Shown: positions 1 through 49,044 of the stretch, in pieces
Layout of the letters: every line of letters begins with the position of its first letter
How positions within the stretch are numbered: the stretch's first letter is position 1
Assembly: GCA_913061475.1 (NCBI GenBank)
Contig: CAJXUN010000033.1
Location: forward strand, 1 to 49,044
Direction of reading: 5' to 3'
DNA length: 49,044 bases
DNA from: an uncultured Colwellia sp.
GTDB lineage: Bacteria > Pseudomonadota > Gammaproteobacteria > Enterobacterales > Alteromonadaceae
Program-made: the position numbers and the translations under genes
Notes under the pieces: generated by a model
The model's input: only the letters and a program-made list of their open reading frames with translations
What the model was told of the DNA's origin: nothing
Database searches by the model: none

Positions 1-2
1 AC

Positions 3-314
3 CAAGCTGATGGCATGGTTCACGCAACGCGTAAGCAAATTGAAGAAGCAGGCGACGATTTACCTAGCGAAGATAAAGAGAAGATTGAAGCAGCATTATC
101 TGAGCTTGAAGTTGCTCTTAAAGGTGAAAGCAAAGAAGAAATCGATGCTAAATCTCAAGCCGTTATCGAAGCTTCTGCTAAGTTAATGGAAATTGCTCAA
201 GCTAAAGCCCAAGCACAAAATGGCGCACCTGAAGGTGAAGCTCCTGAAGCTGATTCATCAGGCGGTGATGATGTTGTTGACGCTGAGTTTGAAGAGGTTA
301 AAGACGACAAGTAG
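3..314 (+). CDS. dnaK: Chaperone DnaK (Hsp70), C-terminal end only
   Basis: The reading frame is open from the window edge, so only the last 103 residues are present. They match the alpha-helical lid of Hsp70: charged helices followed by a low-complexity Ala/Gln/Gly stretch and the acidic tail [13 protein letters not shown], a typical proteobacterial DnaK C-terminus. DnaK is the ATP-driven cytosolic chaperone that works with DnaJ and GrpE. The dnaJ gene follows on the same strand after about 310 bp, the classical dnaK-dnaJ order. Any heat-shock promoter would lie upstream of the window. Confidence 0.95.
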
Positions 315-346
315 TTAATTGTTTGATTGTCTCTATATCGCTCAAT

Positions 347-400
347 AGCAGCGTTGGACATGCTCATATACCTTTGTATGTTCCGCGTGTCCGCCTTGCT
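347..400 (+). ncRNA. Structured element in the dnaK-dnaJ spacer
   Basis: The sequence can fold into one long imperfect hairpin: AGCA pairs with TGCT at the base, GGACATG (355-361) pairs with CGTGTCC with one G-T, and CATATA pairs with TGTATG around a CCTT loop. This is seen by eye; no folding energy was calculated. E. coli has the small RNA tpke11 in the same spacer, so an sRNA or processed leader is possible, but no sequence homology is claimed. Confidence 0.35.
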
Positions 401-457
401 CTAGAACGATACAGTAACAATTTAAAGATTAAACTTTGTTGTTGAGTTCAAACAATT

Positions 458-485
458 AAAGCGTCGATAGCCATCGGCGCTTTAT
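458..485 (+). terminator. Hairpin downstream of dnaK, possible partial terminator
   Basis: An 11-bp stem (AAAGCGTCGAT / ATCGGCGCTTT, one G-T pair) closes on the loop AGCC and is followed by only a short T run (TTTATTA). A weak or leaky intrinsic terminator would let some dnaK transcription reach dnaJ, and the hairpin could also mark an mRNA processing site. The rest of the spacer, 484-626, is AT-rich and shows nothing clear. Confidence 0.5.
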
Positions 486-626
486 TATGTCAAAAGAAAT
501 GAAAATTTTTTATTAAACGATGGTAATTTGCTTAGATTTTTAATGTTTTAAAATGACTTTTTAAAGCTTCTAAGTAAGAAGTTAAACAAATTAGTATCCA
601 CCAATTTGAAGTAAAGAAATAAACCT

Positions 627-1769
627 ATGTCAAAACGCGATTATTATGAAGTGCTAGGTGTATCGAAAGATGCAGCAGAGCGTGATATCAAAAAAGCTTA
701 CAAACGTTTAGCAATGAAGTATCACCCAGATAGAACCCAAGGTGATAAATCAAAAGAAGAACAGTTTAAAGAAGTTAAAGAAGCTTATGAAATATTAAAC
801 GATGATCAAAAGCGCGCGGCGTATGATCAATACGGTCATGCAGCGTTTCAACAAGGTGGCCATGGTGGCGGCGGTGGTTTTGGCGGTGGTCAGGACTTTG
901 GCGATGCCTTTGGTGATATTTTTGGCGACATTTTTGGTGGCGGCGGCCGTGGTCGTGGTGGTCAATCTCGCCAACGTCGTGGCTCTGATTTACGCTACAA
1001 TCTTGACCTTAGTCTTGAAGAAGCAGTTAAAGGTAAAACCTTAGAAATCAAAGTGCCTACCTTTGTTAGCTGTGATCCTTGTGACGGCAGTGGCGCTAAA
1101 AAAGGCACCAGTGCTAAAACCTGTTCAACGTGTCATGGCCATGGCCAAGTTCAAATGCGCCAAGGTTTGTTTGCTGTACAACAAACCTGTCCAACATGTT
1201 CAGGCCAAGGTAAAGTTATTTCAGACCCTTGTACGTCATGTCGTGGTAAAGGTCGTGTTGAAAAGAATAAAACTTTATCGGTTAAGATCCCACCAGGTGT
1301 TGATACTGGCGATAGAATTCGCTTATCAGGTGAAGGTGAAGCGGGCGAGCATGGTGCACCAGCAGGTGATTTATATGTGCAAGCTAATGTTCGTGAACAT
1401 AAGATATTTGTTCGTGATGAAAACCATTTATATTGTGAAGTACCGATTAGTTTCACAACGGCCGCGTTAGGCGGCGAAATTGAAGTGCCAACGCTTGAAG
1501 GTAAGGTGAAGCTGAAAATACCAAAAGAAACGCAAACGGGTAAGATGTTCCGTTTACGTGGCAAAGGTGTTAAATCAGTTCGTAGCCATTCAACGGGTGA
1601 TTTAATGTGTAAGGTTGTGATTGAAACGCCGGTAAGTTTATCGGGCGATCAAGCCGACTTGCTTCGTCAGTTAGAAGAAAAAATGGGTAAAAGCACCAGT
1701 AAGCATAGCCCGAAAGAAACTGGTTTTTTTGACGGTGTGAAAAAATTCTTCGATGACCTTAAAAGCTAA
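627..1769 (+). CDS. dnaJ: Chaperone protein DnaJ (Hsp40)
   Basis: Type I Hsp40 co-chaperone that delivers unfolded clients to DnaK and stimulates its ATPase in the cytosol. The 380 residues are full length. The J domain (1-70) has the invariant HPD at 33-35. A Gly/Phe-rich linker covers about 73-120. The zinc region has four CxxCxGxG motifs ([32 protein letters not shown]). The C-terminal substrate-binding beta domains follow. The start is the first ATG of the J domain; its Shine-Dalgarno sequence is weak. It lies downstream of dnaK and ends at a strong terminator. Confidence 0.98.
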
Positions 1770-1795
1770 GTTAATTCGATAATAGTTGTATACTA

Positions 1796-1821
1796 AAATC
1801 CCGCACTAGGCGGGATTTTTT
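1796..1821 (+). terminator. Intrinsic terminator after dnaJ
   Basis: The stem AAATCCCGC / GCGGGATTT with loop ACTAG runs into a T tract. It lies 27 bp past the dnaJ stop codon. Confidence 0.9.
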
Positions 1822-1932
1822 ATGTTTGAAAAAAAAGCTATAATGTGATGTGAATTCACAAAATTGCTTTAACTTTATAGATTTTATGCTTTGCTGAAGC
1901 CTTTCCTCAGCCAATATATTGAGAATGTATTT

Positions 1933-2601
1933 ATGAAAAAATTGTTTGTCGGTGTTTTGATTCTATTGAGTCAAATAAGTTTTGCAGAAGATGAAGTTAA
2001 AGAGTTACCACCATTAGATCCTGCCTATATGGGCATCCATGGAATGGCGCTATTTACTCAAGGCTCTAGTATATATGCTTCACATATGCCGTTATATCAT
2101 AAGCCGCATGACGTGCAATTATTATATAAATTAGATAATAATGACTTGGCGGTTTTGCAAACGGTCAGAGATGGCGACCTGATCACTATTAAGCCCAAAC
2201 CTTTTAACCTTCAGCGTTTAATGCGTGGCGAAAAAATGGTTATTAATGTTGACTTATATGCCGGACATTTCGAACGTGACGGTATGTTAGTTTATGAAAA
2301 TATCCCGATGTCATTTGATAAACAAATGTACGTTCGAAGCTTTGACGATATTAAACCGTCTAGCGTAGCGCAAGAGTATGATGTGGTGTCATTAAGAAAT
2401 AACTATAACATTTATATTCATCGAATTTTGCAGGCTCCTAGCTTTGACCATATTATCGGTGTTGATCTTGAATCTAGTTGTTTAGCACGTTTTAATACCT
2501 CGTCACCCGTGCCAAAAGAAACAGAGCTACAGTATAAGTTTCTAAATTGCGGCACGATGAAACCGTTATATTTTGAAACTCAAGATTTTGAAAAAAATTA
2601 A
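1933..2601 (+). CDS. Secreted protein of unknown function
   Basis: I do not recognise a named family. The predicted product is 222 residues. I chose the ATG at 1933 because it opens a clean signal peptide (MKKLFVGVLILLSQISFAED, cleavage after SFA). An ATG at 1891 would add 14 residues in front of it. The mature part begins with the striking stretch YMGIHGMALF, then SHMPLYHKPHDVQLLYKL, followed by predicted beta strands. Only two Cys (in SSCLARF and LNCGTM) occur in the mature protein, about 30 residues apart, and could form a disulfide in the periplasm. It stands alone between two terminators, so it is probably monocistronic. Confidence 0.75.
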   Translation: MKKLFVGVLILLSQISFAEDEVKELPPLDPAYMGIHGMALFTQGSSIYASHMPLYHKPHDVQLLYKLDNNDLAVLQTVRDGDLITIKPKPFNLQRLMRGEKMVINVDLYAGHFERDGMLVYENIPMSFDKQMYVRSFDDIKPSSVAQEYDVVSLRNNYNIYIHRILQAPSFDHIIGVDLESSCLARFNTSSPVPKETELQYKFLNCGTMKPLYFETQDFEKN

Positions 2602-2624
2602 TTAAACTCAACAGTTGTTAGTTA

Positions 2625-2651
2625 AAAAGGGCTATTTATTAGCTCTTTTTT
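2625..2651 (+). terminator. Intrinsic terminator
   Basis: The stem AAAAGGGCT / AGCTCTTTT (one G-T pair) with a 7-nt loop is followed by T residues. It ends the 1933-2601 transcript. Confidence 0.8.
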
Positions 2652-2961
2652 GTTTTTAAACTCTAACTTTAAATACCTGTTTCGCATTTTCGCTTAAATT
2701 TCAAATATTAAGTAACTCATACTGTCCATTATTTTTACACCATGAAAATTAATCCTATACAACAAATATACAAGTAATTGAAATTGTATTGTTTTGTGCT
2801 TTTGGTCTGTTATATGCTTACAAAGCATAGATTATTTTTTCAAACTTTTTATGAATGTTTGCCTAAGTAGTAGCAGTAGATTGTTTACATTTGTTGTAGT
2901 GAGTCAGTGTTTGGCCACTAAGTGAATATAGGCGGGTGTTGATATTATTTAAGGTATTACT
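2652..2961. other. AT-rich intergenic region upstream of the surface cluster
   Basis: No open frame of coding character is present. The region must contain the promoter of the 2962-6535 cluster, but I see no convincing -35/-10 pair. The only clear signal is AAGG at the right distance before the ATG at 2962. Confidence 0.5.
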
Positions 2962-4140
2962 ATGAGTAAAGTAAACCGTATTTATTGTTTTTCTTTTTTA
3001 TCTCTAATCATTTTACTTTTAGTTGGCTCTTGTACAAGTAACTCCCATAAAGCCTATTTAGCTGAAAAACCTACTGTATATCAAAAGAATATCGCTAAAA
3101 AGAAGCTGTTGTTTGTTTCTAATCAAGATGGCGATCGTGAAATATTTATTACTAACCTTAATGGCGAAAGCCTGAAGCAACTAACCCATAATCGTCGTGA
3201 TGATTACGACGCGTCGTGGTCACCAAATAGTCAATTTATTCTCTTTACGTCAAATAGAGATAACGGTGATTCTGAGGTTTACATAATGCATGCTGATGGC
3301 AGTCAGCAAACGAATTTATCACGAAGCCCCGGCTATGATGGCCAACCTCGTTGGTCTCCCGATGGCAGAACAATTGCTTTTACCTCAGATAGAGAAGGTG
3401 ATATTGCTATTTTTTCTATGGGACTTGATGGCGCGGACGTTCGAAAACTAACTACAGATAACACTGCAAGTACGAGTTATACCGAACCTGTTTGGTCACC
3501 TAATGGTCAATGGATTGCTTACCGAAAACAAAATGAACGCGCAAAAGGCGATCTTTGGTTAGTAAAGCTTAGTAACGGGCAGCATAGACAATTAACTAAT
3601 AATGAAAAATTCGACGACGACTTACCCAGGTGGTCGCCGGATAGCCAAAAACTTATTTATCAATCCAGAAGAGACAAAGAATATAATATCTATTTATATG
3701 ACGTAACTAGTAATAAGGAGTTTAAACTGACAAATTTACCTTCCGCAGACTCTCGTCCCCGTTGGTCTAATTCAGGTGAAGATATTGTTTTTCTATCAAC
3801 AAGAGGTTCAACGGGGCGAACTCAAGTTTTTATCATGAAAAAAGATGGCTCAGACCAGCTAGGTTTAACCGATAATCGTTTTCAAGTTAATGATGCCGAA
3901 TGGCTTGATGATGATACGGGGATTCTTTATGTTAGCTGGCAAAGTGGGAATGTATCAAATGTTTTTCTAGCCGACTTAAAGTCAGGCAAGCACAAGATTA
4001 TTTCACCTGCAAAAGGTTATCAAAGTCAGCCTTTATTAGAGCCCGCAGTATTTTTAACACGATCTAAAAAACTTCCTAACCATTTGCCATTATTATCAGA
4101 TGTTACGCAAAAACGTAATGTCGCGATATTAAGGCCGTAG
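2962..4140 (+). CDS. TolB-like beta-propeller lipoprotein
   Basis: The 392-residue protein starts with a hydrophobic segment and a lipobox (LVGSC, Cys about 24), so it should be a lipoprotein. The rest is an array of about six PD40/WD40-like blades, each with a core such as RWSPDGRTIAFTSDR followed by IF/VY strands and the turn DGxxxxxLT. These are typical of the TolB propeller and of secreted prolyl-peptidase propellers. There is no TolB N-terminal domain and no peptidase domain, so a binding or scaffold role is more likely than catalysis. The next gene starts 10 bp downstream, so the two are almost certainly co-transcribed. It is not the tol-pal tolB gene, because none of its partners are here. 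Confidence 0.85.
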   Translation: MSKVNRIYCFSFLSLIILLLVGSCTSNSHKAYLAEKPTVYQKNIAKKKLLFVSNQDGDREIFITNLNGESLKQLTHNRRDDYDASWSPNSQFILFTSNRDNGDSEVYIMHADGSQQTNLSRSPGYDGQPRWSPDGRTIAFTSDREGDIAIFSMGLDGADVRKLTTDNTASTSYTEPVWSPNGQWIAYRKQNERAKGDLWLVKLSNGQHRQLTNNEKFDDDLPRWSPDSQKLIYQSRRDKEYNIYLYDVTSNKEFKLTNLPSADSRPRWSNSGEDIVFLSTRGSTGRTQVFIMKKDGSDQLGLTDNRFQVNDAEWLDDDTGILYVSWQSGNVSNVFLADLKSGKHKIISPAKGYQSQPLLEPAVFLTRSKKLPNHLPLLSDVTQKRNVAILRP

Positions 4141-4150
4141 GAGAAACATT

Positions 4151-5890
4151 GTGAAAATACAAAGTCTAACTATTTCTATTTCTACGGCATTTGCCGTATT
4201 TATAGCTGGTGCAGCAAATGCTGCAACGACCATTTATACAACAGATGCTGATTTTGAGTTGGGGACTCTTAATTCTGTTAACCATGATGCACCTGGCAGT
4301 AACCAACTGCAACTTAATAGCTCTGGCGATACATTCCCTGTTTTGTGGGTTGCCAATGCAGGTGAAGATAGTATGTCACGTATCAATACTGACGGGAATG
4401 CTGGTAACGGTTGTGAGGAAGCACGTTATTTGACGTCGTATGGCGACCCAAATACGCTCGCAAATCATGGTGCATTTTCTGGGCCGGCTCCATCACGAAC
4501 CGCTGTTGATACCACGGGCAATGTTTATGTTGCTAATCGTAATTTTAATGGTCAGCCACCTGAGCTATTAAAAATTGCTGTTGAAGGTGGGGTTGATCGA
4601 AACGGTAACGGAGTTATTGATACATCGTTTGATACTAATGGTGACTGTAGCATTACGCCGGATGAAATGTTAGCAGTTGTAGATGACGGTGACGGTGTTC
4701 TTGACATTGATGACTTCCAAGATGAGCGGGTAGTCTGGATTTCTTCTTTTGCTGAAAATGGCAATCTAGGACGTTCGCTATGTCTTGATGTTAGCGGTAA
4801 CCTTTGGGCGGGCACTTATAGTGGTCGAGATTACTATAAATTTAATCAAGCAGGTGTGCAGCTTGCTGGGCCAATAAGCACAGGGATTAGTAGCTATGGC
4901 TGTGCGGTAGATGCTGGCGGCACGCTATGGGGCGCATCGCTAGGATCATCACTCGTTGAATTAGATACCAATACTGAAACGCACACGATAAATCGCTCGT
5001 TGCAGAGTAATTATGGTATCGCTTTAGGTAACGATCGGGTTTATTTGGGCAGCACATTACACGCTTTTGATCCAGCAACCAATACCACTCAATTTAGTGT
5101 TGCATCTGGCGGCACAGGTGTTGCCGTTGATGGTGACGGTGCCGTTTGGTTTGGTACCCCGACGTTACGAAAATTTACCACCAATGCGGCCGGCGACTTA
5201 AATACCACGCCAGATTGTTCCGTTGCAACACAAGGCGGTCGAGGACCTATTGTAGGTAAAGGCGGGCGCATCTGGACTATCAACACGAGCTTTAATAGTG
5301 TTTCGCAATATGACAGTGATTGTAACTTTATTTCAACCGTACCTGTTGGGCGAACTCCCTATACCTACAGTGATGCAACCGGTTTTGGTGCGCGTAATCA
5401 AACCGATCCAACCGGTATTTGGTCGATTATTAATGATGGTGGCGATGCTGGAACAGACTGGGACTCATTGGCATGGAATACCGAAGCACAAGGTAATGTG
5501 CCTGCGGGGGCAAGCATAAACGTTGAGGCACGCGCTGCAGATTTGGTTGCGAATTTAGGTCTAGAAGCATACGCTCCGATAAGTAATGGCGGAACGGGGT
5601 TAGGGCTAATAGGACAGTTCATTCAAGTAAGGGTCACCCTCAGACCGGGGGTTGACAATATAAGTCCTATACTCTCAGATTTAGCTATTAATACGGCAGC
5701 AAGCACTAACTGTGATGCTAATGAAGATGGTCAAATTGATCGAATTGATATTGGCATTATCGGTCGTCATCGAAATGTGCCAGTCCCTCCGGGTAATCCA
5801 TTATTTGATATCAATAGTGATAATGTTATCAACGTAGTTGATGCTCGTTTATGCGTGCTGCAATGTACCAATAACCGTTGTGCGCTTTAG
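4151..5890 (+). CDS. Secreted beta-propeller protein with C-terminal dockerin domain
   Basis: Start is GTG at 4151, preceded by AGGAG. A signal peptide (about 1-24, ending GAANA) is followed by NHL/Vgb-like propeller repeats of the type GNLWAGTYSG, GTLWGASLG and GAVWFGTPT. Three acidic calcium-loop-like segments (DRNGNGVID, DTNGDCSIT, DDGDGVLDIDDF) interrupt the propeller near residues 149-190. The last 60 residues form a dockerin type I-like pair: DANEDGQIDRID and DINSDNVINVVD, each with Asp/Asn at positions 1, 3, 5 and 12, closing with a Cys-rich end (CVLQCTNNRC). Dockerins bind cohesins, and the next gene encodes a cohesin-like protein. No glycoside hydrolase domain is visible. Confidence 0.85.
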   Translation: MKIQSLTISISTAFAVFIAGAANAATTIYTTDADFELGTLNSVNHDAPGSNQLQLNSSGDTFPVLWVANAGEDSMSRINTDGNAGNGCEEARYLTSYGDPNTLANHGAFSGPAPSRTAVDTTGNVYVANRNFNGQPPELLKIAVEGGVDRNGNGVIDTSFDTNGDCSITPDEMLAVVDDGDGVLDIDDFQDERVVWISSFAENGNLGRSLCLDVSGNLWAGTYSGRDYYKFNQAGVQLAGPISTGISSYGCAVDAGGTLWGASLGSSLVELDTNTETHTINRSLQSNYGIALGNDRVYLGSTLHAFDPATNTTQFSVASGGTGVAVDGDGAVWFGTPTLRKFTTNAAGDLNTTPDCSVATQGGRGPIVGKGGRIWTINTSFNSVSQYDSDCNFISTVPVGRTPYTYSDATGFGARNQTDPTGIWSIINDGGDAGTDWDSLAWNTEAQGNVPAGASINVEARAADLVANLGLEAYAPISNGGTGLGLIGQFIQVRVTLRPGVDNISPILSDLAINTAASTNCDANEDGQIDRIDIGIIGRHRNVPVPPGNPLFDINSDNVINVVDARLCVLQCTNNRCAL

Positions 5891-5920
5891 TATAACTTTA
5901 ACTAATATTTGGAGTGTTAA

Positions 5921-6535
5921 ATGAAATTTATTAAAAGTTTAGTATTAGTGGTCAGCTTAATGTTAAGTAATGTCAGTAATGCGTCGTTGATGTTATGGCT
6001 TGATCCTGCCGTACAGCCTGGTTCAACGGGGGATAACATAACCTTAACATTAATGGCAGGAGGCCTTGGTGATGGTGTGCCACTCAGTTTAGGAGCATTT
6101 GACCTTGATATAATATTTGATCCAGCTGTGTTGTCATTTACTGGTTATACACTATTTGATGGCTTAGGGGATATCGACTTATTTGATGCAGATGATTTAA
6201 GTTTAGGTGAATACGCGCCAGGAGTTGTTGGGTTATCTGAAGTCAGTTATTTACCTCTCTTTGCCCCAGGTTTTCTTGACTTTTTTCAACCAGGGGAGTT
6301 TGCCTTAGCTGAGCTAACATTTCATATCGACTTGCTAGATGCACCAGACTTTACCATTGTTGATATGGTACCAGTTGCATTTACTGATAGTGCAGGGCTG
6401 GCTATTGACCCGGCAGAAATGCGCAGTGCGTTAATTGGTACACAACCCCAGACCACAGTACCAGAGCCTACAACGCTATCTTTATTTGCGCTAGCGTTAT
6501 TTTTTACTTCTTACAGGAGAAAATTAAAAGCTTAA
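5921..6535 (+). CDS. Cohesin-like PEP-CTERM surface protein
   Basis: The 204-residue protein has a signal peptide (about 1-21), a cohesin-like beta domain (about 25-165, with GAFDLDIIFDPAVLSFTGY typical of cohesin strands) and a PEP-CTERM tail: VPEP at about 180, a hydrophobic helix and the basic end YRRKLKA. In known systems such tails are cut by an exosortase and leave the protein on the cell surface or in the extracellular matrix. No exosortase gene is in this window. The gene is 30 bp after the dockerin gene, is third in the cluster, and ends at a strong terminator. The cohesin call rests on motif resemblance and should be confirmed by profile search. Confidence 0.8.
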   Translation: MKFIKSLVLVVSLMLSNVSNASLMLWLDPAVQPGSTGDNITLTLMAGGLGDGVPLSLGAFDLDIIFDPAVLSFTGYTLFDGLGDIDLFDADDLSLGEYAPGVVGLSEVSYLPLFAPGFLDFFQPGEFALAELTFHIDLLDAPDFTIVDMVPVAFTDSAGLAIDPAEMRSALIGTQPQTTVPEPTTLSLFALALFFTSYRRKLKA

Positions 6536-6566
6536 TAGCAATGCCTTTTAATCTTAAAGGGATCAG

Positions 6567-6597
6567 AAAAACGGATCGTTTACGATCCGTTTTTTTG
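6567..6597. terminator. Bidirectional intrinsic terminator
   Basis: The stem CGGATCGT / ACGATCCG has five A before it and a run of seven T after it, so it can work on both strands. It separates the convergent PEP-CTERM gene and TonB receptor gene. Confidence 0.9.
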
Positions 6598-6652
6598 CCG
6601 AGCTAATGTGGGTAGTACTGATATTTAGGTCATCGCTTTAGCTAGTCAATAG

Positions 6653-8743
6653 CTAGAATTGGTATTCGATGCTTGCCACAAGATTAATACCTGCTTCATT
6701 TTGTCCTGAGCCATGCACACGGTAGTTCTTATCAAAAATATTATCTAAGTTAAGTGTCAATTGCATTGACTTTGATACTGAGTAACCGCCCCCAATATCC
6801 CAAACAGCAAAACTAGGTGTGCCACCAGGTGGAATGCGCTGCGTATCTGATTTATCACGGGTTGATAAACGATCTCCGTTGTCATAGGCGGTGATTGAGG
6901 CGTGCAGCCACCAGTTATTAGTAAGTGCTAAATAGTTTATACCTAACCTCATATTAGTTGGCATGAGTCGATTGATATATTCACGTGTCATCATGTTATC
7001 TGAGCTCGGGAAAGTGTCTATTTTACCATTGATATACGCGAAACTGGCGTTTAATTTCCATTGCATATTGAGCGTGTAGTTAATATCTATTTCACTTCCA
7101 TAAGCATAGCCATTGCCAATATTTTTCTTGGTTATTTCAAATTCACCGTCATTATTAATATTCCCAGTGGGTACGCGCTGTATTTGATCAGAAATTTTGG
7201 TGTAGTAAATAGAGATATCATAATTCAGACTACTTGAGCGAAATTTAATACCGCTATCAAAGGTTAGGTAATGCTCAGGTTTTAATTGTAGTGACGGAAT
7301 TTCAAATTCATTTGAACGTGCGCTATCAAAACGAGTTAAATCAGATAGATTTGGTGCTCTAAAACTTTGAGATATGCCGAAATAAATACTTTTGCTTTGT
7401 GGACTAATTTGATAATTTGCTCTTAAATTGAAAACAACGTTATTCCAATTGTTTTTCAGGGTAATAAGGCCACCCTGAAAAGGGTCTTGTATTTTATCAG
7501 CTTTAACGCTCATATAACTCCAGCGTGTGCCAACATCAATGGTTGTCTTTTCATTTAAACTGTATTTGTTTTGGCCGTATATCCCGAACCATTGATAAGA
7601 TGCATTGTCTGCAACTGGGCCTTGAATGTCATTTGTAGAGGAGAAACTATCAACATCATCGCGATAATATTCGAGGCCATAAATCGTGTTATGTAAACCA
7701 TGCTGTTTGAAAAAATTAACGTTTAGACCTAGAGTATTAACATTAAAACCTTGCTGGTCGTTGCGGTTCTTAGTTCGAACTCGATGCCTGACTTCATTCT
7801 GTTTTTGATAAGAAAATGTTAAGTTAGCGCCATCAGCCAACCATGTTTTGTGACTTGTATCTAATTTCAAATACAGTAATTCTCTTTCTTGATCTAAATT
7901 TCTTGTTAGCTCACTTCCTACGTCAGTACCTGAAAAACTAATGGAATGTATGGTTTTATGCGTTCGAGGTACGTCATTCTGCTTGGTTTTAAAATAAGCA
8001 GCAGTTAGTTGGGTGTCATCGGCAATAGAGAGCAACCATTTCAAATCGATATTAAATTCATCATAGTGAGTATTTGGCTGCTCATTTGTGCTACCTCCTG
8101 CGGTTAAATTACCATAGTCTTTGCCAGTAAAACCGATTGATAATCCAGAGTTAGTTGAGATTTTATGGGTAAATGAGGCACGCAAAACATTGGAGTGCTC
8201 GGCAGTGGCTCCTCGGTAAACTAACGATGTTAGAGGTTGGACATTAAACTCATCTATGGTTTGAAGTTTGGTTATAGCGTTTACGGTACCGCCAATAGCG
8301 TCGGAGCCATAAACTACGGAGGTAGAGCCCTTTACCACTTCAAATTTCTCAATGGAGTAAGGATCTACAGTATTCCAATACTGATTAGGGCCCTCTCTAA
8401 ATACAGAATTATTTAAACGTATACCATCAATTAAAAAAACATTTCTAAACCCCGTAAACCCCCGAATGTAAGGAGAACCCTGACCATGCGCCGTTTTTTG
8501 TAAATATACCCCCGGTATAGTAGCTAAAGCGTCAACGGTAGTACGAATGCCCTTTTTCATAATCTCATCTTCATAAATAAGTGACGTGCTGTAGGGACTA
8601 AGTAACTCACTAATTGCAAGTCGCTCTGCTGTAATCGTGATAACTTCGTCTGGGGCATTATTATTGCTGGGGCTGGCTGAATTAGCGGTGGCACTTACTG
8701 TTATAAGAAGCCAAAATGCTGAATAGAATGAATATTTAAACAT
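6653..8743 (-). CDS. TonB-dependent outer-membrane receptor
   Basis: Outer-membrane gated transporter of 696 residues. A signal peptide (about 1-22) is followed by a TonB-box-like DEVITITAERL, the plug domain (about 45-160, with IRGFTGFRNVFLIDGIRLNN and VEVVKGS-type VVYGSDAIGG) and a 22-strand-type barrel ending in the aromatic residue of VASIEYQF. The plug resembles receptors for iron chelates, haem or vitamin B12, but the ligand cannot be told from sequence. There is no TonB/ExbBD gene or clear Fur box nearby. An SD-like AGG lies before the ATG. The divergent gene at 8886 may share the promoter region. Confidence 0.92.
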   Translation of the reverse strand: MFKYSFYSAFWLLITVSATANSASPSNNNAPDEVITITAERLAISELLSPYSTSLIYEDEIMKKGIRTTVDALATIPGVYLQKTAHGQGSPYIRGFTGFRNVFLIDGIRLNNSVFREGPNQYWNTVDPYSIEKFEVVKGSTSVVYGSDAIGGTVNAITKLQTIDEFNVQPLTSLVYRGATAEHSNVLRASFTHKISTNSGLSIGFTGKDYGNLTAGGSTNEQPNTHYDEFNIDLKWLLSIADDTQLTAAYFKTKQNDVPRTHKTIHSISFSGTDVGSELTRNLDQERELLYLKLDTSHKTWLADGANLTFSYQKQNEVRHRVRTKNRNDQQGFNVNTLGLNVNFFKQHGLHNTIYGLEYYRDDVDSFSSTNDIQGPVADNASYQWFGIYGQNKYSLNEKTTIDVGTRWSYMSVKADKIQDPFQGGLITLKNNWNNVVFNLRANYQISPQSKSIYFGISQSFRAPNLSDLTRFDSARSNEFEIPSLQLKPEHYLTFDSGIKFRSSSLNYDISIYYTKISDQIQRVPTGNINNDGEFEITKKNIGNGYAYGSEIDINYTLNMQWKLNASFAYINGKIDTFPSSDNMMTREYINRLMPTNMRLGINYLALTNNWWLHASITAYDNGDRLSTRDKSDTQRIPPGGTPSFAVWDIGGGYSVSKSMQLTLNLDNIFDKNYRVHGSGQNEAGINLVASIEYQF

Positions 8744-8885
8744 CCGTATTTACCTGTATATTATAAAGTTATTATAGTAATCACCGTTAATAGACTAAGT
8801 GTAGACAGTGGTAATAAGTATGCAAATATTGTCAGAAATAATGAACTATACTTTTCCTAACGTCGTCGTGAAAGTGTGCCTATTT

Positions 8886-9584
8886 ATGCAAAAAAAACTA
8901 GTATTAGCTGTTGTCGGAGGCTTGGCTTTGTTGATGGTATTCTTTTTTGGCGGGATGTCGACGAGTACAGACGATGGTCAAAATGTCAGCGTTTTAAACA
9001 ACAATTTAACTGTTGTTATACAACAAGAGAAAAAAAAATTATTTATAGATAAGACTACTGTTGGAAACTCACGCCACCTTTTTCCTCCTGTTGTTTTTGA
9101 AGCTTTAGATAGTGAGCCTAGGAAAAATTTAGTTAAACATATGGCATCAGATGGTGAAGTAGAAATTACTTCAAGTTCAGTACGAATAAGTGAGGAGAGG
9201 CTCGACCGTGTCTTAAAGAGTGTTCCGATTAACTACCACGCTATTTTGTACTGGAATGATGGCCAAGATGAAGAGTTGATCGATGACTACAACAAAGTAA
9301 CAGAAAATTCTGCTCCTGATGTTACTGAGTTGAACAACGAAAATATAGCAGAGGCGTTATCAAGCTTTATTTATCAGCACGAACTGAGTACTCAAATAAT
9401 CTTGGAGTATTTGGACTGCAGCCAGATTGGCTGTGTTATTTATGGTGTGGAATTACAATCAGGTATTTGGAACCAATTGATTGATTCTGCTAGAAATCAA
9501 ACATGGTGGATTTTTTCAAAAAATAGCACGCGAAGTTCTGTTGGCGCTAATGGAAATTTAATATTTTTCACTGTTATTCGCTAA
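8886..9584 (+). CDS. Membrane-anchored protein of unknown function
   Basis: I do not recognise a family. The ATG at 8886 gives 232 residues starting MQKKLVLAVVGGLALLMVFFFGG, a signal anchor or uncleaved signal peptide; upstream in-frame starts at 8808-8850 would bury it. The remainder is polar and probably periplasmic. Two Cys six residues apart (DCSQIGC, near residue 180) look like a disulfide pair, and the tail has an aromatic stretch (TWWIFS). It is divergent from the TonB receptor and convergent with the Lrp gene. Confidence 0.7.
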   Translation: MQKKLVLAVVGGLALLMVFFFGGMSTSTDDGQNVSVLNNNLTVVIQQEKKKLFIDKTTVGNSRHLFPPVVFEALDSEPRKNLVKHMASDGEVEITSSSVRISEERLDRVLKSVPINYHAILYWNDGQDEELIDDYNKVTENSAPDVTELNNENIAEALSSFIYQHELSTQIILEYLDCSQIGCVIYGVELQSGIWNQLIDSARNQTWWIFSKNSTRSSVGANGNLIFFTVIR

Positions 9585-9623
9585 CTTTTTAGCTACTATG
9601 ATGAAAACGGCATGTTTATGGCG

Positions 9624-10094
9624 TTACTCATCACCGAAGTTGGGTAGCACACCACTACGGCTATGCTCAAATATCAAGGATGTCTCTACTGTGGTCACTT
9701 CGTCTCGTGAGGTAATCGCATTGAATACAAATTGACGTAAGTGTTCACTATCTTTGACCGACATATGAATAAAGTAATCATAACTACCACCCATGTGATA
9801 CAAACTTATAATCTCAGGTAGTTTAAGTAGATCATCACGCAACTCGTTGACAATTAATTCAGAGTAAGGCTGAAGTTTAATCGCCGCTATCGCTTCGATG
9901 TTTCCGCCGATACTCTTAAAATTAATATCAATAAAAGCATGATTGATGACACCGCTATTCTTCATGCGCTTCACACGCTCTAAACAAGTCGATGGTGCGA
10001 TACCAATTTGCGCAGCTAATTCCTTGTTAGTAATATCGGCGTCTTTATAAAGCAAGGTGAGAATGCGTAAATCTATATCATCAAGTTTTTTCAT
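9624..10094 (-). CDS. Lrp/AsnC family transcriptional regulator
   Basis: The 156-residue protein has an N-terminal AsnC-type winged HTH (DDIDLRILTLLYKDADITNKELAAQIGI, with STCLERVKRM as recognition helix) and a C-terminal RAM/AsnC ligand domain (GGSYDYFIHMSV is the typical effector-pocket strand). Family members form octamers and respond to amino acids. It is divergent from the Mrp operon across 277 bp, so it might control itself, the operon, or both. A 12-bp palindrome lies 28 bp upstream of its start. Confidence 0.92.
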   Translation of the reverse strand: MKKLDDIDLRILTLLYKDADITNKELAAQIGIAPSTCLERVKRMKNSGVINHAFIDINFKSIGGNIEAIAAIKLQPYSELIVNELRDDLLKLPEIISLYHMGGSYDYFIHMSVKDSEHLRQFVFNAITSRDEVTTVETSLIFEHSRSGVLPNFGDE

Positions 10095-10122
10095 TAATTA
10101 CCTGTAAATAAAATACTGCTTA

Positions 10123-10134
10123 ATTTAGCTAAAT
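10123..10134. promoter_or_regulatory. Palindrome upstream of the Lrp-type gene, candidate operator
   Basis: The perfect 12-bp palindrome ATTTAGCTAAAT lies 28 bp before the regulator start codon. Lrp/AsnC proteins often bind such AT-rich dyads at their own promoters. The role is inferred. Confidence 0.4.
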
Positions 10135-10371
10135 ACTACACTCAATGTGAGCACTGAGACTAGTCTTATAGCTTTTTTTTTGAATTTTTGTTGTTAAATT
10201 GTTCATTAAGCCTGTTGTTCGATATTTTTAGCGACGTTTTATTATTTACCTTGAAAAATTTGTTTCAAAGCTTCATAACGATAATGTTTGCTAGTGTTAC
10301 GCCATTTGACATATTATGGCAATCTATTTGCTATCATTACTTCTAGTTAGAAAAATAAAAAGGCTTACTCT

Positions 10372-13164
10372 ATGACTTTGCTTTGGATACCCTTGCTATC
10401 CTTATTTGGCAGTATTATTTCTTCAATGACAGGTAAATTAACGCGTAATCAATCAACTATTTTAACGTTAGTGATGCCGGTAGTCGCTTTATTAATCATA
10501 GTTAGTCTAACGCCTGCTGTAATCGCTGGCGAAGTGATACGTGAGACTATTTCTTGGATCCCATTACTTGGTATCGACATTGCGTTTCGTTTAGATGGTC
10601 TAGCCTTGTTGTTTGTTTTTATGATACTTGGCATAGGTATATTAGTTATTTTTTATGCTCGATATTACCTTAGCAGTCATGACTCTCTTCCTAAGCTTTA
10701 TTCTTACCTGATGCTGTTTATGACAGCAATGCTTGGCATTGTGATGTCTAATAATGTTATCCAATTGTGGTTTTTTTGGGAGCTTACTAGCATTAGCTCT
10801 TTTTTATTGATTAGCTATTGGTGGCATAAACCCGAAGCACGTAAAGGTGCAATCATGGCCTTAACAGTAACCGGTGGGGGAGGTTTAGCATTACTCGCTG
10901 GTCTGCTGCTTTTAGGTAATATCGTTGGTAGTTATGATTTAGATATTATTTTAGCAAGCAGAGAAGTTATTCAAGCACATGCTTGGTATGAAATTACCTT
11001 AATTTTGATACTCCTTGGCGCTTTCACAAAGTCAGCACAGTTTCCATTTCATTTTTGGTTGCCACATGCAATGGCGGCGCCAACACCAGTAAGTGCTTAT
11101 CTGCACTCGGCCACTATGGTTAAGGCGGGGATCTTTTTATTAGCGAGATTTTATCCCGCTTTAGCTGGCACAGATATATGGTTTATCATTGTCGGTTTAA
11201 CCGGGTTAGTGACGTTATTATTTGGCGCCTATGTAGCGTTATTTAAACATGATTTAAAAGGTTTATTAGCTTATTCGACCATTAGTCATCTAGGCTTGAT
11301 AACTTTATTATTTGGCTTAGACACTGAGCTTGCGGCTGTAGCCGCTATTTTCCATATTATTAACCATGCAACATTTAAAGCCTCTTTATTTATGGCCACC
11401 GGTATTATTGATCATGAAACCGGCACACGCGACATGCGAAAGCTTAATGGTATGTGGCGTTTTATGCCTTACACTGCCACTTTGGCGATGGTTGCAGCAG
11501 CAGCAATGGCCGGGGTGCCACTATTGAACGGCTTTTTATCCAAAGAAATGTTTTTTGCTGAAACCTTACATCAGCAGTTGCTCGGTTCAATGTCTTGGCT
11601 TATTCCGCTACTTGCTACTGTTGCTGGCGCCTTGGCGGTAGCTTACTCAGCTCGATTTATTCATGATGTTTTCTTTAACGGCGAGCCAATTGACCTACCT
11701 AAGCAACCAAGTGAGCCTCCTCGGTATATGAGGGTGCCTATAGAAATACTCGTGCTGCTATGTTTAGCCGTGGGTATATTCCCTGACTTTATTGTTAACG
11801 ATATATTAACGGCTGCGTCTTTTGCTGTGCTCGGCGGACATTTACCAGAGTTTGAGGTGGCGCTATGGCATGGTTTTAACTTACCATTATTGATGAGCGC
11901 TGCAGCGGTATGTGGTGGTTTACTATTATATTCACAACGCAGCTATCTGTACAAATTCCAAGCATCTCTGCCTTCCTTGAACGCTAAAAAGACCTTTGAT
12001 AATGCGGCTTATGTTATGACCATGTGGTGTCAGCGTAAAATAAGTACGATAGAGAATGGCTCCTTGCAGCGTTATTTGATGATAATATTTGTCGTTGTGT
12101 TGTTTTTTTCTGGTTGGCCGCTATTGGAAATGAACCAATTAATTGGGGAAAAATCACTCACACCTATTGACGCTCATAACGCAATGGGCGCTGTTTTATT
12201 AATGGTAGGTGCAGTTAGTACCGTGATTTGGTGTCGAACACGCGTAATTTCACTGCTGATGCTATCTGTTGTTGGTCTAATGGTTTCTTTGGTATTTACT
12301 CGATTTTCGGCGCCAGATTTAGCCTTAACGCAATTAACCGTCGAAGTCGTCACTATTATTTTGCTTATGTTAGCATTGTATTTCTTGCCGCAAAATTCCT
12401 CAGCAGAATCTAGCTCTGTGCGCATTATCCGCGATTTAGGTATTTCAGCAGCGCTAGGAATTATTATTGCTAGTATATGTTATGCGTTAATTACCCGGCC
12501 ATTTGAGTCGATTTCAGACTTTTTCTTAGCAAATGCAAAAACAGGTGGCGGCGGGACTAACGTCGTAAATGTTATATTAGTGGATTTTCGTGGCTTTGAT
12601 ACGCTAGGTGAAATTTGTGTGTTGGGCATTGCTGCGTTGGGTATTTATAAGTTATTAGTCAACCTACCTTTGTTTATTTCTGGTAGTGATAGTGAGGGGC
12701 GACCCTGGGCAAAAGAGCGTTACCCGATTTTATTAGCAAGTATATCGCAGTCACTATTGCCGTTAGCCTTAATGGTATCGTTTTATATTTTCTTGCGGGG
12801 TCACAACCTCCCCGGTGGTGGTTTCATCGCAGGTTTAGTGACTGCAGTCGCTTTTATCCTGCAGTACATAGCACATGGTTCAAATTGGATTGCCGAACGC
12901 ATTACGATTAACTATCGTAAAGTTATTGCCTCAGGTATTGCTATTGCGCTATTTACTGGTGTTGGCAGTTGGTTTTTTGGGCGGCCTTTTATGACCACCT
13001 GGTTTGATTACTTCGATATTCCATTTATTGGTGAAATAGAACTTGCCAGTGCGTTGATATTTGATGTCGGTGTTTATATTACAGTGGTGGGAGCAACATT
13101 AATGATTTTAGCGAGTCTTGGTCAGTTAACTGCTAATGTGCCGAAAGAAGAGGTGAATATTTAA
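10372..13164 (+). CDS. mnhA: Na+/H+ antiporter subunit A/B fusion (MrpAB)
   Basis: Inner-membrane subunit of the multi-subunit Mrp antiporter, which exports Na+ in exchange for H+. At 930 residues it carries the NuoL-like MrpA core (about 1-450; [15 protein letters not shown] and [18 protein letters not shown] are hallmark segments), a DUF4040-type section (about 600-680; [17 protein letters not shown]), and from about residue 780 a complete MrpB domain ([16 protein letters not shown]). The A-B fusion defines group 2 Mrp operons. It is the first gene of six, and its stop overlaps the next start by one base. Confidence 0.95.
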
Positions 13165-13511
13165 TGGAATTACTTTACGCAGCATGCGTTGGACTTATGG
13201 TGTCTTGTGGTGTGTTTTTAATATTACGAGCTAGAACTTTTCCGGTTGTATTAGGATTAACCATGTTGTCATATGCGGTTAACTTATTTCTCTTCTCTTC
13301 TGGTCGACTTAGTACTAACCAGGCCGCGGTCCTGGGGTACAGTGCGGAATATGCAGACCCTTTGCCGCAAGCTTTAGTATTAACTGCGATTGTTATCGGT
13401 TTTGCGATGACTGCCTTTGTGGTTATTTTAGCGATCAGAGGGCGAACAGATTTAGGTAGTGATCATGTAGATGGTCAAGCTCCCAAGAGTAATAAAAAGG
13501 TCAAAGTATGA
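13164..13511 (+). CDS. mnhC: Na+/H+ antiporter subunit C (MrpC)
   Basis: Small NuoK-like subunit of 115 residues with three membrane helices (ALVLTAIVIGFAMTAFVVIL is the conserved third one). It starts at the TAATG junction with the A/B gene and overlaps subunit D by four bases, which indicates translational coupling. Confidence 0.94.
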   Translation: MELLYAACVGLMVSCGVFLILRARTFPVVLGLTMLSYAVNLFLFSSGRLSTNQAAVLGYSAEYADPLPQALVLTAIVIGFAMTAFVVILAIRGRTDLGSDHVDGQAPKSNKKVKV

Positions 13512-15025
13512 TCCAGCATTTGCCATTTTTACCTGTTTTACTCCCCATGTTGGCTGGGGTGATTTTATTAATTCCGCCTTTTGGTAACAGCAAAACCAGT
13601 AAAAGAGTTACTTCTGTTATGTTGAGTATTGTGGCATTTATAGCTGCACTGGCTTTATTAATGAAAGTTCATGCCGATGGAACGCAAGTATATGCCATTG
13701 GTGATTGGAGTGCGCCTTTTGGTATTGTACTAGTGGCCGATCCTCTATCTACTTTACTGGTTTGTTTAGCGACATTATTGGGTGTTGTATGTGTGTTATA
13801 CGCTAGTGCAGGAGATGATGAAAAGGGCAGTTTCTTTCATCCTCTGGTACATTTTTTAATTTTAGGGGTCAGTGGTGCATTTTTAACCGGTGATGCGTTT
13901 AATTTGTTTGTATTTTTTGAAGTGTTATTGATTGCTTCCTATGCCTTATTAATGCACGGCGGAGATAAAAAAAATACTCGTGCTGCCTTACATTATGTGA
14001 TCTTGAACCTTGTTGGTTCTGCAGTGTTTTTGATTGCTTTAGGGGTTTTATATGGTGTACTAGGCACGCTGAATATGGCAGATATGGCGTTGAAAGTAGC
14101 TGTTCTTCAAGGCGACGATGTTTACCTAGCTAAAATTGGTGGACTGTTATTACTGATAGTATTTGCTTTAAAAGGTGCATTGTTACCGCTGCATTTATGG
14201 CTACCTAATACTTATGCGACTGCTATGCCTGTGGTCGCGGCATTATTTGCCATCATGACCAAAGTTGGTATTTACTCCATGATGCGAGTGTACACGCTAA
14301 TTTTTGGCAACGAAGCTGGGCAGTTGAGCCATATGGCACAAAGTTGGCTGTGGTGGTTAGCGATTGCTACTATTGTGATGGGGGCTGTGGGCGTTTTGGC
14401 CAGTAAAGATTTAAGAAAATTAGTGGCGAATTTGGTGATTGTGTCAGTCGGTACTTTAGTTGCGCTTGTTGCGGTTCAGACCGCAGAGGCTAGTGCAGCA
14501 GCAATCTATTACCTAGTTCATTCAACGCTTGTTACAGCAGCACTATTTATCTTAGCTGATTTGATTGCTCGTCAACGTGGTAAGGTGGCTGATCGCATTA
14601 CTGCAGCTACGCCTGTACATCAACCAATGTTGCTTGGCGTGTGTTTTTTAATAGCTGCTGTTGCGGTTATAGGCATGCCACCCTTGTCAGGATTTATTGG
14701 AAAAGTTTGGCTGCTTAAAGCAACCCTAAATGCTGAGTATACTTTTGTTTTTTGGGCGTTATATTTAATGGTGAGTCTGGCAGTATTGATTGCTATCGCT
14801 AAAGCAGGCAGTACTGTTTTTTGGCATCATCAAGGTAAGGTAGCAGAAAATACAAGGCAAGAGCGGGTTCATCCCGCGCAACTTATCGCGTTGATTATTC
14901 TCATTTCTGGAGCGCCACTGATGAGTGTTTTTGCTGGGCCACTCAGTGAATATGTCATAGGCGCAGCTTCCCAGTTACATGACTTCAATAGTAATATTAA
15001 TCTTATTCTTTCAGGGGGGCTGTAA
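13508..15025 (+). CDS. mnhD: Na+/H+ antiporter subunit D (MrpD)
   Basis: The 505-residue NuoM/NuoN-like ion-translocating subunit has about 14 membrane helices. The helix with FEVLLIASYALL carries the conserved glutamate, and LKGALLPLHLWLPNTYATAMP matches the lysine/histidine helices of the family. It pairs with MrpA as a proton-channel subunit. It overlaps subunit C by 4 bp and subunit E by 1 bp. Confidence 0.95.
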   Translation: MIQHLPFLPVLLPMLAGVILLIPPFGNSKTSKRVTSVMLSIVAFIAALALLMKVHADGTQVYAIGDWSAPFGIVLVADPLSTLLVCLATLLGVVCVLYASAGDDEKGSFFHPLVHFLILGVSGAFLTGDAFNLFVFFEVLLIASYALLMHGGDKKNTRAALHYVILNLVGSAVFLIALGVLYGVLGTLNMADMALKVAVLQGDDVYLAKIGGLLLLIVFALKGALLPLHLWLPNTYATAMPVVAALFAIMTKVGIYSMMRVYTLIFGNEAGQLSHMAQSWLWWLAIATIVMGAVGVLASKDLRKLVANLVIVSVGTLVALVAVQTAEASAAAIYYLVHSTLVTAALFILADLIARQRGKVADRITAATPVHQPMLLGVCFLIAAVAVIGMPPLSGFIGKVWLLKATLNAEYTFVFWALYLMVSLAVLIAIAKAGSTVFWHHQGKVAENTRQERVHPAQLIALIILISGAPLMSVFAGPLSEYVIGAASQLHDFNSNINLILSGGL

Positions 15026-15561
15026 TGCGCTTAGAAACAAGGTTTAAATGGCTACCTGCCCCTTTCTTGAGTCTGCTGTTATTTTTTGTTTGGCTATTAT
15101 TAAATAATAGTGCATCAGCGGGACATATTGTATTGGCGATTGTTTTAGCGATAGGTATACCACTGGTGACTAGCCCGTTTGCTACTAAGCAACCCTTAAT
15201 TATAAAACCAGGCTTGGCGTTTCGACATTTAATGTTAGTTTTATATGACATTATTACCGCTAATGTTCAGGTTGCAGTTTTGATATTAGGTCCTAATAAA
15301 AAATTAACTCCTGGCTTTGTTAAAGTACCTCTGGATTTAACTCACAGCATGCCTATTACTATTCTAGCCAGTACTGTGTCTTTAACTCCAGGAACAGTCA
15401 GTGCTGAAGTCTATCCTTTAAGAGAGTGTATCATTGAAGATAACGACTTAGAGCAGCGATTTTTACTAATACACGTATTAGATCTTAAAGATGAACAGGC
15501 TTTGATAAATACCATTAAACAACGTTATGAAGCTCCACTTAAGGAGATATTTCAATGCTAG
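15025..15561 (+). CDS. mnhE: Na+/H+ antiporter subunit E (MrpE)
   Basis: The 178-residue protein has two N-terminal membrane helices and a cytoplasmic C-terminal part with the family signature ILASTVSLTPGTVSAEV followed by LIHVLD. It is required for assembly of the Mrp complex in studied bacteria. It starts at a TAATG junction with subunit D and overlaps subunit F by 7 bp. Confidence 0.94.
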   Translation: MRLETRFKWLPAPFLSLLLFFVWLLLNNSASAGHIVLAIVLAIGIPLVTSPFATKQPLIIKPGLAFRHLMLVLYDIITANVQVAVLILGPNKKLTPGFVKVPLDLTHSMPITILASTVSLTPGTVSAEVYPLRECIIEDNDLEQRFLLIHVLDLKDEQALINTIKQRYEAPLKEIFQC

Positions 15562-15824
15562 AAAATGTAATTCTAATTGTTTATGCGATGATTGGTGTGT
15601 CGTTATTATTAAATTTATGGCGTTTATTAGTCGGTCCTTCAATACCAGATAGAATACTTGCGCTTGACACTATGTATATCAATAGCATTGCCTTGATCAT
15701 ATTATATGGCATGAGTATGGGTACTACATTGTATTTTGAAGCGGCACTGTTAATTGCCATGTTAGGTTTTGTAAGTACGGTTGCTGTATGTAAATACCTG
15801 TTACGTGGCGACATTATAGAATAA
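15555..15824 (+). CDS. mnhF: Na+/H+ antiporter subunit F (MrpF)
   Basis: Short membrane protein of 89 residues with three helices. The segment GPSIPDRILALDTM is the conserved MrpF signature. An SD (AAGGAG) lies inside the end of the subunit E gene. It is followed 10 bp later by subunit G. Confidence 0.94.
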   Translation: MLENVILIVYAMIGVSLLLNLWRLLVGPSIPDRILALDTMYINSIALIILYGMSMGTTLYFEAALLIAMLGFVSTVAVCKYLLRGDIIE

Positions 15825-15834
15825 GGATCAAATT

Positions 15835-16167
15835 ATGATTGAATTGATTATCTCAATATTATTACTAATTGGCGGTGCTTTTGTACTCGTTGGATCGATT
15901 GGTTTAGTGAAAATGCCTGACTTTTTTATGCGCCTCCATGGACCAACCAAAGCAACAACATTAGGTATGGCATCATTATTGATAGCCGCAATGATCTTTT
16001 TTAGTACTAAACAAGCAGGTGTAAGTGTAAATGAAATACTTATCTCGCTATTTCTACTCTTAACAGCGCCGATCAGTGGCTATATGATGATTAAATCCGC
16101 CATTCATCATAAGCTTGATAGTATCGAACGCACCAAAGGCACCGAAAATATCGAAGATGATGTGTAA
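15835..16167 (+). CDS. mnhG: Na+/H+ antiporter subunit G (MrpG)
   Basis: The 110-residue last subunit of the operon has three membrane helices with the family signature GLVKMPDFFMRLHGPTKATTLG. An AAGGA precedes the ATG. No clear terminator follows; the sequence runs directly into the left copy of the epmC repeat 16 bp after the stop. Confidence 0.94.
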   Translation: MIELIISILLLIGGAFVLVGSIGLVKMPDFFMRLHGPTKATTLGMASLLIAAMIFFSTKQAGVSVNEILISLFLLLTAPISGYMMIKSAIHHKLDSIERTKGTENIEDDV

Positions 16168-16182
16168 TTGTTATCACCTAAT

Positions 16183-16984
16183 AAGGTATTAGCTTAGTCT
16201 ATCTATGTCTAACATGGAGCTCTTTAATTTATAATTTTTTCTCCGATTTTTCATTGCTTTACTTGTATAACGCGTGAGTGAAAAATTTTCACATTTGGCT
16301 GTGCGGTAATGAACAACTAACTTAATATATTTTGATTTAATAAACATTGTTTTAATGAGCTAATTTGCATTTTTGAAGATACGTTTAAAGAAAAATATAA
16401 TACAAGGCTAATCAAAGGTAACAATAAACCGTTATACGCACCTGCGAATGAAACTTGTAGTTACCATCAAATCATTTTTGCTCATGGCTACTATGCCAGC
16501 GCCTTACATGAAATATCCCACTGGTGTTTAGCAGGCGCAGACCGACGACTACTGGAAGATTTTGGTTACTGGTATGTGCCCGATGGCCGAGACCAAAACG
16601 AACAACAAGCATTTGAACAAGTCGAAATTAAACCGCAAGCCATTGAGTGGGCGCTGTGTGTCGCTACGGGTAAAGACTTTGATGTTTCCACTGATAACTT
16701 GCTCGGTGACGGAGAAACCGACAGGTTTGCTTTTAAGGCTAAGGTCTTTCAGCAGGTGCTTGCGTATCTTGAATCGGGTTTTCCTGTTGATGCAGAGATC
16801 TTTATAGCGGTTTTAGCAAAATATTATCAACGTCAATGGCCATTAACCGCGAGTCATTTTCAATATCGCTCAGAGCAGAATAGTGCAATTTAAGAGATTA
16901 ATTAATGAAACAGTTTAAATTGGGTTTAGTGGTTAACCCCATTGCGGGTATTGGTGGTAGTGTCGCTTTAAAAGGTAGTGATGG
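16183..16984. repeat. Left copy of the epmC / NAD-kinase-like direct repeat
   Basis: This stretch matches 24847-25650 in the same orientation. The first part (16183 to about 16300, non-coding) is clearly diverged with small indels. The region 16300-16426 has a few changes. From 16427 to 16984 I find no difference over 558 bp. The match stops abruptly at 16984, where the sequence becomes nhaA-like. The direct repeats are 8,666 bp apart. Confidence 0.93.
16340..16893 (+). pseudogene. epmC: Start-less copy of EF-P hydroxylase gene epmC
   Basis: The coding frame is open and equals the intact copy at 25005-25559 apart from one Glu to Lys change and one silent change. One G is missing at the start (AATAAACAT here, AATGAAACAT in the intact copy), which destroys the ATG; an in-frame TGA lies just upstream. 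The first possible in-frame start is a GTG at 16576, which would give only 105 residues and lose the HEISH metal motif. I therefore regard it as non-functional. The body is too well preserved for old decay, which suggests recent copying or gene conversion. Confidence 0.85.
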
Positions 16985-17060
16985 CATCGGTGCCGCTGGT
17001 TATTATTGTTGGTTTAGTGGTTGGTATACAGCTTGGTGTGTTTGGCTGCCATCAATTTAG
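16905..17060 (+). pseudogene. Truncated NAD-kinase-like gene fused to foreign sequence
   Basis: The first 26 codons equal those of the intact gene at 25571. After base 16984 the frame enters nhaA-derived DNA in the wrong phase and stops at 17058-17060, giving a 51-residue peptide with no GGDGT motif. The SD and start are intact, so the peptide could still be translated, but no function is expected. Confidence 0.85.
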
Positions 17061-17314
17061 GCTGGGTAAAATTGCCGACTAATGTGAATTGGCGTTTGCT
17101 TTATGGCGCAGCAACACTATGCGGTGTCGGTTTTACCATGAGTTTATTTATCGGTTCGCTATCTTTCGAACAGTGTAATGACAGTAATCTTATTTTCCAA
17201 GATAGATTAGGTATTGTTATTGGTTCATTAATATCGGGTTTTTTTGGTTATCTCATTATTAAAGGCGGCGTCAATAATGCTGAAAAGCACGATGATTTGG
17301 AAAGCAAAGCCTGA
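16985..17314 (+). pseudogene. nhaA: 3' remnant of nhaA, Na+/H+ antiporter
   Basis: Only the C-terminal part of NhaA remains. One frame gives SVPLVIIVGLVVGIQLGVFG (16987 onward), and a second frame, from about 17042, gives LAAINLGWVKLPTNVNW, then LYGAATLCGVGFTMSLFIG and the end of the protein. The family has the two parts joined with a few residues between them, so a small deletion plus frameshift has occurred near 17040. About two thirds of the gene is missing on the left, where it abuts the NAD-kinase-like fragment. It is a broken gene left by a rearrangement. Confidence 0.88.
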
Positions 17315-17400
17315 TAAAAAAAACTGAAACGCAGCGTGATATAAATACGGTGACAGTAAAAGCTATGATATGACTTTATTGAATTTATTTTTAGCTGATA

Positions 17401-17432
17401 AAAAAGGCTTCTACTTATGTAGAAGCCTTTTT
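17401..17432. terminator. Bidirectional intrinsic terminator
   Basis: The stem AAAAAGGCTTCTAC / GTAGAAGCCTTTTT with loop TTAT is perfect over 14 bp. It serves the convergent nhaA remnant and the subtilase gene. Confidence 0.93.
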
Positions 17433-17452
17433 AACATTTAGTAAACTAAATT

Positions 17453-19951
17453 TTAGAAGTTTACCGTTACTTCATTTGAACAAGCTGTTGATGCATCACA
17501 GACTTGATAAATGAATTGGTTACCGGTTGTTCTACGTTCGCGATCACGATAAATCCCTGAATTTTCAACGCTATCGATCTTGATACCATTACGGAAAATA
17601 TCGACCATTTCGGCTGACGTGCCTTCCCAAGTAATATCTACACGTAAGCGACCTAAACGAGATTTATATGCACGTTTAACCGCAGCCTCAATACTTGCTG
17701 ATGAAACACTGACCAACATCGTTTCACTATCGCTTAAACCTTCAGCATCAGTAACAGTTAGTGTAACCTCATAGTTACCTGTTTCTGCAAAGCTATGAAC
17801 AGGGTTTTGCTCGCTAGATATTGCACCGTCACCAAAGCTCCAGTTCCAGCTAACCATATCGTTATTGCTGTCACTACTGCTATCAGTGAACGTGGTGGTT
17901 AACCCGTCAGCTTCATAGCTAAAGCTAACTTCTGGTGCACTAGGAAGCACTTCTCCAATACCAGTAATAGTAAGTGCCCAGTTGTTTAATGTGCCAGTAT
18001 CTGCCGCCGCATTATCAGCAACACTCAAGGTCCAGTCACCCGTTGCAACTTCGCCGTTGAAGGCAGAAGAACTAAAAGTGCTATCAATGTTATCGTCACT
18101 GCCACCTGATGCACTGTGTAATGCTGTAGATGTGCCGGTAGGGGAGGTTAAAGTAACGGTTAAATCGCCAATCCAAGTGTGCGTGATATTTACATAAATA
18201 TCCGATGCAAATACGGTCAGGTCATCTGCGACATTAATGACAGAGGTAATACCTTCGGCATTGTTATCTGGGATATCAACAACGTTGTCATTACTGTAGG
18301 TAAACTCATTCAAACCTTGTGGATTAACCATTAAGCGAACTGTAGATGTTTTAACTAATTCGCCACTGGTTGCCGTTACAGTAAAAGCATATTCGCCCCA
18401 CTGGGTTTCTGCTGTTGTTGGTATGGTTAGTTCAAACGTTGCACCAGGGGTTGCGGTAGTTGTTGAAAGTGTCGCACCACCTAATGAGTCAACTAAAGTT
18501 AAATTAACTTCACCATCCCACTCCGCAATTGAACCAACATCAAAACTATAAGTCGCAGTTTCACCAGCCACAATAGTACTTGAACTTGGTGTTGGTTTCA
18601 GCGTAAAGCCAGGTGTTGGATCTGCATCATCTAGCGCATTTTTAACATTTAAACGCTTACCTGATGCGGTTTTGCCAGAAAGTGCTGCGTTGTCATCACC
18701 AGAACTCATTAACAAGTCTTTCATTTCAATGGCGCTTAGTTCAGGATTAACTGACCAGGCTAATGCTGCTGCACCTGTAACATGTGGTGTTGCCATTGAG
18801 GTGCCTGAATATGATGCATAGCCGCCACCAGGTACCGTTGATAAAATATCTGAGCCTGGAGCACCTAAATCAACCGTGGTTAAGCCCCATTGTGAAAAGC
18901 TCGACATGTCATCTGTATGAGTTGTACTTGCTACGGCTAATACTGAGTCATGTGGATAACCAGAAGGGTAGCTGCTTTGGGCATCATTATCATACGCATC
19001 GTTACCAGCGGCGGCGACAAATAAAATGTTAGCTTCTTCAGAAGAGGTAATTGCATCAGATAGTGCTTGGCTAAATCCGCCACCGCCCCAGCTGTTATTA
19101 GTTGCACGTACGTTGACACCATTGTTTTTCAAATCAACAAAATAATCAATACAGGTTAGGGCATCAGAAAGGCTACCGCTACCTGATGCATCAAGGAACT
19201 TACAACCGATAATAGATACATTATGGTTAACACCTACAACACCTAAACCATTATTACCTGTGGCACCAATAGTGCCGGAGACATGGCTACCGTGCCCATT
19301 ATCATCCATAGGATCACCAATGCTAGTAATCGCACTGATACCGTGCATATCATCGATAAAGCCATTGCCATCGTTATCAATGCCATCACCGGCAATTTCT
19401 GCTGGGTTAGTCCAAATGTTAGCGATTAAATCAGGGTGAGTATGATCGACACCGGTATCAATAACGCCAACGACGACATCATGACTACCTGTAGAAATAT
19501 CCCACGCTTCAGGTGCGTCAATATCCGCATCGGCAACACCACCGGTTTGACCGGTATTGTTCATGCCCCAAAGGCTAGCGTAGCTGCTATCATCAGGGGT
19601 AACACTTGCGCTAACGATATAATCAGGTTCGGCATATAAAACTGCTGGATTTTTACGTAATTTTTTCAGCGCATCTTTCACTGAAACATTACTGTCCAGT
19701 GTAAATTTTGCCATACGACCTTTGTTTAAGTTGCGATATTTATCATCAACTTCATCGCGGTTTAAATCAGAAATCTTAGCTTTAACAGTGTTACGTGCAG
19801 CGCGACGATCGAATTTTGACGCACTGTCTTTATAGACCACAATAACCGAATCTGATTTATAAGTTGGATTTGCTGCTGAGCTTAATTCTATTGATGCATT
19901 CGCTAACAGTGGCAATAACGCTAACGTTAAGGCTGATAATTTTGCTTTCAT
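17453..19951 (-). CDS. Secreted subtilisin-like serine protease with P and PKD domains
   Basis: I place the start at 19951: GGAG lies 6 bases before this ATG, and the product begins with a clean signal peptide (MKAKLSALTLALLPLLANA). An ATG at 19963 is the alternative. The 832 residues comprise an I9-type propeptide (about 30-110), an S8 catalytic domain with Asp165 (DTGVDHTHP), His220 (GHGSHVSG) and Ser385 (GTSMATPH), a proprotein-convertase P domain (about 555-665), a PKD domain (about 675-755) and a small C-terminal beta domain with two Cys. It should be exported and degrade proteins outside the cell. It is divergent from the curlin gene and lies within the repeat-flanked segment. A role in matrix remodelling is only inferred from position. 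Confidence 0.93.
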   Translation of the reverse strand: MKAKLSALTLALLPLLANASIELSSAANPTYKSDSVIVVYKDSASKFDRRAARNTVKAKISDLNRDEVDDKYRNLNKGRMAKFTLDSNVSVKDALKKLRKNPAVLYAEPDYIVSASVTPDDSSYASLWGMNNTGQTGGVADADIDAPEAWDISTGSHDVVVGVIDTGVDHTHPDLIANIWTNPAEIAGDGIDNDGNGFIDDMHGISAITSIGDPMDDNGHGSHVSGTIGATGNNGLGVVGVNHNVSIIGCKFLDASGSGSLSDALTCIDYFVDLKNNGVNVRATNNSWGGGGFSQALSDAITSSEEANILFVAAAGNDAYDNDAQSSYPSGYPHDSVLAVASTTHTDDMSSFSQWGLTTVDLGAPGSDILSTVPGGGYASYSGTSMATPHVTGAAALAWSVNPELSAIEMKDLLMSSGDDNAALSGKTASGKRLNVKNALDDADPTPGFTLKPTPSSSTIVAGETATYSFDVGSIAEWDGEVNLTLVDSLGGATLSTTTATPGATFELTIPTTAETQWGEYAFTVTATSGELVKTSTVRLMVNPQGLNEFTYSNDNVVDIPDNNAEGITSVINVADDLTVFASDIYVNITHTWIGDLTVTLTSPTGTSTALHSASGGSDDNIDSTFSSSAFNGEVATGDWTLSVADNAAADTGTLNNWALTITGIGEVLPSAPEVSFSYEADGLTTTFTDSSSDSNNDMVSWNWSFGDGAISSEQNPVHSFAETGNYEVTLTVTDAEGLSDSETMLVSVSSASIEAAVKRAYKSRLGRLRVDITWEGTSAEMVDIFRNGIKIDSVENSGIYRDRERRTTGNQFIYQVCDASTACSNEVTVNF

Positions 19952-20060
19952 TTTTTGCTCCATTTTTTATTTGCTATTTTAAGTTCATTTCCTAAATTAT
20001 TTTTAGCCCTTGATGACCGCTGGGCAGCATGCCTATATTTATTATTTTAATTTTATACGT

Positions 20061-20073
20061 CTATGGGATTACG
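20061..20073 (+). promoter_or_regulatory. Repeated motif CTATGGGATTACG, copy 1
   Basis: Differs by one base from the copy at 20612. It lies about 110 bp from the subtilase start. A binding site for a regulator such as the CsgD-type protein encoded at 23947 is possible but unproven. Confidence 0.3.
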
Positions 20074-20611
20074 CAACATTACTACTTTAATCATAAAAAG
20101 ATGGTTATGCCTACCAATATGGAATAAACACGACTTTATCATTACTGTTGGGCTATTTTTTGTCTGATTTTACTACTTTTTTATTAGGAAACTTTGACTG
20201 GTACTTTTTTACTACTATTGAGTTTGATGTTACTCAATAATCTTGGTTATATTCAATGTTCGTATTTAACGTCATGTTTTTAATCGTATTTATTAAATGG
20301 TAAATTAGGGTTATTTTTATTGTTTATAAAATAACGTAGAGTTTTCAATGCAACCTATTAAAGCTTTCTGAGATTTTTCTTCAATAGTAAGTCTAGAGTG
20401 TTAAAAAGCAGCTAAATGCTTATTTGTTACTGTTAACTTACAAAAAAGAGTGGGTAAAGCACGGTTTAATTATTTGTGCATCCGAAAGTCTTGGTTAGTT
20501 GAGTGTTATTAGGTAACGATTTTTCCGTTAACCTTTTAAAGCTCACTACAACATTATTTTAAGATTACGACTCGTTTTTCTAATAATACAGTTCGTTATT
20601 ATTGTTAAGCA

Positions 20612-20624
20612 CTATGGGAATACG
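20612..20624 (+). promoter_or_regulatory. Repeated motif CTATGGGAATACG, copy 2
   Basis: It lies about 95 bp before the curlin start codon, in the same orientation as copy 1. The resemblance to copy 1 is seen directly; the function is inferred. Confidence 0.3.
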
Positions 20625-20719
20625 AAAACTCCACGGAAGGTAAGGCATTGTCTACTTATCCATTAATAAACATTGTAAGTAGACTTTTTGCTTACATAAA
20701 ATAAAAATTGGGATATATC

Positions 20720-22174
20720 GTGAAACTTAATAAATCAATGATCACTTGCGCTGTACTTATGGCATTAGGCCTAAACCAAACGGCTTTTGCGGGTGAAGAA
20801 AGTAAGCAAGAAAATGAAGCAGTTATTATTCAGTCAGACATTATCGCTAATGCGTTAGGTAATGTGGTGGTGCTGTCACAAGACTCTACCTCAGGTACAG
20901 GTAAAGGTAATGAAACTATTGTTTTTCAAGACGGTGATGTAAACGGTACTGATTTTACTGTTGTTGGTGAAGGTAATGTTATTGAAATTGAGCAAACTGG
21001 CGCTGAAAATATAGCTATTGGCACTTATACAGGTAACAATAATTTACTGTCTGTTTTACAAGATGGTGAAATTAATGAAACATCAAATAACGTAACGGGT
21101 AATGAAAATACTGTTGATGTATCTCAGCTTGGTGCTGGCTATTTAGGTATTGGTAGTCGTGCGATCAATGAAGTAGTAGGCGATGGTAACGAGATTACTG
21201 TTGATCAAGGCGACGGCGGTCATTGGGCTATTAACAGTGAATTAACGGGGTCAAATAATAGTATTGATTTTATTCAAGATGGTACTTGGAATGAAACTTA
21301 CTTCAATAGCATTACCGGTGACGGTAACGAAGTCGAATCAATACAAGATGGCTATTGGAACGTTGCTAGAATTACGGCAATTGCAGGGAATGACAATGAA
21401 CTTGATATTGAGCAAGAAGGTGATCGCAATATAGTCACTATTGCTGCACTAGAAGGCGATGATAATGAAATTTCTATCGACCAAGAAGGTGATAGAAATA
21501 ACGTAGAGTCTAACCTCTATATAGGCGATGACAATGCTGTCGATGTTGCACAAAATGGCGCTAATAACCTGGCAACATTTGATGTTATTGGCGATGATAA
21601 TGATTTTAACTTCTCACAATCAGGTGATGGCAATATCAGTTACATGGGCACTTTAGGTCTCAATAATGAATATAGCTCTTTGCAAGTGGGCGACTTAAAT
21701 GAAAGCCATATTGTGAACTTTAACGGTAACGACAATGATATTAACGTGACACAGTCGGGCTCTGAAAACGTTTTAGTTTTAGAAGCTTCTGCTGATGATA
21801 ATTCATTAACCACTAGCGATAATGATATTGATGTGGTTCAAGCTGGTTTTGCTAACGACGCTGTTGTGACGTTAAGTACTATTCTGGATAGTAATGCTAA
21901 TACTATTGATATTGCCCAAACAGGTGAGTTGAACTCACTCGATATTCTCGTTGAGGGGAGTAATCATCAAATAGATATTGCACAAGTCGGCGATGAAAAC
22001 TTTATTACCGGTGAAGATGGCAGCGCTATGCTTATCGGTGGTGCTAATATTGCTTTCAATATTAGCCAAGTTGGTAATGGTAACCTTGTTGAGGGATCAT
22101 TTATTAGTGATTCTGGTTCAGTGTCTATTACACAAATGGGCGACTGGAACACTGCAGTCGTTGTGCAGCAGTAA
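20720..22174 (+). CDS. Giant curlin (amyloid fibre subunit)
   Basis: I choose GTG at 20720 (GGGA upstream); it gives a signal peptide ending NQTAFAG. A TTG at 20708 and an ATG at 20738 are alternatives. The 484-residue product has about 19 curlin units by my count, each close to GxxNxIxIxQxGxxN (for example NELDIEQEGDRNIVTI and NEISIDQEGDRNNVES). The Gln and Asn ladders are the amyloid core residues of CsgA/CsgB. E. coli CsgA has five repeats in 151 residues, so this is far longer; it is also very acidic. Only one curlin gene is here, so it may combine nucleator and major subunit, or a partner lies elsewhere. Secretion would use CsgE, CsgF and CsgG encoded next. Confidence 0.92.
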   Translation: MKLNKSMITCAVLMALGLNQTAFAGEESKQENEAVIIQSDIIANALGNVVVLSQDSTSGTGKGNETIVFQDGDVNGTDFTVVGEGNVIEIEQTGAENIAIGTYTGNNNLLSVLQDGEINETSNNVTGNENTVDVSQLGAGYLGIGSRAINEVVGDGNEITVDQGDGGHWAINSELTGSNNSIDFIQDGTWNETYFNSITGDGNEVESIQDGYWNVARITAIAGNDNELDIEQEGDRNIVTIAALEGDDNEISIDQEGDRNNVESNLYIGDDNAVDVAQNGANNLATFDVIGDDNDFNFSQSGDGNISYMGTLGLNNEYSSLQVGDLNESHIVNFNGNDNDINVTQSGSENVLVLEASADDNSLTTSDNDIDVVQAGFANDAVVTLSTILDSNANTIDIAQTGELNSLDILVEGSNHQIDIAQVGDENFITGEDGSAMLIGGANIAFNISQVGNGNLVEGSFISDSGSVSITQMGDWNTAVVVQQ

Positions 22175-22198
22175 TTGTTCATTGAATATAAATTAACT

Positions 22199-22219
22199 AG
22201 GGGCTTAAGGCCCCTTTTT
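22199..22219 (+). terminator. Intrinsic terminator between curlin and csgE
   Basis: The stem AGGGGC / GCCCCT is followed directly by TTTTT, 25 bp after the curlin stop and 13 bp before the csgE start. It would lower expression of csgEFG relative to the fibre subunit, giving a stoichiometry control inside one operon. Confidence 0.85.
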
Positions 22220-22231
22220 ATCGCTAATAAT

Positions 22232-22624
22232 ATGTCTAAATATATATGTTTATGCTTGGTCACCCTCTGTTTCTCATTCACTCCTATATGTCATGCTAAC
22301 AAAGAAGTCGAAATTGGAGGTCTGTTACTTGATAACACCAAGAGCCGTTTGGGTCATGATTTTTATTTTAAATTTAGTCAGTTGTGGCGTGATATACCCA
22401 ATACACAAGGCATAAATGTTCAGCTTACTGAACAAATTGTCCCCAGAGCAGGCACTAAACTTAACTTGTTACTTAATGGCCGGGTTATTTACGTTACCTA
22501 CTTTGGGCGTCGACAATCACCCGTTCAAGAAAAAGTAGAACAAGCGATATTCATTTTGATTGATGCAATGGCGAAAAGCCAATACGTTCGAGATAGTGTT
22601 GATATGGCAGGAAGTGGCTGGTAA
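22232..22624 (+). CDS. csgE: Curli secretion adaptor CsgE
   Basis: The ATG at 22232 opens the signal peptide (MSKYICLCLVTLCFSFTPICHA); the frame extends upstream to 22175 but would include the terminator hairpin. The protein is 130 residues. EIGGLLLDNTKSRLGHDFYFKFSQLW matches the CsgE signature, as does the end NGRVIYVTYFGRR. CsgE is a periplasmic ring that caps the CsgG pore and guides curlin subunits. csgF follows 17 bp later. Confidence 0.92.
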   Translation: MSKYICLCLVTLCFSFTPICHANKEVEIGGLLLDNTKSRLGHDFYFKFSQLWRDIPNTQGINVQLTEQIVPRAGTKLNLLLNGRVIYVTYFGRRQSPVQEKVEQAIFILIDAMAKSQYVRDSVDMAGSGW

Positions 22625-22641
22625 TTATAAAGGTAGTTGTA

Positions 22642-23058
22642 ATGAAAAAAATAATCTTAGCGTTGGTGGTTTACACCAGTGTAGCAAATTACGCATTGAG
22701 CTCAGAGTTAGTTTATACACCCATTAATCCTAGTTTTGGTGGTAGCGCATTAAATGGCAGCTTTTTGTTAGGTAAAGCACAAGCGCAAAATAAACATAAA
22801 GCGCCATTGACGCAAAAAAGCTTTGAAGAAAAAGTATCTGACGCGTTAGAGCGTGCAACACTCAGTGATATTGTTAGTAAGTACAAAGATACTGTATTAG
22901 GTGAAAATAATAATATTGATATAGGTGAAGACACTAGCTTTGTTAGTGGCGACTATCAAATAGATATTGTCGCTGCTAACAGCGATACCATCACGATACA
23001 AATCACCGATTTATTGAGCAATAAAATCACTATCATTGAAATACCGAAGTTTGGATAA
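22642..23058 (+). CDS. csgF: Curli assembly protein CsgF
   Basis: The 138-residue secreted protein has a signal peptide (to about 20) and then ELVYTPINPSFGG, the CsgF N-terminal segment that inserts into the CsgG pore, followed by a conserved Asn/Ala-rich part. CsgF links the secretion pore to curlin nucleation on the cell surface. An SD-like AAAGG precedes the start, and csgG begins 4 bp after the stop. Confidence 0.94.
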   Translation: MKKIILALVVYTSVANYALSSELVYTPINPSFGGSALNGSFLLGKAQAQNKHKAPLTQKSFEEKVSDALERATLSDIVSKYKDTVLGENNNIDIGEDTSFVSGDYQIDIVAANSDTITIQITDLLSNKITIIEIPKFG

Positions 23059-23062
23059 GCTC

Positions 23063-23848
23063 ATGAGAAAAATTATAATTTTAAGTCTTGTGAGCTTTTT
23101 GTCCGCTTGCAGTGCATTAGATCAGGCCAGTAAACTATTTCCACCAGAGCAGTCGTTAGCAACAAAAATGCTGCCTTTGGAAAGTTTCAAAGAGCTTAAA
23201 GCACTGCCGAAACCTAAAGGTGCGATACCTGTTTCTGTTTATGCATATCGTGATCAAACAGGGCAATATAAACCACAAGCCAATGTCAGCTCATTTTCGA
23301 CGGCTGTAACACAAGGTGGAACGTCCATTTTGATGCAAGCACTAAGTGACTCAGATTGGTTTTTGCCGGTAGAGCGGGAAGGTTTACAAAATGTATTAAC
23401 TGAGCGAAAAATTACCCGCGCAGCAAATCAAGCCAATAAAGCCACCGAGCATATTGAACTGCCACCGTTAACAACGGCAAAAATACTCCTTGAAGGCGGT
23501 ATTATCAGTTATGACTCCAATACTAAAACCGGTGGTTTTGGTGCCGAATATTTTGGTATTGGTGCCTCTGAGCTTTATCGTGAAGATCAGATCACTGTTT
23601 ACCTTCGCGCGGTTGACGTAAGAACCGGTCAAGTACTTGTGTCGGTATCCACGAATAAAAAGGTGCTGAGTCAAGAGCTGCGCGCAGGCTTGTTTCGTTA
23701 TGTCAGCTTTAAACGTTTAGCTGAGATTGAAGGCGGCTTTAGTGAAAATGAGCCGATGCATGTCTGTGTACAGCAAGCAATTGAAAAAGCGATTACGGAG
23801 TTAGTGATGAAAGGCATAGAGCGTAAAGTCTGGCGTGCTGAGACATAA
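23063..23848 (+). CDS. csgG: Curli secretion pore lipoprotein CsgG
   Basis: Outer-membrane lipoprotein that forms the nonameric curli export channel. The ATG at 23063 gives 261 residues with a lipobox (LSAC). Key segments are PVSVYAYRDQTGQYKP, the pore-loop region, the transmembrane hairpin area GGFGAEYFGIGASELYREDQITVYLRAVDVRTGQ and the C-terminal helix. The length fits the family (277 in E. coli). It is last in the operon, followed by a terminator. Confidence 0.95.
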   Translation: MRKIIILSLVSFLSACSALDQASKLFPPEQSLATKMLPLESFKELKALPKPKGAIPVSVYAYRDQTGQYKPQANVSSFSTAVTQGGTSILMQALSDSDWFLPVEREGLQNVLTERKITRAANQANKATEHIELPPLTTAKILLEGGIISYDSNTKTGGFGAEYFGIGASELYREDQITVYLRAVDVRTGQVLVSVSTNKKVLSQELRAGLFRYVSFKRLAEIEGGFSENEPMHVCVQQAIEKAITELVMKGIERKVWRAET

Positions 23849-23887
23849 TTGATAATATCGGTAGCCGTGCGATAAAAATTTCAAATC

Positions 23888-23915
23888 AAAGTCAGTGAAT
23901 ATCACTGACTTTTTT
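23888..23915. terminator. Intrinsic terminator between csgG and csgD
   Basis: The stem AAAGTCAGTGA / TCACTGACTTT is followed by a T run. It lies between two convergent genes and may act on both. Confidence 0.85.
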
Positions 23916-23946
23916 GATCTATGTGCTGTGTAACATATTGCTTTGA

Positions 23947-24639
23947 TCAATTAACCATCGCGGCCTCATTTTGTGTGCGACTAATCAGTTCAATACGGTT
24001 TCGTGAACTGGTTTTTCTAAAAATACTGTAAAGATGAGTTTTAACGGTATTAGGACTGATGTGGAGCTGATCTGCTATTTCTCTATTTTGAGCGCCTTTA
24101 GATACTAGGCCAATAATAGTTCGCTCTCGCTTGGTCAAGGTTGGGAAGATACTTTCAGTGTTTGCTTCAACAGGTTTGCGCTGCTGATTTTGTTTTATGG
24201 TTAGTAAATCATCAAGGGCTTTGTTCATCGTTGAACGTTTAAACCATGATTGTTCTTTCATGATAAAAGCGAGACCTTTTAATATGATGTCAGGTCGGTC
24301 ATTCTGATAAAATACTCCTTTAACGTTTGATAGTAAGGCTGTTACTTCACAAGTAATACCATCTGACGCATTAAATAAAATAGTCGTGTTATTGGCTGCT
24401 AGGTCAGCAATGTTATTGGGTAAACCTTTTCCTATTTGATAATCAAATAAGTCGATCAGCAAAAAATTATAGCTAAGCAAGCGCGATTTTTCAGGCAGTT
24501 TAGCAGCGCTCTCAATCTCTATATCACAGGCATTCATCAAGCCAGTAAAGCGATTAAATAACTTCACGTGGGACCGAACTGTATTATCAACTATTGGAGT
24601 TAATGCAAATGCTTGTTGTTTTGCCATTTCCGTTGACAT
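23947..24639 (-). CDS. csgD: LuxR-type regulator, CsgD-like
   Basis: The 230-residue protein has an N-terminal atypical receiver (LLIDLFDY and VKGVFYQNDRPDIILKGL match the CsgD pattern) and a C-terminal LuxR/FixJ HTH (TKRERTIIGLVSKGAQNREIADQLHISPNTVKTHLYSIFRKT). CsgD is the master activator of curli in enteric bacteria and its receiver is not a standard phosphoacceptor. GGAG lies 8 bases before the ATG. It is convergent with csgG and probably activates the curlin promoter; whether it also acts on the subtilase is open. Confidence 0.88.
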   Translation of the reverse strand: MSTEMAKQQAFALTPIVDNTVRSHVKLFNRFTGLMNACDIEIESAAKLPEKSRLLSYNFLLIDLFDYQIGKGLPNNIADLAANNTTILFNASDGITCEVTALLSNVKGVFYQNDRPDIILKGLAFIMKEQSWFKRSTMNKALDDLLTIKQNQQRKPVEANTESIFPTLTKRERTIIGLVSKGAQNREIADQLHISPNTVKTHLYSIFRKTSSRNRIELISRTQNEAAMVN

Positions 24640-24846
24640 AATTAATTCTCCATATTACTAACTGTTACCGTAAAAATTCATTAGCTAAAAGAGCTGGCAG
24701 TTTTATTACGTGTATGTGATATATTATCGGGTTGAAATTTAGCGGTCGATTAAATTATAATTTAACACTTAATGCTGAGTATCACGTATTTACCGCTTGC
24801 TTTAACGAGTTGGTAACAACTTTGTTACATTAAATTTACAATTGTT

Positions 24847-25650
24847 AAGGTACTCGCTTAGTTCATCTATGTCTAGCTTATAACTCTTCTATTTTTAAAG
24901 ATTTTTTGGCTTTTTCATCGTTGTACTGGTATGACGTGTAAGTGTGGTCTGTTCCATATTTGGCTGTGCGGTAATGAACAACTAACTTAATATATTTGGA
25001 TTTAATGAAACATTGTTTTAATGAGCTAATTTGTATTTTTGAAGATACGTTTAAAGAAAAATATAATACCAGGCTAATCAAAGGTAACAATGAACCGTTA
25101 TACGCACCTGCGAATGAAACTTGTAGTTACCATCAAATCATTTTTGCTCATGGCTACTATGCCAGCGCCTTACATGAAATATCCCACTGGTGTTTAGCAG
25201 GCGCAGACCGACGACTACTGGAAGATTTTGGTTACTGGTATGTGCCCGATGGCCGAGACCAAAACGAACAACAAGCATTTGAACAAGTCGAAATTAAACC
25301 GCAAGCCATTGAGTGGGCGCTGTGTGTCGCTACGGGTAAAGACTTTGATGTTTCCACTGATAACTTGCTCGGTGACGGAGAAACCGACAGGTTTGCTTTT
25401 AAGGCTAAGGTCTTTCAGCAGGTGCTTGCGTATCTTGAATCGGGTTTTCCTGTTGATGCAGAGATCTTTATAGCGGTTTTAGCAAAATATTATCAACGTC
25501 AATGGCCATTAACCGCGAGTCATTTTCAATATCGCTCAGAGCAGAATAGTGCAATTTAAGAGATTAATTAATGAAACAGTTTAAATTGGGTTTAGTGGTT
25601 AACCCCATTGCGGGTATTGGTGGTAGTGTCGCTTTAAAAGGTAGTGATGG
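24847..25650. repeat. Right copy of the epmC / NAD-kinase-like direct repeat
   Basis: It matches 16183-16984. This copy holds the intact epmC start and continues into the full NAD-kinase-like gene. In E. coli epmC is beside yfcL, mnmC and fabB, as here, so this is probably the ancestral locus. The adjoining stretch 24640-24846 is AT-rich and should contain the csgD promoter; I see no other structure there. Confidence 0.93.
25005..25559 (+). CDS. epmC: Elongation factor P hydroxylase EpmC
   Basis: Hydroxylates the beta-lysylated lysine of translation factor EF-P. The ATG at 25005 gives 184 residues, the usual YfcM length; a TTG at 24996 would add three. The iron-ligand motif HEISH (57-61) sits in ALHEISHWCLAGADRR, followed by DFGYWYVPDGRD and the conserved EQVEIKPQAIEW. 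No epmA or epmB is in the window. It is separated by 11 bp from the NAD-kinase-like gene. A nearly identical but start-less copy lies 8.7 kb upstream. Confidence 0.95.
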   Translation: MKHCFNELICIFEDTFKEKYNTRLIKGNNEPLYAPANETCSYHQIIFAHGYYASALHEISHWCLAGADRRLLEDFGYWYVPDGRDQNEQQAFEQVEIKPQAIEWALCVATGKDFDVSTDNLLGDGETDRFAFKAKVFQQVLAYLESGFPVDAEIFIAVLAKYYQRQWPLTASHFQYRSEQNSAI

Positions 25651-26704
25651 TGTTGGTATTGCTGAGCAAGCCATTACCCTTGGCGCTACGGCAAAATCTA
25701 ATGCAAGGGCCTCACTGGCCTTAGAAATTTTACTACCTTATAAAGACAATATAACTATTTACACAGTCTCTGGTGACATGGGCGAAAACGTAGCAAAAAC
25801 ACTCGGTTTTACCACTGAAGTGGTATATCAAGCTGCAAATAAAGTTACCACTGAGCGTGATACAGAACAGGCGGTAACTACACTGATTAATAACGATATT
25901 GATTTATTACTGTTTGCTGGTGGCGATGGCACTGCACGTAATGTTTGTCATATTGTCAATGATAAGTTTCCGGTGTTAGGGATTCCTGCCGGTTGTAAAA
26001 TTCATTCAGGTGTTTACGCGATCACACCTAAAGCGGCAGGCAGAGTGGTTGAGCTGATGATCACCAATCAATTAGTCAGTCTAACCGATGCTGATGTTAT
26101 GGATATTGACGAAAGTTTATTCCGTGAAGGTATCGTCAAAGCAAAGCGTTTTGGTGAAATGCAGGTACCATCAGAGTTACGCTATATTCAAGCCGTTAAG
26201 TCGGGCGGTAAAGAGTCTGATGAGTTGGTATTACAAGATATTGCCGCGGATGTGATTGCTAAAATGGATGATGAGTTATTTATTATCGGCTCGGGCTCAA
26301 CCACTGCGTTTGTTATGGAAGAGCTTGCGCTTGAAAATACCTTACTTGGCGTCGATGCAATATGCCAGCAAGCATTAATAGCGAGCGATTTAACTGAAGC
26401 TGACTTATGGCGGTTAATGCAGTCTTATAAACAAGGACAAATTAAGCTAGTGATCACTTTGATTGGTGGGCAAGGGCACATTTTTGGCCGTGGTAATCAA
26501 CAGTTAAGCCCAAGAATTATTCGTGCTATAGCAAAAGAAAATATTATCATCATTGCGACGAAAGCAAAACTGAACGCATTGCAAGCGCGTCCTTTAATTG
26601 CCGATACCGGTGACAGTGAGCTTGATATGGAATTGTCGGGTTATTTACCTGTTGTGACGGGCTATAATGACCAAGTACTATATCCCGTAGCTAGCCCACA
26701 ATAA
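25571..26704 (+). CDS. ATP-NAD kinase family protein (AcoX/PpnK-like)
   Basis: The 377-residue cytosolic protein has the NAD kinase fold. It starts with GLVVNPIAGIGG and carries the nucleotide-binding motif FAGGDGTARN (about 116-125), then GIPAGCKIHSGVYAITP, IIGSGSTTAFVMEE and a C-terminal beta region with GGQGHIFGRGNQQLSPR. This is the longer ATP-NAD kinase/AcoX-like branch rather than the approximately 290-residue NadK. The substrate is likely NAD or a related nucleotide, but that is family inference. It forms a pair with epmC, and its first 80 bp are duplicated at 16905. Confidence 0.88.
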   Translation: MKQFKLGLVVNPIAGIGGSVALKGSDGVGIAEQAITLGATAKSNARASLALEILLPYKDNITIYTVSGDMGENVAKTLGFTTEVVYQAANKVTTERDTEQAVTTLINNDIDLLLFAGGDGTARNVCHIVNDKFPVLGIPAGCKIHSGVYAITPKAAGRVVELMITNQLVSLTDADVMDIDESLFREGIVKAKRFGEMQVPSELRYIQAVKSGGKESDELVLQDIAADVIAKMDDELFIIGSGSTTAFVMEELALENTLLGVDAICQQALIASDLTEADLWRLMQSYKQGQIKLVITLIGGQGHIFGRGNQQLSPRIIRAIAKENIIIIATKAKLNALQARPLIADTGDSELDMELSGYLPVVTGYNDQVLYPVASPQ

Positions 26705-26754
26705 GACTATTGCAAAACTTAGATAAACGTATAATATTTTTTGTAAATATATTC

Positions 26755-27028
26755 GGGTCTGTTGATCTTTAGCGGTTAAATTTTGTTCGGCTCTTTAAAG
26801 ATAGTAAAGCGTTTTAATCGCGGCGAGTAGTGTGTAGCCTAGCATTCTAAGCAAATACTGCTCAACAAAGAGTAAAACGCTTTTAGCCGAATCCTTCGGA
26901 CAGCGTTTGTTGGTCATTTTTACGACGTTATTACCTTTTTATGTGGAACAACCACATGACAAAGGCTCTGCCTTGTATAGATACCCAACAAACTGCTGCA
27001 AAAACAATCTCGAAAGATCAACAGACCC
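26755..27028. mobile_element. 274-bp MITE-like element with 16-bp terminal inverted repeats
   Basis: The ends GGGTCTGTTGATCTTT and AAAGATCAACAGACCC are perfect inverted repeats. Inside are a nested dyad (TTCGGCT...AGCCGAA outside AAAGCGTTTTA...TAAAACGCTTT) and a hairpin ATGTGG-AACAA-CCACAT at 26941-26957. No transposase frame is present, and I see no clear target-site duplication. This looks like a non-autonomous element mobilised in trans. It fills most of the 372-bp gap between the NAD-kinase-like gene and yfcL. Confidence 0.75.
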
Positions 27029-27076
27029 TAAACAGGCCATGAATAGAATCATGCCTATATGACTTTGGAATTGAAT

Positions 27077-27349
27077 ATGCAATTTGAAAACCTTACCGCG
27101 CTATACCACTATTTAGATGAACAAGTGGCGCAAGATGTTAGTGCCGATGAACTTTTTGCTGGTAGCTATTTAAGAGGCTTTATTAGTTTAGCTAGCAGTG
27201 AATATGGCGATGAGTCACAAGCGCCGAGTCAACAGCTAGCCGATAATATTAGTGAAAAACTACAAGCAGCACGCACTGAGCTTAATCCGCAAGACCGCCA
27301 AATAGTGCAAGATTATTGGCTGCATTTACAACAAGCTTTTAGCGCTTAA
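27077..27349 (+). CDS. yfcL: YfcL family protein
   Basis: The ATG at 27077 (TTTGGA before it) gives 90 residues aligned with the start of E. coli YfcL; an ATG at 27059 would add six. The segment SADELFAGSYLRGFISLA is characteristic. It is a small, probably alpha-helical cytosolic protein of unknown function. Its place between epmC and mnmC is conserved in gammaproteobacteria, though here mnmC is on the opposite strand. Confidence 0.88.
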   Translation: MQFENLTALYHYLDEQVAQDVSADELFAGSYLRGFISLASSEYGDESQAPSQQLADNISEKLQAARTELNPQDRQIVQDYWLHLQQAFSA

Positions 27350-27384
27350 GTTACTAAGCTATTTGCTTAATGCCGTGGTTAGCA

Positions 27385-29391
27385 TTAAACAAATTTGCGA
27401 CGAATAATATCGCGGATAACAAAGCGATTTGGCGCTAGATTAAATAGCTGTTCGTTGTTCAGTGGATAGGGTGTGCCACAAATATCAGCTGTTAAAATAT
27501 CAGCTAATAACGGTGCAGTGCAAAGCCCTCGAGCACCTAAGCCTGTCATCATATAAAGGTTTTTGAGTACCGGCGCTTGCTGATTGTAACGCCAACGTTT
27601 GTCTTTACTCAGATGTTGGTATTGCGTTTTATGAGCTTCAATATCCGGCATAGCACCCACCATGGGCATATGATCGGGCGTCATGCAGCGCAAGCGTGCT
27701 TTACTGCTGACAACATCGCTATTTTGCCATTGTGTTAAGCCGGGTAAACACGTCTCGATCATATCAAGATTGAACTGGTCTTCCTCGGGTTTACTGTCGA
27801 TATCAAAGCTATTTTTCTTAAATGTAGCCCCAATACAATGAAGGGTGTTATTTGCCGGTGTTAAATAACCCTTGTGGCAAATCACCGTTGATAGTTTTGC
27901 AATTTTTTCATTACTGGCCATGCTGCTCACCTGACCACGCACCGATGTTAATGGTAATTGCTTAATGACATTTAGTGGAATCCCCTGAGCGCCACCACAA
28001 TAGATAAGGACATCGGTGAGGTAGTCTTTTTTGGCACTGTGCAGTAGCCACTTAGCGTCAGACTGCTGACTGATTTTATCGATTTTACAGCCAGTTTCTA
28101 TGCGTAAGCGGTTAGTTGATTCTGCCGCCTTAAATATTTGTTTTACTAATTGCGCTGGCGCTACCCAGCCGGCTTTAGGGAAAAATAAACCACCATTATT
28201 TAGGGTTATACTCGCGTGCTGGCTGGCCTGAACTTTATTAATACTCTCGACTAAGCTTTTTGGCCACACCGCAGAGTTTTCTATGTGTTGTTGACGCAGC
28301 GCTAAGGCAGGTTTATATGATATTTCTAATAGCCCACACCAATCGTGGTCAAAGTTAAAACCTTGCGCTTGGATATCTTTATAATAATCGACAGCCTGCT
28401 CGAAAGCGCGTTGATAAAAAAGGCTTATATCGTCAGCCTGTTGATGGATGAGAGGGTAAATTGCGCCAATATTATTACTTGATGCGCCTTGAGCTACGCC
28501 GAAGTCTTGGCAATATACGGTTACCTTGACACCACTTTTGGTTAACGCATAAGCGGCACATGCTGATGCTATGCCGCCGCCAATAATACTGACATGTTGA
28601 GGCTTAGCAATAATAGGCCGTTGCTGATAGCCCTTTCCCGAGTTTGGATTTTGTTGAAATACTGCACTCAGCATTTCATTTTTTTTCCCTGTTGCTTGAC
28701 GTTTCTCAACTCGAAATCCTGCCGCGATTAACTGACGTCGCACTTTACCTGAAACGGTGAATGTGGCTAACGTTGCTTGCTCATTTGATAAGCGAGCGAC
28801 TTGTTGAAAAAGTCCCTCATGCCACATTTCAGGATTCTTTTCCGGTGAGAAACCATCGAGAAACCAAGCATCAACCATTGCTTGGTTAGATGGTTTTTTT
28901 TCTGAATTCAGTGACGCTAGGCCCTGCGTAGCATCGTCGAATATTAACGTTAAGGTTACTGAGCCATCGAAAAAGCTTAGGGTAACGTTATTGCTTGGCG
29001 TTTCAGGGTATTGTTCGATCAGTTGTTGGCTAAAAACTGTTAGCTGTGGCAAAGCGTTTAATGACTGTGTTAGCTGTGCTTTTGATAATGGATACTTCTC
29101 GACGCTAATAAAATGCAATGTACTTTTTGCAGCCGCTATCCCTTGGTGGTTTTGCTTTAGTTGATGAAAAACATCAAGGGTCAGTAGAAAGTTTAAACCG
29201 GTACCGAAACCGGTTTCTGCAATAACAAATCTTGCTGGGTATTTTGCTAATCTTGCACTAATATTATTGCCATCGATAAATACTCGCTCACTTTGACTAG
29301 TACCTTGATTGGTATCGAAATAGATATCATTAAACTGACGAGAATAAGGTGAACCGTCACTTTGAAAGCTAATATTTGTTTGATTAGTCAC
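27385..29391 (-). CDS. mnmC: Bifunctional tRNA mnm5s2U biosynthesis enzyme MnmC
   Basis: Finishes the mnm5s2U34 modification of tRNA: the FAD domain removes the carboxymethyl group of cmnm5U and the methyltransferase domain methylates the product with SAM. The 668 residues contain the MTase (about 1-250; VIAETGFGTGLNFLLT, and DAWFLDGFSPEKNPEMW) and the FAD oxidoreductase (about 265-655; VSIIGGGIASACAAYAL, and the end MTGLGARGLCTAPLLAD). The start codon is GTG. It is divergent from fabB and convergent with yfcL. Confidence 0.96.
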   Translation of the reverse strand: MTNQTNISFQSDGSPYSRQFNDIYFDTNQGTSQSERVFIDGNNISARLAKYPARFVIAETGFGTGLNFLLTLDVFHQLKQNHQGIAAAKSTLHFISVEKYPLSKAQLTQSLNALPQLTVFSQQLIEQYPETPSNNVTLSFFDGSVTLTLIFDDATQGLASLNSEKKPSNQAMVDAWFLDGFSPEKNPEMWHEGLFQQVARLSNEQATLATFTVSGKVRRQLIAAGFRVEKRQATGKKNEMLSAVFQQNPNSGKGYQQRPIIAKPQHVSIIGGGIASACAAYALTKSGVKVTVYCQDFGVAQGASSNNIGAIYPLIHQQADDISLFYQRAFEQAVDYYKDIQAQGFNFDHDWCGLLEISYKPALALRQQHIENSAVWPKSLVESINKVQASQHASITLNNGGLFFPKAGWVAPAQLVKQIFKAAESTNRLRIETGCKIDKISQQSDAKWLLHSAKKDYLTDVLIYCGGAQGIPLNVIKQLPLTSVRGQVSSMASNEKIAKLSTVICHKGYLTPANNTLHCIGATFKKNSFDIDSKPEEDQFNLDMIETCLPGLTQWQNSDVVSSKARLRCMTPDHMPMVGAMPDIEAHKTQYQHLSKDKRWRYNQQAPVLKNLYMMTGLGARGLCTAPLLADILTADICGTPYPLNNEQLFNLAPNRFVIRDIIRRKFV

Positions 29392-29481
29392 AATATTTAA
29401 TGTCTTTTAGTTGTTGTTAGCGCTAAAAAAAGGTTATTTTACCGTGTATTACAAAGTTATGTCATAAAAAAAGAAAACTTC

Positions 29482-29499
29482 AGTGTACAAGTGTACGCT
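29482..29499. promoter_or_regulatory. FabR-like operator upstream of fabB
   Basis: AGTGTACAAGTGTACGCT is an inverted repeat (AGTGTACA / TGTACGCT, 7 of 8 matched). It resembles the FabR site of enteric fabA/fabB promoters (AGCGTACA-NN-TGT core). It is about 30 bp upstream of the candidate -10. Confidence 0.55.
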
Positions 29500-29510
29500 G
29501 GACAGACCAG
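29498..29510. promoter_or_regulatory. FadR-like site upstream of fabB
   Basis: CTGGACAGACCAG reads CTGGTCTGTCCAG on the other strand, two mismatches from the FadR core CTGGTCCGACCAG. It abuts the FabR-like site; E. coli fabB also has both regulators. It was identified by eye only. Confidence 0.45.
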
Positions 29511-29529
29511 TATAGGGGGCAAAGTTATG

Positions 29530-29535
29530 TATGAT
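29530..29535 (+). promoter_or_regulatory. Candidate fabB -10 element
   Basis: TATGAT about 36 bp before the ATG. The hexamer at -35 (CCAGTA) is poor, which fits an activator-dependent promoter such as one helped by FadR. Confidence 0.4.
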
Positions 29536-29570
29536 ACGCCCAGATTTTTTAATTGAATATGGTTATTTAA

Positions 29571-30782
29571 ATGAAACGTGTAGTTATCACCGGATTAGGT
29601 ATTGTATCAAGTATTGGTAATGATGCAGAAGAAGTATTAGCGTCATTACAAACAGGACGTTCAGGTATTACTCGCTCTGAGAGCTTTGCTGAGAAAGGTT
29701 TACGTAGTCAAGTTTGGGGTAAACCTGAAATTGAAGTGAAAGACCACATTGACCGTAAAGCCTTACGTTTTATGGGCGAGGCTTCTGCTTACGCTTATAT
29801 AGCCATGGATCAAGCCATTAAAGATTCCAAGTTAACCCCTGAACAAGTGTCGAACTTCCGCACTGGTATTGTTGCGGGCTCTGGTGGGGCTTCTTCAGAA
29901 AATGTGGTGAATTCAGCAGACACATTGCGTGAAAAAGGCGTTAAACGCGTTGGCCCATACGCGGTGCCAAAAACCATGTCGAGTACTATCTCTGCATGTT
30001 TAGCAACACCCTTTAAAATTTTAGGCGTAAACTATTCTATTAGCTCTGCCTGTGCAACCAGCGCCCATTGTATCGGTCATGCTGCTGAATTAATTCAGTT
30101 AGGCAAACAAGATGTGGTATTTGCCGGCGGTGGTGAAGAGGTTCATTGGTCATTAGCTATGATGTTTGACGGTATGGGCGCGTTATCGTCTAAATACAAT
30201 GACACGCCTGAACTTGCTTCTCGTACCTATGATGCAGACCGCGACGGTTTTGTTATTTCGGGTGGCGGCGGTATGGTTGTTGTTGAAGAGCTAGAACATG
30301 CATTAGCACGTGGCGCACATATTTATGCAGAGATTGTTGGCTACGGCGCAACATCAGATGGTTATGATATGGTAGCACCAAGTGGTGAAGGCGCTATTCG
30401 TTGTATGCAACAAGCGATGCAAGGTGTTGATGCGAAAGTAGATTACTTAAATACCCATGGTACTTCAACACCGGTTGGCGATGTTAAAGAACTTGGCGCT
30501 ATTCAAGCGGTATTTGGTGATGACTCACCAGCAATTAGTGCGACGAAAGCCATGACCGGTCATGCACTTGGGGCTGCTGGCGTGCATGAAGCCATTTTCT
30601 CATTATTGATGATGGAACATAACTTCGTTGCTCCTTCTGTTAATATCAATACCTTAGATGAAAAAGCTGAAGGTTTAGATATTGTCACGGAAAAGCGTGA
30701 TATGGAACTTAACTTAGTAATGTCAAATAGCTTTGGTTTTGGTGGTACTAACGCAACACTTGTGATGCAAAAATACAAGTAG
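29571..30782 (+). CDS. fabB: Beta-ketoacyl-ACP synthase I (FabB)
   Basis: Condenses malonyl-ACP with acyl-ACP in fatty-acid elongation and is needed for unsaturated fatty acids. The 403 residues are full length with the Cys-His-His triad: Cys161 ([10 protein letters not shown]), His296 ([10 protein letters not shown]) and His331 (TGHALGAAG). The end [16 protein letters not shown] is typical. It has its own promoter with FabR/FadR-like sites and ends at a strong terminator, so it is monocistronic. Confidence 0.97.
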
Positions 30783-30817
30783 TTGTTCGTTCTTTAGCCA
30801 TCAAGCTATGCTGAAAT

Positions 30818-30847
30818 AAAAAACCGTTAAAAATTTAACGGTTTTTT
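30818..30847 (+). terminator. Intrinsic terminator after fabB
   Basis: The stem AAACCGTTAAA / TTTAACGGTTT is flanked by an A run and a T run, 36 bp after the fabB stop. Confidence 0.9.
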
Positions 30848-30914
30848 ATGTCTATTTAGCTAAAAATTTAGCTACAATACTCACCTTGTCTGTTTTTGAT
30901 TATGTATGCCTATC

Positions 30915-31265
30915 ATGCCTCATTGTATTATTGACTATTCTGCAAAAATTACCGAAAGCTTACCGGTAGAGCAGTTAATGCACGCTGTTTATAAAGGTGC
31001 GAACCAAAGTGAACTTTTTACTGCGACAGATATTAAAGTACGTGCATGCGCTTATGATGATTTTTATCTGCCGGGCGCAGAACAAGTATTTGTTCATGTG
31101 AATTTAAAGATACTATCAGGACGTGATTTGTCACAACGAAAAACATTGTCGGAAAGTGTCAGTAACCAGCTAGAACGGTTGGGCATTGAAAACGCTACCA
31201 TTACTGTTGAAGTGACAAAAATTGAAAAAGAAAGTTATGTTAAGAAGAACACAGTAATAACTTAA
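30915..31265 (+). CDS. 5-carboxymethyl-2-hydroxymuconate isomerase family tautomerase
   Basis: Small tautomerase-superfamily protein. The ATG at 30915 gives MPHCIIDYS, which puts the catalytic Pro directly after Met as in HpaF/CHMI; an ATG at 30906 would give MPIMPH. The 116 residues include the family pattern FVHVNLKILSGRDLSQRK. In E. coli CHMI acts in homoprotocatechuate breakdown, but no such pathway is here, so the substrate is unknown. pdxB follows 38 bp downstream. Confidence 0.85.
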   Translation: MPHCIIDYSAKITESLPVEQLMHAVYKGANQSELFTATDIKVRACAYDDFYLPGAEQVFVHVNLKILSGRDLSQRKTLSESVSNQLERLGIENATITVEVTKIEKESYVKKNTVIT

Positions 31266-31303
31266 CTGAATATTGTTGCGTCTGATGGCGTTGGAAATGC
31301 GAA

Positions 31304-32431
31304 ATGAATATTTTTTATGACGAAAACATGCCGTTTGCGGCAGAATTTTTTGCTGATTTAGGCATGCTAACGGCGTTTTCTGGCCGCACTTTATCTGCTG
31401 GTGATGTCACGAACGCTGACGTATTACTCGTGCGCTCAATTACTCAAGTAAATGAAACACTATTACAGCAAAACCAGACATTACAGTTTGTCGGCACGGC
31501 AACCATTGGTGTTGATCATATAGATCAAAATTATTTAGCACAGCGTAAGGTTAATTTTCACTCCGCGCCGGGTTGTAATGCTGTTTCTGTTGCCGAGTAC
31601 GTACTCAGCGCACTGGTGATTTTAGCTGAAAGATACTTACTGACATTATCAGAATTAACGGTGGGTATTGTTGGTGCTGGTAATACTGGCTCAAGGTTAA
31701 GTGAGAAATTAACCGCGTTAAATATTAAGCATGTATTATGCGACCCAGTATTGGCAGAGAGCTCTGTCGATAAACGTGCTTTTGTTGCCCTTGAAGAAGC
31801 CTTGAACTGTGATGTCGTTTCGTTGCATGTGCCGTTAACTCGCACAGGGCCGCATGCTACCTATCATTTGTTAGATGCTGCTCGCTTAAAGCAATTATGC
31901 GGCAAGCAAATACTGATTAACGCGTGTCGTGGTGAGGTTATTGATAACTCAGCCTTATTGACATTGAAACAACAAGGGCATCCGCTGAAGCTTGTGCTTG
32001 ATGTTTGGGAGAATGAGCCTAGTATTCTCACTGACTTGATAGCTTATTGTGAAATAAGTACAGCGCACATTGCAGGTTATAGCTTAGAAGGAAAAGCTCG
32101 TGGCACTGAAATTCTCTATCGTGCATTATGTCAACAGCTCGATATTATACCAAATAAACAGCTAACTGACTTTCTGCCTGTACCCGCTATTAGCGCTATT
32201 GAAATTAAACAAGAGTTTGATGAAATACAGCTAAACCAGTTGGTAAAAATGGTATACGATGTCAGAAGAGACGATGCAATTTTTCGTCAACAAATGAGTA
32301 TTCAAGGATTTGACCATATTCGTAAAACTTACCCGACTCGCCGGGAGTTTTCATCAATAACCGTCAACTTGGATCACGCGTTAAGCTCCGATGTGCCACA
32401 TCAGCTTGGCTTCAATAAAAAAACTGGATAA
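31304..32431 (+). CDS. pdxB: Erythronate-4-phosphate dehydrogenase PdxB
   Basis: Second enzyme of the DXP-dependent pyridoxal phosphate pathway; oxidises 4-phosphoerythronate with NAD. The 375 residues show the D-2-hydroxyacid dehydrogenase layout: N-terminal substrate domain, Rossmann motif GIVGAGNTGSRL (about 120-131), the catalytic Arg in INACRGEVID, Glu in DVWENEP and His in TAHIAGYS. A C-terminal dimerisation domain specific to PdxB follows. The next gene begins 13 bp after the stop, as in the pdxB-usg order of E. coli. Confidence 0.96.
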   Translation: MNIFYDENMPFAAEFFADLGMLTAFSGRTLSAGDVTNADVLLVRSITQVNETLLQQNQTLQFVGTATIGVDHIDQNYLAQRKVNFHSAPGCNAVSVAEYVLSALVILAERYLLTLSELTVGIVGAGNTGSRLSEKLTALNIKHVLCDPVLAESSVDKRAFVALEEALNCDVVSLHVPLTRTGPHATYHLLDAARLKQLCGKQILINACRGEVIDNSALLTLKQQGHPLKLVLDVWENEPSILTDLIAYCEISTAHIAGYSLEGKARGTEILYRALCQQLDIIPNKQLTDFLPVPAISAIEIKQEFDEIQLNQLVKMVYDVRRDDAIFRQQMSIQGFDHIRKTYPTRREFSSITVNLDHALSSDVPHQLGFNKKTG

Positions 32432-32444
32432 AAGAGAGAGGATC

Positions 32445-33470
32445 ATGGCACAGAAATTTGATGTTTGCGTACTAGGCGCAACGGGTTTAGTGGGTAAAAC
32501 AATTATTGAAATATTAGAACAACGTGATTTCCCGATTAACAAGCTATATCCGCTGGCAAGTGCGCGTTCAGCAGGAGAATTTATTGAATTTAACGGTGAA
32601 AGTATTGAGGTTTTAGATGCTGATAACTTTGATTGGAGCCAAGCACAAATTGGTTTCTTTTCAGCAGGCGGCGCAATTTCGGCACAATACGCTCCAATTG
32701 CTGCTGATGCTGGCTGTATCGTTATCGATAATACCTCCGAGTTTCGCTATGACGCGGATATTCCATTAGTGGTACCCGAAGTTAACCCACAAGCGTTAGC
32801 GGAATACCGTAATCGCAATATTATTGCGAATCCAAACTGTTCAACTATTCAAATGATGGTGGCGTTAAAGCCTATCTACGATGCGGTTGGCATTGCACGC
32901 GTTAATGTCAGTACTTATCAATCAGTTTCTGGCGGCGGTAAGGCTGCAATGGACGAACTTGCAAAACAAACAGCAGACTTATTATGTGGTAAACCGGTAG
33001 AGTCGAAAAACTTTCCTCGTCAAATTGCTTTTAATGTTATTCCGCAAATTGATGTATTTCTTGAAAATGGTTATACCAAAGAAGAAATGAAGATGGTTTG
33101 GGAAACACAGAAAATTTTAGGTGACGACACGGTACTGGTAAATCCTACAGCAGTGCGAGTTCCGGTGTTCTTTGGCCATGGCGAATCATTACACATTGAA
33201 ACTAACTCACCAATTTCTGCTGAAGAAGTCAAAGAGTTATTGAGCAAAGCGCCTGGTATTGTGGTTTGTCATAATGATGAAGATTTCCCCACACAAATTA
33301 GTGATGCTAGTGGTAAAGATGAAACATTTGTAGGGCGTATTCGCGAAGACATTAGCCATAACTGCGGTATTAATATGTGGATTGTTGCCGATAACGTACG
33401 CAAGGGCGCAGCAACCAATAGTGTGCAAATAGCAGAGTTATTAATTAAAGATCATCTTTCTGAGTATTAA
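32445..33470 (+). CDS. asd: Aspartate-semialdehyde dehydrogenase (Asd/Usg family)
   Basis: Reduces aspartyl phosphate to aspartate semialdehyde for Lys, Met, Thr and diaminopimelate synthesis. The ATG at 32445 follows a strong GAGAGG; the frame opens 54 bases earlier inside pdxB. The 341 residues have GATGLVG (10-16), the active-site Cys132 (NPNCST) and SGGGKAAMDELAKQ. At this map position E. coli has usg, an Asd paralogue; here the catalytic Cys is present, so the enzyme is probably active. It may still not be the only asd gene of the genome. Confidence 0.92.
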   Translation: MAQKFDVCVLGATGLVGKTIIEILEQRDFPINKLYPLASARSAGEFIEFNGESIEVLDADNFDWSQAQIGFFSAGGAISAQYAPIAADAGCIVIDNTSEFRYDADIPLVVPEVNPQALAEYRNRNIIANPNCSTIQMMVALKPIYDAVGIARVNVSTYQSVSGGGKAAMDELAKQTADLLCGKPVESKNFPRQIAFNVIPQIDVFLENGYTKEEMKMVWETQKILGDDTVLVNPTAVRVPVFFGHGESLHIETNSPISAEEVKELLSKAPGIVVCHNDEDFPTQISDASGKDETFVGRIREDISHNCGINMWIVADNVRKGAATNSVQIAELLIKDHLSEY

Positions 33471-33505
33471 TACTCGATAAGTTGCAGATTTATTAAAGAA
33501 AAATG

Positions 33506-33539
33506 AAAACCCGTCGTTATAATAAGCGCGGGTTTTTTT
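33506..33539 (+). terminator. Intrinsic terminator after asd
   Basis: The stem AAAACCCG / CGGGTTTT with a loop of about 15 nt is followed by a T run. Confidence 0.8.
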
Positions 33540-33540
33540 G

Positions 33541-33592
33541 TTTTTATCTTATCGTTAGTTTAACTACTATTAAATTAACGATAAGATAAAAA
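33541..33592. repeat. Long perfect inverted repeat upstream of fimV-like gene
   Basis: TTTTTATCTTATCGTTA (33541-33557) pairs perfectly with 33576-33592. The 18-base spacer can pair further (TTTAA / TTAAA), so nearly the whole 52 bases form one stem. It comes immediately after the asd terminator. It may be a second terminator, an RNA-stabilising stem or a DNA cruciform. Confidence 0.85.
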
Positions 33593-33750
33593 CTATTGCG
33601 TTAATTTGGTAACATAGTGAAAAGTTAGAAAATATTTATCCAAGTGCTAAAAAAGCAATTATTGATTATTGGAATAATTTTTGCTTTACAACCTCCTGAC
33701 TTGGACCCGTCAATGTATTGGCGAATAATTATTATAAATAGGATATTTTA

Positions 33751-36700
33751 ATGCAAAAGTTTTTACGCCTGTGCCTATGGCAGGTACTTATTATTAGCAT
33801 TAGCTGTTTTAGCCTGCCTATTTCCGCAGAAGATGGCGGCATACGCATTCGTGGCCCGAAATCGACAGATGCCTTTCCTTATGACCGCTATGGCCCCATC
33901 ACCGGCAATGATACACTATGGAATATTGCCCTAAAGGTGCGTCCTGATCCTCGATTGTCGGTTTATCAAGTGATGCAGGCACTATTTGAAAACAATCCCG
34001 ACTCTTTTAAAGATAGTAATTTAAATCACATGGTCAACGGTCAGTATTTAAAAATACCTTCCATTGAAGTCATGCGCGCCATTAGCACTGAAAATGCTCA
34101 GCAAAAATCACGTAGTGATGATAAAGCATGGCAGGAAAAAGTTGTAAAAGTTGTTGCTAAAAAAGTAAAAGCGCCAGAAGAAGCCTCGGTAAATAAAAAA
34201 GACTTAGATGCAGCGAAATCTGAAATTAATGTGCAGTTAAAAGCCATTGATAGCACACAACAACAAAGACTCGCGACCATTCAGAATGATGTTTTAGACT
34301 CTATCGATGGCTTACAAAGCTTATTAAAAGAAAACGAAGCATTACGCCAGCGACTTGGCAGTTTTAATGACCAACTTGATGTCATGCAAAGCGAAGTGGC
34401 AAAAGGCAAAGAAATTAAAGTGCAGATGGACGATATGATCGCGCTGCAACAAGCGTTATTGGCAAAAGCAGAAGCGAGAGAGCAAGCTTTATTGCTCGAA
34501 AAACAAAAAGCCGAGCTTGAAGATGGTAACTTTATGTCGAGCATGTGGTTTGTTGTGTTGATGGCAACCTTACCAGCGATACTCGTGTTATCTTTTTTTG
34601 CGATGCTACTACGCCGTAGGTCGAGTAAAGAAGGTGAGGTAAATGTTGCGCCGATTAAGAAAGATAAAGTAGCGGAGCCAGAGCCCGAGCCCGAGTCTAA
34701 AATAGCGACAGATGCTGAACCGGAAAGCTTAGACAATGAACTATCTCTAGATGATGATTTGTCATTGGATAGTGAACTCTCGCTTGATGACGAATTATCA
34801 ATAGACTTGTCTGAGGGTGACGATGACCTATTTTCCGATGATTTAGACTCACTTGATGACGAATTGCTTGATGATGAGGTGATTCAGTTAGATGACGATT
34901 TAGATGATTTGGATGATCTCGAAGATATTTCTCTAGATGATGATTTAGAAACTCTCGCCCTTGATGAAGATATCGTTGAGAGTGAAGCGCTTGATGGTGG
35001 GCAGTTAGATCAAAGTGATTTAGATTCATTGTTCGCGGGATTAGAAGATGAACCGAGCGACGACGATGATGTGATCGAAACACTTGATAGCGGTGTTATT
35101 GGTCAAAATGATCTTGATAGCCTTTTAGACGAAGGATCAGACAACGAATCGACAGTAAGTAATGACGCCGAAGTACTTAACAATCCAGAGGATGTTGATG
35201 CCTTACTTGATGCCGCAGGTGATGACGCAGATGAACTTGCTACAAATGAAACTAGTGAAGTATCAGATCCGGATGACATCGATGCCTTACTCGACGCTGC
35301 CAGTGAAGAGATAGATACACCAACTGGGGAAAGTAATACTGCAGAAGATAATGCTGATGTTTCAGACCCCGACGATATTGATGCCTTGTTAGATTCTATT
35401 AATGATGAAGCTGATAATGCAGAGGTAAAAGACTCAGCAGAAGATAATGCTGATGTTTCAGACCCCGATGATATTGATGCCTTGTTAGATGCTATCAATG
35501 ATGACGCTGATAACTCAGAAGCAGAAAAATCAGAGGCAGAAGAATCAGCAGAAGATAATGCTGATGTTTCAGATCCCGACGATATTGATGCGCTATTAGA
35601 TTCTCTCAACGACACTCCAAATACTGCAGACGCAATATCAGATGATACTAGTGAAGACAATAGCACACCAGGTGAATTAGTAAGTGGAGATGTTAACGAT
35701 GAGGATATCACTACTTCTGACACCTCGGATGATGATAATACCGCTCTGATTAATAACTTTAGTGATGAATATGTACAATCGTTCATCGATGCTGACTTTA
35801 GTGAATTATTAAATGAGTTTGTCGATGAGGCAGAGGTTATAGAACCAGAAGCCAGCGCAACCTTTGATAGTCTTAATGAAGGCACAGAGAATAACGACGA
35901 CGATAGTACGGATGACTTTGATATCGATGCTTTAATCGATGAAGTTAATCATTCTCCTGAGGCTGAAGTTACTGAGTCAGACGTTAGCAAAACTATTGAT
36001 AATCCTAGTGAAAGCACAGAGGATGACAACGAAGATATTTCTGATGACTTTGATATCGATGCGTTGATCGATGAAGTTAATCATGCTCCAGCAACCGATG
36101 ATGAAGCATTGGACATTGGTGATGATTTGCTCGATACAGAATTACTTGATAGTGAGTTGGATAGCGATAATGCCAATGATCAGCAAGAGAATGAAGCGGA
36201 TGATTTTGTTGATGAAGAAACGCTAAGTGCATTGTCAGGTGACTTTGACGAATCAACATTAGCGCAATTGCTCAATGATGAAAAAGAAGTTGATTCAATG
36301 GTCGAGCTATCACCTGACTTTACCGATAGCAATGTTTTAGCTGACTTATTAGCTGAAGATAGCAACACCAATAATACTGTTAAAGATGATGTAAAAAGTA
36401 ATGCAGAAGAAGTAGCGGGTATCAAAGAGCTAGATAATTTAGATTTTGATGACTTATTAGCGAATATTGAAGAAGAAAGTAGCAGCGTAAATAACGATGA
36501 CTTTGAACTTGGTGATGACTTTGAAGTAGGCGATGAGTTTGAACTCGATACGAGTGAAGATACTGAATTAGAAGAAGATAATTCAGCCACTGACAATAGC
36601 GACAGAGATTTTGTATCAGTAGATTCATTATTATCTGATAGCTTATTGGATGGTAGTCCTACCGAGCCCTATGAAAAAATGAATGTCGATGTCGGTCTTG

Positions 36701-36906
36701 GTGAGTTTCCTGAATTTGCTGGCAATATTACCGAAGAAGATATTGATGATGATGACAATGGTGTTGCAGCTAAACTTGATCTCGCTAAGGTTTACCTTGA
36801 AATTGGCGACAGTGAAAATGCTGAAGTGATTTTGCTTGATGTGGTTAAGCAAGGTGATGCTCAACAGCAATTCGATGCCCAACAGTTATTAGATAACTTA
36901 ACGTAA
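33751..36906 (+). CDS. fimV: FimV/HubP-like polar hub protein
   Basis: Inner-membrane protein of 1051 residues with the FimV/HubP layout: signal peptide (about 1-26), periplasmic LysM-like segment (about 45-105; GNDTLWNIALKVRPDPRLSVYQV), coiled coil (about 145-255), a membrane helix (about 262-285; FVVLMATLPAILVLSFF), a very long Asp/Glu-rich cytoplasmic region, and the FimV C-terminal TPR-like domain (about 1004-1051; AAKLDLAKVYLEIGD). Such proteins organise the cell pole, recruiting chemotaxis, flagellar, pilus and chromosome-origin proteins. The acidic part repeats SDPDDIDALLD five times or so and DDFDIDALIDEVNH twice. It lies before truA, as in Pseudomonas and Vibrio. Confidence 0.9.
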   Translation: MQKFLRLCLWQVLIISISCFSLPISAEDGGIRIRGPKSTDAFPYDRYGPITGNDTLWNIALKVRPDPRLSVYQVMQALFENNPDSFKDSNLNHMVNGQYLKIPSIEVMRAISTENAQQKSRSDDKAWQEKVVKVVAKKVKAPEEASVNKKDLDAAKSEINVQLKAIDSTQQQRLATIQNDVLDSIDGLQSLLKENEALRQRLGSFNDQLDVMQSEVAKGKEIKVQMDDMIALQQALLAKAEAREQALLLEKQKAELEDGNFMSSMWFVVLMATLPAILVLSFFAMLLRRRSSKEGEVNVAPIKKDKVAEPEPEPESKIATDAEPESLDNELSLDDDLSLDSELSLDDELSIDLSEGDDDLFSDDLDSLDDELLDDEVIQLDDDLDDLDDLEDISLDDDLETLALDEDIVESEALDGGQLDQSDLDSLFAGLEDEPSDDDDVIETLDSGVIGQNDLDSLLDEGSDNESTVSNDAEVLNNPEDVDALLDAAGDDADELATNETSEVSDPDDIDALLDAASEEIDTPTGESNTAEDNADVSDPDDIDALLDSINDEADNAEVKDSAEDNADVSDPDDIDALLDAINDDADNSEAEKSEAEESAEDNADVSDPDDIDALLDSLNDTPNTADAISDDTSEDNSTPGELVSGDVNDEDITTSDTSDDDNTALINNFSDEYVQSFIDADFSELLNEFVDEAEVIEPEASATFDSLNEGTENNDDDSTDDFDIDALIDEVNHSPEAEVTESDVSKTIDNPSESTEDDNEDISDDFDIDALIDEVNHAPATDDEALDIGDDLLDTELLDSELDSDNANDQQENEADDFVDEETLSALSGDFDESTLAQLLNDEKEVDSMVELSPDFTDSNVLADLLAEDSNTNNTVKDDVKSNAEEVAGIKELDNLDFDDLLANIEEESSSVNNDDFELGDDFEVGDEFELDTSEDTELEEDNSATDNSDRDFVSVDSLLSDSLLDGSPTEPYEKMNVDVGLGEFPEFAGNITEEDIDDDDNGVAAKLDLAKVYLEIGDSENAEVILLDVVKQGDAQQQFDAQQLLDNLT
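35341..35610 (+). repeat. Coding tandem repeats in the fimV-like gene
   Basis: Three near-identical units begin at 35341, 35437 and 35548 with GCAGAAGATAATGCTGATGT and encode AEDNADVSDPDDIDALLD. A further pair, 35911 and 36043, encodes DDFDIDALIDEVNH. Unequal unit spacing (96 and 111 bp) suggests expansion by unequal crossing over. Confidence 0.85.
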
Positions 36907-36924
36907 TTAAACCACGTTATGATT

Positions 36925-36951
36925 AAAAAGGTTGCTTCGGTAACCTTTTTT
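36925..36951 (+). terminator. Intrinsic terminator after fimV-like gene
   Basis: The stem AAAAAGGTT / AACCTTTTT with a loop of about 8 nt runs into T residues. Confidence 0.85.
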
Positions 36952-37075
36952 ATTGCTTAGCTATTAGCGTTGAAATTGTCGCATTGCATTATTGTTTATC
37001 GATATTATTTAATAGTTGGATGGAAAAAAAGGCTCAAATAATGGATAATACGCGACCTAAGCAGTGGAGAATTAA

Positions 37076-37858
37076 ATGCGTTACGCTTTAGGTATAGAAT
37101 ATGACGGTAGTAACTACTACGGTTGGCAAAGACAAAAAAATGTAATTAGTGTTCAAGAAGTGTTAGAGAAGGCGTTATCAAAAATAGCCAACGCCCCCAT
37201 TGAAGTCGTATGTGCAGGTCGTACCGATACCGGTGTTAATGCGACCAACCAGGTTGTGCATTTTGAAACGGATAAAGTGCGCAAAGATGTGGCATGGACA
37301 TTAGGTGTTAATACTAATCTACCTAAAGATATTGCCGTATCTTGGGTAAAAGAAGTTAATGACGACTTTCACGCTCGCTTTAGTGCTACCGCGAGACGCT
37401 ATCGTTATATTATTAATAACAATCGGTTGCGTTCAGCGATTCTAAGTTCAGGCATCAGTTTTTGTCATTATCCCCTTAATGAAAATCTAATGCATCAAGC
37501 GGCGCAATACTTAGTCGGTCGTCACGATTTTACCTCATTTAGAACCGTACACTGCCAATCAAATTCGCCGACACGTACCCTACTGCATTGTAATGTTTCT
37601 CGCCAAGGTGAGTTTGTTATTATTGATGTTAAGGGGAATGCGTTTTTACATCATATGGTGAGAAATATTGCCGGTAGCTTAATGAAAGTTGGTCAGGAAC
37701 TAAAGCCAGTGAGTTGGCTTAAAGAAGTGTTAGAGGCAAAGAATCGTTGTGTTGCTGGTATAACAGCACCGTCAGCCGGTTTATACTTTGTTGACGTTGA
37801 TTACCCTGAAGAGTTTGCTATTCCAAAGCGTAGCCCTGGGCCATTGTTTCTACTATAA
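37076..37858 (+). CDS. truA: tRNA pseudouridine(38-40) synthase TruA
   Basis: Converts uridines 38, 39 and 40 of the anticodon stem-loop to pseudouridine. The 260 residues contain the catalytic Asp51 in [19 protein letters not shown], and the C-terminal motif [18 protein letters not shown] precedes the ATG. It sits between the fimV-like gene and accD. The dedA gene found between truA and accD in E. coli is absent. Confidence 0.97.
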
Positions 37859-37878
37859 TCAGTAATTAGCAAGAAAAC

Positions 37879-37919
37879 AGACCAGTTTTTCCTATAATTG
37901 TATAGGCGTTCTATGGTCT
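37879..37919 (+). other. Two-step hairpin in the truA-accD spacer
   Basis: Nested arms AGACCA / TGGTCT and CCTATA / TATAGG (loop ATTG) with an internal loop. There is no T run after it, so it is not a standard terminator; an RNA-processing or regulatory stem is possible. Confidence 0.45.
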
Positions 37920-38016
37920 AATTCCAAGTTATATTGGTAATTAGTAAAAATTTTATATTTAGTGATTGTATTTTAAACAATTATTGAATCTTTCGTGCAT
38001 AGGCAAAAAATATATT

Positions 38017-38874
38017 ATGAGCTGGATTGAAAAAATTCTCCCGAAAGCAAAGTCGACACAAAAAAGAAATATTCCAGAAGGTGTTTGGAGTAAGTGTACT
38101 AGCTGTAACGCGGTTCTATATAAAGTTGAGTTAGATCGACAGATGTCGGTTTGTCCCAAGTGTGATCATCATATGCGAATTTCTGCGCGTAAACGTATTG
38201 ATGGTTTTCTTGATCAAGGCGAGCGCGTTGAGTTAGGTGAAGAGTTTGAAGCACAAGATATCTTAAAGTTTAAAGACTCTAAACGCTACAAAGACCGTAT
38301 TTCTGCGGCGCAGAAAAATACTGGCGAGAAAGATGCGTTAGTGGTCATGAGAGGTGAACTTCATGGTCAGCCGATTGTTGTTGCTGCATTTGAATTTGCT
38401 TTCTTAGGTGGGTCAATGGCCTCGGTTGTTGGTGCTCGTTTTGTTAAAGGCGTTGAATACTGTCTAGAGCATAACGTACCTTTTGTGTGTTTTTCTGCCA
38501 GTGGCGGAGCGCGCATGCAAGAAGCATTGTTTTCATTAATGCAAATGGCGAAAACCAGTGCTGCATTAGCGAAAATGAGCGAAAAAGGCTTGCCATACGT
38601 TTCGGTATTAACCGATCCGACAATGGGCGGTGTTTCAGCAAGCTTAGCTATGCTCGGTGATATAAATGTTGCAGAGCCGAAAGCGTTAATTGGTTTTGCT
38701 GGGCCACGTGTTATTGAGCAAACAGTGCGAGAAAAACTTCCAGAAGGTTTTCAACGTAGTGAATTTTTAAAAGAAAAAGGCGCGATAGATTTAATTGTAG
38801 ATCGTCGCGAAATGCGCAGTACTTTAGCGCGCATGCTTGCTAAGTTTATGGGACAAGATAGCCCAGCACCATAA
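38017..38874 (+). CDS. accD: Acetyl-CoA carboxylase carboxyltransferase subunit beta
   Basis: Beta subunit of the carboxyltransferase that makes malonyl-CoA, the first step of fatty-acid synthesis. The ATG at 38017 gives 285 residues. The zinc finger is Cys27, Cys30, Cys46, Cys49 (CTSC, CPKC), followed by the crotonase-like core with [20 protein letters not shown] and [10 protein letters not shown]. In some bacteria the zinc finger binds accD/accA mRNA for autoregulation. folC starts 11 bp downstream. Confidence 0.97.
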
Positions 38875-38884
38875 CGGTAAATTC

Positions 38885-40159
38885 ATGTCAAAAATGATTA
38901 AAGGCCATTCAGAGAAGAGCAATCTTACTGAATGGCTTTCTTATTTAGAAAGCATTCATTCGGTCGAAATTGATCTCGGTCTGAAGCGAATTGCACAAGT
39001 AGCGCAAAAACTAAACATTGCGTTTCCCACGTCCACAGTGATCACAGTTGCCGGCACTAACGGCAAAGGTACCACTTGTGCTTTTTTAGAGAATGCATTT
39101 TTAACGCAGAACCTAACCTGTTCAGTATACTCTTCGCCTCATATTGAGCGTTTTAACGAGCGTTTGCGTATCAATCGACATGATGTTGATGATAATGCCT
39201 TGGTCAGCGCGTTTGAAGCCATAGAGTTACTGCGTGGTGATATAACGTTAACATATTACGAGTACACAACGTTGGCGGCCTTTATTGTGTTAATGGCTGA
39301 ACAACCTGATGTGATTATTTTAGAAGTTGGTTTAGGCGGACGCTTAGATGCCACTAACATTATAGACGCAGATGTTGCCGTAATAACCACTATTGATTTA
39401 GACCATCAGGCATTTTTGGGTAATACCCGAGAGGCTATTGGTTTTGAAAAAGCGGGCATAATGCGGGCAAATAAAATAGCGGTGATTGGTGATACTCATC
39501 CCCCTAGCTCGTTGGCAGCTCACGCAACTGATATTGCTGCTAAGGCATTTTTTCGTCAGCAAAATTTTACAGTAGAATCTGGCAATAATGTTAGTTGGCA
39601 ATGGCGCAGTAGCAAAAATCAGTTTTTAGATCTTATCCCTAGCAATATTCCACAAGATAATGTCGCAACGGCAATTATGGTGCTAGAGCTTTTAGCGGAT
39701 AAATTGGCATTATCACTTAATAGTACATTTTTAAATAACATCATTACGCAAACAAAAGTCGCGGGGAGAATGGAAAAGTTCTCTAGCGATTGTGATGTGA
39801 TTCTTGATGTAGGGCATAATCCTCAGGCTGCACGATACTTAGCTAAACAGTTACATAAGCTTAATTATCCTAAAGTTCATGCCGTGTTAGGCATGCTAGT
39901 CGATAAAGACATTGTTAACACAGTTGCACCGCTTTTATTGGAAGTTGACCATTGGTATATTGGTACACTTAATGTTAGTAGAGGCAGTGAAGCAAGAAAC
40001 ATTGCGGAATATAAGTTAATAGACTCAAGTAAGGTGAATTGTTTTGACAATGTCTCTCAGGCATTTAGAATGGCAAAACAGAATGCAAAAGCAACTGATC
40101 TTATTCTTGTTTTCGGATCTTTTTATACAGTTGCTGAGATAAGACGTTTATTAGTTTAG
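38885..40159 (+). CDS. folC: Dihydrofolate/folylpolyglutamate synthase FolC
   Basis: Adds glutamate to dihydropteroate and to folates, using ATP. I use the ATG at 38885 (424 residues), just after accD; the frame is open further back into accD, and an ATG at 38894 is also possible. The P-loop is VAGTNGKGTTCAFLE, followed by EVGLGGRLDATN and the Mur-ligase-like C-terminal domain (DVGHNPQAARYLAKQL). Same operon as accD and dedD, as in E. coli. Confidence 0.95.
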   Translation: MSKMIKGHSEKSNLTEWLSYLESIHSVEIDLGLKRIAQVAQKLNIAFPTSTVITVAGTNGKGTTCAFLENAFLTQNLTCSVYSSPHIERFNERLRINRHDVDDNALVSAFEAIELLRGDITLTYYEYTTLAAFIVLMAEQPDVIILEVGLGGRLDATNIIDADVAVITTIDLDHQAFLGNTREAIGFEKAGIMRANKIAVIGDTHPPSSLAAHATDIAAKAFFRQQNFTVESGNNVSWQWRSSKNQFLDLIPSNIPQDNVATAIMVLELLADKLALSLNSTFLNNIITQTKVAGRMEKFSSDCDVILDVGHNPQAARYLAKQLHKLNYPKVHAVLGMLVDKDIVNTVAPLLLEVDHWYIGTLNVSRGSEARNIAEYKLIDSSKVNCFDNVSQAFRMAKQNAKATDLILVFGSFYTVAEIRRLLV

Positions 40160-40177
40160 CAAAATTTGGAGTCTAAC

Positions 40178-40810
40178 TTGTCTACACCGTTTCAAAATCG
40201 TTTAGTGGGTACCATTATTGTTGCTGCCGTCGCTATTATATTTTTACCTGATGTCCTTGATGGCGATAAAAAAACCTACCAAGATAACTTTGAAACGATC
40301 CCTAGAGCACCTAAGGTAGAATTTCCTGCCGCCAATAAAAATTTTCCACAAGAAAAGTTAGCAAGCTTGCCACAAGAAATCACGTCTGATGAGGCAGCAT
40401 TGGATGACAAAAGTGCTATCGATTTAACAAATGTCCTAAGTGAAAAAGCGGTAACGGTGACAACATTATCTAAAGAACCTTCATTTTCTTCTTCGCCAGT
40501 TCAGCCTCCGGCAAAAAGTGATTCAGAAAACAAGATAAAAGTATTGCCGCAAAAGGCGATACTTAAGCAAGCTTGGGTAATACAGTTAGGCAGTTTTCGA
40601 CATCAAAATAATGTTGACGATTTGGTCAATAAGTTAAAAAAAGAGGGCTATACTGTATTTACAAAACCTATTAAGACTAAAAACGGTAAGTTGACCAAGG
40701 TTTTTATTGGCCCTGAATTAATAAAATCATCACTCCAAGCTAAGCTTCCTGCTTTGAAAAAGTTGACTAATGTGCAAGGAAAAGTTGCCCGTTTTTATCC
40801 GACTAAATAG
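40178..40810 (+). CDS. dedD: SPOR-domain protein DedD
   Basis: Inner-membrane division protein that binds denuded septal peptidoglycan. I place the start at TTG 40178, because GGAG lies 6 bases before it and the product then begins STPFQNRLVGTIIVAAV, aligned with DedD of other species. A TTG at 40166 would overlap the SD. The 210 residues have a membrane helix (about 9-25), a Pro/Ser-rich linker and a C-terminal SPOR domain (about 133-208; WVIQLGSFRHQNNVDDLVNKLKKEGY). Confidence 0.9.
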   Translation: MSTPFQNRLVGTIIVAAVAIIFLPDVLDGDKKTYQDNFETIPRAPKVEFPAANKNFPQEKLASLPQEITSDEAALDDKSAIDLTNVLSEKAVTVTTLSKEPSFSSSPVQPPAKSDSENKIKVLPQKAILKQAWVIQLGSFRHQNNVDDLVNKLKKEGYTVFTKPIKTKNGKLTKVFIGPELIKSSLQAKLPALKKLTNVQGKVARFYPTK

Positions 40811-40840
40811 TAAAATTATTAGCAAATCCTAGTGGCCTTC

Positions 40841-40849
40841 TGGTAGAAT
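40841..40849 (+). promoter_or_regulatory. Extended -10 promoter before cvpA
   Basis: TGGTAGAAT: TAGAAT at 40844-40849 with the TGn extension. There is no good -35 and no PurR-box palindrome of the E. coli cvpA-purF type in this 71-bp gap. Confidence 0.5.
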
Positions 40850-40881
40850 GCGCGCCTCTAATCAATGAGAATATTCGATTT

Positions 40882-41364
40882 ATGGTTTGGATAGATTATG
40901 CCATTTTGGCTGTTATTGGCCTTTCAGCTTTTATCAGCTTGGTACGAGGCTTTGTTAAAGAAGCGGTTTCCTTAATTGTTTGGATCAGTGCCTTTTTTGT
41001 CGCAAGTAGCTTCTATCTTAATTTGTCGACACTACTGACCAATATTTCCGATCAACTGTTACGCAATGCCGCTTCAATTGCTATTTTATTCATAACCACA
41101 TTAATTTTAGGTGCCCTAGTTAATTACATCATTGGACAACTGGTCAGTAAAACTGGCTTATCTGGCACCGACAGAGTGCTCGGTGTTGTGTTTGGTGCAT
41201 TAAGAGGTGTATTGATCATCGCTGCGGTATTATTTTTTATGGATGCATTTACACCTGCCTCATCGAGCACTTGGTGGCAGAACTCTCAATTGGTTCCAGA
41301 ATTTACATTAATAGTTGAATGGTTTTTTGAGTATCTCAAACAATCATCAAGTTTCTTAGCTTAG
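40882..41364 (+). CDS. cvpA: CvpA family membrane protein
   Basis: The 160-residue inner-membrane protein has four helices. [30 protein letters not shown] and [18 protein letters not shown] are the family hallmarks. Named for colicin V production in E. coli and linked to envelope stress and bile resistance; molecular function unclear. It is 32 bp ahead of purF, the conserved pairing. Confidence 0.94.
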
Positions 41365-41396
41365 TAGTTAAACTTAATTCGTCGGAGAATAAGTTC

Positions 41397-42914
41397 ATGT
41401 GTGGTATTGTTGGTATTGTCGGTAAAACACCGGTTGGTCAAGCTTTATATGATGGATTAACGGTGTTACAGCATCGTGGTCAAGACGCCGCAGGTATCGT
41501 GACTATTCACGATAATACCTTTAGATTACGTAAAGGTAACGGGCTAGTAAAAGACGTTTTTCATACCCGTCACATGTTACGTCTGCAAGGTAATATGGGT
41601 ATTGGCCATATTCGTTATCCTACCGCCGGCACTTCTAGTTCCTCAGAAGCTCAGCCATTTTATGCCAATTCCCCCTTTGGTATCTCGCTGGCACACAATG
41701 GCAACTTAACCAATGCCGAAGAATTAAAACTGTGGTTGAATACCGATGCACGTCGCCACGTTAATACCACTTCAGATTCTGAATTATTATTAAATATTTT
41801 AGGTCATGAATTGCAAAATACCGATCAGCAAACACTAGATCCAAGTGACATTTTTACTGCTATTAGTAATGTTCACAAGCGTGTACGAGGAGCCTATGCC
41901 ACTGTAGCGTTAATTATTGGTTACGGCATGGTAGCGTTTCGTGATCCTAACGGCATTCGACCATTGGTATTCGGTAAACGTGAAACTGAATCCGGTGTTG
42001 AATATATGGTGGCATCTGAGTCAGTAGCATTAGATGCTAATGAATTTGAATTTGTTCGTGATGTTGCGCCAGGTGAAGCTATTTTCTTTACTGAGTCAGG
42101 TAAAATACATAGTCAACAATGTGCTGAAAACCCATCATTTCATCCGTGTATTTTTGAATATGTTTACTTTGCTCGTCCTGATTCATCAATTGATAAAATT
42201 TCAGTTTATGGCTCGCGCGTTGACATGGGCAAAAAGCTAGGTGATAAAATTGCCAAGGAGTGGGACGACGTAGATATTGATGTTGTTATTCCTATTCCTG
42301 AAACATCTTGCGATACCGCGTTAGAAATTGCTCGTCATCTTAATATTCCCTACCGCCAAGGCTTCGTTAAAAATCGTTACATTGGCCGTACGTTTATTAT
42401 GCCAGGGCAAGAGCAACGTAAAAAATCAGTACGCCGCAAACTCAATGCGATTGCTGCGGAATTTGTTGGAAAAAATGTCTTGTTGGTTGATGACTCTATT
42501 GTGCGTGGCACAACGTCAGGACAAATTATTGAAATGGCGCGAGCGGCAGGGGCTAAAAAAGTGTATTTTGCTTCCGCAGCACCAGAGATTCGCTTCCCGA
42601 ATGTTTACGGTATTGATATGCCAAGTGCCAATGAATTGATTGCTCATGGCCGTGAACTTGACGATATATGTCAGCTTATTGGTGCAGATAAATTAATATT
42701 CCAAACACTAGAAGACTTAGTGGCTGCTGTGTCAACAGCAAATCCAGATATCACAGAGTTTGAAACCTCAGTATTTAATGGTGAGTATGTCACCAAAGAT
42801 ATTGACCAAGGATATTTAGACCGTCTCGATGCGATGCGTAACAATGAAAGCAAAGAAACATCGGATAAAAATGCTGATTCTATTATTGATATGCATAACG
42901 AAGGTGCTGAATAG
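41397..42914 (+). CDS. purF: Amidophosphoribosyltransferase PurF
   Basis: First committed step of purine synthesis: PRPP plus glutamine gives phosphoribosylamine. The 505 residues begin MCGIVGIVG, so Cys2 is the glutaminase nucleophile after Met removal. [18 protein letters not shown] and the PRPP loop [14 protein letters not shown] with its flank are intact. GGAG precedes the ATG. It ends at a bidirectional terminator. Confidence 0.98.
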
Positions 42915-42935
42915 TAAGTAACCTACTTATTGTTT

Positions 42936-42974
42936 ACTATAAAAAAACCGCTTATTAAGCGGTTTTTTTATAGT
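42936..42974. terminator. Perfectly palindromic bidirectional terminator
   Basis: Nineteen-base arms (ACTATAAAAAAACCGCTTA and its exact reverse complement) are separated by one base. The GC core CCGCTTA/TAAGCGG with A and T runs on either side serves purF and the convergent YIP1 gene. Confidence 0.95.
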
Positions 42975-42989
42975 AATATCTCTATCAAA

Positions 42990-43589
42990 TTAGCTAATGT
43001 ATTCAACACCTAAGCCGGAGTTGAAAACAATAGCACTTGCTGCCATTAATGCGACAATAAGTACTAAACCGCAGGTGACAACAGAGCTTGAATAGATAAA
43101 GCCTTTCTCTTCAGGAATGTTCATCATGATAGGGACACCTGAATATAGTAGGTAGACCGAGTAGCATAGCGCAGCTAGTCCTGCTAATACGACGAACCAA
43201 AGCACTGGAAACAGAGCGGTTAAACCGACCATTAATAATGGTGTTGCTGCATATGCTGCTAACTCTAATGATTGCGTGAAATCAGGTTTTGAGTCAAAAG
43301 TTTTAGCCATCCACTGGATCAGTATTGCGAGAGAAAATACACCCGAAATTAGTCCAAAGTACATAGCTACTGACATAAATAGTGCGTTTGACTCTGTCAG
43401 TCTTATAGGATCTCCTGCGCCAATTGACCAGCCAATATGTGCTGCTGCGTAATAGCCACAAATTGCAGGAATTAATGCGATAGTGAGAATGTGCACCATA
43501 GAATACATTAGACTTTCGTGGCGCTTCTCAATGGTCTGCCACTCTTTTTTAGGTGCAGTATAAAGCCCCCAAATATGATTTAAGATCAT
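42990..43589 (-). CDS. YIP1 family inner-membrane protein
   Basis: The 199-residue protein has five hydrophobic helices. It starts NHIWGLYTAPKKEWQTIEKR, the typical beginning of the proteobacterial YIP1/YohC group, and has TQSLELAAYAATPLLMVGLTALFP in the middle. The function is unknown. AGAGG precedes the ATG. It is transcribed alone toward the purF terminator. Confidence 0.88.
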   Translation of the reverse strand: MILNHIWGLYTAPKKEWQTIEKRHESLMYSMVHILTIALIPAICGYYAAAHIGWSIGAGDPIRLTESNALFMSVAMYFGLISGVFSLAILIQWMAKTFDSKPDFTQSLELAAYAATPLLMVGLTALFPVLWFVVLAGLAALCYSVYLLYSGVPIMMNIPEEKGFIYSSSVVTCGLVLIVALMAASAIVFNSGLGVEYIS

Positions 43590-43802
43590 GTTATTTACCT
43601 CTCTCTGTCCCCAAATATAATGCAGATATAAGTAAAACTCTGCGACCTTGTTCTTGCAATCAACGTTGCTTTTATTATTGTTGATATTCTATTTATGTAA
43701 GATGGCGAGGGATTCGTCAAGAGTTGATTGATATTTCGACGAAAAAACTTTTTTTTAGCCATCTATCAGTCTATTTTAAACGTGTTTTACGTTAAAATGT
43801 GA

Positions 43803-44084
43803 TCAGCATACTTTGATACGAACAATTTTCATGGTTTCGATTTCAAAGCCGGCAACGGTTTCATTGGCTGGATAGTAAGTAATATTCACTTGCTGATTCT
43901 GAAGCGATTTATAAAGTTTTTTTCTACGATATTTAAATGGTACGTCAACACCTTTGAGCATGATGGTATTGAGATACCAATCATCAACTTCACGTTGCAC
44001 ATGAGAGATTACCGTTTGCTGCTCACTATGGGTGAGTGCTTGGTGTTTTTCTGTGAGTAATTTAGCGTCAGTTTTTTTCATCAT
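43803..44084 (-). CDS. Small conserved-looking protein of unknown function
   Basis: The 93-residue product is basic and has no signal peptide or membrane helix. Segments REVDDWYLNTIMLKGVDVPFKYRRKKLYKSL and VNITYYPANETVAGFEIETMKIVRIKV look like a compact alpha-beta fold. Start is at 44084 or 44081 (Met-Met). I know of no function. Nothing is seen in the 213-bp gap to the YIP1 gene. Confidence 0.7.
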   Translation of the reverse strand: MMKKTDAKLLTEKHQALTHSEQQTVISHVQREVDDWYLNTIMLKGVDVPFKYRRKKLYKSLQNQQVNITYYPANETVAGFEIETMKIVRIKVC

Positions 44085-44314
44085 TGTTTTCGCTATATTT
44101 TGGCAAAAATACTTAACTTAGCTTGTTAATGCCTCATCATAACAAATAGCTAAATTTTATTTTAGTTAATTGCGGCTTTTACGCTGTTTTTTAAAGTCTA
44201 TAAATTTAAGTTAAAGCTCATGGAATTTGATTTTGCTACTGTTTTCATTGTATCGGTTAATTTTTTACTGGTCATTTGATGGCCGCCAAATAAACAGTTG
44301 AGCACGTAGCTGCT

Positions 44315-44343
44315 TTGTGATTTTTTGTAAAATAATGTACAAT
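44315..44343 (+). promoter_or_regulatory. Sigma-70-type promoter
   Basis: TTGTGA (44315-44320) and TACAAT (44338-44343) with exactly 17 bp between, followed by AGCGCGC, a GC-rich discriminator. Transcription would start near 44350, giving a leader of about 250 nt before the monooxygenase start. Confidence 0.6.
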
Positions 44344-44349
44344 AGCGCG

Positions 44350-44598
44350 CTTTACAAAAGCAGTATTTAGAAGTATTCAAATATAGAATATCGTGTCTAT
44401 TAACACATATAGACAGGTTTCTTTAGTAAGTTACCAACATTGTCAATGATTGAAAGCCATTCTCGAACAGTCTGTTGTTGCCTTTTTAAATCGCATGAAT
44501 ACGTACCCCTTACCTGTTGCCAGGTAATACGACGCTACTAGACAATATCTTTATAGTGTCGACATTGGGTACAGTTAATTCACCAACAGATAAGTAGT
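44350..44598 (+). other. Long structured leader before the flavin monooxygenase gene
   Basis: No coding frame. Two good hairpins: TGTCTAT / ATAGACA (44394-44415) and TTACCTG-TTGC-CAGGTAA (44510-44527), the latter extended by CGTA / TACG. It may be a regulatory 5' leader or a small RNA. The part 44085-44314 shows nothing clear. Confidence 0.4.
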
Positions 44599-45702
44599 AT
44601 GTTAATGTTTGATTATATAATTGTCGGTGCCGGTCAGGCTGGCCTAGCCATGGCATATCAACTAAAGCAGAGTAACGCTAATTTTCTCATGCTTGATAGT
44701 GCAGATGAAATAGGTGCCTCGTGGTTAAAGCGTTGGGACTCGCTTAAACTGTTTACCCCCACTGAGTTCAATCATTTGCCAGGCATGGCGTTTCCCGCTA
44801 TCAAAGGGCATTATCCCGATAAATTTGATGTCGCTAATTATTTTAAAGCTTATGTGAAGTTATTTGAGTTGCCGATTAAGCTCGCAACGACAGTGACAAA
44901 AGTTATTAAGTCTAACCAAGGTTTTGAAGTTCAATGCACAGAGAAATCTTATCAATGTAAAAAAATCATTATAGCTTCAGGACCATTTCATAAGCCTTTT
45001 ATTCCTCCTTGTCACAAGCTACTTTCGCCAAGCATAAATCAAATACATAGTCGAGATTATCGAAACCCTGAGCAGTTAATTTCTGGCGACACCTTAGTGG
45101 TTGGAGCCGGTGACTCTGGATTTCAAATTTTGCAAGAAGTAGCGAAGCATGACGCAAACCGGGAAGTGTTTTTTTCAGGTAGTACTAATGCATTAACTAT
45201 TCCGCAGGAGTTTTTAGGTAAAACGCTATGGTGGTGGTTTAAACTATTGGGTGTTTTATCGGTTAACAAGTACAGCTGGTTAGGAAAAAAAATCAAACAA
45301 AAAATGCAACCTGTTATTGGTATTGATATTAAATCGCTGTTGTCAAAAAGTAATGTTACAGCGGTAGGGCATACCCTAGGCGCTAATGAAAATAACATAC
45401 GTTGTCAGCATAAGACCTTGAGTTCGATTAAAAACATTATTTGGTCAACCGGGTTTCGAGCCGACTTCTCTTGGATTGATGGCATAGCGTTAGATAAGCA
45501 AGGCTACCCTGTTAACTATCGTGGTGTTAGTACCACAAAGGACATGTACTTTATTGGTTTACCATGGATGTATACTCGAGGGTCTGCCACGCTGGGTGGG
45601 GTTCATAAAGACGCAGCTTATTTGATTAATATTATCCGTGAGGATGCTGTTAATAGTGCTGATCTCATTATTGAGCCTCAATCGCTACCTGCTGTTGGTT
45701 AG
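44599..45702 (+). CDS. Flavin-containing monooxygenase-like oxidoreductase (CzcO-like)
   Basis: The 367-residue cytosolic flavoprotein has an FAD Rossmann motif (IIVGAGQAGLAMAYQL, about 7-22) and an NADPH motif (LVVGAGDSGFQILQE, about 166-180). ASWLKRWDSLKLFTP and WSTGFRADFSWI are typical of the CzcO/class B flavin monooxygenase-like group. The substrate is unknown. The start is ATG 44599 or 44605; both SDs are weak. It is probably monocistronic with a long leader. Confidence 0.88.
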   Translation: MLMFDYIIVGAGQAGLAMAYQLKQSNANFLMLDSADEIGASWLKRWDSLKLFTPTEFNHLPGMAFPAIKGHYPDKFDVANYFKAYVKLFELPIKLATTVTKVIKSNQGFEVQCTEKSYQCKKIIIASGPFHKPFIPPCHKLLSPSINQIHSRDYRNPEQLISGDTLVVGAGDSGFQILQEVAKHDANREVFFSGSTNALTIPQEFLGKTLWWWFKLLGVLSVNKYSWLGKKIKQKMQPVIGIDIKSLLSKSNVTAVGHTLGANENNIRCQHKTLSSIKNIIWSTGFRADFSWIDGIALDKQGYPVNYRGVSTTKDMYFIGLPWMYTRGSATLGGVHKDAAYLINIIREDAVNSADLIIEPQSLPAVG

Positions 45703-46010
45703 TTGAAGTGTCAACGCTTTCGGCTTTGAGCAGTAAAACAGAGCGTTTATTCGAGATATTTACTCACTCTTTGTTTAATGAATGCTAAATTATCTAATTT
45801 AGAGCTAAATATCGACACCATCGAGTATATTAATCTGCATTAAATACAATAGTGGGGCAAGCTGAACGAATAGCTAACTATCCAGTAGCACGAGTTCATC
45901 AGGTTTTGAAGGTTGCCATATTTACGTTTCTGAAAATAATCCGCTGGCTATTAATATGAGTATGGTAAAATTCTAAATTATCTAAAGTTTACTGTGAAGA
46001 GTTTGTTTTA
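45703..46010. promoter_or_regulatory. Intergenic region with miaE promoter
   Basis: No gene seen. A small hairpin CTAAATT-ATCT-AATTTAG lies at 45785-45802. TGGTAAAAT (45963-45971) is an extended -10 element about 40 bp before the miaE ATG. The rest shows nothing. Confidence 0.45.
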
Positions 46011-46787
46011 ATGTTTACCGAAAAATTATTAGCACCGATTAGAGCTTTCCTCCCATGTGAAACACCAGCGAGTTGGGTTGAAAAAGCAGCAAAGCCTGAA
46101 AACTTAGATATGCTTTTAATTGATCATTTAATATGTGAGTTAAAAGCTGCTCAATCAGCAATGTTTTTGATCCGAAAATATGCAGTCGATAAAACCAGCA
46201 GTGATGCACTATTGGCCTGGTTACAACCGTTTGAAACGTTAATTTATAAGCGAGAGGGCGATTGGCGTGCTCTTGCTGATAAAAATAAACTGACTAAGTC
46301 AGTTATCCCTAAATCTGATTCACCTTATGGCCAAGATTTGATTGATAGAATGGTGTTATTAATCAAAGAAGAACTACATCATTTTTATCAGGTATTGGAG
46401 ATGATGGACCATTATGGTGTTGAATATCGCAGTATTACCCCGTGCCGCTATGCCAAGGGCATGTTAAAGCATGTTAAAACCTTCGAACCCGATGCACTTA
46501 TCGACAAATTAATTGTCGGTGCCTATATCGAAGCTCGCTCTTGTGAGCGTTTTGCAAAGCTTGCTCCACATGTTGATAAACACTTAGGCGAGTTTTATAT
46601 TTCGTTACTGCGCTCAGAAGCGCGGCACTTTCAAGACTATTTAACACTGGCGAAAGAAATTGCCGGCCCAAAACAAAGTGCTAAAGTTGACAGCCGTATC
46701 GCGTACTTTGCTGAGGTAGAAGCTGAATTAATTATTAGACCAGACACTGATTTTAAATTTCACAGCGGAGCACCCTTAGTGTCTTGA
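46011..46787 (+). CDS. miaE: tRNA-(ms2io6A37) hydroxylase MiaE
   Basis: Diiron monooxygenase that hydroxylates the isopentenyl group of ms2i6A37 in tRNA using O2. The 258 residues form a four-helix ferritin-like fold with ligand motifs DHLICELKAAQSAM, KEELHHFYQVL, EARSCERF and RSEARHFQDY (the EExxH and ExxH pairs). The start context includes GAAGAG. It stands alone between intergenic regions. Confidence 0.95.
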   Translation: MFTEKLLAPIRAFLPCETPASWVEKAAKPENLDMLLIDHLICELKAAQSAMFLIRKYAVDKTSSDALLAWLQPFETLIYKREGDWRALADKNKLTKSVIPKSDSPYGQDLIDRMVLLIKEELHHFYQVLEMMDHYGVEYRSITPCRYAKGMLKHVKTFEPDALIDKLIVGAYIEARSCERFAKLAPHVDKHLGEFYISLLRSEARHFQDYLTLAKEIAGPKQSAKVDSRIAYFAEVEAELIIRPDTDFKFHSGAPLVS

Positions 46788-46947
46788 TAGTAAATAATAT
46801 GATAAAACTGAGCGTTAAAATAACGGTTAAGTAACAATTATTGAATAACCGCGGATAAAGTTTTTAATTATCGTCATAACTCGATAATATGTTCTAAGGC
46901 GCATTTTAATGCGCTACCGATTAATATAATAATAAGGAACATAATTG

Positions 46948-48828
46948 ATGCGCACTATGATTGCATTGGTTGGAGCTGTGGCATGTTTGTCCGCTTGCCA
47001 ACCTAACAGTTCAACACAACAGACCACCCAAGAACCCACTGCGGTATCAGCGACACAAGCTGTTGAAAAAAATAAGTTGAGTGAGTCAGAGCGGTTGAAT
47101 GAATGGTTTGCCGCTATGTATGAAGAACAATTGCAAAGCAGCCCGATCATGTTGACCTTTTTGGGGCGTAAAGAAAAATACGACCAAATTAATGATATGA
47201 CAGAAGCCTTTGAGAAAAAGCAGTTGAACTGGCAGGCTAAAACGGTTGAAAATCTAAAAAATAATTTTGATTACAATAAGTTATCTGCTGAGGCGAAAAT
47301 ATCATATGATATTTGGATTTATCAGTATGAGCAAGCTAAAGCCGGTGCGAAGTTTAATACTAATGGTTATATTTTTACTCAATTTAACGGTATTCAAGCC
47401 TTTGCTGCACAATTTTTAATTAACTTTCATCGTGTCGATGAAATCAGTGATATGCAGGCATACATAAAACGTATTGGCGGCATTAGTATTGCAATTGACC
47501 AGCTACTTGTTCGAGCTAAAGAAAATGCTGCAGCTGGCACTCGACCACCAAAGTTTGCTTACGAAGGCGTTATTGAACAATCAGGTAATTTGATTACAGG
47601 TGTCCCTTTTTCTGATGCTGAAGGTGCTGCTGATTCACCACTTTGGATGGATGTGCAAAGGAAAATTAATGGCTTAGTCGACGCTGAAGAAATTACTGTC
47701 GAGCAAGCTAGGAAGTTAACGGCAGATGCTAAAGAGCAATTACTTAATAACTTCTTACCAAGTTATCAAGCTTTAATAGCCTGGTTTGAAAGTGATATTG
47801 AGAATACAAGCAGTAACCCTACAGGGGTATCCACGCAAAAAAATGGTCAAGCATTCTATGACCATATGATCAGCGCATCTACCACAACCAAGTTAACTGC
47901 AGATGAAATACATGAAATTGGTGTAAAAGAGGTGGCGCGTATCACTGATGAAATGATCGCGATTAAAGAGCGCGTTGGGTTTGAGGGGGATTTACCAGCC
48001 TTTTTTAACTTTATCAAAACTGACGAGCAATTCTTTTATCCAAATACAGATGAAGGCCGACAAGGTTACATTAGCGATACTGAAACACATCTAGCCTTTA
48101 TTAATAAAAAGTTACCTGAATATTTTGGCGTTTTACCTAAGGCTGATTTAGTGGTTAAGCGTGTCGAAGCTTTTAGAGAGCAAGACGGCGCAGCACAGCA
48201 CTATAACCCTGGTACGCCAGACGGTAGTCGCCCTGGTGTTTATTATGCACACTTATCAGATATGTCAGCAATGCCAAAAAATGAACTAGAAGGTGTTGCA
48301 TACCATGAAGGTAATCCGGGCCATCATATGCAAATTTCTATTGCTCAAGAGTTAACCTCAGTGCCGCAATTTAGAACGCAAGCAAACTTTACCGCTTACA
48401 GTGAAGGTTGGGGGTTATATGCTGAATTACTTGCTAAAGAGATGGGCGCGTATCAAGATGATTTCTCTGATTTTGGTCGTTTAGTTAATGAAATGTGGCG
48501 TGCGGTACGTTTAGTGGTAGATACAGGTTTACACGCTAAGGGCTGGACTGAAGAGCAAGCTATTGCTTACTTTAAAGAGAAAACCCCCATTGCAGAAGAG
48601 GCGATTGTTTCTGAAGTACGCCGCTATTTAGTCCTACCAGGACAAGCGACTGCTTATAAAATTGGTATGTTGAAAATCTTGGAGTTACGTGAAAATGCGA
48701 AGCAAACATTAGGTGACCAATTTGATATTCGCGGGTTCCACGATACTGTGCTTGGTGGTGGTGCTATGCCATTGGCAATATTAGAGCGAAGAGTAAATGA
48801 CTGGGTCACTATTGAAATGGCTAAGTAG
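46948..48828 (+). CDS. DUF885 lipoprotein, predicted zinc metallopeptidase
   Basis: The ATG at 46948 (AAGGA upstream) begins a lipoprotein signal with lipobox LSAC (Cys19); a TTG three bases earlier is not needed. The 626-residue protein has the DUF885 layout with the metal motif HEGNPGHH (His453-Glu454, His459-His460) and a downstream YSEGWGLYAELLAKEMG segment with further conserved Glu. The HExxxGH arrangement suggests zinc peptidase activity in the periplasm or on a membrane surface. The substrate is unknown. Confidence 0.9.
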   Translation: MRTMIALVGAVACLSACQPNSSTQQTTQEPTAVSATQAVEKNKLSESERLNEWFAAMYEEQLQSSPIMLTFLGRKEKYDQINDMTEAFEKKQLNWQAKTVENLKNNFDYNKLSAEAKISYDIWIYQYEQAKAGAKFNTNGYIFTQFNGIQAFAAQFLINFHRVDEISDMQAYIKRIGGISIAIDQLLVRAKENAAAGTRPPKFAYEGVIEQSGNLITGVPFSDAEGAADSPLWMDVQRKINGLVDAEEITVEQARKLTADAKEQLLNNFLPSYQALIAWFESDIENTSSNPTGVSTQKNGQAFYDHMISASTTTKLTADEIHEIGVKEVARITDEMIAIKERVGFEGDLPAFFNFIKTDEQFFYPNTDEGRQGYISDTETHLAFINKKLPEYFGVLPKADLVVKRVEAFREQDGAAQHYNPGTPDGSRPGVYYAHLSDMSAMPKNELEGVAYHEGNPGHHMQISIAQELTSVPQFRTQANFTAYSEGWGLYAELLAKEMGAYQDDFSDFGRLVNEMWRAVRLVVDTGLHAKGWTEEQAIAYFKEKTPIAEEAIVSEVRRYLVLPGQATAYKIGMLKILELRENAKQTLGDQFDIRGFHDTVLGGGAMPLAILERRVNDWVTIEMAK

Positions 48829-48870
48829 TTTTTAGCTACTCACTACCAAGCAATTCAATATGATAAATTT

Positions 48871-48902
48871 AAATGCCTGAACGAGAGTTCAGGCATTTTT
48901 AT
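48871..48902 (+). terminator. Intrinsic terminator after the DUF885 gene
   Basis: The perfect 12-bp stem AAATGCCTGAAC / GTTCAGGCATTT with loop GAGA is followed by T residues. Confidence 0.95.
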
Positions 48903-48949
48903 ATTCAGGAAGAATGGTCAGTTTTTTAGTTCCAGACAAAAACTAAGTA

Positions 48950-49044
48950 CTTACATCCTTGTAAGCAATGCCACGATCACAAGGTCGTTCCTTGCCATCC
49001 ATGGCATCACGACATTAATGTGTCCTACATGTCAGATGAAAGAG
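48950..49044. repeat. Cluster of small hairpins, part of an intergenic repeat
   Basis: CTTACA-TCCT-TGTAAG (48950-48965) and TGCCAT-CC-ATGGCA (48993-49006) are perfect hairpins with TCC in or at the loop. A third around 49011-49033 pairs GACAT with ATGTC over a TCC-containing loop. This looks like a short-palindrome repeat family of marine gammaproteobacteria. It runs off the window edge. Confidence 0.45.

What the first reader, a model, noticed from the sequence alone, without database searches (positions are those of the whole stretch)
16183..25650. Curli and subtilase segment bracketed by direct repeats of epmC
The junction epmC / NAD-kinase-like gene occurs twice in the same orientation, 8,666 bp apart. 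Everything between (nhaA remnant, subtilase, curlin, csgEFG, csgD) forms a segment that homologous recombination could delete or duplicate. The fabB side matches the ancestral neighbourhood known from E. coli, so the left copy with the segment looks acquired. Because the left copy lacks a start codon, a crossover in the identical part would join the start-less left end to the right body: losing the island would also inactivate epmC. This would penalise loss of the matrix genes.
Basis: partly seen in the sequence, partly recalled or inferred. Interest (0 to 1): 0.72.

Follow-up and report, generated by a model that had tools for sequence, protein, structure and literature searches.

The report
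Scar of a swapped ion antiporter
A marine bacterium appears to have swapped one kind of ion antiporter for another at a fixed spot on its chromosome, and the repeated gene piece that caught the eye is most likely the scar of that swap rather than a device that protects the neighbouring biofilm genes.

Summary
The repeat is real: epmC plus the first 80 nt of a NAD-kinase-like gene occurs at 16182-16984 and 24846-25650, with 558 bp identical, and the left epmC lacks its start codon. Of 251 family genomes with an epmC match (290 searched), only this one has two.

The reading changes. In all 16 other genomes of the genus (named matches: Cognaticolwellia) nhaA follows asnC, and in four the same subtilase-curli-csgD block lies between nhaA and epmC. 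So the curli block is the old resident. The newcomer is an Mrp-type cation/H+ antiporter operon (10372-16167) standing where the first ~286 codons of nhaA were; no other NhaA remains.

In 61 related loci with both borders visible, the asnC-epmC slot holds NhaA (31), Mrp (19), neither (10) or an nhaA piece (1), never both intact. A tree of neighbouring genes needs 7 switches. The left repeat looks like a scar of one: foreign sequence up to about 16293, recent duplicate beyond, then a nadk/nhaA junction sharing 4 bp.

A penalty for losing curli is unsupported: relatives lack curli with epmC intact, and EpmC is reported dispensable in E. coli. Not shown: read support, a donor genome, or that Mrp replaces NhaA in function.

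The parts
9624..10094 (-). asnC/Lrp-type regulator (name by eye from the sequence); left conserved border of the antiporter slot
   Evidence: 93-96% aa to genus relatives where visible, 75-88% to Mrp-type loci; genus-type nucleotide match ends at 10095-10103 in 5 of 6 genus loci compared, 10142 in G008
10372..16167 (+). Mrp/Mnh/Pha-type multisubunit cation/H+ antiporter operon, six ORFs; the newcomer. Ion not determined
   Evidence: NCBIfam PRK12648 for subunit A and PRK12666 for D, both over their cut-offs; Pfam PhaG_MnhG for G; C, E, F named by order and recall; nothing above 34% MnhD identity in 16 genus relatives; at best 86% in other genera
16168..16293 (+). spacer that seems to have come with the Mrp operon: csgD-epmC type, but diverged from the resident copy
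   Evidence: 16182-16341 is 126/160 identical to the right upstream; changepoint at 16293
16342..16893 (+). left epmC copy without start codon and with Glu to Lys at 16426; probable pseudogene
16427..16984 (+). 558-bp tract identical to 25093-25650
16905..16984 (+). first 80 nt of a duplicated NAD-kinase-like gene, ending in the junction with nhaA (shared ATGG)
   Evidence: 80/80 identical to the right copy; junction alignment
16981..17314 (+). nhaA C-terminal remnant, residues about 287-398, with an 11-nt deletion that breaks the frame
   Evidence: the only match to the NhaA model in the genome
17453..19963 (-). subtilase with P-domain and PKD domain, linked to curli
   Evidence: Pfam; same place in 10 of 10 distinct complete curli loci seen besides the window
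20708..22174 (+). curlin-repeat protein (start codon uncertain)
   Evidence: Pfam Curlin_rpt, 6 stretches
22175..23848 (+). csgE, csgF, csgG
   Evidence: Pfam CsgE and CsgF; NCBIfam CsgG is the best hit, 248 bits, below its cut-off of 505
23947..24639 (-). csgD-like regulator
   Evidence: NCBIfam PRK10100 is the best hit, 86 bits, below its cut-off of 250
25005..25559 (+). right epmC, intact; native copy
   Evidence: Pfam EpmC; followed by nadk-yfcL-mnmC-fabB as in 15 of 16 genus relatives; in G004 curli stands between epmC and nadk
25571..26704 (+). intact NAD-kinase-like gene
   Evidence: Pfam NAD_kinase and NAD_kinase_C

Best explanation
The repeat is the scar of an antiporter exchange. The ancestor had asnC-nhaA-subtilase-curli-csgD-epmC-nadk, as its nearest sampled relative on the neighbour-gene tree still does (with one more gene after nhaA). 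A tandem duplication joined the 5' end of nadk to the 3' part of nhaA at a shared ATGG. An incoming Mrp haplotype then replaced nhaA and the first curli copy by homologous recombination, with crossovers near asnC and just upstream of epmC. The result is asnC-Mrp-epmC'-nadk'-nhaA'-subtilase-curli-csgD-epmC-nadk. Mrp would take over from NhaA, curli survives in the second copy, and the left epmC is decaying. Shown by comparison: which parts are old, which are new, where the breaks lie, and that NhaA and Mrp alternate at this slot. Inferred: the order of the two steps and that Mrp substitutes for NhaA.
For: nhaA follows asnC in 16/16 genus relatives (12, 4) and the curli block lies between it and epmC in four. 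Neighbour-gene tree: window sister to G001 (NhaA type), SH-aLRT 96. Only a C-terminal NhaA remnant in the own genome. No close Mrp in 16/16 relatives; Mrp stands between asnC and epmC in other genera, 15 of 20 stretches fetched. Slot census of 61 visible loci: NhaA 31, Mrp 19, neither 10, nhaA piece 1, both intact 0. 16 of 20 genomes fetched for their Mrp have no NhaA match. 7 label changes on the tree, at least 5 forced by starred branches. Left/right upstream 126/160 identical versus 546/549 in epmC, while six between-species pairs show no such contrast (0.68-0.84 versus 0.70-0.74). nadk/nhaA junction with 4-bp overlap.
Against: No sampled genome has the donor arrangement; the best MnhD match is 86% in 395 genomes. 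The Mrp tree puts G000 on a long branch with weak support (0.57). The 558-bp identity could also come from later gene conversion. NhaA and Mrp-like systems are not strictly exclusive: 4 of 20 Mrp genomes have a NhaA elsewhere, and six NhaA-type genus relatives (G001, G009, G010, G011, G012, G014) carry a distant MrpD-like protein (28-34% identity; best hits are monovalent cation/H+ antiporter subunit D models, below cut-off). In four genomes of genus g18 and in G161 no epmC was found in the Mrp stretch fetched. Reads were not available, so an assembly error or more tandem copies cannot be ruled out.
Confidence: 0.68

Rival explanations
1. One-step import: a linear Mrp-epmC-nadk' fragment recombined by homology at asnC and by illegitimate joining at its other end into nhaA (homology-facilitated illegitimate recombination). 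Later gene conversion made the two epmC bodies identical.
For: One anchored end and one microhomology end is the expected signature. The closest published parallel displaces effector genes and leaves immunity genes in Vibrio (PMC5361080, passages read).
Against: Needs a second event, because the body is identical while the upstream is 79%. The same paper calls the process several orders of magnitude rarer than homologous recombination.
Confidence: 0.2
2. One reading: the curli segment and left epmC were acquired together, and the start-less copy is kept because it penalises loss of the matrix genes.
For: The deletion logic is sound: a crossover in the identical tract leaves a start-less epmC. 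An EpmA-type gene is present, so the modification pathway is plausible.
Against: The curli block is at this site in relatives. csgG is missing in 10 of 17 genus genomes without loss of epmC. EpmC loss is reported to have no effect or be negligible in E. coli. A crossover upstream of 16341 would restore an intact gene (deduction).
Confidence: 0.04
3. Assembly artefact: the true chromosome reads asnC-Mrp-epmC-nadk, as in sister genera, or carries the 8.7-kb unit in several tandem copies, and the assembler passed once through the loop.
For: The window is a whole 49,044-bp contig of an 88-contig draft, and 558 identical bp is a loop in an assembly graph (inference).
Against: The copies differ at the start codon, at four substitutions after 16293 and at 34 columns before it, and the nadk/nhaA junction is a sequence of its own.
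Confidence: 0.07

Closest known systems
Gene displacement in situ (a non-orthologous gene replacing another at the same locus)
   Same: Two unrelated antiporters occupy the same syntenic slot in different species, in turn.
   Different: Here a remnant of the displaced gene and a duplicated flank are still visible. The concept is recalled; the term is in 41 papers of the library, 8 seen as a listing, none read.
Effector displacement with orphan immunity genes in Vibrio T6SS clusters (PMC5361080, passages read)
   Same: An incoming module anchored by homology on one side displaces a resident gene and leaves a downstream remnant.
   Different: No effector or immunity genes; the flank carried along is epmC/nadk, and a second breakpoint lies just upstream of epmC.
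asnC-Mrp-subtilase-curli-csgD-epmC loci of genus g38 (L119, L120; L120 matches the named Colwellia sp. 75C3 record L176)
   Same: Same gene order with Mrp in the slot and curli before epmC.
   Different: One epmC, no nadk piece, no nhaA remnant.
asnC-nhaA-SPFH-subtilase-curli-csgD-epmC locus of Cognaticolwellia aestuarii (G001)
   Same: Right-hand part is identical in order.
   Different: Intact nhaA, no slot Mrp, no repeat.

Membership tests
Antiporter exchange (gene displacement in situ) | Same flanking genes, different occupant in relatives | tested here: met
   asnC on one side and epmC on the other; NhaA 31, Mrp 19, neither 10, nhaA piece 1 of 61 loci
Antiporter exchange (gene displacement in situ) | Occupant change not explained by shared descent | tested here: met
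   7 changes on the tree of nadk, fabB and epmC, at least 5 forced by starred branches
Antiporter exchange (gene displacement in situ) | New occupant does the displaced gene's job | not testable with these tools
   NhaA is a Na+/H+ antiporter family; the operon matches monovalent cation/H+ antiporter subunits; no assay, ion unknown
Homology-facilitated illegitimate recombination product | One homologous end | tested here: met
   asnC of the genus type to about 10100, Mrp-type intergenic beyond
Homology-facilitated illegitimate recombination product | Other end joined at little or no homology | tested here: inconclusive
   nadk/nhaA join at ATGG, but a second breakpoint lies near 16293, and a tandem duplication gives the same join
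Acquired genomic island flanked by direct repeats | Segment between the repeats absent from close relatives at this site | tested here: not met
   Curli block present at the same site in G001, G008, G009, G016
Acquired genomic island flanked by direct repeats | Integrase or tRNA at the border | tested here: inconclusive
   No tRNA in the window; the genes from the Mrp operon to fabB that were scanned gave no integrase, others were not scanned

The most novel reading that the evidence does not exclude
One chromosomal slot in Colwelliaceae is a repeated exchange site for two unrelated antiporters, NhaA and the multi-gene Mrp complex, and this genome is caught after a switch with its scar still open. 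The repeat left behind also makes the 8.7-kb curli unit deletable or amplifiable, so curli dosage could vary in the population.
Probability: 0.4. Interest if true: 0.5.

Novelty: new member of a known kind. Interest (0 to 1): 0.42.

Why it matters
It replaces a story about protected biofilm genes with a better supported one: a fixed chromosomal site where marine bacteria seem to swap antiporters, with breakpoints still readable. If the swaps track salinity, pH or temperature, the site would let one ask why a cell uses NhaA or Mrp, with several natural replicates (at least five switches on the tree) already sequenced.

Tried and rejected
Donor search: MnhD in 295 and then 395 family genomes (overlapping samples) gave no match above 86%; the Mrp block could not be placed beyond a weak 0.57 node. 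Mrp distances from G000 to Mrp carriers of other genera lie within or slightly above the range seen between such carriers at similar neighbour-gene distance, none below it, so a recent import from a sampled genus is rejected.

Mrp-type upstream for the left copy: rejected. The left spacer resembles csgD-epmC spacers of the genus (right copy first, then G008) more than Mrp-epmC spacers.

Tandem-duplication remnants in G004, where curli lies between epmC and nadk: none recognised in the two gaps (one 16-residue csgE match at E 0.025, taken as chance).

Age of the nhaA remnant: two departures at 47 columns otherwise invariant in the genus, against 0-3 at 45-48 columns in the relatives; too few to date it.

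For this I lowered the main confidence from 0.70 to 0.68 and the novel case from 0.45 to 0.40.

Papers: searches for Colwellia with NhaA, Mrp and antiporter, Colwellia with curli and csgA, and curli with Alteromonadales and subtilase returned no paper; the search for at least three of Mrp antiporter, NhaA, horizontal gene transfer and synteny returned 22 papers, 10 seen as a listing, none read. The search for homology-facilitated illegitimate recombination returned 49, 10 listed.

Not done: PADLOC, PHROGs, Rfam, solved-structure and structure-prediction tools, which did not bear on the question.
Full report
The observation. The repeat is present as described. Left copy 16182-16984 and right copy 24846-25650 align over 806 columns with 767 identical, and 16427-16984 equals 25093-25650 without a difference. 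The repeat holds a short upstream stretch, the whole of epmC and the first 80 nt of the following NAD-kinase-like gene. The left epmC lacks the G of the start codon, has an in-frame stop just upstream, and meets its next start codon only at 16576; it also carries Lys where the right copy and all 16 genus relatives carry Glu. G000 is the only genome with two matches among 17 of the genus and among the 251 with a match at E <= 1e-20 of 290 in the family sample.

Where it lies. The whole window is contig 33 of an 88-contig draft.

What is old. In all 16 relatives nhaA follows asnC: 12 seen, and G001, G009, G012 and G016 (in G012 the pair lies on another contig than epmC). In G001, G009 and G016 the order is asnC-nhaA-SPFH gene-subtilase-curlin-csgE-csgF-csgG-csgD-epmC-nadk; G008 is the same with only a remnant of the SPFH gene. 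In G004 the curli block lies between epmC and nadk. In G012 only csgD stays beside epmC and csgG is on another contig. In other genera the block also sits just before epmC, for instance behind Mrp in G147 and G229. So the curli block and the right epmC are the resident parts.

What is new. The Mrp operon has no close counterpart in the 16 relatives: their best MnhD-like matches are at most 34% identical. I scanned nine of these distant proteins: seven (from G001, G009, G010 twice, G011, G012 and G014) match monovalent cation/H+ antiporter subunit D models best but below cut-off, and two (G006, G016) match NADH dehydrogenase subunit M. Other genera have MnhD up to 86% identical. Of 20 stretches fetched around such matches, 15 show asnC, Mrp and epmC in this order; four stretches from genus g18 and one from G161 show no epmC. 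The window has asnC of the genus type, then Mrp-type sequence. The first ~286 codons of nhaA are gone, the remnant has an 11-nt deletion, and there is no other match to the NhaA model PF06965 in the genome. The operon matches monovalent cation/H+ antiporter subunits A and D above cut-off; whether it carries Na+ or K+ is not known.

A slot with two occupants. Of 116 loci given to the census (16 genus stretches, 20 chosen for Mrp, 80 named from the nadk scan), 6 showed no epmC and 12 repeated others; of the remaining 98, 37 were open on the asnC side, and 61 show both borders: NhaA 31, Mrp 19, neither 10, a piece of nhaA 1, both intact 0. Because 20 loci were chosen for Mrp, the proportions are not a survey. 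Of the 20 genomes fetched for their Mrp, 16 have no NhaA match and 4 have one elsewhere. On a tree of nadk, fabB and epmC (59 rows: the window, 36 NhaA and 22 Mrp loci; loci with neither, L212, G012 and most open ones left out) the label changes 7 times, at least 5 forced by starred branches, against a mean of about 18 in shuffles. The window is sister to G001, an NhaA genome, with SH-aLRT 96; a FastTree of nadk, fabB, mnmC and epmC groups it with G001 and G014, both NhaA genomes. These are trees of flanking genes, which may themselves have been exchanged.

How the scar formed. Two histories meet in the left copy. Upstream of about 16293 left and right differ at 34 of 112 columns; after it at 5 of 693. 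Six between-species pairs show about the same identity upstream (0.68-0.84) as in epmC (0.70-0.74), so the contrast between 126/160 upstream and 546/549 in the gene is not a matter of constraint. The upstream piece is of the csgD-epmC kind found in this genus; it is more distant from the right copy than G008 is. I read it as the end of the imported Mrp haplotype, from an unsampled Mrp-bearing relative that had lost curli. The body is a recent duplicate of the right copy, and its far end joins nadk to nhaA at ATGG, as a tandem duplication or an illegitimate join would. Two steps, duplication and then homologous import, explain all of this with ordinary events. A one-step illegitimate import followed by gene conversion is the main rival.

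The proposed loss penalty. But a crossover just upstream of the start restores the gene; csgG is absent from 10 of 17 genus genomes (one of these is 66% complete) while all 16 relatives keep one epmC with an in-frame ATG (the stops flagged inside the match in four of them lie at the C-terminal end, positions 176-178 of 184). G142 shows how a block can be lost: a 46-residue subtilase scrap and a 19-residue csgG scrap remain between mnhG and an open epmC. In E. coli the hydroxylation is called negligible for function (PMC6544042, passages), and a strain lacking both L9 and EpmC grew as well as the one with epmC (PMC4399890, passages). An EpmA-type gene is present here, so the pathway is probably active, but nothing suggests a strong cost. 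The two histidines and the glutamate described as metal ligands in YfcM (PMC4231759, passages) have apparent counterparts in both copies (by eye).

Limits. No reads, no conspecific strain and no donor were available. The tandem copy number of the 8.7-kb unit is unknown. That Mrp takes over from NhaA is inferred from annotation and from alternation at the slot; exclusion is not strict, since four Mrp genomes keep a NhaA elsewhere and six NhaA-type relatives have a distant MrpD-like protein.

Noticed in passing
window 17453-19963 and loci L023, L024, L025, L029, L031, L119, L120, L147, L149, L197: A subtilase with P-domain and PKD domain (domains seen in the window's copy) lies next to the curlin gene, on the other strand, in all 10 distinct complete curli loci seen besides the window. 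It may be a curli-associated protease. The separate csgG locus of G012 was not examined.
   Followed up: partly
L031 (G004) 9441-19663 after reversal: The curli block lies between epmC and nadk instead of before epmC, with csgD turned round; no remnants recognised at the borders.
   Followed up: partly
L114 (G142) 7050-7930 after reversal: Scraps of subtilase and csgG between mnhG and epmC: footprint of a deleted curli block.
   Followed up: yes
L212, 8900-9460: An nhaA C-terminal remnant (residues about 304-373) with no Mrp in the slot of a Litorilituus MAG: a second genome with a broken slot nhaA.
   Followed up: partly
loci L021, L031, L036, L216-L219: An SPFH/prohibitin-like gene (name from recall) follows nhaA in these genus relatives; no match in the window and only a remnant in G008.
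   Followed up: partly
window 24846-25007: The csgD-epmC spacer of the right copy is closer to G008 (128/153) than to the tree neighbour G001 (102/138), hinting at further recombination at this locus.
   Followed up: no
loci L065-L070, L079: Six genus relatives with slot NhaA carry a distant MrpD-like protein elsewhere, 28-34% identical to the window's MnhD.
   Followed up: partly
window 26752-27031: A 26-nt imperfect inverted repeat with 228 nt between its arms lies between the NAD-kinase-like gene and yfcL.
   Followed up: no
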